Positions 1 to 64,000 of a DNA stretch of 64,000 bases are shown here, piece by piece. Every line of letters starts with the position of its first letter. Within the stretch, counting starts at the first letter, position 1. The DNA is from Bryoerythrophyllum caledonicum (lineage: Eukaryota; Streptophyta; Bryopsida; Pottiales; Pottiaceae). The DNA lies in assembly GCA_963971425.1 (NCBI GenBank), contig OZ020523.1, positions 11,156,867-11,220,866 of the forward strand, written 5' to 3'. Both the position numbers and the translations under genes were made by a program. Below the pieces are notes generated by a model. That model did no database searches and was not told the DNA's origin. It saw nothing but the letters and a program-made list of their open reading frames with translations.

Positions 1-779
1 TTGTCTTCATCGTAAAGGCGGACCTCCATTGATGAAGTTAGGTAGCAATTGGTCCGCCGGACCTACGCTTCACTACTTTGGTGGACCGAAACATAGGATG
101 CTTGTCAATGTCCTCTGAAATTGGATATGCGACGAGGCCAACACCATCAAAATTGGTTAATCGGAAAAGTTGGTGGGAAGACACTTCTCGCTTTTGTGGA
201 AGTTGGAAACTAGCGCTTTTGTGGAAGTAGCCACTCCTAAACCTAGGAAAACAAGTTTCTTTTTTAAATAGAGAAATGTTTTTTGGATCTAAAATTGGAA
301 CAATGGATAGAAGTATCATGCATTCTTCTATTGAAAGAAAAAAATATTACTTTGAAAAGGTGAAATCCTTAATTTCTATGCGTTTTTAAAAACAATGAAG
401 GTTGCCTAGAACTTTCCTTCATTGCTGCCTTCCACCAAAAAATGCACTATTCAACTCTACAGTGGTATTATTCAAACTCTACAATAGTACTACTTAGGTT
501 TGTAGTACCTTGCCCACCCTGCCCACACTCCCCGTTTTAAACTTTGAACCTCGATAACTTTAATTTCGTGTATTTGTTTCAAGAATTTTTTCCCCCACGA
601 AGCTATTGCTTAAATACATCTATGATAAAAATTGCAAAAATTCGTGATCTAAATTGATATCGATGTAAGCTACCCAAAATCACTAGAAGCCTACCTTGGG
701 ACTTTTTGCATTTAGAAACTAAGAAACAATTTTTATGAATTAAGGTATTTTTCACTGTGAGAATTTTACCATAGGTCAT
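1..779. other. Non-coding AT-rich stretch
   Basis: I see no gene here. The short open frames are not supported by composition or by any recognisable motif. The sequence is AT-rich and carries scattered homopolymer runs. The segment from about 36 to 260 repeats short phrases around a GGTCCGCC-like motif but does not form a clear array. Confidence 0.5.
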
Positions 780-3040
780 ATGAAAAGAATCAGTCATCTT
801 TACAAATATGCAATGATTGTAAAATAGGCACCTTGGTATCAAAGTGCCCATATGGAGCACTATTCTTACTTGTAGTTGCATTTTTTCACAGAAAAGAAAT
901 CCTACCATTTTTCACACAATAGAAATCAATGAACTTTACAAATATTCAATGAGGGGGAAATAGCACCTCGGTACCAAAGTATCCATTTGGCACTCCAAAC
1001 TTCTACTAAAATTCTTGTCTCTACTACAAATATACATAATTTTAGTGAGGAGAAAAAATGGCACCTCGGTAACAAAGTGCAAATTAGTACTAAAGAGTAG
1101 TTCCGATGGGAAATTTTTTGGTTTTTCCTCCATGTCCTTCGATTCTTGAATCTACATTGTAGAGGTTGTTCTTCATGAGCCTTCTTAGAACTGAGGAGTA
1201 GTCTCCATTGTGTTTCTTTTGGGTTTTTCCTCCGTGCCATTCTTAGTTTCCTAAACTCTACACTTTATTGGTTGTATCTTATGAGCCTCGTCGGTACCAA
1301 GAAGCTCTTCCCATTAGTGCCGATGAGCCTATTTAGGTCCTCGCTTATAAGTGCATAAAGCAAGATATGACCTCACACTGAAATAAAGAGCAGAAAACCA
1401 AGAGCCCAGAGAACGGCCCCTCGATGCCAAGAAGCCTATTTAAATTGCACATGAAGAATGAAAAAACATGATTTTGGCTAGTCATGAAGTGAAGAATAAA
1501 AAACAAATAGCCCAAGCAACGGCACCTCGGTACCGAGGTGCCTATTTAGGTTGCACTTGAAAAGTGCAAAACCATGATTTGGGCAAGAAGCAAAGTAGAG
1601 ATTAAAAACAAAATAGCCTAGAGAATCGCTCCTCGGTACCAAGGAGCCTATTTCTATTGCAAATAGAGAGCGTGAACTAGTAAATGTGCAAGATTTAAGT
1701 TGAAAACATGAAAAACGCCCAAAAAACCGCATTTAGTCTAAAACATTGAGAATACACATTATAGAACCGCACCATAATGCTGAGGAGTCTATCAGCCTAC
1801 GTCCAACAGAATGCAGAACTTAGAAACAAGCAATCCACCTGAGTGTATATATTAGGTTATGAGAAAAACATGAGGAAAGAACAAAAAAAAGGATTCTATG
1901 GAGACTGCTCCTAGGTGCGGAGGAGGCTTATATGATACAACGACCAAAGTGTAGATATTAGGATCCTAAGAAAGACATGGTGAAAAAACCAAAGAAAATG
2001 ACCATGGATATTGACCATGTTCCTCGGTATCGAGGAGGCTCGTAAGATACAACGAACAAAGTGTAGAGTTTGGAAACCTAAGAAAGGCATAGAGGAAGAA
2101 CAAAAACAAACTCCTTGGGGAGTGCTCCTCCATACCGAGAAGCCCCATAAAGAACAACCATTAAAAGTAGATTCAATTTTTTTAAAAGGATGTGATGACT
2201 CAATCAAGGCGTATTGGAACTTCTCCTTGGTACCAAAAAGCTCATGGACAACAATTAGAAAAATATAGATTACTGATTCTAAGAAGAACATTAAGTAATA
2301 GTCCTAAAATGATAGTCCAAGGAACCATACTTAACGCTTCATTTCAACGTAGAATTTCTATGTCCAATATCACAAAAACTCTGAGAATACGCATTGGGCA
2401 CTTCGGTACCGAGGTGCCATTTTTCTCCTCACACAAATTATGTAAAATTGTAGTGGAAGCAAGAATTTTAGTGTTCAAAAATACATAAAAGTTTGGACTG
2501 CCAAATGGGCACTTTGGTACCGAGGTGCCATTTTCCCCTCACTCAAATTATGTAAAGTTGTAGTAGAAGCTAGAATTTTAGTGTTCAAAATTACATAAAA
2601 GTTTGGAGTGCCAAATGGGCACTTTGGTACCAAAGTGTTATTTTTCCCCTCACTCAAATTGTAGTGGAAGCAAGAATTTTTGTATTCAAATTTACAGAGA
2701 AGTTTGGAGTGCCAAATGGGCAATTTGGTTCACCCCTTAAGGATCATTTTTCTTAGTGGGAGACAATTGTTTTTTCCATTTTTTTATTTTTTCTTTTTCT
2801 TTTTCTTTTTCCCGCCCTAAGGGCGCTCCTCGGTACCGAGGTGCCCCTCGGCAGGTGGTTTTTTTTTTTTTTTCTTCCCTCTTAGGGTGCTCCTTGGTAT
2901 TCAGGTGCCCTTCGACTAGTTTTTTTTTATAAATATTTTTTCTATTATTATTATTATTTAATTTTATTTCGTGTTTTAAAAAAAAAAAAGATTTCGCCCT
3001 CCGGACGCTCCTTGGTACAGAGGTGCCCCTCGGCAGGTTT
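780..3040. repeat. Degenerate tandem array with GGTACC-centred palindromes
   Basis: About seventeen copies of a palindromic core recur through this block. The best copies, such as the one near 1526, contain CACCTCGGTACCGAGGTG. Others lie near 830, 966, 1061, 1285, 1415, 1627, 1907, 2020, 2125, 2222, 2399, 2509, 2619, 2824, 2888 and 3005. Spacing is mostly 97-113 bp, so the core belongs to a diverged tandem unit of about 105 bp. The three units between 2399 and 2730 keep the same flanks (CTCAAATTATGTAAA and TTTGGAGTGCCAAATGGGC), which confirms a true repeat. The 3' end grades into T-rich low-complexity DNA (2760-3050). The open frames across the array come from the repeat and are not genes. 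Confidence 0.85.
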
Positions 3041-6000
3041 TTAAAAAAAAATCAATTTCCAACATAGTGAGAGATCAATATCAGAGATATCAGATATGTG
3101 AGAAGCAATTTCTATTATGAAGATGTCGTATCAATTTATGTCAACTCGCCGGTTTGTTTTCAGCTCTGTTTGTCTTGGCTTCTTCTCTCTTCATATAACT
3201 AGAGTTTTGGGCCCATGACCGCCAATGACAAATTAAAAACTGAAGTATTTCTAAGATATTTATTTGTGAAGAAACTTCAAGTTTTTTTCTCAACCCAAGT
3301 GGTTTCATGTTTTTCCAATGAAAATTGAATCACTTATGAATTTTCAAAGTGTGTTGCCACTTTAGCATATTTCTACCACTAGCTCCGACCATTAGCTCCA
3401 ACCAAAAGTCAGAGGTCTTGACCAGCAAGCTGCTACAGATCGCCAATATCAGTGTTGAAATCACATGAAGAAATTATTGCATTATATGTAGTTGCTTACC
3501 TCTAGCTTAGACTAAAAAACTTTTACTAATATTTTATAAATTGTTATATTCTTTTTAATTATAAGCTGAGCAATCATTCATCTACATTCATCTATCTACA
3601 TTCATCTATCTACAATCATCTATCTACATTCATCTATCTACATTCATCCATCTATCTACATTCATCCAAATATCCTCCAAGCAGAATATTTTTGGGTTTT
3701 AAAATCTGATTTTCTACAATTTTGAACTTTTTTCATACCACAAAAATAGGTCACAATGTAAAATTGTTTCATATAAATCACCCCAAATCTGTGGTTATAG
3801 GGTGCCCAACTGAAAAAATAAATTGCTTACAGCTTACAGCTCACTGCTCACATTCTAGCATTCCTGATCCACTTCGGGAGAGGGAGATGAGTCAAACTTC
3901 AATCATGGAGGTACTTGGTTGATTTTTTGTCATGTGCATTGTTTTCTAATTAGATTGATAGGAGATGTGATTTGTTGCACATTCTCGATGAAATTGTCAC
4001 TTGAATACATGTTCATATAGTTGAGGAAAAGAAGAAAAGAAAGAAATGTGATTCTTCATTTTTTAAGTAGTAAGAAGTAAAGGAAGACAAAGATGGGAAG
4101 ATGCAAGGCCTAGAGAATGATTTAGGAGATATTCCTTGTGCCCTATCATTAGAGATTGATGAAAGTGAGAGTTTGCTAATTATTGGAGAGGATGGTGCAA
4201 CGCTGTCGGGTAGAAAGGAGCACGCTTTGAGAATATGCGAGGTATCTGGCTGCGACTTTTTATAGTCTGCTATGGAGTTCTGTCAAATCTTGTAATCTTC
4301 AGATCATCAGTCTTCAAACTCCTCCCTGTTGGTCTATCTTGTGGTGGTTCTAAAGGGTTAAAGATAAATGTAAGGTGATAAAAACACAAGGCCTCAGACG
4401 AGTAAAATAGGACGGCCAGACCACGAGCTGAAAGTGTCCAAAAGATTGGCTCCTAAATTTCAAACCCACGGTGACCAGCAATCGCGTCTCACCAATGGGA
4501 ACAACATAAATACGACTATGTGGCTGATCAACCCCATTTCGCGACAACAAAATTTACGAAGCAGAATTGAAATCAACTAGCCTCCAAATCCGGCTGGAAA
4601 TAACAAAATAAAGACAACGAGCCTTCAAATCTGGCTAGAAATAACAAGCCATAAGCCACAACACAAAGGTCTTCATGTCTTCAAGTCTTGAAATGCTCTA
4701 AAACACAAAGAAACTCAAAAGAAGTATTCTAAAACACAATGTAAATGCTTCCACCAAGGCTATATCCTTCAAACAGGTGCCACAAATGAATCAAAACTCC
4801 AAATATCAAATTTAGTAATTCTTTGAAAAGTTAATACAAATAGTTAATACTCCTCTAAATTTCGAGTCATTTTAAACTACTGTCCAAAAGTTATATGAGT
4901 TCAAAGTTCCGCCCCTTCTGGATATTCAATCGCTCATAAGTTCTTTTTCAAAATTCCAAATTTCAATTGTAATACCATTTTGAAGAGTTATAACAATAGT
5001 GCACACAACTTCCAAATCTCAAACCATTCTAAACTAGTGTCCAAAAGCTATGGCTTGTTGAAACCTCTGCCTTCTCAATTGATGGCCTCGATTTTTTACA
5101 ATTTCAAACCTTCATAACTTTTGCAATACAATTCCAATCAACTTCAATGATAAGTTTTTGAAAAGCTAAGATATATTTCTACAACCCCTGAAATTCTCAA
5201 AGAGGGACGCAAAAACTACAAACTTTGGCGGTCGCCCGAATCTCTGCTTCTCTTTGTTAGGTGGCAGCAGACCCTCCTCCACTCACACACTTATAACTTT
5301 TTGTCTACAACTCTAAATCAAGCAAAAATAATCTCTTAAAAATCGCATATCAAAGAAAAAGAAACAACTAAAATTTCATTCTAAAATATTTCTTACAACT
5401 AGAGTTATGGCCCATCCATCTCTCGGCTCTCTACACCCACACACACTTCACTCTAAAAGCACACTAACCCTTTTCACCTCAAAAATCCGACTAAGAGGGA
5501 GAGAGATGATGTCTACCTAACCTGTAGATCCCAAAGATGGATGAGATCAGCCCATGTGCATATCACATGGGCCTCAAAACACCCATTAGCTCTAGGAAAA
5601 CGATAAGTACCTATTTATCTTTTAAGGTCAACAAACCTCTAAAAGGTCTAACTCGGACGTCAACTATCCTCTATCTACCATATTTTAATTTCTAACATTC
5701 AAATGGTATAGAAAATAATTATATTTAGTACAGAGCTTCAATCAAAATCAAATAGAGGTAAAAATTACAGTAAAAATAGAGTGCTACTCCATCTGCAAGA
5801 ACTTGAGGATGCGCTTGATAGTGATTGTGATGTAATCTGCACGCTGAGTCTTTGTCAAAGGATTTACTGGCCCTTTTAATCAACAATGGTGGTCAGCGCT
5901 TACCTCGATTGGCTAGGTATACAAAAATAAAGATCTTCGTTCAGGCCCTCGAAACTTCTTTCAAATGTCACTTAACGGGTGTCCGGTTCAACACATCTAG

Positions 6001-6569
6001 TTTGGAGTAAGATTACTAAAACACGAGCGTCCCTTTGGAGATTATCATGCCAACGCCGCTCAATACGAGGTTGCTTCAACGGATGAGAAGATCCAGGTTC
6101 ATCTTGAGGGTGGAATGACAATGGTGTGGAAACCGCCGGTTGGGATGGTTGAATTGGCAACTGAGACAGGGCAAACTCTAATTCTACCTCCGGTTTTGGC
6201 TCTAGATCTTGTGATTCCATAAAAATCCTCCAATTTGACAGTTTATAGTTTGAACTTTAAATCCAAACACAAAGTCTAAGAACGTAAAGGAATACTTCGA
6301 ATAGGTGAATATTGTTTACGGCTTTCGTCTTTAAAACATTTCCATGAGTAATAAGCGTCTCCTTGAAGCTACTGGAAGCGTCACCAATAAATTTCATCCT
6401 CCTAATCAAAAATCTTTTCAAAATGTAAAAAGATATATGTTTTACACAGTGTAGATATTTACATCAGGCCAACGACATTACAACATAGGAAAGACGACAT
6501 CAAGGACAAGGGACAAAGACATGAAGGAATTAATTGTTTAGAAGTGTGCTTTAGAGGGCGGCAGGAACC
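3041..6569. other. Non-coding stretch with a 12-14 bp microsatellite
   Basis: I find no supportable gene. At about 3575-3665 there is an imperfect microsatellite built from CTACATTCATCTAT-like units. At 3825-3850 the phrase GCTCACTGCTCAC resembles the inner part of the MULE termini described at 21.8 and 37.1 kb, but it is too short to call an element end. From 4560 to 5500 the DNA is AT-rich and repeats phrases about fields such as AAATTTC without a clear period. Open frames here lack plant-gene codon character. Confidence 0.5.
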
Positions 6570-7215
6570 GACACTCCATTGAAAGTGCCTACAAGAAACT
6601 CCAAAGCATAGTAAAAAGGGATGCCATTTGCTGCACCCCTTTGGTAAAGAATGATAAGTCCATTATATTTAAGTTACGCTCTAGAGCTTATGATGGACTT
6701 TCTAAAATGATGTAACACATTAAAAATTGAGCTTTAAAGAGTGTAATATGTATAGATGAAGTATGTCAACACAAAACTTCATTCATGGATAACTCTCTCA
6801 TCCAAGCTCCATTGCTTATGTGTCACACGATTTTAGAAATCGCATCAAATTCTCAAGAGTGCTCTAGAATGTTGCCGGCAATGGCACTCCTTTGGAAGTG
6901 CCTACAAGAAACGCCAAGGCACAATAAAAAGGTGTGCCATTAGCGGCCCCTCCTTGGTAGTGAATGACAAGTCTATTTTATTTAAACCTTGCTATAGAGC
7001 TTGTAATGCACATTCTAAAATGGCGTGGCACATTAGGAATAGAGCTTTGAGGAGTGTATCACGTGCGGATGAAGTATGTCAACACAAAACTTCATTCACA
7101 CATAACTCTCTCATCCAAGCTCCATTGCGAATGTGCCACACCATTTTAGTAGTTGCATTAAATTCTCAAGAGTATGCTATAGAGAGCTATCGGCACCGGC
7201 ACTCCCTCGGGAGTG
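6570..7215. repeat. Tandem repeat of about 315 bp, two full units plus the start of a third
   Basis: Unit starts share CACTCC, a short spacer, then GTGCCTACAAGAAAC; they lie near 6570, 6883 and 7199, giving periods of 313 and 316 bp. The two full units align along their whole length. For example, both contain GATGAAGTATGTCAACAC and CTCTCTCATCCAAGCTCC. The third start reads GGCACTCCCTCGGGAGTGCC, an almost perfect 20-bp palindrome that has decayed in the first two. No product is implied. Confidence 0.85.
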
Positions 7216-7354
7216 CCTACAAGAAACTTCATGGCACTTGCCTTTGGATTGAAGGTTCTTCAAGTATCATCTTTCATTTGGTTGTCTTTTCAATATCTAG
7301 CAACTCCTAGTTGATATCTACATGTACTCTCATTGTTTTTTGTTGTTTGCCGAT

Positions 7355-7690
7355 CGAGATTGTTGGTGCCAGCATAGGGGCTGCCAGTGTCAGCATGGAG
7401 GCTGCCAGTGCCGGCATCGGGGCTTTTGGTGCCATCATGGAGGCTGCCAATGTTAGCATGGGAGTGACTTGTGCTGGTATGGGGGCTTCTGGTGTCAACA
7501 TGGGAGTTGCTAGAGTTAGCATGAAGGCTGTCGGTGCCGGCATGGGGGCTTTCGATGCCAACATGGAGGTTGTCGGTGTCAACATGAGAGTTGTAGGTAT
7601 CCGCATGGGGGCTGCCGGTGCCAACATAGGGACTGCATGGAGGCTGCCGGTGTTAACATGGGGATTGCCGGTGCCGGCAAGGGTTTGTAG
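7355..7690. repeat. 21-bp minisatellite (seven-codon period)
   Basis: About sixteen imperfect 21-bp units follow one another, of the type GGCATGGGGGCTGCCGGTGTC with substitutions. Because 21 is a multiple of three, both strands stay open and give repetitive peptides rich in Ala, Gly, Met and Val on one strand and in Pro, Ala and Met on the other. This explains the open frames at 7307-7724. I see no sign of a host gene around it. Confidence 0.85.
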
Positions 7691-10600
7691 ATTATATACA
7701 AACTATGAAGGCAAGGCCCATTGAGGGTCTAGTCCTTTGTAATCTAAATCTAGAGGTGACAACAAAGGTAGATCACATTTAGCAAAGAAAGCAACATTCA
7801 TGAAGATTTGGATTGCTCATTCACAATTAGAATTTGAGAATTGGGTTATTGATTTTGTGAGGCAAGATATCATTGCCTTACGGGTACTCAAGAAATGTGC
7901 TTAGATGCATCTCTCGGCAAGTATGCCATCCATTTGGAAGCATGGACTATGTTGATCTTAGCTACAATCACGGTCCTTCGGATAGCATTGGATGGAGGGG
8001 TGGTCTTAGTGGTTGGTTGCTGGCGGGGCCAATGAGGTCTGCCGGTGTCGGCACCTCCAAGCATGTGACAATCCTCACTCAGCTTCACGGAATCATCCAA
8101 AAAGATATCGATGAGTGGATTGCACAATTCCTTCTATTAAATGTTGTGGATTGCACAATTCCTGGTTTCATTTCGTCAGACCATAGACATGACATCGAGG
8201 CTGAGCAAAGAGATTAAGGGTGCAATCCTTAAGAACATCTCATTAAGTGAGTGTTTTCATTCTCAATGGCCAATCGTCACTTAGAAGTCGACATTTTATC
8301 CACAAAAGCATTTACCAAGGGTTTAGATTTAAAGACCCCGTTACCTGACTTAATATTTCTTTTGGTTTTATAAAGGGAGATATGGTCAACCTGAGGACGC
8401 CATTGCTGCCACAGGTGCAAGTATAACTTATCAAAAATGGCTTTTTATGCATTCAATCTTCGTTTAGTTGTTTCGTAATCTAATTCTTTTTAAATTCAAG
8501 AGCTACTATTCCTGCAAATATGAGGCTAGATCGACGTGTTATTGGCTTTGAAGCCAATGCATTGATTATTGAGGCTCTTCTTTTTTTCTTCAAGAAGAAG
8601 CAACAATTTTATCAATTCCACACGGATCAAATAATGTCTTTGGTGAAGATGAGGTTCCATTTTGTCATGTGCAAAGCGCAACCGTTTGAGTAAGTATGTT
8701 CATTTTTTTAATGATTTTTTCGTCTTTCTACTCAAATCATTATAATTTATCTTAACTTATATTACCTATTCATTGGCAAATTGATGGCCTCCGCCATGTC
8801 TCCTCCAAAGTCATTTACACTTCCGACATATGCCGAGACTTTTGCACATGCCTTTGCTACAACACATTTTCCACCGTCAGTTTACAGGTGCCGTGGTTTC
8901 AACCTTGGTGTTAATTAGTTTGTGTATGTGGTAGCAATAGAGGGTAGCGACAATTCAACGTAGAATTTTTGTATGAGTTGTTGTGATTTATGTGGCTTTG
9001 GTTTTGCGAGTATTATTCCTCTCTCTTATTTATATATTTTGTACTTCATTCATTGGCTTCATATACGGTATTAAGATTCTCTAGCCTAGATTTTGATATA
9101 TGACAAATATATATCCCATACATACGTTTTTATTGGTGATTGGTTGTAAACATGAACTAAATTTCCCTTCAGTATTGGCAATTTGTATTTATCTTGATGT
9201 GTTTGACATAGTTCAATATATGGCATTATTGGTCTATAATAACTAAAATAGAAAGTAATATAAATAGACTCACACATAAAATATACTTCATTCTTGTCAA
9301 CATACAGTTAAGGGTGTTGGTGAATGAAAATAAGAGCGTGGGATAAAAAAAAATGCCCAAATAATATGAGTTAGTAATTGTTTTTTTAAAATCACCTTCC
9401 AGAGGGTGCTCGTAGCGGCGACCCTACCGTGGCATCTCGTCACAAATATCTAAACATGTCAATGTCCTGTATCATTTGTCAAAGCAAAGTAAGTTATGCT
9501 CTCCCTTTTCAGCTTCATCCATATGTATTTATCCACGGTATTAGGCATCCTTTATCACCCTCTCTTAGTGTACTTATCACTGCAAGGATTTTTTTATTGC
9601 ACTTTCAATCTTTCATGACGTTTAATGCCACGGAAATGGGACAGTATACTCCACTACCAATATTTGTAATTCCTAAATAATGTAAATAATGTTCCTTGGT
9701 TATAGGATTATAGAATAATAATCAACTACTATACTTGATAAAATTCCACAGCTTTAGGCCCTAATAGTTTATATCCCAAAAATAAAACTAAATACTTGCC
9801 TATAGTTCTTTGCTCACCGCTCATCGCTCAAGCTGACTCCTCTCCAACCGCTTACACGGTCAAGTTTCCCAAGGTCACATAAATACAAAAAAAATGTCAA
9901 TTTTTTTTTGGAAAAACTAACAAATTTTTGCAGCACTAGTTGTAGATTTCCCTCGCAAATTCAAATCCGCGATCGGAATATAAAAATAAGTTGAATTGCA
10001 AAAGTTTTAAAAATAAGCTTCCATTCCAGGGACTTCTTGAAATTTCAATTCAAAACTCACGCATTTAGGTTCTTTGGCACGGATTTAGGTCCATGACGGA
10101 TTTCAATTCCTAACGGAGTTGGTCCCAACGCGGTGTGAACACGGCTGTAACAAAACCGGTTTAGAGAATAGCTCGAAAGCATAGTGTGAACGAGAATAAA
10201 ATGAAACCGGTTTGAAAATATCTCCACAACGCAGTGTGAATTGAAAAAAATGAAACCGGTTCGGCGGCCGCGGCACAGTCCAAAGAAGAAACTTGAAAAA
10301 CTTTGAAGCCTCCTAACTTCCTCAAAAACTGTTTGTTTTGAGCACTGTTAGTTTCGTAAGGACCGTCGCAACGCGCTCTAGAACTCAATGTTCAATACCT
10401 ACAAATTTTCTTTGATCATCCAAGCTCAATTTTGAGAACTATAGAAGAAAATGTGGTAGGTCTTTGTCAAGTGAAAAAGTATGAAATCACTCACGTAGTC
10501 AAGCGTCTCGCACTCTACAAAGGGAGAACCAACGAGTGCAAGTAGTATAAGAGAATGCGGAGCCTTTACTATTGATAAACAATCACTTACAAGCAAGGTA

Positions 10601-10889
10601 ATCACTAACACTTCCTAACTCACTCACAAAGTTTGACTTGACAAAGACGTCAAGTCAAGGACGTGTGCGGCGCTATACGCACACGAATACAACCCTAAGA
10701 GGATGAAAATCATCCACATATGAATGCGGTGCACCGTCATTCGTTTCTAAATACCCGTAGATTAGTAACAAACTAATCTACGCTAAAACTACAATACAAA
10801 GAGGCCCTCAACGCCACATCCCGGGACAAATACGCTACTTTGATGCGGAGGAGCATTCGCTAGGGAATTGAAGAGTCGGGAAGGACTTA
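7691..10889. other. Non-coding, decayed repeats
   Basis: I see nothing I can name as a gene. Short stretches (about 8380-8440 and 8510-8690, plus) look faintly like old coding sequence but match no family I recognise. Between 10130 and 10265 the phrase AAACCGGTTT recurs three times with flanking GTGTGAA, which suggests a small non-autonomous repeat. At 9815-9835 GCTCACCGCTCATCGCTC resembles the inner motif of the 15-kb MULE termini and has the orientation of its right end. Confidence 0.45.
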
Positions 10890-11346
10890 GAGCATCTCCA
10901 CTAGGGCACAGGACCCTTGAAGAAATGATGGTCCAAAGTCTATTTTGAAGATACGCTCTTCATCCCGTACAGAGAAACGACATTTTGATCCGTTAATTTG
11001 GTAGAGGCTATGCTTCGGAATGAGAGAAATTTGGTTTGTGCTGCTTTCACACTAATTTTCCCCGTCAGCAAAGACCACTCTTGTGCCACCACATGGCAGC
11101 ACAAGAGTGGGTGCGGCTACCTCCTTTGCACGTCGTGGTACACTTGGGTACATTCTAGCTCATTCAGGGTATATTCTACCACATTCTACCTCTACCGAAC
11201 CTCCATTGCGGCACCCGTTTCCAAAGACGCCGTTGAAAGCACTAAAGCAATGCATCATTCTTGTGGCAAGCACTTAAGCGTGCCTCCTCCATCTAGAGGT
11301 TTTCCATTGTGGCATGGAAATTTCTCCGCCAAGGATAAAGATGCTC
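10890..11346. mobile_element. PIF/Harbinger-type MITE candidate
   Basis: This 457-bp segment begins GAGCATCT and ends AGATGCTC, an 8-bp perfect terminal inverted repeat, and is flanked on both sides by TTA (10887-10889 and 11347-11349). A 3-bp TTA/TAA duplication and a GAGCATCT-like terminus are typical of PIF/Harbinger elements and their Tourist-like MITEs in plants. It encodes no transposase; the open frame at 10998-11372 lies inside it and runs past its end, so it is probably spurious. Beyond eight bases the termini match poorly, so the call rests on the terminus plus the TTA duplication. Confidence 0.55.
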
Positions 11347-11349
11347 TTA

Positions 11350-13055
11350 ATAGGCTAGTTGCCAAGATGTAAATGGTAAGTAAGTTTGAGAACTTCTAGG
11401 GATGAAACAATCTGAGTTTCTTTCATATGCTCATGCTCGAATATTTATGGCATACAAATTTGTGATGGTTTACTAAGTAGGTATGCATTTGTGAATGTGG
11501 GCCAGTTGGTGCACAGTACCAGATGTCCAATCTAAGTTACTTCACAACCCATATCTTGGTTACATGTGAGATAATTAACCCCTAAAGGGCCATGCGTCAT
11601 ATTTTGAGACTAATTAAAACAAAGTATTATTATCTTCAATCACAAGATCTTGAAATTTAGAACTTTAAGAAGACACTCAAAACATATCACTAGCTTTTAT
11701 CAGATGGATTGTAAGATACATGTATTTGAAGATTGTAATATGGTTCTTTTCTATACTAGGGCCTACACAGACAAGGTTAGCATACTTTGACTCAAAATAA
11801 TGGCATAATTTTCCACTACATTGCATAAATTTTATGTAAGCATGTTTTGCCTTATATTAAGTCATTGCACTACAAAAATTACAAGTAATGGAGGGTTTGG
11901 GGTAAGGAAAAAATGTGTGCTATGTCTAAAGGTATAGAATGCAGCTGTTTTTTTTATCACAACAATTTTATTTTTCAATTAAATAAATAATACTTGGATC
12001 TAAAATCCAAACTGTAGATAAAACCATCATAGAGTATATTCTACAAGGGATATTAAAATGAAATCCTAAATTTCTATGTCATTTCTATGCATTTGAAATA
12101 AAGCATTGAAGGCTACCAAGAACTTTCCTTCACTACCGTCGGCCTTAAGAAATTGTACTAACTACTCTACAATACCGTGCCCAATTGCTCCAAAGTCCAT
12201 CTCATTCTGTTTCAATCACCAAAATAGCTTTGTAAATTGTCTGTGTTCAATAAAATTTCCAATTGTTTTTTTTGAAAATCAATATTAATTTTATTGAACG
12301 TGTTCAAAATCTCACATGTCCTCCAGTGTACAACAATGACCTTTAGGGGATAATCAACTAGAGTTACTTTTTTGTAGGAATTTGTGATGGACCAAAAGTC
12401 TATATGTGTTTTTAGTACAAAAGCCTTTTGTTAGTTTGATGTTTATGTTTATAGAAAATTATGTCATATTCAAACGTTTGTTGAGCAAATATGCCATTCC
12501 TATACAATTTAACCCTTCATCGCTAAGATGGTATTTTCAGGTCAATTTGAATAAATTTATGGTGAGATCTCCTTGCGTGTAAGTTGGATGCATTTTTTTG
12601 GTTGGAATTTATATGGTAATAGTGAATATCCTTCAAATGAAACAATTCTTGGGCTCATTGGTGCAAGTGTTGGAGAGCTACAATGATTTCTGTGAAGTGG
12701 AGTCTACTAGCTCTTGTACATGATCTATACACTCGCAAATTCTCCCGAGCCTAATGAAGACCTCTAGCATTAAGGGGTTAAAATATTCAATCTTTGCTAC
12801 CTTTGTGAACCCTCAAACATCAAAAGGTGCCACCCATTACCACAATATTCTACATGTATGGTGTTGTATTTGAACATGATAAGGTTCAGATAATGAAATG
12901 ACCTCCAAATGAAAGATGTTAGTTGAAGAATCTTTAGTCCAAGTATGTAAGTCTTGATGAAGTTTGATTCATTTTTATATTCTACAAATATGTGCATATA
13001 TTCCGTATGCATTGGTTAGGTTCAAACACTCCCTATCAAGTTAATTATAATTTGT
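11350..13055. other. Non-coding AT-rich stretch
   Basis: No gene is visible. The sequence is AT-rich with many stops in all frames. The part closest to 13055 may be decayed 5' sequence of the Harbinger transposase that follows, but I cannot align it. Confidence 0.4.
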
Positions 13056-13262
13056 GCAGAGTTTGAAAGTTTGCATGGAATTCCTTATATTCTTGGAGCA
13101 GTAGATGGTAGTGACATTCTGATTATTGCTCCAAGTGTAGATCCGGCTTCCTACTATTGTACAAAAGGATTTTACTCGGTATTGTTGCAAGGTGTTGTGG
13201 ATTATCAATGCAAGTTTTGGGATTATGACTTCGATTGGGCTGGAAGTGGATCCATCGTCTCA
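13056..13262 (+). pseudogene. PIF/Harbinger transposase fragment (DDE nuclease)
   Basis: The plus-strand frame reads a short piece of a Harbinger-family nuclease (the HARBI1/DDE_4 type). Recognisable blocks are HGIPYILGAVDGSDILI, where the VDG aspartate is the usual first catalytic residue, then APSVDPASYYCTKGFYSVL, and LQGVVDYQCKFWDYDF, which carries the usual strand before the next catalytic region. Only about 70 residues of a protein normally near 350-400 aa remain. The downstream sequence no longer reads. It is a dead transposon scrap, unrelated to the synaptotagmin gene beyond. Confidence 0.8.
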
Positions 13263-13911
13263 ATGTTTATCAATGTCTAACAAGAATAACCTAGCAAAAG
13301 TTTTTGAAGTTGCCCGACATGCTTGCACTCGACATATTTCTCTTTGAGATGGCATAACTTTTTATCTACAAGTCCACTGAGAATAAAATTTATACTCCCA
13401 CATACCTCATCTTCTTGCATCTCTATACAAAAAAAATTAAACCATTGTGACCATGGGAACGTGCCCCCGAGATTTGCGAAAGCCCATCTTGGGACTATTT
13501 TCATTTAGGGTTTATAACTATGTACGAACCCGACCAATGCGTGTACAATTCCCAACAAACGTTCAGGGTTAAGTTAACAGTAACTTGGAGCTCATCGTTT
13601 TCAATGTAGGTATTTTTCATATATATATAATGATAGAACCAGGAATGCGCTTGAATACTAACATCCCTATGTCTTCCCAGACACGACCCAAGGTTCCCAC
13701 ACGATCTAAACACGTTCCCAACGTTCCCTTGTGGATCTCAGCCTGTTCCCAGATAGAAAACTCATAGAATCAATGTCCTCTAATTCAACTAAAGGAATGG
13801 CGTGCTGCAATGTACAGTACATCATAGCTTGAGAGAGATGTTACAAAAAATTGGTTTGATGGCCACCACGTCGTCTTCCGATTCGATGATGACGCCTTTC
13901 GTTTCAGCGGA
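13263..13911. other. Spacer downstream of the synaptotagmin gene
   Basis: No coding sequence is visible. The last 100 or so bases are probably the 3' untranslated region of the minus-strand synaptotagmin gene, whose stop codon is at 13912-13914. I see no clear polyadenylation signal. Confidence 0.4.
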
Positions 13912-16900
13912 TTACACCTCTTTGGATCTGAACATACCATTCGTTTCACGCTGAGGACTTCCTTTCACTGGAGCTGGAGAAGCCGAATTCACGAGCCTAT
14001 GGCTGCTTGACAACCGTTTAACTCCACTGCTCACCATCCGGCTGGCCCTGACGACACCCGAGCCTACTGCGCCAACACCAGTGCCCACCAGCTTCGCTCC
14101 ACCTGAGCCAACTGTGGAAAAGCCTGTTCCAACCATCTTCACACCTCCTCCTACAGCATCCATAGCGCCTCCAATCACTCCAGCGTTTGCCAGCTCTTCT
14201 TTGGCTTCGCGTTCTCCTTTCTCGATGGCCATGGCGATCTCCTGCTCCTCTTTGGTGTACGGGTGGTAAAGCAGCTGGAGTAGATAGAAAATTAGTTAGT
14301 ACATCCTTGTTCAAGGGAAGCTGAGATTGAATGGCTCTCATACACAACTTTGTGATTAAAAGCATGAGTCCAGCAGGCTGCGCATATGACAATTGATTTC
14401 GCAATACCAGTCGCAATATATACGAACTCAGGCATACTATCACAACTGTAACTGTTCTGGGTCTCCACATGATGAATTCATTGACAGGAAATATACAGGG
14501 TGTGCTTCTTGCGGAAGTATAAATGCTATGCTTACTCTGACAGTGATGGAGCCACAATCGCCTTTGTCTTTGACTCTGACGAAGTCTAGGGATTTGTACA
14601 ACTTTTTGGTTACCTCAATCTCAGTATCTGGTTCCAAATCATGTAGCGATATTGCAGTGATACCAAGTACCTTGTCTGTTCCAATGTCCTCGTCCTTGAC
14701 CTGAAAGGAACCATAAAGAAGGTCATTATGAGACAAATCATTCGCTAATAGGAACCAGCAACAGAATACTGGAGAGGAAACCCGAGATATCGTGATCAGA
14801 AATCGTCCTTCTTGATATTTGAACGTGTGTCGTAAGTTGTTATGAAAGCCCAAGTCCACACAGATATGCACATATTCCATACTTATGGATATCATTATTT
14901 TCCATTTGTCAGTACAAAACTCTTGCATGATCAGCCGTGCGGTGTACAAACCACAGTAGAAACAAGCCAAGTGCTGGATGAGGTCAGTTTAGAAGCACAA
15001 ACCTGCAAAACCAGAGTCTGGGTTTCGGTATCCTCCACATCGAAATCGAAGTCCTCATTCCATACAGGATTCAGATTGCTGTCAATTACTCTAGTTTTCT
15101 TCTTAAAGAGCACCCTTACAAAGAGCCGAACATACGGATCTGATTTGCCAATTCTTTCCTTGTTCTTCAGACTTGTAGCTTTCACCACGGTGACCCGTAA
15201 CTTGCCTTGAAGTTTCAATCCAAGATCACTGAAGTCAAACATAATAATGTCAAAACGTCTCGCATTAGTCGGAAAAAAACCGGAAAAAAAGAAAAAAGAG
15301 ACTTTTGACCTAATGTGGATTTGAGCTGAATTGCTCATCATAATATGCGAGAACTATCAATGGACTGTACAACCTATTTTAATTGACAATTTCGAGCATC
15401 GACGGAGTTTCCAAGACAATGCGTCAGCTTAACTATTTTGATCCTGATTCTTTTAGTTTTTTTCAACATAGATTGAACGATTCGTAAGATTTCACTTCCA
15501 CAATACTTCAGAAAAACAAAGCGTATATTAAAAGGTGCAATCTTCATTATAAGAATAGACATTATAAGAAGAATTACCTTATAATATCTGCAGGTGTGTC
15601 ACCGACAGGAAGGACAATTCTGTGAGGCCACTCCAATTGATCCGCAACAGAGCTATTCACCATATCCTTCACAATAGAAACGAGCACTTAAAGACCAGCA
15701 ACGCCTAAAGAATCATCGATATGCACCCAAGGAAGAGAATGCTCTAGCTCTAATGAAACGAAGTACAGTAATGAAAACGATATATGACTGTACTTAAGAC
15801 CAGATTCACTGGGAAGGACCGCATCGGATCATCAGAAAGAAGATGAATTGATATCAGCCTTGGTTCCATCATGATTTACGAAAGATCTACCGCATGAATC
15901 GTTTCTTTCGGGTACCAACCTCTATCATGTCGCCCAGGCCTGGGATGGATCCGGCAGTACCACCAATAACTTTGAGTTTGTAGTCGATTTGGAATTTTGG
16001 CTGCAGGCACATAACAAGATCAGCATTGAAATCAACCACTTATTTCTTATCTTATCAGGCAACAAAGTACTTTATCTCGATGCAAGTCGTAGCGCAAAAC
16101 GCTGTTCTCTCTAGATACACAAATTTTGCAAAATCGTCTTAAAATGAACCATGTGCCAGTGGTATTTTACATTGGGTAGAACAGCAACAACGAGAGCTGA
16201 TATGCACGGTATCTCATCTGAAAGCTGGAATATCACACGAATGGTTGCAAAGAATGACAACTTCTTCAGCTGCAGATTGACAACATAAAACTATTAGCTG
16301 GACAGTTCACCTCCGACATCACAAATAAACAATTACATCAGTATTGCAGCAATACAAGTACCAAAGTAGAACTGCGACATCGCTTGGCTTTCCACGTTAA
16401 CTAAAATCTATGTTATTAAATTCAGTCATTCACGCATTAGGACCACTATTCAAATATAATAATCATTTTCTGTTTTTTTTAAAATTTTTGGGTTCATAAC
16501 AGCACTCTTACAGATGCAAAAAAAGTCATGAATCAACTTCTGAATCACCTGAATAGGCAACTCGGTGCCCATAACAGCTACGTTAAGCACAATATCTCCA
16601 TCTCCACCCCACTTAAAGTCCATATCCATATGCACCTGACCCTTCCGCAAACTCTGTAATCTAACTCCTGAACATGAGAGAAAAACTTATCATAATTAGC
16701 GACAATCTGCAAGTCAATTATATCAGTCCAAACACAATCAGGAAAAAGGTAAAGAAAGCTTAATAATCTCATAATCTGACCATCAATTTGTGGAGGAACT
16801 TTTCCAAGATGAAACTTGTCGAGTGTGATCGATGAAATCCCAGCAGGCCTATACATCTCCAACATTGGCTCAAGCGCCAGCTTCACCGCTTGTTCAGTGG

Positions 16901-17987
16901 CCTGCGAATGTATCAGTGGCAAAAACGCCATAATGAACTGCGTGATCTTCTTTGAAACAGTCTTTCGTAAAGATTTCAAGACATTTTCACAGAGGACTGC
17001 AACAGATGTCTCAATGATACCAATAAACTAAGAGCAGTGACTCTCACTACTGCAATAAAAGAAATTATGACAGTACACAATCTCATTTGCAAAAAAGTGG
17101 ACATACCTCCACTACAAATGGCCAAAACTTAACCAACATTTCGTTTAACCAAGTAACCTGTCAAATGCCAGCAAATCCAACTAAGATCAGCAAGAGCAAA
17201 GCATCAACACCTGCGCAAGAAGACACATCGAATCTAAGTTACCAATGAAATAGCGTCAGCGTAGACGTTTCCATGGTGAACGATTACGATACACAGAGTG
17301 CTTGTTTTGCTTTAGAATCATGATGCTGAAGACCAGGCTCGCAATTAACTAAGTTACATACCTTCTCAAAGGTCAGGAATGAAATATGGTTTGGATAGTT
17401 ACTTCCACACAGCTTCTTCAAGTCCACTTCATCTGCTAGACTTAACAGATGAATTCCAGACATCTGGCAACAACAATATGGAAAAAATGAAGATTAGCTC
17501 GTAATTGTACACCTCAGTAGTACAAAAACAAAATCCCGCTTTAACATTCATGAAACTGGTGCTGAGCTTCAACACATCAAATACAAAGAATTTCAAAGTG
17601 GCAATCGATGTAATGTAGAGGCAGAACTGAGTCGGAATAAATCCCCTTCTGATATTGACGGTATGTTATAACCTTCGACTGAAAGTTCATATACAAAGAC
17701 TCCCTTGAGAAAAGGTGTCATTCTTCTATCAGCAGCTTCGTGATATTTTGTTTCCCCGATGCAAGTTTATCAAACGACAAGTGCAATTGAGCACAATTAA
17801 GTAACACGATATGACCTAGTCTAAAACTAGAGAGCTAAAGAACGTGCCGAATCAATAACACAAAGAGCATACGAAGATCGATTACCTTGCGAACTCTCGC
17901 CTTCTTTCGGATGTCCGACAAGTACTGAAACCCCGCCACAAGTGCCACCCCGATGAGAAAACCAAAAAAGAGCCCGCCGAGCACCAT
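13912..17987 (-). CDS. Synaptotagmin-like protein (TM + SMP + single C2)
   Basis: This is an intact gene of 11 exons (5' to 3' on the minus strand): 17987-17886, 17463-17362, 17157-17107, 16901-16781, 16667-16549, 16269-16171, 16000-15920, 15666-15578, 15228-15003, 14700-14536, 14274-13912. All introns have GT-AG ends and the exons sum to 1,518 nt (505 aa). Residues 3-22 form a membrane anchor. Residues 40-250 are an SMP lipid-transfer domain (EPMLEMYRPAGI, HMDMDFKWGGDG, IPGLGDMIE). Residues 258-380 are a C2 domain (GKSDPYV, NPVWNEDFDF). The C-terminus has an acidic/basic helix, then a Gly/Val-rich repeat (GTGFSTVGSGG). Plant synaptotagmins of this kind tether ER to plasma membrane and move lipids. 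The family with this tail keeps one C2, so it does not look truncated. Confidence in the family is high; the exact subfamily is not assigned. Confidence 0.93.
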
Positions 17988-17999
17988 ATCGCCAGTCCT

Positions 18000-18960
18000 G
18001 GATTCTAAGGAACACGCTCCTCAGAACGTAAAATACAGCCTCTCGACTCCGCTACCTTCACATCCAGGCACCACGTCCCTTCCTCATCGTAGCAACAAAT
18101 AACGCCTCCTTCACTACAGCAAAGATCCGCTTCTTCTCTTCACTAGAATCTGCCAAGCGTGCCTTCAATAATTGTAGCAGACACACCGAAAACAGAGAAA
18201 CGGTCGAGAACACGCAGTTGCGAAAATATCACCAATCATGAATCCTTCTCTCATAAAACAAGATCCAGAAAGTGTTTTCGCTTCCTGTATCGAGATTCGC
18301 TAGCAAATGTCCATCGCTCAAGAATCACAAAAACGAAAACACCGCACGTGTACAGAAAACCGCACGAAAAGACATTCAGATCACCGTAATCCCTATCTGG
18401 ATTCTTCAATCCTCTCAAAAGCACGACTAATCAAACGCATTAAACTCCACAACCGACAAAAGCAGACTTGCGCTTGAAGCGAGCACATAAGCACTATCGA
18501 AAGCGCAGTCCTGATCATGCAGGGACGGATACAGAAACGAAGTTGAACACGCAACTAGAGCAACAAACCTGGGTTGGGCTAAGTCGCCTCCACATGCAAT
18601 CAATGTGCTCGAAGAAGAAGAGCCCGCTCCACATCGCCTCGCACTCGCCGGCCGGGAGGGCTCAATTCTCAATCCTTTCCCTCATGCCACTGGAGGCGGA
18701 CGCGCTGAGGGAGTTGGTACCGCCTAAAACTCACCTGAAACAGGGCCATTGCCAAACCCTCTTCATCCTTCGCCGCCATCGCCAGGTGATCACGACAACG
18801 TGAGGTTGACCATCAAGCACCACAACATCCGTCCAGGTATCACACTGGTATCACACAGTTAACACACAAGTATCAGACATGTATCTGGATGAAAGAGAAG
18901 GAGCTCAAAATCCGTCACGAGATCAAATTCTCTGACCATCTTGTACATTAGGCCTGAGGT
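18000..18960. other. Upstream region of the synaptotagmin gene
   Basis: No gene is supported. The first 100-200 bases should contain the 5' untranslated region and promoter of the minus-strand synaptotagmin gene, but I see no convincing TATA box. The open frames around 18430-18800 overlap on both strands and look like chance. Confidence 0.4.
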
Positions 18961-18967
18961 CGGATGG

Positions 18968-19140
18968 AAGGCCGGCCAGATTTGCCTTCAATCCGGTATT
19001 CAATCTGGCTCCAGTTCTTCCAGCGGACCCCAAATAATGTAAAGCATTTAGTCCGGATTCTAGGGCCGGATTTCAAATTCATCATCTTGGCCCTCCTCAA
19101 TGTAAAGTGTTGGGGCCGGATTCTAGGGCTAAATTTCCAA
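18968..19140. repeat. Short repeats with CCGGATT cores
   Basis: Two consecutive units of about 63 bp share AATGTAAAG followed by CCGGATTCTAGGGC (around 19052 and 19115). A related phrase with ATCCGGTATTCAATCTGG precedes them. They look like part of a small non-autonomous repeat whose ends I cannot fix. Confidence 0.5.
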
Positions 19141-19304
19141 TATTTAAGTGTCTTAAAATTCTTAGATTTTCATAAGGCTCAACTAAAAATTATAGAAGCA
19201 CACTAGAGTGTTACCCGTGTCCTCCGGACTCAACATTTTTTTGTGTTGAGTCCCCACCTCCCCATCCCCGAGCCGTTTCCCTCCAATCCATTGTCCCCAC
19301 GTCC

Positions 19305-19360
19305 CCCGTCCCCGCCCCCGCCCCCGCCCCCGCCCCCGCCCCCGTCCCCGTCCCGTCCTT
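19305..19360. repeat. (CCCCCG)n microsatellite
   Basis: Some eight to nine hexanucleotide units of CCCCCG/CCCCGT type run here. The minus strand is therefore a run of G4-5 blocks separated by single bases, which is the pattern expected to form G-quadruplexes. Confidence 0.85.
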
Positions 19361-19444
19361 TTCTTTGGTGGTTTTTCTTGTCATGCACGCCTGTGCACTG
19401 TTAATTGGCTGCAGGGTGCAGCATCATCTCGGTGGGAATGGCAG

Positions 19445-19790
19445 AAGAACACTGCCTAGCTATCGTAATCAACACCTCCAGCACCTTTTTCTCTCAGGTG
19501 GGAGTAGCTCCAAAGAGGAAGAGGAAGAGAATGGGGCACAACACCTAAACCTCCTCCAGATTAGATAAATTCCGATGTGAGATTGGCATTCGATTGTGCA
19601 CTGAATGCCAAAAAGAACACTGCCTTGCTAGAGCTTGAAAATCGTAATCAACACCTCCAACACCTTCTCTCACAGGTGAGAGTAGCTCCAAAGAGAGAGA
19701 GGAAGAGAATGAGGCACAACACCTAAACCTCCTACAGATTAGATAAATTCCGATGTGAGATTGGCATTCATTTGTGCACTGAATGCCAAA
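19445..19790. repeat. Tandem duplication of about 168 bp
   Basis: Two adjacent copies start at AAGAACACTGCC (19445 and 19613). They share AATCGTAATCAACACCTCC, AGTAGCTCCAAAGAG and GATTAGATAAATTCCGATG with few differences. One strand is open through each copy, but the encoded peptide matches nothing I know. Confidence 0.8.
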
Positions 19791-20004
19791 AGGATTCAAC
19801 GTGATTGAAAGAAGGCATTCAAAAATTGTAAGTTTCTGTCATTGTAGAAACAATTTGGAATTTTCTAAGCTAACACACAATTCTATCCTTCACCTCCACA
19901 CCTAGTTCTCTTCCCTACAGACGTTGATTCGCCTCGAGGTTTCTAAAATGACCTCACTCTATCCTACGTATACTACCTGTTATACAGAAGAGTGAAGATG
20001 ATAC

Positions 20005-20289
20005 TCACGCTGCAACGCTTTTCTTCATCTTCTTTTTCTTCTCCGGAGTGGGTAGTGTGCCGTATGCTTCCACCCTTGAAAGAGGGAGGAATGACAGGGG
20101 GCCTGTCCTCTTCTTGCTCTTCTTCTTGCCCTCTACATTCTCACCCTCGGCAACTGGAGGAGGCTCAGACTCCTCTTTCTTGATCTTTTTTTTCTTGGAC
20201 TCTTTTTTCTTCTTTTTAGGTTGTTTTTTTAGTGTTTCCGTGCTAGATGGGTCGGTCCATCCTGAAGTGCTTGTTTCTTCCGAAGCCAA
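20005..20289 (-). other. Lysine-rich open frame, origin unknown
   Basis: This frame of about 90 codons has no ATG at its 5' limit. It reads a short Ser/Thr segment, then long Lys runs (KKQPKKKKKESKKKK), an acidic patch and a second basic run before the stop. It lies directly downstream of the broken UDP-sugar pyrophosphorylase exons. It could be the tail exon of another nuclear gene fused to them by rearrangement, or a low-complexity frame without meaning. I cannot assign a function. Confidence 0.3.
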
Positions 20290-21060
20290 ACCTTACTCTT
20301 GTACGCTATTTGGCGCTCAAACCGTTTCCTGCGACCTAGTTCATTCAAAAGCCGACCAAAACAAAGATGGCATACTTCATTTCCTTCACGCCAGCCTCCT
20401 CAAACTTCATGAAATCTTCGTCTCCATAATTCAGCAGCTTCAATAGATGCTTACCAAGGGAGTGTAGCCATCAAAAGGGTTCCTCCCGGCTTTGGAATCC
20501 ACGAGCAGCTTCCTTGCATTGTGCACATACGTTGCAAGGCCTCCCGGATAATTCCCATCCAACTTCTCCACCTATGTTCCATCAACAAAAGAAAAGGTTA
20601 GAAAACACTCACAATCCACTCCAAAAAACAAACCCTAGAAAACGCAATCACCTGATTTAGAAAGCGGATCTTGTCTTCTTTATGTTGCCCAGGCTGCCAG
20701 TGCTCCAATAGATGCCTCTGCCCCTCTCGCAACAGAAGCTCCACCACCGCCCTCTGCACCCAATCAACCACCCAAATCATCAATTGACGGCACTTGACGA
20801 CAATTGTTTATCGCTGGCAAGAAAACCGCAATCGGCAGCGCTAACCCCGACGGCCTAGGGTTTCGTGGAAATCGCTGACTTACATGTGTGTGCTTGGCAC
20901 ACTGCGTTCGAAACTGCCACCGATGCCGTTGCTTGTACTCCAGCTTTGTCTGCTGTAGTAGCTTCTGTCAGTCGCGCTCCTTGCCGCTGCGGCCTCCCAA
21001 ATCCACCTTCTTATTCACGGTCGGATCCCCCGAGAAGAACATGGCTCTTCCTCTCCTCCT
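20290..21060 (-). pseudogene. UDP-sugar pyrophosphorylase, truncated 5' part
   Basis: Three exon-like blocks match the N-terminal part of plant UDP-sugar pyrophosphorylase, which makes UDP-sugars from sugar-1-phosphates and UTP. They are about 20761-20652 (LLLREGQRHLLEHWQ), about 20573-20453 ([19 protein letters not shown] then [13 protein letters not shown]), and about 20437-20345 (YGDEDFMKFEEAGVKEMK). Splice-like junctions separate them (CAG before the first, GTGATT and GTAAGC after the first and second). A 5' block at about 21045-20890 may be the first exon. The sequence then leaves the family just where the catalytic Gly-rich loop should follow, so roughly the last 80% of a protein of about 600 aa is missing. 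It is a truncated duplicate or a gene cut by rearrangement. Confidence 0.7.
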
Positions 21061-21843
21061 CTTCACCTCAATCAAACTCCTCTAAACCACTCAACACGCT
21101 CTAGAAACCGACAACAACGACGAATTCCTGCGTCAACGGCGTATATACAGTGATGGCAGAAGCGCTCGAGCTTCGACTGGGAAGGTACAAATGTGGAAAT
21201 CGCAATCTCTGCTTTGTGAGCGTGTGAGTGCTATGTTTCGAGACGACGACCATAAATCGACTGTAGAAGTAAAAGAATACATGGTTTCTACGACCTGTTT
21301 CATGATTCATCCAAAAGTGTTTTCCATGTACGCGTTCATCCATTCGACGCCCCGTTTTCATCGACGTGTTCATCCAAAAGGACCGTTTGTCATCTTGTAT
21401 TCTTTTATAAACCCGCTCGCTACAGTCAATCTGGGTTCGAGGTGTCAGGACTTGGTTTTAGGCCTGACATCGCAAAGAGCGGCCCTTCTCACCGCGCACC
21501 TTTTTGCCTCCATGCGTCCTTCTTCCCACGATAACGGCCACTTTCGCCCAAATCTTTTTCGCGCTGCCGGTATCTCTTATCGGCATGCTCACCAAAAGCC
21601 CCTTCTCCCCCCGCCTTCTTTGGATCACCAAAAGCTCCTTCTCCCCCCGACACGTGTACTCCATGGGGGACCCGTCCTTCTTGGCGGCTGCTGGCGCGAA
21701 ATGTCATCCACATCGTTTCGTATGGCGCCGTCTTTGGCACAATCCATTGTGCGGTGTAATACACTGCCGGAAGGGGAGTGCTTGTCTCCGCGTGAATGGA
21801 GTTCCTCGATCTCAATCTCCCCATACAAGACAGACCAAATGGG

Positions 21844-21899
21844 GGGATTGCTATTTTGCGTGCCTAGAGCGGTGAGCGGTGAGCGGTGAGCCTAGAGCC
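21844..21899 (+). repeat. Left terminal inverted repeat of the MULE
   Basis: It reads GGGATTGCTATTTTGCG inward, followed by TGCCTAGAGCGG and three GTGAGCG-type repeats where the right end has two. It pairs with 37031-37078 over about 45 bases with a few differences. The flanking 11-bp duplication is at 21833-21843. Confidence 0.85.
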
Positions 21900-22415
21900 A
21901 AAAAATGTAATTTTTTTGAGGGAGTGATTTAGAAATAAAAAAGGATTAGTATATAATTTCTAAATTTAGTTAAAAACTGGCTCATAATGTCGTGAAAAGA
22001 GGTTGCTGAAAACGTATGGATAGACATAGAAGGAAGTGAATCCATGTACATTGGGAAAAATGGAATTGGAGACGGATTATTAGTTCGAACTAAACTTACA
22101 ATTGACTTGAAGAATTGAAATGAATATTAACATTACGAAGATTTAATCTTGTCGTACAGGATTTATGACATTTTTTGCTATGCCCTTATAGTCCTCGGAC
22201 TTCTTCTAGTAGTATTCGATTCTGTATATAATAAATTGATAGGTACTGTTTTTGTGTAGAATATTTGTTGCCATATATTTGATTAGATATGGGTGAGGAA
22301 GCGCTGTAAAAAATAACTTTCAATTTTGAATGAAAATCGGTGACTCCTGGAGTTACACCTTTTTTTAATAACAACAGCGAAATGTAATACATTGTTGAAA
22401 TGCTATTGTGGATAC
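21900..22415. other. MULE left subterminal region
   Basis: AT-rich DNA without a gene lies between the left terminus and the 3' end of the transposase gene. It presumably holds the transposase 3' untranslated region. I see no array of subterminal repeats. Confidence 0.4.
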
Positions 22416-25400
22416 CTATGCAGTGTATTGTTTAAGAAGCAAAACCTGAATGACTTGTTTAGTCTCATTCCAGCTAAAACTAGGAGCATGCATAAACACA
22501 TCAACATCGGGATCTAATCCGCAGACAATGTTGAGGATAAAGTAGAGGTGCTTACAAGACGTCCACTGTGCGCGTTTGCCGAGAGACTTGTTAGACATGT
22601 CTTTGAAGGATGGGCAATCACAACTTGGGAATTGACAAATTGAAACCAAATACGTGGAGGCCTTGGAAATACTTCTTGACTCCAAGCTCAAAATGCATCC
22701 TAGAGCTGGTCGCGGAACCATAAAGATCTTGCAAATTTTGCCAATCACAGACAGTGCAGAGGCGCAGCTATTATGGTGTTTTGTAGTCGGAGCCTACGGG
22801 TTTCGACGGATATTCTTTCCATACCTCCTTGTCGGATGCTCTGATGGGTTCATGGGCGGAGGATATTCCTCCAAGTCCACAGGAGTGGAAACGTCCGAAA
22901 ACAACTTCCTTGGGGACAACTCTACACGCTCAGCGAGGCGGAATCCAACGTTTTGAAGAGCTAATATTTCTGTATTAGATAGATTCGTGCCCATCTTGAC
23001 CGGCCAAACATCTGGGATTTTGGGTTTAGACAATACCCACTGCCTTTGACTGTCTTTTGTGCAACGCTCAATGTCGTCATTGCAAAAGAAAAACTGCATC
23101 TTCTCGATCCTATTCTTCTTGTAGCTGTCCATCATACCGGTATAAGTCGGGGCTGTAGTATTTTTCCCGTCTTATACGATCTTAGCAACACACTTCTTCC
23201 TCCTGATAGCCTGAAGGGCAAAACATGCTTTCGCAGAGGTTTTAGGGAGTCTAGCAATGTGCCATTGTCGTTCATCGCAGTCTGATTCTAGTACTGCCTT
23301 AGGGTGATAAACGCGGAAAGAAGATGGTGGACTCGACGGAGGCATGACTCGTGGTGCATCAAGTTCATCAATCGGGTACACCACGTCAGTATCGGTTGAA
23401 AGGTCTACAAGATCTGGATTCGTCCTTCTAGTCCAGACACGAGGGCGTGAGATACTGATTTTGTCGGGTCGGTGAGAGTCGAATTCGCAACGAGGCGATT
23501 GATCAGCCTTTCTCTTCACTATAACAAAGACTTCTTCACCTTCGAGATGAGGATCGCGGATGCAGAATTGGGCAGCGCCAGGCATGTTGTTAAACGCTTT
23601 GTGGAGCACTTTAGAATTACCAGACCGATGCGCCGTTCTCTGGGCTGCACGAAGTCGAAGTTCTTCTTTTCCGGGCCCGGTTCCAGCCTTCTCACCCTTG
23701 AGGAAGCCATAATAGGCCACGACTTGCATGAAAGCGCGAACCATATCATCGACGGTTGCCACATACAAGTCGTTCCCTCTCTTGCCTGATTGTTGTAACC
23801 ACTTATTGTGGACGGTCTCCGCTAGATTGCATGAAGGCATCTCAGCCATTTCCGACTCCGATAAAGCCTATGAAGCGAAGAAAAGAACTACTATAAGAAA
23901 AGAGCACCCCTAACATCAACAAAACATGAGAATACAAAATTACAAAATGTAGGTTGCTTACATGATCCATGAAGCCCCCCCATTGACGGTAGCAAAAATG
24001 CCAAAACGTGAGCCATAAATCAAGTCGGACAAGCCCATCATCCATCGTTGCTCTAGATAATAACCACCACAATCAAATCGCCAGGTACTTCGCTTGAGCC
24101 TCATCCATAGTTGTGGAATTCTTATACTGTTTGCAGAGCTGCCGGTGTTGGTCTTGAAGGTCCGCCCTAATGTCAGCCTTAGTGTGCTTCTCAAGTGATT
24201 GGGTCCAGTGAAATAAACAAGTCCTTTCCCGGTTGTCCATTCGGATCGAGGAGTCACCACCTCCGTATATAATTCGTATAGCATTCCAATTTGCCTGTGC
24301 GCTGTCGGCCATGAAGCCTTTAAAATTCACAGTTGGCATGTCATGCTTAGCCGCCACAACATTCAAATTGTTCCAGAACACTTGTTGTGCAGCGGTGTCC
24401 TCGGATTGCATGTCACAGACGGCTATAGTCATTACACGGCAAAACGTAGAATCATAAACATGTGATGCCATTGTTGTCCATCCCTTGACACACTTCACAT
24501 GGTCGAACATCATCCAGGAGTCTTCCAAATCACCTCCAGGTTGCATTCGGCGCACTAAATCCACGCCACTACCAGTTCCAATCTCACCCATCTTGAAGAT
24601 GAAGACCTTGTCAGCGTCTGCACCTTGACCTGGAAAACGGTTCTCCTGGACGAAAGCCCAATTGCTTGATCCTCTAAGTTTAGTAATACTATCCATGACA
24701 CCAAATCGGCGTAAGTAACGGAATGTTGTCACTTCATTGCGGAGACTAGAGGAGGACATCAGTTTAACCTTGTCCAAAACAGGGACCAGTTCTTCTAACC
24801 CGAAGGTCTTCTGAGAGACACCGTCAGGACAAAGGAGCAATTCACCAAGGTACTCCTTACTGGCTTCCAAGACAATAGAGGAGTTTGTAGCGGCGGGAGT
24901 GCGTTCAACTTGTTCGCCAATTAGTGCCCTAAATTTAGCTGTTGTGTCTCTGCAAATACCTATCTTCACTGGATGACGATGAGAACCCAGATGAACACAA
25001 GCACGGGACATGTTATTTTGCCCAACTACGTAATATACCTTGGCCAAACAACTCTCTATGCATGTAGGTGGCCGGTGACAGATTGCACATAGTACAGTTG
25101 AACTTGAAGGCGGATCGCAACCAGGAAAAAATGGAGAGGATGAGGTACCCTCCCATTCTGTCTCATTGAAAGGGGAGGCTCGATTGGGACGATGAAGATA
25201 ACTGCAGAGATGGTTAGCGCATCGAAGGTGGCCTAAGCAAGAAGACATCCGAAATGAGAGATGATGTTCAGACTTGATGTGTGAAGTGACGATACGAGTC
25301 CAAGCATGACCGTCATGTTTCTTATCCATACCGTGAAGGTGCTCAGCCTTGGAAGAAGGAGGAATGTTCCCAAGAGAAATAAGTTCAAATATAATGTCAC

Positions 25401-26085
25401 CGTCGAAAGTCGGTGGTAGGAAGTCAACTTTCTCTACAGTGATGGAGTTGAAATCAAGTTTACTAAGGACAGACTTGGCTCCACGACGGGAGCCTAAATT
25501 TTGCAAACACTCTACTATGCTATTTGACGTTGGGGGAAAGGAACGTTGAGGGGGATTAGATCTGTGCAAGGTAGTCAAGGAAGGTGGCGCTGAACAAGGA
25601 GGCGGAACGATCGGTGTTGATGGAAATAAAGAAATGCTAGGAGTCAAAGGGATGCACTCACCGTCAGAGTCGTCACTCAAAACGTACAGGGTCTCATTTC
25701 CTGGCTCTATTTTGACCTTTGAAAGCAGTGGTGTGACCCCAGTAGCAGTTGAAGATACACGAGGCGTCAAAGAAGGTGATGCTGTTCCACTGCTGCTATC
25801 GTTTCTGCCATACACTCAGTATTTACCCGCTCTAAGCGACCACAACTCGTCCACGCCACTGACAGTACTAAACTGTGCAACTGAATGAGTGATCTCACCC
25901 GTGATTGGATCGAAAACTTCTCGATCGACGTGAACAGATCCCTCAGTGATCTTGAATCTAAATGCTAGACGACTTCCACTCACTGAAGCAAAGCCGGTGT
26001 CACCAACTAAAAAAGTAACTGGTACGGTTGATCCCTCTCCGCGCAGCAAGACAAAAGTACTGAGTTCATCCTCTGAACCTGCCAT
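22416..26085 (-). pseudogene. MULE transposase with C-terminal SWIM finger
   Basis: The start is the ATG at 26085 (MAGSEDELSTFVLL). One frame runs to 23964, then an intron (GTAAGC donor, TAG acceptor), then an exon from 23867. The MULE nuclease domain is plain near 24530-24130: TIAVCDMQSED with the first acidic residue, FKGFMADSAQANWNAI with the second, and CLFHWTQSLEKHT with the usual C/H pair. Further on come WLTFWHFCYRQWGGFMDHV and NLAETVHNKW. The 3' part (22748-22430) has a SWIM motif, CDCPSF then CKHLYFI, normal for Mutator-like transposases. In-frame stops lie at 25816-25818 (TGA), 24073-24075 (TGA) and 23172-23174 (TAA), with further damage between 22794 and 22748. Frame is otherwise kept, so inactivation seems fairly recent. 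The enzyme would bind the element ends and cut them in the nucleus. Confidence 0.85.
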
Positions 26086-26664
26086 TTTTGAAATTGACGA
26101 AGAAGACAAGTAGTATAATGTGATAACAATTACCTGAGAGGAAATTTAGGGAGTTTGTAAGGAACCTATATACCATGGGTTTCACTAATGGACCGAAGAG
26201 ACCAATATGGGATTCGTGGAGACGAGTGAGATAATAAAATAAGAACTCGGCGAAATGCGGCCGTCTTTTTTCAATAATTAGAGTCTAATATAATGTATGA
26301 CAGGTACACTAAACCAAAATCTTATTGAAGTTCGACTAAAATATGTTTGAAAGACTGCTTAATCTCAGTCGAGCCGACTTTATCATTATTTTAAATTGCA
26401 ATTTCAAAATTGTGACTAATCCTGGAGCATCAGTGGCAATGAATTCAAACGTGGTAGAAAAGTACAAAATTTAAGTATCGCCAATGTCTTAATCTAGGTG
26501 ACTGTAATAAATGATATTCTCTGTTAAAATAATCTCATTTATTTTCGATCAAATCTAAGGAAAGAATGATAAAATATATTTCACATGTTCATCATAGTGA
26601 TGTGAACCCATAATTTTGGAATAAGAGAGTAGATGAATGCTGGCAAAATTTCAAGTCACTAATC
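26086..26664. promoter_or_regulatory. Shared upstream region of the two MULE genes
   Basis: This 579-bp AT-rich stretch separates the start codons of two divergent genes inside the transposon, so it must carry both promoters if they were ever expressed. I see no clear TATA pair or symmetrical motif. The arrangement implies that transposase and cargo were co-regulated; this is inference from position only. Confidence 0.5.
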
Positions 26665-28224
26665 ATGAAGAGGAGAAAGAGGAAAGCCTTGTATTTCAGT
26701 GATCCCAAGATGTTGAAGAGGAGTAGGCAAATGAGAGAGAAGAAGTCGAAGCCAAGGGATGCCGATCTGGGCGACACAGCAAGGGTCCTGACATATGAGA
26801 ATGCGTCTCGAAGCAGTCCAGCTATGAGTAGTCAAAGTAGTCCGGAGCTTTCGAATATTGATGAGCTCCACATTGAAGATATGGAACGAGACGATGGTGA
26901 GGAATCGAACCAAGATAGGAGATGTGAGGCTGATCATGATCTCGGTAAGTCCTCATTGTTGAATATTGTCCTTATCGATTCAATTTCAACATTAGTCTTT
27001 GCGAGTTTAGCTTTAAAATCAATCTGGCATGATGGTATTCAATCATATAGAGAATATTGAGATGGTTACAGTATATATTGTATCAGAGAGCCCATTTCAT
27101 ATCCCCGATGGCAGCAAATGTTCAGTTGAATTTTGATATAAGGTCGTTCTCTTAGGACGCGGCAGTATTGGCTAGTAGTAAGTAGTACTTGTTGCTAAAG
27201 ACCCAAGGATACTTCCAACCGCTTTAAGATGTCCTTTTCAACACGTACTTCCTCAATATCGTCACCCATTGAGTTCACCCTAGAAGGTGAGAGTAGGGCG
27301 GCCAAGTAAGAGGAATAGAGAAATTCGGAAAGGGAGTAAGCGGGTTAGAACCTAAACAAGCGGAGGGGCTCAGCAATACTGCCTAGTCGAGTAAGACAAG
27401 ACCAGACTCTAGATGAGGGAGGCATGTGGACCCCAGGCATGGAAAAAGTCATGGCGTAACCACAATTACAATCGCGTGGGAGCAGCGCCTTCATGCTCCA
27501 CCCTCGGTGACCCTAAGCAAGACAAAGGAGAGAAGGGCCGTGAGTTGACGCGTGAGGGAACCGCGACTAGGGAGCTGCGTGAGTTATCAGCGACTTGTCT
27601 TCCCGCGCGAGGGAGTTGCGTTAGCTGAGGGAGCTGCGTTGCGTGAGAGTCGGCGCCTTCCTGCGTCGCGTGAGGAAGCTGCTTTGCGAGAGGGAGCTGC
27701 GCCACGTGATTAGGGTCGCCTTCCTGCGCCGCATGAGGGAGCCGCGTTGCCTAAGCAAGCTGCGCCGAGATCGACTAATCAGCGCCTTGCTGCGCCACCA
27801 CCGTAGAGGTCTAGGGTTTGTTGTGGTGAGCGTCGTCGCATCTAATCGTCTTATGATGTCGCGAGAGGGAGAGCCGCGCCTTGATGCGCCAAGAAAGGAG
27901 AGTAAGTGAATCAAGCCCGAAAAAAATAGCGAGTGGGAGAGATGCGTTGTGACTATTAGGTTTAGGACCATCAAAGATCCCAATGTCGTTCAGTTTTCAT
28001 CGAGATTATGGGTTTCTAACAATCAAGTTCTTGTTGCAGCCGAGGTGTGCGACGAGCGCGACGAAAGTGAAGCAAACAGTGACTCAAGTGGACCTAAAAT
28101 GATAGGTAAGCAGCTCATGTCCAATTTGAAGCCATCAATTAAACCTTAGTAGAATGTTACGGAGTAATATTTTCCAGGGAGGTCTGAGAGGGAAACCGTC
28201 GGCACAGGCAGCGCCACCTCCGAC

Positions 28225-28310
28225 GAGGTGCCGCTGTCGGCACCCCCCCGACGGCGTCCCTCTCCGGACGAGGAAAGGCGCCGCCGAGGGGGTGCCGACA
28301 GCGGCACCTC
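28225..28310. repeat. GC-rich hairpin in an intron of the cargo gene
   Basis: The left arm 28225-28256 and right arm 28279-28310 are inverted copies with only a few mismatches, separated by 22 bases. Each arm holds GTGCCGCTGTCGGCAC or its complement, itself nearly palindromic. The sequence is far more GC-rich than the intron around it (28106-28418), which suggests a separate small insertion. Related fragments precede it from 28195. Confidence 0.85.
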
Positions 28311-29563
28311 CCCACAGGTGACACTTTTGACTTTATCTCCATTTTTCTTTTCTTGTCTTATCAATTTCTTTTTCTATGACTTTGGCTAATTTTTTGATTC
28401 TGCTCTTATTGATTTCAGAGAACCCTGTGACTGGCTCCGACCTGCAGGATTTTCAGAATGAAGGTTCTATGAGACTTCACATTGATTCACATCTGTTCAT
28501 TGTATCTAATACGAAATCTAGATTGTTTTAGGGCTACCTACTAAGGAGACATTACTCCTGGACGAGGAGGACACAGACGGTAGCATGAAGCCCATGTCTG
28601 CTGACGAGCTTGGGAAGGAGATGGATGACTTGGTATTAAAGGAGTCAGTCAACACAAACTTGGTTTTGGAGAGGCTTCGGTTGAAACCGAAGGCTAAATC
28701 TAAGTTACATATCCCTCTATGCAGAATGATTTCATTACCGGTGGTCAGGCCATTCTTGAAGAATGATGTCATGGGGCTGAGTGCTCATTTTGTAAGCACA
28801 GGTTACATGGATGGCCACGGTGTGTTCTATGTAGCTGTGGAGAACAACGAAGGTAAGACTGTTCCTGTCTCAGATGAGATATCTGGATCCTGGAATCCAC
28901 TTTGGACCAGTGTAAACGAACGCTTCGAAACGGAGTTGCAGAATGATATTGATTTGAAACAATTCTCTGGAATGATGTTCCACGTCTGGGATGGAAACCA
29001 GAGATTACAGGCTTGGATGCCTGTAATCAACCGAGATCATTTCAGTGACATCAACTGGCATTACTCGGTGGAATCTATCATTCTTAATGTGGACGGACAA
29101 GTGGCTCCTCTACTTACGGCTCTTCACCAAGTAAATTGGTATGTTCATTACTTATTGCAACATCTAGCATTGAATGATTTGAGTTGACCACTCCTATTGC
29201 ATTTGTCTTCGTTTCAGATTTACTCAACCTTGCTTTGAATTGAGTTGCTCAAAGTACTGCATGTTGGTGATGAATTGTATTGTGTAAAACACAAATTGTT
29301 TTCTACACAAAATGTCTTTTTGAGGGAGCTGTTTTGTAATTGACTCACTGATATGTCTCACCAGGCGAAACCAAAAATCTCATGTGACAACAAATTTAGT
29401 CCACAAATTATATCGCATTCAGGGTATTGCCGGTCAACCGCTTGAGTATTTTGAAACTCTCGTGGGCAAGGACGAGATTGTTGCAGCCGAGGCAAAGCAG
29501 AAGTCAAAGGAACGAACTTGGTATACTTTGACATTTAAGTCTCTTATCGCGATTCTTTACCAG

Positions 29564-30653
29564 GTAATTCGACTCATCTTTACTATGTGCAGTATCAAGA
29601 GTGATTAGTACATAATATTATGTGGAAGAATCGCAAGAATTACTTTGATTCTGTGATGTAGATGTGATTATATTGAAATAGAAAATGTACGGCAATCCCC
29701 ATGATATTGGTTTCGGTTTCAATACTGAGTGTATTTTAAGACTCACCAAGAAATGACATAATTAGATGCGTATATATATCATGGCTTCTCCCTTCTGATT
29801 TATTGAGTTTATATTATTGAATTAATATTATTTATTATTTGATGATTTCATAATCTCTACGTAGTTTCAGTGACAGAATGAGTTGTGAGTTTGGTTTTTG
29901 GTTATCGTGATTTTGGTAAAGTTTTCGGTGACGTCGTTTTCCTCAGCTCTAACTATGACCTTCAAGGATATTTATCAACATGCGTTCACAGAACTCATAT
30001 TGGTTTGTCGAGTGATATTGAAATAACTATTGAATTAGACTGTATTCGGAGAGGTAGATAATAAGAGTTCTCTCGTTACAAATGGTTGACTCTAAATTGA
30101 CTGCTTCCCGAATGTAACCTTCTGCATGATCCTGAACCTGAACTCCTCTATCATTTGTTTTAGTAAAATTTTGTTTACAAAGATCATACTGATCACAAAC
30201 CGTATATTTTGGTTCAATTTATTAGTGATACTTCTGTTAGAGGCTGCGAATCGGCTTAGTATTTGGTACTTGAGTCTTTTTATTTTTCTCCGAAATATTT
30301 TGATCTTGTGCATTAGAAATCTTTGAAATAGTATACTGCTGCCTTGTTCCGGAACACGGGAATACTAGATCAGTTCACTAAACACGTTAGAAAAGCAGGC
30401 TGTACATGAGTCTAAATTTTTAGTTAATGTCGACTAAAATTTCATTGGATCAGTTTCATGTTTTATTTGCACCTGCTTGACTATTGAACTTCCAACGGTT
30501 TATTTTTGGAGGCCCATCCAACAGTATTGTGCATTGAATATATGTGGAATTGTTTCTACAAACTTTGGATCAGTTTCCTTGGTTTAGATACTAGTATTGT
30601 GTCCATGTTTTCTTATGAGGTACATTAACTAAATTTTGTTCTGTCCTCCCCAG
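29564..30653. other. 1.1-kb AT-rich intron of the cargo gene
   Basis: This is the longest native intron of the methyltransferase-like gene, between GT at 29564 and AG at 30653. It is AT-rich. I see no gene or recognisable element inside. Confidence 0.6.
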
Positions 30654-31029
30654 CAAGAGCTTGGTGATGCTGTTGCTCACGCCAATAGGAAATTCAAAGA
30701 GAAGTTCCCTGACGAGTCAGAGTGGACTTCAGCAAAGATTCATGAGTTCGTTTCTGAACGCTTTGAGAAAGTGAAGGTTCAGCTTAGCTCAGAGCTCAAG
30801 AAGCAACTACCGATTGCGGACCCAAAACATACAGCAGAGTTCTTATCTCAAGTTCGCATTCATTACGAGAACCGTGAAGATGATCCTGAGATGTCTCAGG
30901 AAAAATTATATTACCTCGCAACCTCTGCAATGGTTTCCAGCATGAAGGTAAAGTGGTTGGAGCGGTGGAACAAGCCACCTTCTCTTCGTGAACAAGTTTG
31001 GTTTCCAAGGTCAAAGTTTCCAGACCATG

Positions 31030-33331
31030 CACTATAAGAAACCCGTGTTTTTTGTTATGTCCTTAATCATGTCAGCGTGTTTTTTTGATGTCTTGGAGCT
31101 AGCCAGTAATGTCCCCGTGAACGTGAGGATGTCCACGCGTCAATAATGAACAGTGGAGGTGGGAGGGTCCCGAAACGCGCGTGCGAAATAGGAGACGCGA
31201 CGATGTCTCCAACAACGCGCCCGTCTCGGAGGACGTCATCGAGGACATCTTGGGTGACGCAAAATTGCCATGCTCGCAGCGGACAAGCGTTTCACCAGGG
31301 ATAAGAATGTCGAAGTTACTACTATGCAAGGTAGAAAGCAGCCCAACGTTAAAAAAAACAACGAAACGGGCAGCGGTCTGCAAGAGGAGAAACAAAAGGG
31401 CGCGAGCCTTATAAAACAAGATTTTTTTTTTTAAATTAAAAAAAAAGTATATAAAATTGAAGAATATTCTGATTATATTTATTAACTTTGATCCTCTGAA
31501 ATTTTTGATTTGTCCACTTCGTATCAAAATGGTTTCCAAAATAAAATAAAATTTTAAATATTAAAAATACAAAATATTAATTAATATTATAATAATATTT
31601 TATAAAAACTGATTATTCTGTAATTAAAGCGGACATATTAAATTCAGTACTGTATATTTAAATATGAATTAATATTTATTAATTAATATAATATTAAAAT
31701 ACCACTTTTCTACCAAAACCAGAATTATAAGGAATTTAGGGTGATTTTGTAAAGTCCTTGGTGGCTTACCCATGTGGATATATTATATATTTTGTAGTTT
31801 ACAGCACTTCATCTACATGGCAAATACAATTCCATGTCGGATAAGGTGACACGTCATTCTGTGTATAGGTCCACGTCACTTGAGACATCCAATTGAAGAT
31901 GTCTCGAGTAACGTCTACATATCTTTGAGGACATCCCACAGAGACGTCTCTGAAAACATCAGCAGTGTTTGGCAAAACATTGACATGTCCTGGAAAACAT
32001 CATCGTGTCTTGCAAAACATAACCATCAAGTAGGATGAATTTCGTCAAGTTCATTGGATGAATAGAGGCGGCGAGGGTTAGCTGCTGCAGCCATAGTTAG
32101 GTCATGAGGCGGCTAGGGTTAGCTGCTGCAGCCATAGTTAGGTCATGAGACCTTTAAGTAGAATTTGAGGTTGCACAAAGCTCACTTTGGCCTTCATTTC
32201 TCCAAGTAGTTAGAGTTTTAAATGTAGAGGTTGAAGTTTTAGAGTGTAGATTGAGTTTACAAGTTAGAATGTTTGAGTTTAGAGTGTAGAGGTTAGAGTT
32301 TTGAGTGTAGAGGTTAGAGTTTAGAGTGTAGAGGTTAGAGTTTAGAGTGTAGAGATTAGAGGTGCAGTGTTGGACATGCAATGTGCTGTGAGCGACATAT
32401 AGACGTGACCATGTTGTAGAAGACGTATGCCGCAGCACTTACGAAACGTAGGGACGTCTTTTGAAACATCCCCGTGTCTATGGAGACATTCCTGGACATG
32501 TTCACAAACACGGCAATGTTTTAGGCTACGATGTTGTGACATTTTAGCGATGTTCAATTTTGAGTTTAGTATAGGCTGTATTCGTCTATGTAATGACTAT
32601 AAAATGGAAGGCATTCATATTTTAAATTGCGTGTATATCATATTACCACATTTGCAAGTAGGCCAGTAAGCATGAATTTGGATGAATGTACATGTTACAT
32701 GTATGATGAGGTATTCATGTCTTGTACTCATGTCTTGTACAACATATTGATGTCTTGTACAACGTATTCATGTCTTGTACAACATCTCTCGATGTCCCTC
32801 CAAAACACCATCACATACACAGCGTCAGCAATACCATGCATCAGGGGATGTCACGTCAGACACGCATAAGTTCTTTGAGACGTCTGCGATCACACCCTCA
32901 TTGCCGACCCATGAGGTTAAAAAACACAGCCATATTACCAATGACGTCCCCGCAAACACGAATCTGAAAAAAAAACCACGCAAATATCTGTTGTCGTGGC
33001 CTGCCACGTCACTCTTTCCCGGGTCCAGGTCACACGCCACGTCAGATTCCACGTCACCATTGGATCGGATGAATTTCCGGCCATGTGGCACTGCCCGTCA
33101 TCCTACCGCTTAGGTGTCGTCTACGTGGCGCCCAGTTGGCACCATTTCGAGCCTCCCCAAATCTCCGAAAATCGTCCCTGTCGCAGGGATGTCCTCGCGT
33201 TTTTGGTGATGTCCCTATACGTTATAGCGTGTTACACGCGTTGGTACGTCAGAGGGATGTAAATTCGGATGACTACATGTCTCCTAGGACATGATTCAGG
33301 ACGTGACAAAAAACACGGGTTTCTTATAGTG
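31030..33331. mobile_element. Non-autonomous CACTA element nested in the cargo gene
   Basis: The element is 2,302 bp. Both ends begin CACTATAAGAAACCCGTGTT read inward and stay matched for about 34 bases with three differences. The three bases outside are ATG on each side (31027-31029 and 33332-33334), the 3-bp duplication expected for CACTA (EnSpm/CMC) elements. Subterminal parts are full of short GATGTCC/GGACATC-like motifs in both orientations, as is usual for CACTA ends. There is no transposase. Removing it together with one ATG restores an open exon (KFPDH then DFPDWLHKATWWSQ before a GT donor), so it inserted into a coding exon of the MULE cargo gene. Confidence 0.93.
32215..32362. repeat. 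21-bp minisatellite inside the CACTA element
   Basis: Five to seven imperfect units of the type AGAGTTTAGAGTGTAGAGGTT run here. A second repeat, TCATGTCTTGTACAACATAT, recurs three to four times at 32708-32790. Internal minisatellites of this sort are common in non-autonomous CACTA elements. Confidence 0.8.
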
Positions 33332-35993
33332 ATGACTTCCCTGACTGGCTTCACAAGGCAACATGGTGGTCTCAGGTACTATCTTCTGTTTTATGCCATT
33401 GTGATTATAATTTGTGCTTTGCTTCTAAGTTATATGCAAATTTCCATTCTATGATTTATTTCTAGTTGATTGACTTGAGTACTATTGTTTGATTGTTGTT
33501 TCTAGCTTTCAGCAGAGACCGAGACTCTCTTTGATGGGATTTTATTGGACATGGAGGTTTTGATTGACTATTTTTCCGATACTGGAATGCCTATTCTAAC
33601 GATATCCAAATATATTGAGCAGATGCGCGTGCAACTGTGGCATATTGCCTTTCAAAATGAATTCAAGGGAAAGGAGTTCACAAGAATAATCCGCCGGAGA
33701 AGCAAGTGGGATTGAAGCATGCCATCAACCGCACTATCTACAGGTACTTCATGTATATTCTTTTCTCAAGGAAGACAATCACTAGGACTCCACCATCCTT
33801 CTCCAATTACTTGGAGAAGACTAGTGATATGTTTATGTTCACTGAGGAAATGACAAAGAAGTGGAGCCGCGAGCATTGGGAGCGTTGCGGGTGGTATATA
33901 GCTTGTCCTGTGAAGAGGCCACCTTCATTTGATATCGACCTCAGGAACAGTGTGCAGCCTGATCTTCTGGGCACAGAAATTTCGGTTCCTTCAGTCACTA
34001 TAGAGGTTGGTCCCAAGAAGACTTGTGTCTCGAAGAGGAAGGCTGCAGCTGAGGCCGAGGCCGTTGCTAAAGCACAAGCGGAGTCGGATGCCGCTGCAAA
34101 GATGAAGGCTGAGTCCGACGCTGTTGCATCAACTGTAGCAAAAGCACTTGCAGCCGCCAAGGTTGATTTAGCCTTCCAACAAGCTCAGCTAATCCCTTCT
34201 ACCATAGCTGCCGACGTGGATGACGTCCACATGTTAGACTCGGAGTCCTTGGTGGCGCCGACTCGTTTCAATAGGAGACCGAAACGATCTCCAGCTGAAG
34301 CCTCCAGTGCCTCAAGTCCCCTCTCATTAAGTTCTAGTATGCTTATCGAGAAGGTTAACGCTGGTAGAACCTCCACTCTTCTCCCTACGACAGTCTTCGT
34401 GGACAACACATCGATCTCTATGATAATAGAGTCCTTTCCTGCACAGCACTCATCTCTACATCAAATCAACTCGTTCGTCCTCCAGGTACTTCAGATATTA
34501 TACTATTACTTCAATTCAGATCAGTATCCCCTTTACTTCTCCTGGATTTTTGTCTTCTTCTGGAGCACATATAAACGGCAGCAAAACTGAGCAACTTTTA
34601 CAACATACTATCATTTAAACTGCATCCAAACACCCATGCTCTTAGTTCTCATACAGTTTTATTGACTTCTACTTATACAGGCTCGAAAGGAGGCCTCTAG
34701 TTCAGAACGGTCCACTCACTGTCCTCACAGTGGATTTGACTTGATCTTGGCAGACATCCCTGACGGGATGCCCATCCCATCTATCTCGAAGCATGCGTTG
34801 GACATTCCATCGTGGAATGAATATTCAATCTCGGCCATCGAAAGCTTGTTTGAGTTTTCTAAATACTTCCTTCATGATTCAAGTGGGATACTGATCTTCT
34901 TGCCCGAGGTACCCTCCATTCGGTCTCATGTGTTATCGTATGCAGGAGGATACGGTTTCAAGGTCTTCAGAGAGTGGTGGGCAATTAACGACCTCCCCTT
35001 TACCTCGCACATTAATGCAACATTGAAGGTTTGATTTCTAACCTGCTTTCCAATATTCCAATTGGTTTTAGTTTACAATTTTGAACTTCGTATTCAATCT
35101 CAGAGCTTTTTCTTGACCGTGGTTTGTTATGCAATCGCAGTCTCAAAGGTTCCGTGTCTTGTTCTTCGTTCGTGAGAACGTGGATGTCGGAATGTTTACT
35201 TTCAACAAGAACAATTCCCTCTCTGAAATGGGAATGGACGTGGAAGAATCAGACGTTCTATTCAATTTCACCTCCGCCGAATCTCAGTCCATGCGAGGAG
35301 TTGTTCCATGGAGAGGGCCACGTGAGAAGGATTCTATCTTCCTCCGGATGTTGATTGAGGCGTTATCACAGCGTCAAGCAGTTATTCTGGATGCCTATGC
35401 CTCCACCGGTGAGTCTTTCTCAAAGTTTACGGCAAGATATTTAATTTCAAGAATTATTATAGAATTGATTTTTCTCTGCAGGCAATTCCGTGCGCGCATG
35501 CCAGATGACCGGTCGACATATTGTTGCTCTGGAAAGCGACACCGCCATCTTTAACGAGAAGTTGAAGGACCTTTCATCCCGATCATCGGTGCCGACAATC
35601 CCAACTCATTCACCTGGAGTGACAACTCTCCCAGACGAAGACGTCCTTATCCACAAAATAGTGAAACGCAACTGAATGAGTACGTAAATTTACCTTTTAT
35701 ATGTTTAGATTTCTCTGCCACTTTGTTGTGATGAACTCCATGTTTTCATATCTTGATATCTCAATGTTTTCTACAATCTGATTGCTAGGGCGGTTTCTCC
35801 ACCAAGTGATTTTCTACTGCCACCTTCGGCCGTACATGCTGCTGACATATTGGCGACTACTTCTTCTCCTCGACATCAAACCCGCAATCAGCAATATGAT
35901 GCCCAAGTGGTTTGTTATATGGATGTAGAAGCAGAGGTCGATTTACATGCCCTGCCCTCATCTTCGGACTCTAGTTCTTTTGCCTCTACGTGA

Positions 35994-37030
35994 GCACTAA
36001 TATTGCCCTCACTTGGAATCTTGCTTGTTCCACTTCGTTTCAAGGCACCCCCTCTTTATAACAACCGTCCCCTTCTTGTTCTCCGCCGTCTTATTTTCAA
36101 TTATAAATACATGATTAAATTACTATAATTGAAAATATGTTTTTTCCCAATCGATGCCACATACAACCATATTGCGTGTCCTAGTTCTATATTGCCTGTT
36201 TCTGGAGATTTCTAAAATTTATTGTAGTTTTTGCGTGAATCTCTTCCTTCTACTTACGTTTGGTGATCTCTATATCTTGAACTTGCGGTGAACGGATCTT
36301 AAATTCGTTGTGTCTTTTATAACAGTGGAGACCTTCATTTTATATGGTCTGAAATTGACTCTATGTACTTCCTCAAAGTAGTTGAGCACCATACTCATTC
36401 TTTCCATTCTAGAAAGGCATTATCACTTTGTATATATAATACTCATTGTAAAACTGAGTATAAAGGAAATTATTTGAGCTACAAATTTATAGTAATATGC
36501 CCTTATTACATTCTCTTACTACATGAGCCCTCTAACCTTTCAATTCCTCATTTTCTTCCATGTAATCAAGACATCTTTAATCATTATTATCAGTACCCCG
36601 CGCACTACAATATCTCGTTGACTTTTCCAAAATTTAAATCATTTGATAAATACTACTCTGTAAGTTCATCGATAAAATCTAGCATAATTTTCATTGGACG
36701 CTGTAATAGTGATTAAATGAACACAAAAACTGGTATCATATTTACTTGATGTCGAAAATTTGGATTGATAATGCAACGTCACTATTTTAAGGGTCTTCTA
36801 GCACTCCACGGTCATAGGGTTCATACATCCATCCACATCTTAAGCAAGTGTTCCCTTCTCAAAAAGTACCTTATTTTATAGAATGGAAAACCAAAGACAA
36901 CACATACTTTATTGGAGCCCACGACTATAGGCGCTCTTCCATCAATTTCGACTAGGTTATATTCACTTTCCCACTTGCTTCATGTCAAACTTTATGACAT
37001 CGCTTTCCTAGAAAAACCCCAACTTCAACA
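35994..37030. other. MULE right subterminal region
   Basis: AT-rich DNA between the stop of the cargo gene (35991-35993) and the right terminus. It contains the presumed 3' untranslated region. I see no further gene; the open frame at 36363-36716 has no coding character. Confidence 0.4.
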
Positions 37031-37078
37031 CTCTAGGCTCACCGCTCACCGCTCTGGGCACGCAAAATAGCTTCATCC
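37031..37078 (-). repeat. Right terminal inverted repeat of the MULE
   Basis: On the plus strand it reads CTCTAGGCTCACCGCTCACC, then GCTCTGGGCACGCAAAATAGC and TTCATCC. Its complement matches the left end. The 11-bp flanking duplication follows at 37079-37089. Confidence 0.85.
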
Positions 37079-37717
37079 GACCGAATGGGAATTCTGGCGA
37101 GACGGCGCCACCAACCATTACCGATAACGGGGCAGCAGGGAGGAAATGGAGGCATCAAGGGAGAAAGAAATTGGCTGCCGTGCGTGAGAAGGGGGTGGAG
37201 GACCTTGATGCCGCGTTTAGGGTTGGCCCGCATGCAGACTACCTAAAGAAACACGGTGATAAGATTCTTCGGATGCGCGATTCGAAAAGGAAGCAGTCCA
37301 AGCTTATCGCCTACATTCCCTCGGATAGAAGGAGGCGGCTACTCGGCTTAAGCAGCGTATTGGCGTTCATCATCACCATCAACGTAAAACCCTAAACCAG
37401 CCATGGCAAAGTTTTGTATGGCGGCACCATTTCCCGCACTTTTGAACTATGTTTTTTGCCGTCTAGCTACATATCCAGGAAGTCCAAGCTCTACATCAGC
37501 GATTGCTCCTTCAAAACCTTAAAATCGCCGACTGAACTTTTTGGTAAGTTCCCTGCCCTCCTTTCTTTCCATTTCATTCCATTTCGGTAAGTTTCCTGTC
37601 ATTCTTTCTCGAAATTTCTTTTTGGTAAGTTCCCAGTCCTTCTTTCTTTCCATTTCAAATGTGGGGCGTTGGAAAATAAGTTGTGTGAAGTTGTAGGAAA
37701 TTTTGCAAAGCGTCCAA

Positions 37718-37746
37718 GTTTAGGGTTTTAGGGTTTTAGGGTTCTC
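37718..37746 (+). promoter_or_regulatory. Telomere-like TTTTAGGG repeats (telo-box type)
   Basis: Three copies of TTTAGGG/TTTTAGGG lie just upstream of the ATG at 37774. Short interstitial telomere motifs of this kind (telo-boxes) are common near the 5' ends of plant genes. Three units are far too few for a chromosome end. Confidence 0.5.
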
Positions 37747-37773
37747 GATAATCGTTGCAGGCGATAAGGTTTC

Positions 37774-40700
37774 ATGTTTGGCAATGTCCTCTCTCGCAGG
37801 TCCGTAAAGATGCCAAAGCGTTCGGGGTGTTCCTGCAAGGCACTATTTGATGAGATCCTGGTAGAGAATAGGAAAGGGATTCCGCCCACCTACAACAAGG
37901 AAACGGGGCGGATCGAGCAGCTATTTGTCATTGAGAAGGACCACATTTGGCGCGATAGCTGGGAGGTGATGGAGGCAAGGGGCCTTATCCTCGAGCTGCA
38001 TAGTCTATACTCGTCAAGCGTACCGGCTGGACAAACCAGCCCCAAGCAGATACTGTGCATACATTGCAACACGATGCACCAGAAGCACAGGTTCAACCTC
38101 CACCGCAACCATGCATTGTGCGAAGGGAAGGGGAAGGTGGGCGTGAGGATGCCGTCGTATCCCAATTTGGGCGTCAGGGATGTGGCAAACTTTGTGGCAC
38201 GACTTCGGGATTGCGCGTTGGTGGAAGAAGCCATAGATGGCCATATTTGTTATATTGAGACATTTCAGGAAGTTTGAGACTTCCATCCCTACTACTGGCA
38301 GGTCCAAAGTTATTCATTTGAGACTTTGAAATGTCTCAATTTAATGAATATGGAGTTATAGAGATTTTTGCCACCATAGAGCCGATAGCCACGAAGAGGA
38401 GGCCTCGGAAGGCTGCCGATAATGAGGAGGAATCGATCAATCGAGTTCCAATTCAGCGCGGCAAGAAGGTGGCACAAGCGGTAGTGGAGGGCCGTCCACA
38501 GAAGCGTACCGCGTTGGCTTCTCACAGAGTCTAGTGACGATACTTCTTCGTTGGCAGAGTCGAGAGGAGATCACAACACTGATTGTGAGGCCGATAACGT
38601 AGGCACTCTCGTTGTTTTCGCCCAGAAGGACGATCTTCGCTCCGGAGATGATGCCTCCATGAATTCCGGTGCCGAGAACCCAATATCGAGGGTCTGGAAG
38701 GCCGCACTCGCACCGGCGCTCAAGAGTGATTCCTCCATCGTCCTCTGGAAGACCCAGCCTGCGAAGCAGGCTGTATTGAAGAAGAAGGCCACAAGAGAAC
38801 AAAAGGCCACAAAGAAGGCAAAAGCTGAAGAGTCCACGAAGAAGACCGCTATGGCGAGAAGGCCTCGATTCCCACCGGCTTTTCAGCAATTGAGAGAGAC
38901 GAGTATTGCCGAGAGACCCTCCGACTTTGATAGTGGCCCACCGATAACCTCACGCGAATGCCCCCTGACCTCAGCCCAGATGGAATTTCGACAGCCGCTG
39001 ACATTGGCCACGATACTTCGGGCAAACTCTGATGAAGGTGCGAATCCCGATAAGCGCCTCATTCTGCCGGCCATAGTAGGGAGCAAGATTTGGAGTTGGA
39101 GAGGGCCAAAATGATACGGTAGGTGCAGGAGGACGCTGAGCGTATTTTCCCGCTTCAGAGGGTGCTGTCCCCCGAAAGGAAGGTACCAATAACGCCGTTG
39201 TATCTATTCCTCAAGCATGGTCTGCTCGATAGGGACATGATGGACATTTTAAAGTCCGTAGATGAGTTGTTGAATGCCGTCTTGTGTATGGTGGAGTCTA
39301 GAGGCCACCATGGCAGGTTTTACCAAGCTCTCGGTGCCTGCATTTTCGAAGGGGTCGGCTTCGTTGATAACGAGGTTTCGCTTCCACAGCTGACAACCCT
39401 TTGCAATGTGGCAAAAAATCCCGATGGCCGTACTGCGCAAGAGGTCTAGATAGAGGCAATGAGAGGAACGTGGGAATATATGATGCACGAGAAGGAGTGC
39501 AACGAGTATGTAGCTAGGACGACAGCCGATGTGGAGAGCACAAAGCGGTTAAGGGAGAAGTTAGTCGCGGTCGAGATTCAGAAATTTGATGCCAAAAGGG
39601 CGGTGGAGAGAGAGGCTATTCGACGGGACTTCAACAACCTCTTCGGGTATTGCGCGATGAACAAGATTCTTTGTGCATTACTGCCCCTACAGCCATGGAC
39701 GCACAACATTGACGAGGCTCGAGAGGTCGTGCACCGCCTAACGCGGATCAGAATCGAGAGTGTCCCGTCGCCGGCTCCAACTATGCTGTTGAAGTGTTAC
39801 TTCGTTTACAATGGGCTCTCTCACGTATAAGTTTTTCCTTCTTGCCACAGACTTGTCACTTCTTGTCTCACCATTTACACCCACGCTCCACTATTCTCGG
39901 TGTACACCATTCTCTTCTATTATCGGTTGACGTGACTCCGTTGTTTTTCAGGGGGCGGAATATGTGCAACCCCCGGGCGTGCCAACATTGCAATGTATGT
40001 GGACGGTTCAGAGACAAATTATGATGGGCCGTCTCAAATGTACGAAGTCCTGAGTTCCTTCCTCTTCGGAAGGGACGCATCTGAACAATACCTCCTCACA
40101 TCGCAGGCGTTCTCGCGACTCCGCGACAATAAGCATGGCGGGCAAGAATCGGTGTTTCGCTTCATCACAAACGTCCATCCTCGCACTGTCGTAGACACGA
40201 CAAGGAGTCACCCAGAGGATTTTGTTTGATTGTGGTGTGCTGCCGATAAGGGTACCTACGAACAGTGGGATACCCTGGACAAAAACTACTTGGCGAGGGA
40301 GGATCTAGACTTCATGTATGCCGGCTTCGTTCCACGTAAGATTTAGCCGATAACCCCGTCATTCATCTAACTGTTTTCTTCCTCATTCTTGGTATCTCTG
40401 TTATTTCCTTGTGACTAAACGATAAGCCTTGTGCAGGCACTGTAGATCCTACCGGGCCACGCGAAAGGGAACTTGCAAAGGCAGATTGCAAGAACGTTGT
40501 GTCGCGTCTGGTGATCACGGAGAGGGGTTGACGAGAAGGGCATCTAGTGACTTCCGTCGAGGAAATTCCCCGGGAGACATCTATCCGAACAAGGGACCTC
40601 AAGGGTGCAGATGCCCTTCTTCACATTGACGAGGGAACCTCAATTGAATTTCGCGTCGAGAATCGGTATCCGAGGGGTCACGACGACGAAGGGTTTCCCG

Positions 40701-40990
40701 ATAAGTCGCCAGAGGAAGTTACGGAGGAAGCACAAGTGGGGGCTTGCAATGAAATACCTCGAGGAGGTGTTTCGGACTTGCCCAAAGAAGAGCCAGCTAC
40801 TACAACGATCAAGTCACCGGTGAGTCCGGCCGATAATCCACCTCTTGTGGAGTTTTCTTGGACACTAGCAATGGATGACCCTATCCTCGGCATTGCGGAG
40901 TCTTTATCAGGGTTGTCATACTGGACGGACGTCCGGTATGCCCGTCCGTCCGATTCGCCCGTCCGGAAGAGCTCTTGCCCGTCCGGGTAA
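37774..40990 (+). pseudogene. Decayed multi-exon gene of unknown function
   Basis: Successive plus-strand pieces read as one damaged gene. 37774-38277 starts with a basic Cys-containing region and contains CIHCNTMHQKHRFNLHRNH, possibly a zinc-binding C2H2-like motif. 38340-38530 and 38551-39100 are basic and Ser/Lys-rich. 39123-39800 is a helical, charged region (VESTKRLREKLVAVEIQKF). After an intron-like gap ending near 39950 comes a block with FRFITNVHPRTVVDT, LWCAADKGTYEQWDT and LDFMYAGFVPR, which looks like a conserved globular domain. Frame changes near 38530 and 39080 and stops at about 39117, 39447 and 40227 show decay. I remember similar proteins from seed-free plants as repetitive families but cannot name a function. 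It sits directly outside the right end of the 15-kb MULE. Confidence 0.5.
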
Positions 40991-41085
40991 GTCAACTGAA
41001 GCTTGACTTACCCACTAGGTAAAAAACAGGCGACGTGGCAGCCATGTTGGCACCACATAGCTGCCACGTAGGAGAGGGTCATATT
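40915..41085. repeat. Cluster of short hairpins at the broken end of the unknown gene
   Basis: Three inverted repeats follow one another: CATACTGGACGGACGTCCGG with GTATG closing it; GGGTAAGTCAA and TTGACTTACCC with a 7-base loop at about 40985-41013; and GACGTGGCAGC with GCTGCCACGT at about 41030-41071. GACGTC-like cores recur. The coding character of the upstream gene stops here, so a small hairpin-rich element probably truncated it. Confidence 0.7.
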
Positions 41086-41119
41086 TGAGTAGGATCGGGG
41101 ACTAATGGCAAGAGGGAGG

Positions 41120-41182
41120 TAGGGCGGAGACGTCTCCGCCTCTACTAGTGCAGGGGCGGGGACGTCTCCGCCCCTTCATGAG
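41120..41182. repeat. GACGTC palindrome array, copy 1
   Basis: Two palindromes lie about 30 bases apart: GGCGGAGACGTCTCCGCC at about 41127 and GGCGGGGACGTCTCCGCC at about 41153. The same motif forms arrays at 43.4, 49.0 and 50.5 kb. Confidence 0.85.
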
Positions 41183-41725
41183 TTAATTAATAGTGTTTAA
41201 CTATTGACACTATGTTGGTAAACTAAAATTTATGTTTACTGTAGTATACACTAAATGTGAACCCATACACCAATTGCAAATGAGGCACTTAGTGTAGTGA
41301 CATAACCGGACACTAAATGCCATTTACTACACTATGTATCAATTTTTGTAGAAATAATAAATTTATTTCTTTCACTTGTGCACATTTAGTGTATCAATAG
41401 TGTATCAATTGTTATCTGTGCTTGAACAAATGCAAATCTCGGATTTAGAATTTAAGATTTGGACGTATCCAATTTTGATTAAAATATAACGTATGGCAAT
41501 TGCCAATTACACATATTCTTCTACGAAGATGCCGTATAGCCTATTTAACCACCACATGCGAAACTAATGCAGCTAATTAACAAAAAACTATTGTCGGTAA
41601 CAACATAGAGGCATAGTCCAGTTGTGGGGGGGTTTCATTAATGTGTCTAAAACATCTAGTACAGAAGACCGTTCTTCGAGCAGTTGTTTTTGCAACGCTG
41701 TAAGTTTTAGCTTCAGGTTTACATA
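41183..41725. other. Non-coding AT-rich stretch beyond the kinase gene
   Basis: No gene is clear. A minus-strand phrase near 41660-41715 (LKLKLTALQKQLLEERSS) looks like a coiled coil. It could be a displaced 3' exon of the kinase gene, but I cannot show splice signals. Confidence 0.35.
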
Positions 41726-43177
41726 TTACTCCGTGTTTTTGCTAGTGAAATATGAAGTGTCCCAATCTTCTTTCCAAAAATTTTCACAAATCCAACCCAC
41801 CACAAATGCATCTGCTGCCTTGGAGTAGAGGTGTGACCGTTGCATGACTTCAAGCGAGTTGGTGGAGTCCTGCGGCCCAAAATTATAGAACAGTTCTGGT
41901 GCCACAAACCGTCGCCGCTCTCTCTCTTGTTGAAGCTCCTCCTTGAATTGATAACCATACCTTGATGGCTCATTCTCCACAACCCGACTAGAAAGCCCCC
42001 AATCGCAAATTCCGATGTACACCGTATCGGGTTTCCACTCATCAAAGTGGAGCAAAACATTCGATGGAGAGATGTCATTGTGTATATAATTTGCGTCGTG
42101 GCATTTTCCGACAATGACAAGTAATGATAGCGCGAGGTTCACTCGATTTTGGCGGTAAATTTTTACCCACCGAAGCTCTTGGATTGACAACCCGGTATTC
42201 GGATGCATCTCAATCCGTTCAAATGGCAATGCTTTGTCCATTTTCGAGTCAAACTTGGACCAAAAAGAAGCCGGAGATCCCCCATTCCACCAGAGCGTGT
42301 ACCTTTCCATAGTTTTCGGGTGGATGTATGCAAGTCTAATGATCCCTGGATGCACTACCGGACGCCCTCCAGCCTCGTTGATGATGTTTCGGCGCTTCTC
42401 CCTCTCGTTGGTGTTGGTCAGAGTCTTTCCGGCGAAGTAAATCCAACTTGGAATGTTTTCCAATTTGGTTATCATCACCTTCCGTATAGCCCCATAGCCA
42501 CCCACCGCGCTCTGCCCTGGCATTGGAATCACTTCAGCGGAACTTTCAAGCCACTTGAGAGTTCTACCAACGTAGTGAGCCAAAATTTGCTTCTCAATAG
42601 TCGCTTTCCAAGGAGCTAGTTTCTTCTTACGGGAAGAAGAGTACTATTGAACGAAGCCCTAGATCATCCTCATCTTCGCCACTAGTGCGCGCTCCTCCAG
42701 GTTCCAAGTGCTCTCATCCTCCTTCTTCCTCCTTCTTCCCTGTGACGTAACACCAGTTCGCAACGATATTGGTGCTCAGTGCGGTCACTTGTGTGTCCAA
42801 CCACTCCGAATGCAACCAATAATCTGAGAATTATTAAATTTCTCAGATTTATCAAGGTTTGACATTAATTCGTATTGCATGTCAACCGTCAACTTGTGGT
42901 ATCCCTCTTTGTTGTGGGTCAGATAGCTCCTCGTCAACGCCAGTGTCGTCCGACGCTTGTAAAACTCGACGGCAATCCCTCTACATTCAACCATGTATTC
43001 GTGCGGGGGCATATCCGGATTTGGTGACTTCTTCCGCCTCTTCCCGCTCGATGACAATGGATTCAATGATCCCGAAGTCAACTCCGTGTTGGTGGACGGA
43101 AGAACCGTCTCATCAACATCATCCAAGTCCATAAATATTGGGCGCTTCTCCATTGACCTACTTCCTTCTCCCGCCAT
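41726..43177 (-). CDS. Divergent protein kinase-like protein
   Basis: Two exons are likely on the minus strand: 43177 to about 42785, and about 42645 to 41726, joined by a short intron. Exon 1 gives a Ser-rich start, a basic nuclear-signal-like patch (GKRRKKS) and a conserved helical domain (RRTTLALTRSYLTHNKEGYH). Exon 2 opens with SSSRKKKLAPWKATIEKQI and continues into a kinase fold: a Gly-rich loop GQSAVGGYGAIRKV, a candidate Lys in YFAGKTL, the catalytic loop HNDISPSNVLL (HRD changed to HND), the metal-binding CDWGLSS (DFG changed to DWG) and FVAPELFY. The frame stops soon after helix F, so the C-lobe is incomplete. The catalytic Asp and Asn are kept, so activity is possible. The gene lies between two GACGTC arrays. 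I recall related kinases as large families in seed-free plants. Confidence 0.65.
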
Positions 43178-43395
43178 ATGTAATTGTCAACTCCCTACCG
43201 TGGTCAAAATTCCAAGTTGATGGTTTTAAAAAAAACCGCAAAGAGTCTGGGTACAATAAATGGGCCAAGCCCGATCACCCACCAAACTCACTTTCAGGCC
43301 GCAAAGCGAACTGACACGTGAGGCCTAGGGAGTGGACTTGGCAGAGAATAAGAACAAAATGTCCCCTATTTATATGTTGTAGGGTTCTTTTTGCG

Positions 43396-43482
43396 AAGAC
43401 GTCCCCGCCCTACCTGGGCAGGGCGGGGACGTCTCCGGCCCTGCCCAGTAGGGGGCAGAGACGTCCCCGCCCCTGCCCGGGG
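43396..43482. repeat. GACGTC palindrome array, copy 2
   Basis: Three GACGTC palindromes with G/C-rich arms (such as GGCGGGGACGTCTCCGGCC) alternate with a second palindrome centred in CTGGGCAGGG or GCCCGGGG. It lies about 220 bp upstream of the kinase-like start codon, in promoter position. Confidence 0.85.
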
Positions 43483-44430
43483 ACCCTAGACCAGTGCTTC
43501 GTCTATCGGCTATATAATATCGTGCACACCTGTAGAGCCTAAATCCTAAAAATAGTTTTTTTTTCAGAAAATTAAGTGTAAAAAGGGTTGTAGATATATG
43601 GAGAATTAAATAATTAATGATTAAGTTTACACTAAGTACTTAATTAATTGAAAAGTACCTCTTCATATCTAAGATAGAAGGATTAATGGGAAAAAGGTTG
43701 AACTCGCACCCTTTGGGAAGGGTGTGCCCTTTCATATCTAGATATGAATAGATGTGAGGATTTAGTGGAATTAATCTCAATGGTTAATTATAGGCAAAAC
43801 CGTTTTTTCAAGAGGTGTGCCTCTTGGGTTTGAGTAGAATGACTAGCTTGAATTTTTAGCATTCTTTGCCATTACCATAGAAATTCCTTGGAGGAAGATT
43901 GGAGTGAGCCCTAGCTTAGGTGAAAAAAAGCTAGTAATTGAAGAAATCTCTTATGTTGTAAGAGTATTATGTTGTGTGTGAAATTATTAATATATAATTA
44001 TTATTGAATTTGCATGTGTAGAGTCTTGTGTGTGACTTGAATCATATGTATAATTACAATAATATAATTGAACTTCATTGAATAAACTTGATATTGTGTT
44101 TTGTGAATGCAAATATATGCATGAGGTATTAATTGTGAATAAATTCCTATGCATAAATGCATTATATATTTATTTAGATCTTCATTGTAAAAATTAGGAT
44201 ACTATCCTAATTAATTATGTGACATGAAATTGTGTGTGTGATGAATTAAATTTAATGTATTACATATGAGTGAAATATAAATACTTAATATTGAAACTTC
44301 AAGAGATAAAGTTAGGGAAGATCCTAACTATGTCAAAGTAACATTGCAAATATTAATGTAATAATTCTAAGTGTATGTAAGGCATTTAGAAATTAATTTG
44401 GAGTAAGAAACTTAATGCATTAATGTGAGG
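43483..44430. other. AT-rich non-coding stretch with small hairpins
   Basis: No gene. Two short hairpins are visible: GCACCCTTTGGGAAGGGTGTGC at about 43709-43730 (given in its ends GCACCC and GGGTGTGC) and CAAGAGGTGTGCCTCTTGG at about 43810. The remainder is A/T-rich with several phrases such as ATAATTATTATTGAATT. Confidence 0.5.
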
Positions 44431-44880
44431 AATGCATAAGTAATTGATGTAAGACTTAAGTTCAAGTGTGGAAACTTAAGTATTAAGACATAAGACGGGA
44501 GTCTTGTGCATGTGTAAATAAGAAAACTTAAGTCTAGAGTGAGGAAGGACTTAAGTATAAATGACAAGACTTAAGTCTAAGTGATAGAACTTAAATCTAC
44601 AGTGGAATAGAATTTAAGTTTAAGTGATAAAACTTAAGTCTAGAGTGATAGAACTTAAGTCCCGAGTGAGAAAGAACTTAAGTATTAACGATAGGACTTA
44701 AGCCTGAGTGTTAGGACTTAAGTCTACAGTGAGGGAAGACTCAAGTCTGAATAATAAAACTTAAGTCTGAGTTACAGAACTTAAGTCATGCTAGTGTAAG
44801 AGTGAAGATACTCTTTTTGCATTTAAGTGTTAAGGACTAATAGATAGGTTAAACTTAAGTCCGGACTTGCAGTAGAAATA
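44431..44880. repeat. Irregular tandem repeat with CTTAAG cores
   Basis: The phrase GAACTTAAGTCTAGAGTGA and variants recurs about sixteen times at intervals of roughly 20-30 bp. Each carries a CTTAAG palindrome. Spacers vary in length, so this is an irregular satellite rather than a clean array. Confidence 0.85.
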
Positions 44881-45520
44881 TTTAGAGGCTTAATCTAACT
44901 TGTGTGTTGTTCGAGATTAACACTTGTGATAAGTACGTGAGTACGTGAACCGTGGGATGTACGTGAGAAGTGGAGCGAATTACACGAGGTAAGTTCGTGA
45001 ATTCTAAATGGAATTAATTAAAGAATCAACCATGAGTGCAATGGATAGTATCCAAATGCCGAAGATGGCAAAAGTATAGGAAACTAACAAACGTGCATAT
45101 TCATAGTTAACTCAAGAGCAAGGCTCTTTGGAGGAGCAAGGCTCTACCTAAGCACTTAAATCGTTGGGATTAATACCTTAAGAGTGGAATGTTAAGGGTG
45201 ATATGTTTTAAGGCTTAATTCCCTAAAAACGAGTGCGTAAACTTAAGTATTTCAATGGAAAGATAGCTTTTTGACCTATAATTAAAGACAAACTACTTAA
45301 TGGTTGACGCTAGACCATCCCGGGAAGAATTTAGAAACAAGGGTAGACTTATGTGAGTCTTGGGTGTTTTGCGAAGGTGAAATTTCACGATTACAACACC
45401 CCTAATTGTCCCCGCCTCACATACTCCCTCTTCATCCACCTCTTAATTGAGTTGGTTGTGGGCGTCGTGTGAGGACTTCATCCATTCGCATCACATATAT
45501 TATTCAGATTTTCCCCACCC
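44881..45520. other. Spacer and upstream region of the RING gene
   Basis: No gene. The final 110 bases (45410-45520) match the sequence just before the tandem copy at 49098-49215 (GTCCCCRCCTCRCATACTCC and TGGGCGT-GTGYGAGG), which marks the 5' edge of the duplicated unit. Confidence 0.6.
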
Positions 45521-47793
45521 ATGGCCACGCCGGTAAAAATGAATAAAGAAGAACGAGACAAGAGTCAACTACGATCGGGAAACAAGCAGCGGAAGAGGTT
45601 GCATGTGCTTCGGAATCTTGTTAAAGGTTGGGAAGAAGTTCCGGAGCCATGGAGTTTCGAGGATTGCGCTAACTTCATCGAGTGGTGCCATATCGACAAG
45701 GCTTTCCCGGAGGAGCGACACAATTATCACCGACGATTCCACAAGGCAAATTTATGGAAGTGCACTGACGAGGCGTTCAAAAATCGGTGCATTGAAATAT
45801 AATGGTCTTGTACGACATCCCTTTTATCAAACGCAACGAAGTAAATCTCTTCCTTGCCCGAGGTGTCCATGCAGAGGTAAAGTTGGGCAAGAGGGTGGAT
45901 TGGTCCACCTTGAAAGCCATGGGAGATAGCATAAGAGTTCCTTCTCCGGTGAATGGATTGATTCCAATGGGGACACGGAGGTATCCAGAAGGCGGATTGG
46001 GCAAATCGATGGCGAAGACTGAACCGGTCGACACGTACGAGACCGATCCCTCAAACACGGATTCAGACTCTGACGGATCCCACGTTCCAATCACAAGGAG
46101 CCAAAGGATACAAGCGTGCACCAAACGAAGGAGGGCGGAACAAACGGTTAACGTAGTCTTTAACAATACCGTTATTGAAGTTGGGGCTCAGGTACAATCC
46201 CCCGCGGTTGTTGATCGAACGTTAGAAGCCTCTACTGGTGCTATTTTTGCCAACACTATCCAAACCTTGCTGAACCAATTGGAAGGGAAGACAACAGAAC
46301 TATTGTCATTGCGCGATGAGGTTCGCAAGTTGAGAGTTGAAGTCAATGATAAAATCATTGTTATTGGCCAGCAACGACGTGATATGGAGGAGCTCCGACT
46401 TGCCCTTCAAACTAGTACAATGACCACAGAAGATCGGAATCCACGACGGGAGGAAGAAGTGCTTGTACACGTGTCAACCCAAGACGATTCATTGTTGTTT
46501 GATGAGGCCCTTACCAACGCAGACAAAGCTATGGTCAACAAAGAACAGGGTGTGGGGGGTGACGGTGGCAAAGAGCTCGCTAAAGCGCTTGAAGAGAATT
46601 CAAGACTACAAAGTCGCTTGGATGTATTGGTAGAACATTACTATCAATGGAAGTTGGCATGCGTATTCACGGTAGATCGGTCCTGACAATTGGTGGCGGA
46701 ATTCCAAAAAATCGACAACAACTATACCGAAAACAACCAGGAGAGGGTGTTTGGTTTGACATCGTGGGCCCTCGTAGATGATCTTTTCAAGATGGATGAA
46801 ATGGCGATGGTGAAAACCGCTGGTGGGCAAACAACCATCGATTGGTCCCGTTACAAATGGGATTTCAAAAAAGAGGTTTCATCTACCCTCGATCATCGGG
46901 GCAAACCCATGTTATTGTGGCCACAACCTTCGAGCTTCGTATCCGACGGTACGACTTGCTCAATTTGTCTAAACCCATTTGGTCCAGAAGGTGGGATGCA
47001 TCTAGGCACTTGTGAGCACTTGTACCATCCATTTTGTTTGATAAGCTTGATGGTTGTACGCCGGCGGTGCTCATTGTGCAAGGCCCCTTTTCACGAGCGA
47101 TTGTACGATTTTTTTGAATTAGTTCCATACATGCCCCCGCATTGGGAGTTCAATGTGACGAACACTCATGATCAATCACATATGTGGGAAAAAAATTTGG
47201 TGTGGAGCTGGAAACTGAAGATGCACTCGTTGGATAAGATGCACCTCTCAAACGAGTGGGGTTGGGAAAGGGACCCGGAGCAGATTGTCCGGGTGTGTAA
47301 GAATTTGATCCCGTTAAAGGACAAATACGGTCAAGGAAAACGAATTTTCTTCTACCAATGCTTTAATGGCCATTGGGACGAGAACGGGGAGCAATTTTGT
47401 TTCGGACCTCATCCACGACAATGGTTGTGGGCCGTTGACAGAGTTCGCATCACAGACGACAACGGGGATCGCATTTCTCACGACGTTGACCAACTAGACC
47501 CGCAAGAACTAAGACAATTATCGGAATCAGAGTGGAAAGAAATTTTCCGTAATGACGGAATCGACTTCTTGCTCGATGTGTACAGTCCAGAGACACGGCA
47601 AGCGCTCGACCAACTTATGCAATCCCAAATCCTAAGGGCCGTGTTGGATGAAGATGGACCAGCGAGGAGAACACGATCGGCGTCTCGTAGACTTGTATTG
47701 GGCTCAGATGAAGACCTCCCCATGCACGTAGGGGCACACGACAACGAGGCAGGGGCGAGTGGCACTACTAATAGCCCGATGAATACTGACTAG
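45521..47793 (+). pseudogene. Coiled-coil RING-H2 protein, copy A
   Basis: It reads as an intronless gene of about 757 codons with two lesions. The N-terminal domain (from ATG 45521) has WEEVPEPWSFEDCANFIEW and RHNYHRRFHKAN. Compared with copy B, one base is missing near 45798, shifting the frame; reading resumes at 45802 with IKRNEVNLFLARGVHAEV. A long coiled coil follows (LEGKTTELLSLRDEVRKL). A TGA at 46684-46686 is in frame, and reading continues into a RING-H2 finger at about 46957-47092: CSIC, TCEHLYHPFC and CSLC keep all eight Cys/His ligands. RING-H2 proteins of this type are usually E3 ubiquitin ligases. The region behind it (WGWERDPEQIVRVCKNL) is conserved-looking but unknown to me. 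It ends at 47793. The gene was probably functional until recently. Confidence 0.7.
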
Positions 47794-48955
47794 GTGTATT
47801 TTTTGTTTTTGCGGTGCCAAGAGACAATTTTCTTACAATGCTTCATTTTAGCGTTTAATGTATTTTTTCCACTTCCGTATTACATTATGGATACTAAAAA
47901 AATATATGAATAGTACTGTCTACATTCTACTTGATAATAGTGGTGTTAATCCGTGTGATTATGGATGTACTTAAGCCTCATAAGGATTTGTGCGTTTGTA
48001 TTAAAAAAAATGGTGTGGACCAAGTTTTAAACCTCCAAACATTTTTAATCCCTAAAGGACCAAGGCATTTTCGCACCAAAAACACTTCAAAACTGCGAGG
48101 CTATAGTATAATGCCTAAGAATGGAGACAAAACCTTTTTATTTCTACATCTAACCGTAGGATCACAATAAATACTTCTTTGTTAATGTCCCCACACAATT
48201 TCATAAATTTTAACCACACGGATTGAAAGGCTTGCATAGCTCCCATGCTATTCACTGCTGGGTATCAAATTTTTGCACTAGATAAGGCCTAAATCCATTA
48301 CTAATGGTAGTTTAGGATGATGTTAGTTCCTTATACACCAATTGTTAGAGGTAGAAAAAGGGTGTATCTTATTCAAGTCAACTATGCTAGTAGTGGAAGC
48401 TAAAAAATGGGCAAGTAACGTTTTAGTTTTTAGATACTTGATATGTTTTAGATTGATGATCCAAACGGTCAATATGAAGGTCTACACCACATATTGTTGT
48501 GGAAAAAATCAAAGGTATAAAAAGTTAAAATCTCTAAGTTTTATGTGGTAAGACGTTTTTGTCTTTGGTACCTTGCCCGTTATATTTTTTGCAATATGTG
48601 AAAATCTTTGACTTGAGTTGAAGCGTTATTTTCCACTAAAGACAAGGAATTTTTTTTTTAATTTGGAAGGAAATAATTTTCTACACTCTTATGTTTGCTC
48701 GAAAACTAATAGGGAGCTAATAAAGGTGTTCCTTATTAGAGAGCATGCCGTCAAAGTACAAAAGTTGTACTTTCCATTTCGCCTTCCTCCCTAGAACTAG
48801 GAAGTGACATAATCTGCATGTTATTTTAAGTGCATTAGGATCTTGTCGGAACCAAAAATAAATCACCCCATATTTAATTGTGAACCCGCCTCATGGAGAT
48901 GAGGAGTGCCTCGGCCAAGCAAGAGTGGCCTCAAACGCCTCCTTAAAAAGTTTTG
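47794..48955. other. 3' flank of copy A
   Basis: No gene. It includes CTTGCATAGCTCCCATGCTA at 48232 and the block from 48700 to 48955 (GGGAGCTAATAAAGGTGTTC, then ATCTTGTCGGAACCAAAAA). All are repeated downstream of copy B, so they belong to the duplicated unit. Confidence 0.6.
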
Positions 48956-49068
48956 TGGGGACGAATCCCCCCCCCCAATTTACAAGCAAACATCCCCGCC
49001 CTGCCCTTGTGGGACGGAGACGTCTCCGCCCCATACCCAGGTAGGGGCGGGGACGTCTCCGCCCCCAC
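48956..49068. repeat. GACGTC palindrome array, copy 3
   Basis: Two palindromes, GACGGAGACGTCTCCGCC at about 49006 and GGCGGGGACGTCTCCGCC at about 49045, are separated by CCCATACCCAGGTAGGGG. A C9-10 tract precedes them. It closes unit A and stands 150 bp before the copy-B start codon. Confidence 0.85.
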
Positions 49069-49215
49069 CGGATTACTATTTTAATGGAGGGGGACCTCAT
49101 TTGTCCCCACCTCGCATACTCCTATCCACCACCTCTTCATTGAGCTGGATGTGGGCGTTGTGCGAGGTCTCATTCATCCATCGACGCCAGAATTTTGCAT
49201 TCACACGTGCACACC

Positions 49216-49872
49216 ATGTCTTCATCCGGACAATTAGCCAAGGAGGAGCGTGACAAGACTCGTGCAAGAGCGGAGAACGCCCATCGGAAGCGGTTGCACG
49301 TTCTTCGAAATCCCGAGAAGTTGGCTTTTCGAGGTTGGGAGGACGTAGTGGAGCCATGGAGTTTTGATGATTGCGCAAACTACATCGAGTGGTGCCACAT
49401 CGACAAGGCTTTCCCAAAGGCGCGACACAACTATCACCGGCGCTTCCACAAGGCAAACTTGAAACATTGCATCGACGAGGCGTTTAAAAACCGATGCATC
49501 GAAGTTTACCAAGTGTTGTATGACGTCCCATTCGTCAAACGCAACGAAGTAAATCTCTTCATTGCGCGGGGTGTTCATGCGGAGGTGAAGTTGGGCAAGA
49601 TAGTGGATTGGTCCACTTTGAACTCGATGCCGGGGAAGGTAAAAATTCCTCGCCTTGAAAATGGAATAATTCCAATGGGATGGCGCAAGTATCCGGAAGG
49701 TGGATTGGGCAAGTTCATGACTGTGATGGACGACACACCTAGCTATGATACTAACACGTCAACTTCAGATGATGACTCCGACGGAACCCACGTCCAAGTC
49801 GCGAGCGAAAAGGCACAAGCACGTGGTAGGCTGAGGAGGACTGAACGAGCCCTTCACCAACGTTACTATTGA
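49216..49872 (+). CDS. Tandem copy B: N-terminal domain only, RING lost
   Basis: ATG 49216 opens a 218-residue frame that matches the N-terminal part of copy A closely: PWSFDDCANYIEWCHIDKA, HNYHRRFHKAN, KRNEVNLFIARGVHAEVKLG and MGWRKYPEGGLGKFM. It keeps the frame where copy A has lost a base (CIEVYQVLYDVPF), so B preserves the ancestral reading there. It then stops after RRTERALHQRYY. The sequence around its stop (TTGACTAGGAGTATTT) corresponds to the natural stop region of copy A (CTGACTAGGTGTATTT), so an internal deletion of about 1.7 kb removed the coiled coil and RING. Whether the short product is made is unknown. The domain has no name I can give. Confidence 0.6.
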   Translation: MSSSGQLAKEERDKTRARAENAHRKRLHVLRNPEKLAFRGWEDVVEPWSFDDCANYIEWCHIDKAFPKARHNYHRRFHKANLKHCIDEAFKNRCIEVYQVLYDVPFVKRNEVNLFIARGVHAEVKLGKIVDWSTLNSMPGKVKIPRLENGIIPMGWRKYPEGGLGKFMTVMDDTPSYDTNTSTSDDDSDGTHVQVASEKAQARGRLRRTERALHQRYY

Positions 49873-49984
49873 CTAGGAGTATTTAAAGGTTTAGGACGTA
49901 GCAAATCAATTTTGTGAACAATACTTTTGCTCTAAACAATATATGGTTTTAAATATCCTTTTTGTTTGTAATGGTACAATTTAT

Positions 49985-50245
49985 TTAGAAAACTTGCACA
50001 TTACATTCTACTAGAGGCTTATACTACCCGTTATGGATGGGGACTTGCATAGCTCCCATGCTATCCACTACTTGGTTTATTTTTTTGCTTTCATGGTATA
50101 TGGTACATTCCTAATCTTTTGTGGGGCAATTGTGTTTAAATTATTTATTTAGAGAACTTGCACATTACATTCTACTAGAGGCTTATACTACCCGTTATGG
50201 ATGGAGACTTGCATAGCTCCCATGCTATTCACTACTTGATCTAAA
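49985..50245. repeat. Direct repeat of about 165 bp in the copy-B 3' flank
   Basis: ACTTGCACATTACATTCTAC, CTAGAGGCTTATACTACCCG and CTTGCATAGCTCCCATGCTA all occur at about 49992-50077 and again at about 50157-50242. One copy is therefore a local duplication within unit B. Confidence 0.85.
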
Positions 50246-50485
50246 AGGGAGCTAATAAAGGTGTTCATTATTGGAGAGCATGCAGTCAAAGGACAAAAGC
50301 ACTACTTTTCCGAAAGCCTTCCTTCGTAGACATAACCTGCTTCTAATTTTAAGTGCGTCGCAATCTTGTCGGAACCAAAAAAAAAGTACCCTATATTAAA
50401 ACCTCCACCCTCCTCATGGAGAGGAGGAGTGCCTAAGCACCCAAAATGCCCCAAAGGCCTCCTTCTCCTAGGTTGGGGAAATGTC
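50246..50485. other. 3' flank of unit B
   Basis: This matches 48700-48955 downstream of copy A, including GAGCTAATAAAGGTGTTC, ATCTTGTCGGAACCAAAAA and CCTCATGGAGAGGAGGAGTG. It contains no gene. Confidence 0.6.
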
Positions 50486-50770
50486 CCAGCCCCTGCCCAA
50501 GTAAGGCCAGGGACGTCTCCGCCCTGCCTTGGTGGGGCGAAGACGTCCCCACCCTTACCCAGGCAGGGGCGGAGACATCCCCGCCCTTACCAAGGCAGGG
50601 GCGGAGACGTCCCCACCCTTACCCGGGCAGGGACGGAGACGTCCCCGCCCGTACCCGGCAGGGGCGGAGACGTCCCTGCCCTTACCCGGGCAAGGGCGGG
50701 GACGTCTCCCCAAAATACGGGCAGGGCGGAGACATCCCCGCCCCTGCACGGAGACGTCCCCGCCCTTGGC
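50486..50770. repeat. GACGTC palindrome array, copy 4 (largest)
   Basis: Nine or ten units of 30-34 bp alternate two palindromic centres: GGGGCGGAGACGTCCCCGCC and CCTTACCCGGGCAGGG. The whole is about 70% G+C inside AT-rich DNA. Open frames on all strands through it are repeat artefacts. A TATAAAAG box stands at about 50801, 30 bp beyond the array. Confidence 0.9.
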
Positions 50771-51055
50771 AATTCAGGTCCCACCCGTTCTTGGCTCGTG
50801 TATAAAAGATTCGGGGAGGGCCGATTGTCCTCACGCTTGTCACCTTGGCCTCTATCCCTTGGACCTCAATTCAGTTTGAGCTTCTTGCGAGTCTACTTGG
50901 GTGGCAGGCTGCACTGGTGTGCAGTTGAGGTGATGTAAAAATTGGTTCAAGCAGTGCACCAGCACTATCAGACCTCATATTTTCACCCGATTCTATACTA
51001 TAACTAGCCCCGCATTTTGGCTTAGACGGGACTTGCACATTATTTGGCATAAGCC
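50771..51055. other. Spacer between palindrome array and hAT element
   Basis: TATAAAAG at about 50801 may be a TATA box. GCTGCACTGGTGTGCAG at about 50909 is a short inverted repeat, as is GTGCACCAGCAC at about 50956. I cannot place the 5' terminus of the hAT element that follows. Confidence 0.4.
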
Positions 51056-53250
51056 GTGAATGCAATGGGAAGTCAAAGGAAGCAAATAAAAGAAAGGGAA
51101 CCTTGGTACAATTTTGGTGACAACGGGGGCAAAGGGGGTTGTGTTTTCTGTATCTATACTTTTAGCTACAAACATGAGCATGCGTTCGCTCACTTTGGAT
51201 ATGGCGCCAAGTCAGAGAGGTCGATTTGTCGTAGCCTACCTCCCTATGTGCGAAGTCGATTTGCCAATTGTGGAAACATTGTTCTGCAACGAATGACGAG
51301 CGGGGACATGTATGGCGGAGATTCAGGCCCGATTGGTCCATCGAGGGCACCAACTATTGACACTTCAAGCCAATTCGACGCTCAAAATAATGTGGTGGGT
51401 GGGGTAACAAGTGGGCCTCAGGAAGGAGTGCCTAATCTCTCTGAAGGAAACGACCGCAAACATGTGTCGGGTGGTCTTACCGCCTCGAATTCCACTAGAT
51501 CTGGGCAACTATATCAACAACAGATGCTTAATGCTTTTAACATTGCAAAAAGGAAGGAACTTGATGAGAAGTGGGCGAATTTTCTCTATCAAGCAAATGT
51601 GCCTTTTAATGTGGCGCAAAATCAAGCGTTCATCGATGCAGTGAGGGCGACATCTGTGGCAAAGTTTGAGTACACTCCTCCTACATATCATCAATTGAGG
51701 ACTAGATTGATTGAACCTAAGGTTGCAAATTGAGTAAGAGATTGAAGCCAAAGTTGGTTTTGCAATCAAGAATTATGGGGTGTCGATATGCACGGATGGT
51801 TGGGATGATGTCCATCGGAGGCCCCTCATGAATTTAATGATGTCGTGGCCCACTGGTGACGTATTCTTGGGGAGCATAGACACCACTGGTGAGAAGAAGT
51901 CCATGCGGTACACAGCGGACCAAGTGAAAGTTTACATTGAGAAGGTGGGTTCCAAGAATGTGACACAGATTTGTACAGACAATGCTCCCAACATGCTTGG
52001 AGCGATGGATGATATTATTCTCACATACCCGCACATTCACAAGCAAAGGTGCATGGCACATGCATTGGATCTCATGTTGGAAGATTAGGCGAAGGTCCAA
52101 GAATTTAAAGATTTAATAGAGAGGGCAAAGAAATTGTGCAAATATATTAGAAACCATCATTCGACAATGGGGACACTTCGTGAGTTGGGTCCAAACCTGC
52201 ATATTGTAGTGCCCACTGAAACCCGCTTTGCTTGTAATTTCCTTATGTTGGATCGATTGGTGAGACTCAAAAGAGTGTTGGAGCAGTTGTAAGACCACCC
52301 CCGTGTTGTAAACTACTTCGCAACCCTACGGAATAGACAAAATGAAGAGCAAGCAACCGCAGCGCGTAATGTGGTGCTCACCATCGAAGATGTGGCCTTT
52401 TGGCAACAATGTGAGAATTACGTACACATGACTGGGGATGTTTTGAAGGCATTGCGTGTGTTTGATGGCCGCAAACCAGCCATGGGTCGTGCGTGGCTCG
52501 TGATGCATAATTTGCGAGAACACGTGTACTCTTTGAGAGTCACCCTTTACTCTACGAGCTGACATAGCATCCACTCTTGAGCAATCTTTTGATGCCCGGT
52601 GGCAAATGGTTTATACCGTTGTTCAGTACGCCGGGGCTCTTTTGAATCCGTACCTCAAGGATAATGTGGCGCTTAGGGCTGACGGAATCGCACAAAGGAC
52701 ATTGAATTGGGTTGTTCGCAAAATAATGGAGGTATTGGAAGTCTCATGTGAGGACGTCCAATATGAGTTAACATAGTACGAAGAGGGCACAGGACTATAT
52801 AGCCCTACCGAGGCATCTGACATCCGCCAGACAAAGCTTCAACTCCATCAATGGTGGGCCAGGATCGCAGACAAGGCATTGTCTAAAATAGTTATTCGTA
52901 TTCTAGCCCTTCCGAGTTCAGCTAGCTCTTGCGAACGAAATTAGAGTATGTACTCGTTTGTCCATAACAAGAGCCGAAATCGATTAGCGGCAAAAAAGGC
53001 TGCGTCATTGGTGTATATTTATACCATTAGCCGATGCCTTCAACAAGGACCAGGGGCCGATCCCGTTCGATGGTACGATGCAAATATTCACTCGAAGGAT
53101 TCCGACCCAGATGCCCTGGGGCCCGTCCCAGTGGGGGAACCTAATCGTGAATTTGATGTGTGAATAGCTGAGGAAGAGGAGGAGTACAATATGGCACCTC
53201 CCCCAACTCCGCTGGAGTCCCGTGGACACCCTAATCATTGGGCGAAAGGC
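51056..53250 (+). pseudogene. hAT transposase (BED, DUF659, C-terminal dimerisation)
   Basis: The frame pieces follow the order of a plant hAT transposase. A BED-type zinc finger lies at about 51100-51260 (GCVFC then HAFAHFGYGA and SLPPYVR). The DUF659 region comes next (VPFNVAQNQAFIDAV, YHQLRTRLIEP, VSICTDGWDDVHRRPLMN, ICTDNAPNMLGAMDDI, RCMAHALDLMLED). The C-terminal dimerisation segment is SSASSCERN then SFVHNKSRNRLAAKKA. There is a frame change between 51731 and 51750 and stops at about 51732, 52087, 52290, 52774 and 52942, so it is dead. An LTR element starts at 53257, right after its last recognisable codons (RGHPNHWAKGAD), and has separated it from its 3' terminus. Confidence 0.88.
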
Positions 53251-53256
53251 GCCGAT

Positions 53257-55800
53257 TGTGAGCCAAATAAACCGCCCCTAAAGGGTGGCTTATCTTGAAC
53301 ACAAGATCCTAATATGGGGCCTAGTTGCTTGTGTAACCAACCCTCAGCCCATTCATACACAACTTATACAAGCATGGCGACACATCTCATGTTCACTTGG
53401 GTTCCTTGTGGTTAACTAGTGAGGTGGTGACTTAATCCAGCCTTCTAATTGAACCCACCTTTGAACAAGTGTAACTTTCACTCTAGGGCCCCGAATGCAA
53501 CGTTTCCAACTCTTATGGGTTCAATTCATCATTCCGAACTTGATCAGACCCTTGCTAATCAGTTTCAGGCTTAGGTGTGACCCTGGGACCAGTTGGCAGC
53601 AGACAGGCTTCCCTACTTCCTACAATTTATAATCCTAATTATCTCCTCGACTCTAACTCCGATTCTTGTGTTTGTTTTTTCTATTCCTATTAGTTTTTTA
53701 TGCTTAACATGATGGCAGCCTTCAATTAATCATTTGACTCGACCCTGGACCTCACAGCCAGCGACCAGCAGCGCACCTTCAACATACATCTTTACTCAAA
53801 AGTTGTAGCCAAGCATTCACATGCACGCCCATATACTTCACATGATTAACCTCCTTAACACTAAGCTACTCATGAGCATCCAGCTGCGTTCTCTTATTTT
53901 TGTAGAGTGATCACCTAGTTAAGTTGAGTTGATTGTAACCCTAATTCTAGTGAAATTTTGACAGCGCTTCCGCGCGACGTATGAGACTTGAAAAATTAGG
54001 GTTTCTCAAGCACGCGGAATTGATTACTAGAGAGGGGGAAGGAGAGCTCCCTGGTTTGGTTCAATTCACCCTCCTCCCTTCAGTTCTTCGTGATCTTCTT
54101 TCCTTCGGTCCAGCTCCCCGTCTCTTCGTGATCTTCTTGTCTTCGTTCAGCTCCCCTTCGTGATCTTCTTGATGCCCTGGTGCAGCTCCTCTTCGTGTTC
54201 TTCGTCTCTTCGTGATCTTCTTGACTTCGTTCAGCTCTCCTTCGTGATCTTCTTGATGCCCTGGTGCAGCTCCTCTTCTCTTCGTGATCTTCTTCTTGGT
54301 TCAGCCCTCTTCATGATCTTCGTGTGCTTCTGTCCAGCTCCTCTTCGCTTCGATCTTCTTGTCTTCGTTCAGCTCCCCTTCGTGATCTTCTTGATGCCCT
54401 AGTGCAGCTCCTCTTCGTGTTCTTCGTCTCTTCGTGCAGCTCCTCTTTTCTTCGTGATCTTCTTCCCTTCGTGATCTTCTTGTCTTCGTTCAGCTCCCCT
54501 TCGTGATCTTCTTGATGCCCTGGTGCAGCTCCTCTTCTCTTCGTGATCTTCTTCTTGGTTCAGCCCTCTTCATGATCTTCGTGTGCTTCTGTCCAGCTCC
54601 TCTTCGCTTCGATCTTCTTGTCTTTGTTCAGCTCCCCTTCGTGATCTTCTTGATGCCCTGGTGCAGCTCCTCTTCGTGTTCTTCGTCTCTTCGTGCAGCT
54701 CCTCTTCTCTTCGTGATCTTCTTCGCTTCGTGATCTTCTTGTCTTCGTTCAGCTCCCCTTCGTGATCTTCTTGATGCCCTGGTGCAGCTCCTCTACTCTT
54801 CGTGATCTTCTTCCCTTCGTGATCTTCGTAATGCCTTGGTGCAGCTCCTCTTCGTGTTCTTCGTCTCTTCGTGCAGCTCCTCTTCTCTTCGTGATCTTCT
54901 TCTTGGTTCAGCCCTCTTCGTGATCTTCGTGTGCTTCTGTCCAGCTCCTCTTCGCTTCGATCTTCTTGTCTTTGTTCAGCTCCCCTTCGTGATCTTCTTG
55001 ATGCCCTGGTGCAGCTCCTCTTCTCTTCGTGATCTTCTTCTTGGTTCCTTTCTCACAATGGCCGGGGCTTCCGGCTCTCTCACTCCCTGTTCTCACACCC
55101 TCTCTCTCCCTACGCTCGTCCCTCCATTTTTTTCTCCAACTGCCTCGACCTTCGACCAGAGACTCTCTCCAGCCTTGCTCTCCTGCGTTCCCATGGGCGT
55201 TCCCCGCCGCCTTTGGCCTTCTTCCATAAATGGCTTCCTTCTTACAAAGCCTATTAAACCTACAGCTACTAATTCCGTGCCACCCTTGCATTTAACAAGA
55301 GTGGGTGTCCCACTAACCAAGGAATATCTAAATCTAAACATTGACTCCATGCCACATGGGTGTGCATGATCTCCAATAAGTGAGCCATTAAGTTAATTCC
55401 AAGGTTGCTAAATCAATTAATCTACCTAGATTGAATTCCCCTTGCTTGGGGTAATTCCTAATTTTCCCTAGTGATCGACGAGGGGTTTGCCCCACCTTTT
55501 GGACTCTTCCAACCATTTTTTTAAGGGATTTTAAACCTCCTTCTTTTTTCCTTCCCCTCGCCATCGTTTCTCTCCTTCTCCTAATTTTTACCTTCGTGAT
55601 TTTCTCATCATGACCAATTTCGGTCCATGGCTCGGTAGGAGGTAATTTCTTCCCCACAACTTTACTTTTCTTCCTTTTCTATTGTTTTTGTTTTTTTTTT
55701 CCTTTTTTTTTCCCTTTTCTAACCTTCTCTTCATTTTTTCCTTCCTAATTATTTTTTTTGATTAACTTAATAAAATCCGTGGTCGCCATAGAGTGGCTCC
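53257..55800 (-). repeat. 3' LTR and adjoining untranslated region
   Basis: The first 343 bp are certain because they match the other LTR (63658 onward). The inner limit cannot be set, since the other LTR is cut by the window edge; pyrimidine-rich tracts between 55490 and 55740 are candidates for the complement of the polypurine tract. The end coordinate is approximate. Confidence 0.6.
54060..55050. repeat. Nested tandem repeat CTTCGTGATCTTCTTG in the LTR region
   Basis: Units such as CTTCGTGATCTTCTTGATG, CCCTGGTGCAGCTCCTCTTC and TTGGTTCAGCCCTCTTC recur in a nested order with larger periods of roughly 250-350 bp. The strand shown is pyrimidine-rich. Long open frames full of Ser, Leu and Phe result but are not genes. 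Confidence 0.9.
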
Positions 55801-56089
55801 TATTTAAGGAATTAGTGAACGGAAAGGCCATTTAGCCGTATTGATCAAAAATCATGGGTTAATCCTATTGGATTACCCACTTCAACTACTAGTTGAACCT
55901 AACACAATTGAAGTGCGGTCCATTCATCCTCGGGAGTCGTTTTGGCGGCTCACACATGGCGGCCATCTGGGACAATTCGAAGAGGCAGAGAACCCAACTC
56001 TTGCGCATGGGCACACGGTCAAGGTCCATCTTTTCGTGTCCGAATGGGCCGTGGTTGTAACCCTAATTTGGAGGTTGAATCGTGAAGGT

Positions 56090-57742
56090 TGTGAGCAATT
56101 CACACCTTGTACTCTTTGCATCGGTTGCCCGATGTTCGTGTGGGAAGATCCTCGCCGTTAAGGGTTTGGAGTTGAACGGAGTTGTTGGGGAAAACCTCCT
56201 TCACAAGATACGGTCCCAACCACAAGGCATCAAACTTGCCAGGGAAATCCATTCTCATCGCATCTTGGAGGAGGACTAGCATGCCCGGTTGTAGTGACCG
56301 GACTTTGTTTCGGTTGTCAAAGGCAATCTTCCTTCGACGTTGGATGGCTTCCATGTGTTGGGCGCTCCATCGGCGCATCTCATCGAGCTCCTCCAATCGT
56401 TCTAACCGGACGGCTAAGGACGTGGCCATGGACCATCGTTCGGTCACGGCCACTCGCAAAGAGGGGATCTCGAACTCAATTGGCAAAATGGCTTCAATGC
56501 CATACACCAACGAAAAGGGGTAGCATGGGTGGTCACCTTGAAGGTGGTTCGGTAGGCCCATAATGCAGCGGGGAGTTTCGTGTCCCAATCCCTCTTGGAA
56601 TCGGTGACCGTCTTCCTCAAGATATTCACGAGGGTTTGGTTAACTCGCTCGGTGTGCCCATTGGTTTGAGGGTGATAAGGGATGGTCTTACGATGGTTGA
56701 TCTTGAACCGAGTGGTCATGGCTTCGATCATCTCGTTCAAAAAATGTTTCCCTCTATCACTAATGAGGATTTTGGGACAACCAAACCGTGTGATGATTTG
56801 TTCGAACAAGAATTTGGCCGCATGACTTGCGTCATTGGTTTTTACTGCTCGAGCCTTGGCCCATTTGGTGAGATATTCGGTTGCTACCACAATGTGATTC
56901 ATTCCACTAGAAGAGCTAGGGTGCACCTCCCCCACGTAATCAATACCCCACTTCTCGAATGGGACCAAGGGCAAGGATACGCGCAGTGGCATGTTCATTT
57001 GGAGGTCATTTCGGGCATACCGTTGGCAAGCGTCGCATCGCTTGGTGTACTCATGGGCGTCTTGGAAGAGTGTGGGCCAATAGTAGCCTGCGCGAAGGAC
57101 TTTTTGGGCCGTCAAGGTCCCAAAGAAGTGCCCTCCACATGCGCCGTCGTGGTAGGCTGAGAGGATCGTGGGGATTTCCACGGATGTCACACATCGACGT
57201 AGCAAGCCGTCAATTCCACGACGGTACAATTTGCCCTCGACTATGGTAAAGTGGTGGCTATGGAGACGAACCTTTCGACGCTCGTTTTTGGACAATGAAT
57301 CCGGTAGAAGGTGGGTAGTAAGAAATTCGGCCACCAAATAGTACCATGAGGGAATGGAGGATACCTTGAACAAGTCCTCGTCTATCAAGGCCTCATCAAT
57401 GGGGACGACACCAAGTTCCTCTGAGAGGCGTGAGAGGTGATCCGCTTGAAGGTGCATCCGCCCCGGGCGGTATTCCACCGTGTAGTCAAACTCCTCTAAA
57501 AGTAAGACCCACCTCGCTAAACGACCACTCACGTCCGCCTTGTTGACAAGGTACTTGATGGCCATGTAATCCACGTAGAACACTACGGGGTTGAGTAACA
57601 AGTAGTGGCAAAAAATTTTGACCGAAAAGACCATTGCCAAGCACTCACGTTCGGTGGTGGTATAGTTCTTTTCGGTGGGGTTTAATTGCCTACTAGCGAA
57701 GGCAATGGGTGGTCCTTGCCGGTAAGGCCCACGGGTTGGCAT
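56090..57742 (-). pseudogene. LTR element: RNase H and integrase region
   Basis: The RNase H part includes NPVVFYVDYMAIKYLV. The integrase has its zinc-binding HHCC domain (ending TKRCDACQRY), the core with WGIDYVGEV, KILISDRGKHF and YHPQTNGHTERVNQTL carrying the acidic triad, and a C-terminal part with LWLGPYLVKEV. These are standard for Ty3/Gypsy integrases. It belongs to the recent element above and is treated as a fossil part. Confidence 0.88.
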
Positions 57743-57798
57743 AAGGTGCTCCCTACAGCCACCACAGATGCATCACAAAAGATGTGGAAGGGCAACTT

Positions 57799-58872
57799 TC
57801 AATTCGGGGGCCTCAAAACCGGGTAGGTGGTTAATTCCTTTTTCAAGACTTTGAAAGCCTCTTGGCAATGGAGAGTCCACTCGAATCTTACGTTCTTTTG
57901 GATTAGTCGAGTAATGGGCATGGACTTCGTGGCATAGTCATGGATAACCTCCCAATACCATCCTATGTGCCCCCGGATTTTCTGTACCTCTTTGACAATT
58001 GTGGGAGGGCTTAACTCCACAATGACCTTCACTTTGTCGGGGTCTGGCTCTCTACCCTCCTTGGAAACCACAAATCCTAGCAAGACCCCCTTCTCTACGG
58101 CGAGGAAAATCTTTTCGGGATTGAGAGCGATGCCGGTGCGCCTACACCGCTCGAAACTTTGCCGCACACACCTGAGGTGGTCGGCCTTTGTGGACTGGGT
58201 GCTAAAATCGTCAATGAATACCGTCATTGATTTATGCAAGAGGTCTGAGAAAGCATAGGTCATGGCCCTCTGGAATGTGGAAGGGGCATTACAAAGCCCA
58301 AAAGGCATGACCAAGTAGATGAACGTGCCCCACGGGGTCGTGAAGGCGGTCTTGTGATAGTCCTCGGGGGCAATGGAGATTTGGTTGTAGCCCGAGTAAC
58401 CATCCATAAACGTGTAAAGCTCATGACCACCTACCTCCTCTAAAATGGTGTTGATAAAGGGCAGGGGAAAGTGGTCTTTTTGGGTGTGGTGGTTGAGTTT
58501 CCTATAGTCAATGCACACCCGTAGCTTCCCATTTTTCTTTTTAACTAACACCATGGGGGAGACCCAATCGGATATCTCCACAGGCTTGATGAACCCCGCT
58601 TGGAGTAGTTTTTCCAATTCTGCCTTGACAATGAGCTGCAGGTTAGGGTTCATGCGCCGCTCCTTCTGTCTAATGGGGGTAGTGCCTGGGAGAAGGGGGA
58701 TGTGATGCTGCGTTACCGCCGAGGGAATGCCCTTGAGGTCCTTGTATGACCACGCGAAGATGTCCCCAAACTCCACCACTAGTGCTTTGTATTCCACTAA
58801 CTCTTCCTCGGTCAACCCAACGCCCACTTTTATACTCCGGGTTCCTTCCGCCTCGTGAGAGACCACCATCAA
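57799..58872 (-). pseudogene. LTR element: reverse transcriptase region
   Basis: The reverse transcriptase is clear from VKKKNGKLRVCIDYRKLN, MDGYSGYNQISIAPED, MPFGLCNAPSTFQRAM and the active-site strand VFIDDFS, where FIDD takes the place of YVDD. It ends in the connection region leading to RNase H. Confidence 0.9.
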
Positions 58873-58920
58873 TTTCCAATCATCCTGATGTACGTGCGGT
58901 TGTTGGGTAGGTCCCTGGTA

Positions 58921-60027
58921 CTAGTCGTTCGGAACTTGGGGGTACGTTGCCCCAGAACCACTAGCTAGTATACCGGTGGATGTCCTACGAAAGTGGAGGG
59001 AGGGTTTGAAAGGGCCTTCTCTTCCCAACACTTCCAACTCGTTCCCTTGTGTGCCATCAACATCCAGTCCAAATACCGCCGCGGGTTCTAGGTCATCGAG
59101 AAGGGAGACTAGGCTAAGTCCCAATCCGGTTTCCCCGTCAATGAGCTCACTATCGATGAAATGCACGGATATGGCTTCGTCCGTGCTCGAGGTGGGGTGC
59201 TCCCTCAACCAGTCTACAAACTCCCCGGTGGGGACCCATTCATAAAGGCCCGGTCCCATGCTTTTAAATGGCATCACATTGGCCCTCGAGGGTTGAGCTC
59301 TATCCACCGCCTTGTGTGGTGCGAACCTCACCTTCTTGGAAGATCCTTTTGTCAACACCTCTTGCGACTCATCCTCCAAAGAGCCCATACAACCATGGCA
59401 AAGTCCTAGCCTACTTGGTTGGATATGGACCGTAGTAGGATTCTCCGGAGGTCTGTAGGTGATGTTTGGTTGCGGTCCTCCCCATTCTACCGTGGCATTG
59501 GCAATTCGCAACCAAGGTCTTCCTAGTAGCAAGGGGTATGCCTCCTTGTTGGAGTGCATTCGAATGACTTGAAAGGTGAGGGAATACTCTACACCCCCCG
59601 TGGTAACTTTACAACCACTAATTTGGCCTAACGGGGCCTCCGAGCTTTGATTAGCCATGTTGATAATGTATGGTGATGGTTCCGTGATGTCCAACCCCAA
59701 TTTCTCCATAGTCGAAAGGGGCATGATGTTCAAACCACTACCACCGTCGACTAGTACGTTGGGTACCACCTTATCCACGATTGAAACTTCAATTTGGACC
59801 GCCTTGACTTCGATATTGGGGTGTGCGGATTTTACACGAGCTGCCAATCTAACTCTTGCCTTAGGCCTCCGCTTCACCGGGGTGCCCGACCTAAGGACCT
59901 TCCTCATGGGTGGGGATACCTCCAATAGTTGGGCTATGGTGATGTCTGCCTTGAGGCGACTCAAATCCGCCCATAAATCGTAAGGTCTCTCTCCTACGTG
60001 TCCCTCGACCCGTGGGAGGGTGTCCAC
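58921..60027 (-). pseudogene. LTR element: aspartic protease region
   Basis: The retropepsin active site is seen in VLVDGGSGLNIM. A second conserved strand lies near LLGRPWLR. The sequence before it resembles the gag-protease linker of Tat-type elements. Confidence 0.85.
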
Positions 60028-60611
60028 CTCGGGACTAGGGGCCGGTGGCCCTTCCTATGGTTCTTAGGAAGCGGACGATGGTGTTCGGAACCTAGGTGTC
60101 CCATGAAAAGACTTTAGATTGGCCCGTTTAGTGCCCTCCACCGCCTCTTTGGTGGCATCGTTTAGGTCAGAGAAGTGAGGTGAATCTTCCTCTGAGGTCT
60201 CACCCTCTTCTGGTATGGGTGGAGGGGGGCTCGAATACCTAGGCTCGCATCGATTAGACCGGGTCTGGACTGCCAATGCGGGTAACTCACAAGGTTTTGC
60301 TTCCTTGGTTGTGTTAATCTCGTGGAAAACTACATTGACCTCAGTGAGGGAAGGGCCTGTGTGGACACGATTTCACTTGACATGGTGGCATAGCGGACAT
60401 CATGTGGTCCTTGGTTTTGTTGCCCCCCATGGTTTTGTTGGTCTCCACGATTTTGCCCTTGGTTTATAGGGATGTAACCGTCCTTGGTATTAATCCCCAT
60501 TGGGGGAGTTTGACTTTGGCGGTTGTTGTTGTAGTCATAGTAGAGGCTAGGTGGCCTAAGAGTATTATCACCGGTAGGGTTGCGTGCACCTCTCAAATGG
60601 TCTTGAGCTTG

Positions 60612-62168
60612 CTAACGGTAGTTCCCCGGTGGGGAAGGCATGGAGATAACCTTATCCGGTCTTCGACACACTTGGATAGGGTGATTACCCCCACAGTTAT
60701 CAAATACTACTCCACTTTCGACCCAACACTGTCCAGGTGCGTGTCTCTTGCCACAAATGTGGTGGATTTCATACCGGGGTCGTGGCGGTCCCCCATAACC
60801 CTGGTTTGGTGGGGTGAAATCTTGTAGGCCATGGTTAGTTGCGACCGGTGGTTGATTCCTATGGGGAGGTACATACAGGGGTTGAACGGCCTGGTACTGC
60901 GGTGCTGCCACTGAGGTGGCACAGAAGGGACTAGTATGCCCCGGTTGGCCACATTGAGTGCACCAAAGGCCTGAAGCATGTCTACCAAACTCTATGGGTG
61001 GAGGTGTGGAGTTAGGGACTTGGTTTTTGATTAGCAAGGCCATTTGATCTTGCATGGCCTTGATTTGTTGAGCTAATTGATCCTGGAAACCTTGTTGGCC
61101 TTGAAGGATTTCGTTCTTCATCTCTTCCTTCCATGTGCCCCGCTCTTCGTGATAGGTGAGCTCGGGGAGAGCTATTGGTGGCCTAACGTTCAAGAGTGGA
61201 GCATAGTAGTTCCACATGGAAACTTGTGCAACCGGGGCTCCTGAGTTAGGTTCTGGGGTTGGTCCCTTGCCCTTGGCATGGATAGGTATAAAACTAGGGA
61301 TGTGGTGCTCTTCCTTCCTCCAGATACGCTCTTGGTCTCGATCGACTTGCTCTATTAGCCTAGCTTGTGCCTTGGCAGCGTCTAACGATGTGGGGCGGAC
61401 CTTCAAAATCTCCCTAATGGTTCCCTCATTGTTGAACCCTTGAATAAAGAATTGGGTAAGGGTGTCATTGGTGAGGAGGTTCCCCACAAACCTTGTAACC
61501 ACCAGCCCAAACCTCCTAATGTAGGTCGTGATCTCCTCCCCTGGGCCTTGGCATAGTGCGGCTAAGGCTGTGAGGGCATTACTTTGACCTACCTCGGGTC
61601 GAAAGTGCTCCAAAAAGGCCCTCATGAGGCTATCCCAATCCTCAAAGGTACCGGGGGGGTGATTCCTATACCACTCGTAGGCGGCGTCCTTCAAGGTACA
61701 CGAGAACCACACTAGGAAATAACCGGTGTTGGTGATGAGGCACGTCGTGAGGAGCTCCAGAAAACGTTCTACGTGTGCGGAGGGGTCTTCATCTTTGGTT
61801 CCTCTAAAGGTGGGCAAATTGGGTGGCATAGGCGCCGCTTGCAAGCCCTCGGGTACTGAGATGGGTAAACCCCTTGGCTGAACCAAGGGATTAATGGGAG
61901 GCCGTACCGGGGGTAGTCCTCCAGAGGCCATGGTAGGGGCTGAAGGGGTGTTTCGTGGGCTAGTGGTGTTAGTGGTATTCACCGGATTGAATGAAGTGGA
62001 AGGAAGAGATGGGGGGAAGGGAAGGAAGGGGGCGGGCAGAGCCTCTAGTTGTACCTCCAAGAACCCCTCTGTTGTGTCCTCGGTGAGTTCCCTAGACCTA
62101 CTCCTTTCACTCGCTGGTTCCCACCTTGGTGTGAGGGAAGGTCTTTGGGACCTTGTGGCACGGGACAT
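60612..62168 (-). CDS. LTR element: gag
   Basis: An open frame of 518 codons starts with an Arg/Ser/Pro-rich leader. It continues through the retrotransposon-gag core (AYEWYRNHPPGTFEDWDSL, FLEHFRPEVGQSNAL) and ends with a CCHC zinc knuckle (CTQCGQPGHTSPFC). It is the structural protein of the element. Confidence 0.9.
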   Translation of the reverse strand: MSRATRSQRPSLTPRWEPASERSRSRELTEDTTEGFLEVQLEALPAPFLPFPPSLPSTSFNPVNTTNTTSPRNTPSAPTMASGGLPPVRPPINPLVQPRGLPISVPEGLQAAPMPPNLPTFRGTKDEDPSAHVERFLELLTTCLITNTGYFLVWFSCTLKDAAYEWYRNHPPGTFEDWDSLMRAFLEHFRPEVGQSNALTALAALCQGPGEEITTYIRRFGLVVTRFVGNLLTNDTLTQFFIQGFNNEGTIREILKVRPTSLDAAKAQARLIEQVDRDQERIWRKEEHHIPSFIPIHAKGKGPTPEPNSGAPVAQVSMWNYYAPLLNVRPPIALPELTYHEERGTWKEEMKNEILQGQQGFQDQLAQQIKAMQDQMALLIKNQVPNSTPPPIEFGRHASGLWCTQCGQPGHTSPFCATSVAAPQYQAVQPLYVPPHRNQPPVATNHGLQDFTPPNQGYGGPPRPRYEIHHICGKRHAPGQCWVESGVVFDNCGGNHPIQVCRRPDKVISMPSPPGNYR

Positions 62169-63657
62169 CTACTCTAAGGTCCAAAAAATAGGGTCCAGTG
62201 GGTCGTGGATGGCAGTCATGTCCTCCAAAAGGCTTCCCGTCGAAGTTGTCAAGGTCGTGGGTGGATCTACACGAGCACGGCCTAGTTCGATCAGTGAGTG
62301 GATGTTTCCCACACTCCTACTCCCAATTCTATCACGAGGATGGACTGACTCAAGACCAAGACCCAATTTTAGTGGTGGAGTTTTAGCTTGATGACGCCGC
62401 CGAAGAATCCTATTAAGGACTATCCTTCAAGGGTAACGACAAAAGGTTAATCAAACTAAGGAATGTCTCCACGAGTATCACCCCGTTGGAAAGTTGTTCC
62501 CCAATTGGCACCACACAGTACAGATCATTACTGTGGGGCTGACCTAGGCCTCAATTCGATAAAAGGTGGGGTTCCTCGGTATCTTTGGTATCCCCCCTTC
62601 CACCTTTTACCACCTTGAACTAGGCATTACCGACTAGGAGGAAAACGACACCATTACGGGACGGCATGCAACAAGGTGTGAATACAGTGTTATCACCGTG
62701 AAGAAGACATACCTTGATGCATCTCCAGCCACCCTGTCACCATTAGTTGAAGTCGACCGTGGACCTAATCGCACTCTAACGATTCTAAGGCCAACCCATA
62801 GGTCGCATACAATGTTTTAGAGGGGGATAACTCACCTTTAAGCAACTCAAGCCAACCCGCTTGTTAGCAAAAGGTTCGTTGCATGTAATTTCGTGGTTGG
62901 CCCACCCTAGCGGTTCTAAGGCAAGTGTTCCACACGGCTCAAGTGGGAAATTGGGAGTTCCTAGCCTTAATGTGGTCCCACATCCAAGTTGGTTCTATTT
63001 ACTACTCGTGGTCCTAAAAGAGGGTATAGTGCACATACCGTACGCAGCGCTCCTTCCAATCAGCGCCCCTACGTCTTGGATGCATCCACGACTCCAACTC
63101 CCCTCCACGGTGGCTTAATTGGTTACACACACCATTACTTGCAACACATGATTCAAACCCTCAATCAACGCCAAGTTGTACTTACCTTGGTGGTTAGTCA
63201 AGCGCGGGGGGAAGGAAGGGGCGCCCTTGTCCCATACCCGGGCTCATGCACCCTTCCCCTTCGACCTAGGGGCTCACAGGAAATCCTTGTGGATTTCCGT
63301 AGGAGGGCCTCAACCTTTCACCCCTAAGCCCTTTGCTCGACTCAAAGCCACAAGACTAGAAGGAGATCCCTCCAACACAAGGTGTTTTGTGGTTGGAGGG
63401 TCGGGGATTCCACACTCCCTTCTAGACCCCCACCTTTAAACACAACTTGGCATGTTCACTCACTCGCAAGACTTTCGCACATGCACACGATTGGCACTTA
63501 ATCAAACACCCATAAGCAAGGTTGGGCACTTACCTTTAAGTTACCCAATGCCGCCTTTCACACCATGAGTCTCTTAGCGTTTGTACCTATATCCAACGGT
63601 AGAATGATTAGTCCTTCCAAGCAACGGAAACGCCTCCTCCCGGCGAACGCACCAAAA
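62169..63657 (-). other. LTR element: 5' untranslated leader
   Basis: About 1.5 kb lie between the primer-binding site next to the right LTR and gag. I see no coding sequence. A leader of this length is usual in Tat/Athila-like elements. Confidence 0.6.
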
Positions 63658-64000
63658 TGTGAGCCAAATAAACCGCCCCTAAAGGGTGGCTTATCTTGAA
63701 CACAAGATCCTAATATGGGGCCTAGTTGCTTGTGTAACCAACCCTCAGCCCATTCATACACAACTTATACAAGCATGGCGACACATCTCATGTTCACTTG
63801 GGTTCCTTGTGGTTAACTAGTGAGGTGGTGACTTAATCCAGCCTTCTAATTGAACCCACCTTTGAACAAGTGTAACTTTCACTCTAGGGCCCCGAATGCA
63901 ACGTTTCCAACTCTTATGGGTTCAATTCATCATTCCGAACTTGATCAGACCCTTGCTAATCAGTTTCAGGCTTAGGTGTGACCCTGGGACCAGTTGGCAG
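63658..64000 (-). repeat. 5' LTR, cut by the window edge
   Basis: This matches 53257-53599 with no difference that I can see over 343 bp. The rest of the LTR and the other target-site duplication lie outside the window. Confidence 0.93.

Follow-up and report, generated by a model that had tools for sequence, protein, structure and literature searches.

Organization of the locus

The window, that is, the whole 64,000-nucleotide stretch of DNA analysed here, contains a transposon of 15,236 bp (21843-37078) flanked by a 10-bp target-site duplication with one mismatch, which reads GACCAAATGG on the left (21833-21842, plus strand) and GACCGAATGG on the right (37079-37088, plus strand). These limits derive from alignment of the ends with 11 other pairs of termini in the same genome and from matches to the empty site, where a 320-base join of the two flanks and one copy of the duplication was continuous with genomic sequence at 40 of the 40 places scored (408 candidates), agreeing to 90-92% across the junction. 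Because the joined flanks match genomic places in this way, the boundaries can be regarded as fixed; the element lies in a high-copy repeat, and its empty site is present many times. The original prediction, which had proposed such a comparison of flanks with empty sites, placed the element at 21833-37089 between 11-bp direct repeats. The transposon is real, but the 11 other pairs put its true ends 7 bp beyond the termini first recognized, so that the span had to be corrected, and the repeat measures 10 bp rather than 11.

The predicted inverted termini are present. The left terminal inverted repeat (21843-21897, plus strand) consists of GGGGATT, GCTATTTTGCGTGCC and GAGC heptads in a 7-bp register, and the right one (37031-37078, minus strand) of GGATGAA, the same GCTATTTTGCGTGCC and GAGC heptads. 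Two sets of inverted arms can be aligned, one of 35 nt (21850-21884 with 37037-37071, 97% complementary) and one of 24 nt (21874-21897 with 37031-37054, 100% complementary). Ends of the family as a whole begin with GGGGATT or GGACSAA, followed by GCTATTTTGCGTGCC and the heptad array, which comprises 3-7 GAGC heptads at each of 24 ends in 12 elements (0.28-0.53 expected per 150 bp) and keeps its register fixed at both ends in all 12.

Two genes stand head-to-head within the element, separated by a shared upstream region of 579 bp between their start codons (26086-26664), in agreement with the predicted divergent arrangement around some 580 bp; both are damaged in the window. The transposase gene, modelled on an intact copy elsewhere in the genome (e5), lies on the minus strand in two exons and carries four in-frame stops. 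Exon 1 (23962-26085) encodes a zinc-finger region, the first and second catalytic aspartates and a CxxH pattern, with stops at 25816 and 24073, and exon 2 (22416-23867) encodes the third acidic residue, within NLAE, and a terminal SWIM-like finger, with stops at 23172 and 22794. On the plus strand, the partner gene begins with exon 1 (26665-26944) and continues through exon 4 (28534-29138, start approximate), which encodes a ParB-like region with VWDGN(Q/H)RL, exon 5 (29365-29563), exon 6 (30654-33375) and exon 7 (33506-34485). A degenerate methyltransferase motif IV, DIPD (34753-34764), lies in exon 8 (34681-35028); exon 9 (35141-35408) holds the first half of motif I (LDAYAST), exon 10 (35482-35683) the rest of motif I and the motif II-like GRHIVALESD, and exon 11 (35790-35993, approximate) is the last. 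The window copy of the partner has one in-frame stop, a frame change near 33660 in exon 7, and an insertion at 31030-33331 that splits exon 6, while the e5 partner is open over 11 exons and encodes 1,225 aa. The inserted sequence is a nested CACTA-type element of 2.3 kb, with 44-nt inverted ends that start CACTATAAG and are 93% complementary, and with a 3-bp duplication, ATG. Elsewhere in the window, the minus strand at 56100-62168 carries what looks, by eye, like the coding region of an LTR retrotransposon of Gypsy type, with open reading frames resembling gag, protease/reverse transcriptase and integrase, and a search of the window against Rfam found nothing.

Copies in the genome and recent mobility

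In the 437-Mb genome, the terminal 15-mer GCTATTTTGCGTGCC is found at 470 places (226 on the plus and 244 on the minus strand), and its reversed-pattern control at 0. Pairing by eye among the first 100 of the 470 places gave 27 convergent pairs under 50 kb, of which 11 (e1 to e11) were read. A perfect 10-bp direct repeat was present in all 11; in ten of them it is separated from the 15-mer by exactly 7 bp at either end, and in e7 it is shifted by one base. Since e1 and e2 constitute one insertion, as an inverted duplicate with shared flanks, the 11 pairs represent ten independent insertions. The two copies are located at C1:143371-158847 and C1:1180995-1197509, some 1 Mb from each other and oppositely oriented, with flanks common to both, and reflect either a segmental duplication in inverted orientation or a duplicate that arose in assembly.

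The family has been recently mobile. Copies e4 and e5 share 99.76% identity along 12.2 kb and have perfect but different target duplications. At least 14 transposase matches of the e4/e5 type, spread over ten contigs of chromosome size, contain no stop across the query, and 13 of the 14 have a partner 2-4 kb away. Among the 12 elements, e5 is the sole one free of stops in both genes (transposase 1191 aa). Two short copies, e8 (8.0 kb) and e11 (6.0 kb), which are 94% alike over 5.1 kb, combine perfect ends and duplications with a decayed transposase and lack the partner; they are likely non-autonomous riders. In the subfamily of e1, e2 and e9, the transposase adjoins the GGACCAA end, whereas in the other two-gene elements it adjoins the GGGGATT-type end, so the interior of this subfamily is inverted relative to its ends. 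Within subfamily 1, the window transposase is closest to that of e7 (dS 0.28) and the window partner to that of e3 (dS 0.34); because the closest copies differ, modules recombine between elements while the pairing is kept.

The assembly contains at least 13 chromosome-size contigs. Telomere arrays of CCCTAAA were seen at five of eight contig starts read, and of the remaining three, two read N and one was non-telomeric. This last start (C14:1-300) looks bacterial by eye and may be contamination of a chromosome-size contig end.

Pairing of the two genes and selection on the partner

Nine of the 11 pairs read (eight of ten independent insertions) hold the transposase and the partner head-to-head, e8 and e11 being those without a partner. 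Other copies with the same termini and 10-bp duplications thus enclose both genes, as the original prediction had expected. Among all 27 convergent pairs, 16 enclose both genes by the listed protein matches and two more by direct reading (e7, and the pair at C2:12445280, in which the transposase was read); among listed matches, two contain the partner only and seven contain neither gene, e8 and e11 belonging to these seven.

A wider count drew on 112 distinct listed transposase places and 216 listed partner places, each from two protein searches in which the best 75-150 of 1758-3011 candidates were scored; 115 of the 150 rows of one transposase search entered the count, the other 35 being repeats of the other search's rows. 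A divergent partner match lay within 20 kb of 88 of the 112 listed transposase matches (2.3 expected by chance), 24 had no partner match, and at two places the nearest partner stood in another layout. Of the partner places for which no transposase was listed, six picked at random were also inspected, and five of them (e7 and four of five fetched) had a transposase adjacent, the sixth having none within 5.5 kb; the unpaired places therefore partly reflect how many candidates were scored.

At least four diverged subfamilies, as well as a fifth relative, have retained the partner. For each gene, dN/dS was computed for 45 pairs of copies and ten pairs were used (dS 0.17-1.07), the others being saturated or above a dS of 2, with four young pairs. 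The partner gave ratios of 0.13-0.28 and the transposase of 0.15-0.32; those of the youngest pairs were higher (0.56-0.65 and 0.19-0.76, respectively). Between subfamilies, where dS is saturated or exceeds 2, dN reached 0.31-0.47 for the partner versus 0.19-0.28 for the transposase. Judged by these substitution patterns, the partner is under purifying selection together with the transposase, as a selected and faster-evolving component of the element. The frequency of pairing among listed matches and a dN/dS matching that of the transposase, together with retention across subfamilies, bear out the proposal that the gene is a resident partner rather than a chance captive. That it is a captured passenger hitch-hiking with the transposase would accommodate the copies without it (e8, e11 and the 24 unpaired listed matches) and the stops found in the partner of nine of the ten copies read, but is extremely improbable, being already contradicted by the dN/dS values and at odds with the constant head-to-head layout and with retention across dS-saturated subfamilies.

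A Mutator-type transposase

In e5, the catalytic residues are D528, D594, C623-x-x-H626 and E725, all aligned in the relative P0059; the CxxH pattern after the second aspartate was taken from the accessible part of PMC7780238. P0059, which is 33% identical, scores above the Pfam cut-off for SWIM (22.8 versus 19.6 bits), and its cysteines and histidine are aligned in e5, although e5 itself gave no match to the Pfam SWIM profile. The catalytic fold resembles that of ISCth4 and other IS256/Mutator transposases. Target duplications of Mutator-like elements measure 8-11 bp (PMC6446971), and the 10 bp found in 11 of 11 pairs fall within this range, alongside terminal inverted repeats. The predicted MULE/SWIM transposase is thereby upheld as Mutator-type: DDE residues with CxxH, the SWIM finger and the ISCth4-like fold all fit the Mutator/IS256 group. 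Sixty transposase relatives, close to distant, were collected from public genome and metagenome assemblies (P0001-P0060), and none has a precomputed Pfam domain; they form a large unannotated Mutator-type family.

The Pfam MULE profile matched neither e5 (up to E 1) nor four relatives (up to E 10) in HMMER searches, whose filters drop weak hits. Such a result would also be expected of a transposase from another superfamily of large elements, such as KDZ or Sola, and KDZ transposons are typically large and carry extra genes, as the present element does. This assignment is nevertheless very unlikely. KDZ was set aside on the length of the target duplication, which is 10 bp here, compared with 8 bp in KDZ and 7 bp in Kyakuja (PMC12730594).

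A methyltransferase-derived partner with an altered motif IV

The C-terminal region of the partner matches PF01555 (N6_N4_Mtase) in seven of seven members of an alignment that holds seven of the ten copies (e2, e4 and e7, near-duplicate or heavily damaged, were left out); the best E-value is 2.4e-6, and the member shown scores 22.7 bits, below the Pfam cut-off of 26.7. The region also resembles PHROG 6952 (best 7e-8) and, weakly, the methylases DpnA and RsrI in the PDB (E 0.018-0.11), and aligns collinearly over both motifs with the adenine methylase of an Aeromonas phage, at 22% identity (E 9e-3). A full-length search found no homolog of the partner under a length filter that left out single-exon gene calls, and exon 8 alone as query found two relatives. 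These similarities show the C-terminal part to descend from a bacterial-type N4/N6 DNA methyltransferase.

The candidate AdoMet-binding motif I reads LDAFAS[TIVL]GNS, as compared with the DPFAGSG type, and is aligned by PF01555 in seven of seven members and by the DpnA/RsrI profiles at the E-values given above. In place of [DNS]PP[YFW], motif IV has the form D-[ILV]-[PKR]-[DE] in 13 of 13 sequences, namely DIPD, DVPD, DIRD, DLKD or DLRD in the ten elements, DIPE in the fifth, more distant relative (L036) and DIPD in the database relatives P0061 and P0062. None of the 13 has an aromatic residue at the last position, and several lack the second proline. Since the DPPY-type motif is missing throughout, the idea that the transposon brings its own working DNA-modification enzyme is unsupported. 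The missing aromatic residue makes loss of activity likely, so the partner probably no longer methylates; a changed active site is possible, given that the acidic residue of motif IV is itself conserved.

The case for an active but unusual N4/N6 DNA methyltransferase that marks the DNA of its own element is that purifying selection has conserved the methyltransferase region, with motif I and motif II-like stretches kept; in the altered motif IV, the D and the D/E position are likewise preserved across subfamilies. The phage methylase, whose DLPF aligns with the DIPD of the partner, also departs from the consensus. An active enzyme remains unlikely in view of the 13 motif IV sequences without the aromatic residue, the second proline lost in several of them, and a motif I of LDAFAS rather than DPFAGSG.

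The other label in the original prediction, ParB-like, holds for the motif VWDGNHRLxAW and no further. When the ParB-like exon was used in profile searches of Pfam, PHROGs, NCBIfam and PDB sequences, no ParB family was retrieved, tblastn against phages gave only matches of E 4-9, and the AlphaFold model of the domain was poor (pLDDT 41); the term is therefore best read as a motif resemblance. A match of the same exon to an acetyltransferase (17 bits, cut-off 360) was taken as chance.

Possible roles of the partner

Taken together, the data are probably best explained by a self-mobile transposon of the Mutator (MuDR/IS256) superfamily with two genes, of which the methyltransferase-derived partner would bind element DNA as a non-methylating accessory. 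The minus-strand gene encodes a transposase with a zinc-finger region, an RNase H-type DDE core with CxxH, and a C-terminal SWIM-like finger, which, judged from the sequence, cuts and joins at the heptad-bearing ends and makes the 10-bp target duplications. The plus-strand gene encodes a protein of about 1,200 aa, of methyltransferase descent in its C-terminal part and with motif IV lost. Because the methylating motif has seemingly been given up, this protein probably grips DNA rather than marking it; it may bind the DNA of its own element, perhaps at the terminal heptads, in an accessory role that either shields the element from silencing, in the manner of VANC in VANDAL, or assists the transposase. 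The GAGC heptads are candidate sites for either protein, perhaps for the transposase alone.

For the role itself, a captured DNA methyltransferase of bacterial type, now catalytically retired and serving as a sequence-specific, anti-silencing reader of the terminal heptads, and hence as a second, independent counterpart of VANC, is suggested tentatively. The VANDAL/VANC model appears the most attractive, and a plain transposition accessory may be nearly as likely. The latter would be an end-binding or assembly factor comparable to MURB and unrelated to silencing, which is a possible reading of the constant head-to-head pairing and of the heptads, whose register is fixed at either end in 12 of 12 elements. 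Nothing links the heptads to the partner rather than to the transposase, however, and the faster evolution of the partner, compared with the transposase, across subfamilies would fit an arms race better than a pure accessory role.

Relation to known systems

The Mutator element MuDR of maize has two genes, the second of which, mudrB, is an accessory gene encoding MURB, an end-binding or assembly-type factor. The present element shares the two-gene layout and differs in that its partner is methyltransferase-derived, as MURB, to our knowledge, is not. We likewise know of no methyltransferase ancestry for VANC, which is set apart here by its description rather than by sequence comparison. In Arabidopsis VANDAL21, also a Mutator-like element with a second gene, VANC binds short tandem motifs, undoes silencing and evolves fast with its targets, as described in the accessible part of PMC5735166; DNA binding and hypomethylation by the present partner would be their inferred equivalents. 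The bacterial IS256-family element ISCth4 has an RNase H core with DDE residues and a CxxH in an all-helical insertion, similar to MULEs, and makes 8-bp duplications, with no accessory gene mentioned in the accessible text of PMC7780238, whereas the element described here makes 10-bp duplications and has two genes.

The original prediction knew of no description of this combination of genes, but transposons of other superfamilies in algae have already been reported to carry ParB-methyltransferase genes (PMC12477816, accessible part). In the brown alga Ectocarpus, the same source describes Sola1-1_Ec32, a giant DNA transposon of 21.5 kb with an accessory gene on the strand opposite to the transposase, whose 1104-aa product has a ParB-like and an N4/N6 methyltransferase domain and is predicted to methylate. 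Both elements thus contain a large gene divergent from the transposase with a methyltransferase-type domain, the accessory proteins being likened by description only; Sola1-1_Ec32 belongs to the Sola-1 superfamily, and the accessible text is silent on the state of its motif IV; the present element is of Mutator type, with a 10-bp duplication and a lost motif IV. Fungal transposons carrying TET/JBP genes also have cargo of a DNA-modification type, thought to aid escape from silencing, but the enzyme is a dioxygenase and the elements belong to other superfamilies (PMC12730594, accessible part). Methyltransferases in retrotransposons are the subject of PMC5890265, as far as its accessible part indicates.

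Searches of the open-licence PMC literature for the pairing of a transposase with ParB/methyltransferase, and for moss or giant Mutator elements, found no Mutator-type case. As far as that literature was searched, novelty lies in a transposase of Mutator type, a host of plant type, heptads at the termini, and a motif IV lost while selection continued. An accessory gene class of algal type is here the partner of a Mutator-type transposase, the genome having telomeres of plant type, and a catalytic motif has apparently been given up in this lineage while selection keeps the protein. The mechanism by which transposons evade silencing is known for few cases, VANC among them. Intact copies, regular heptads and a conserved partner of methyltransferase descent make this high-copy, recently mobile family a testable system, and if the proposed reading is true, a dead DNA methyltransferase would have become the standing partner of a transposon.
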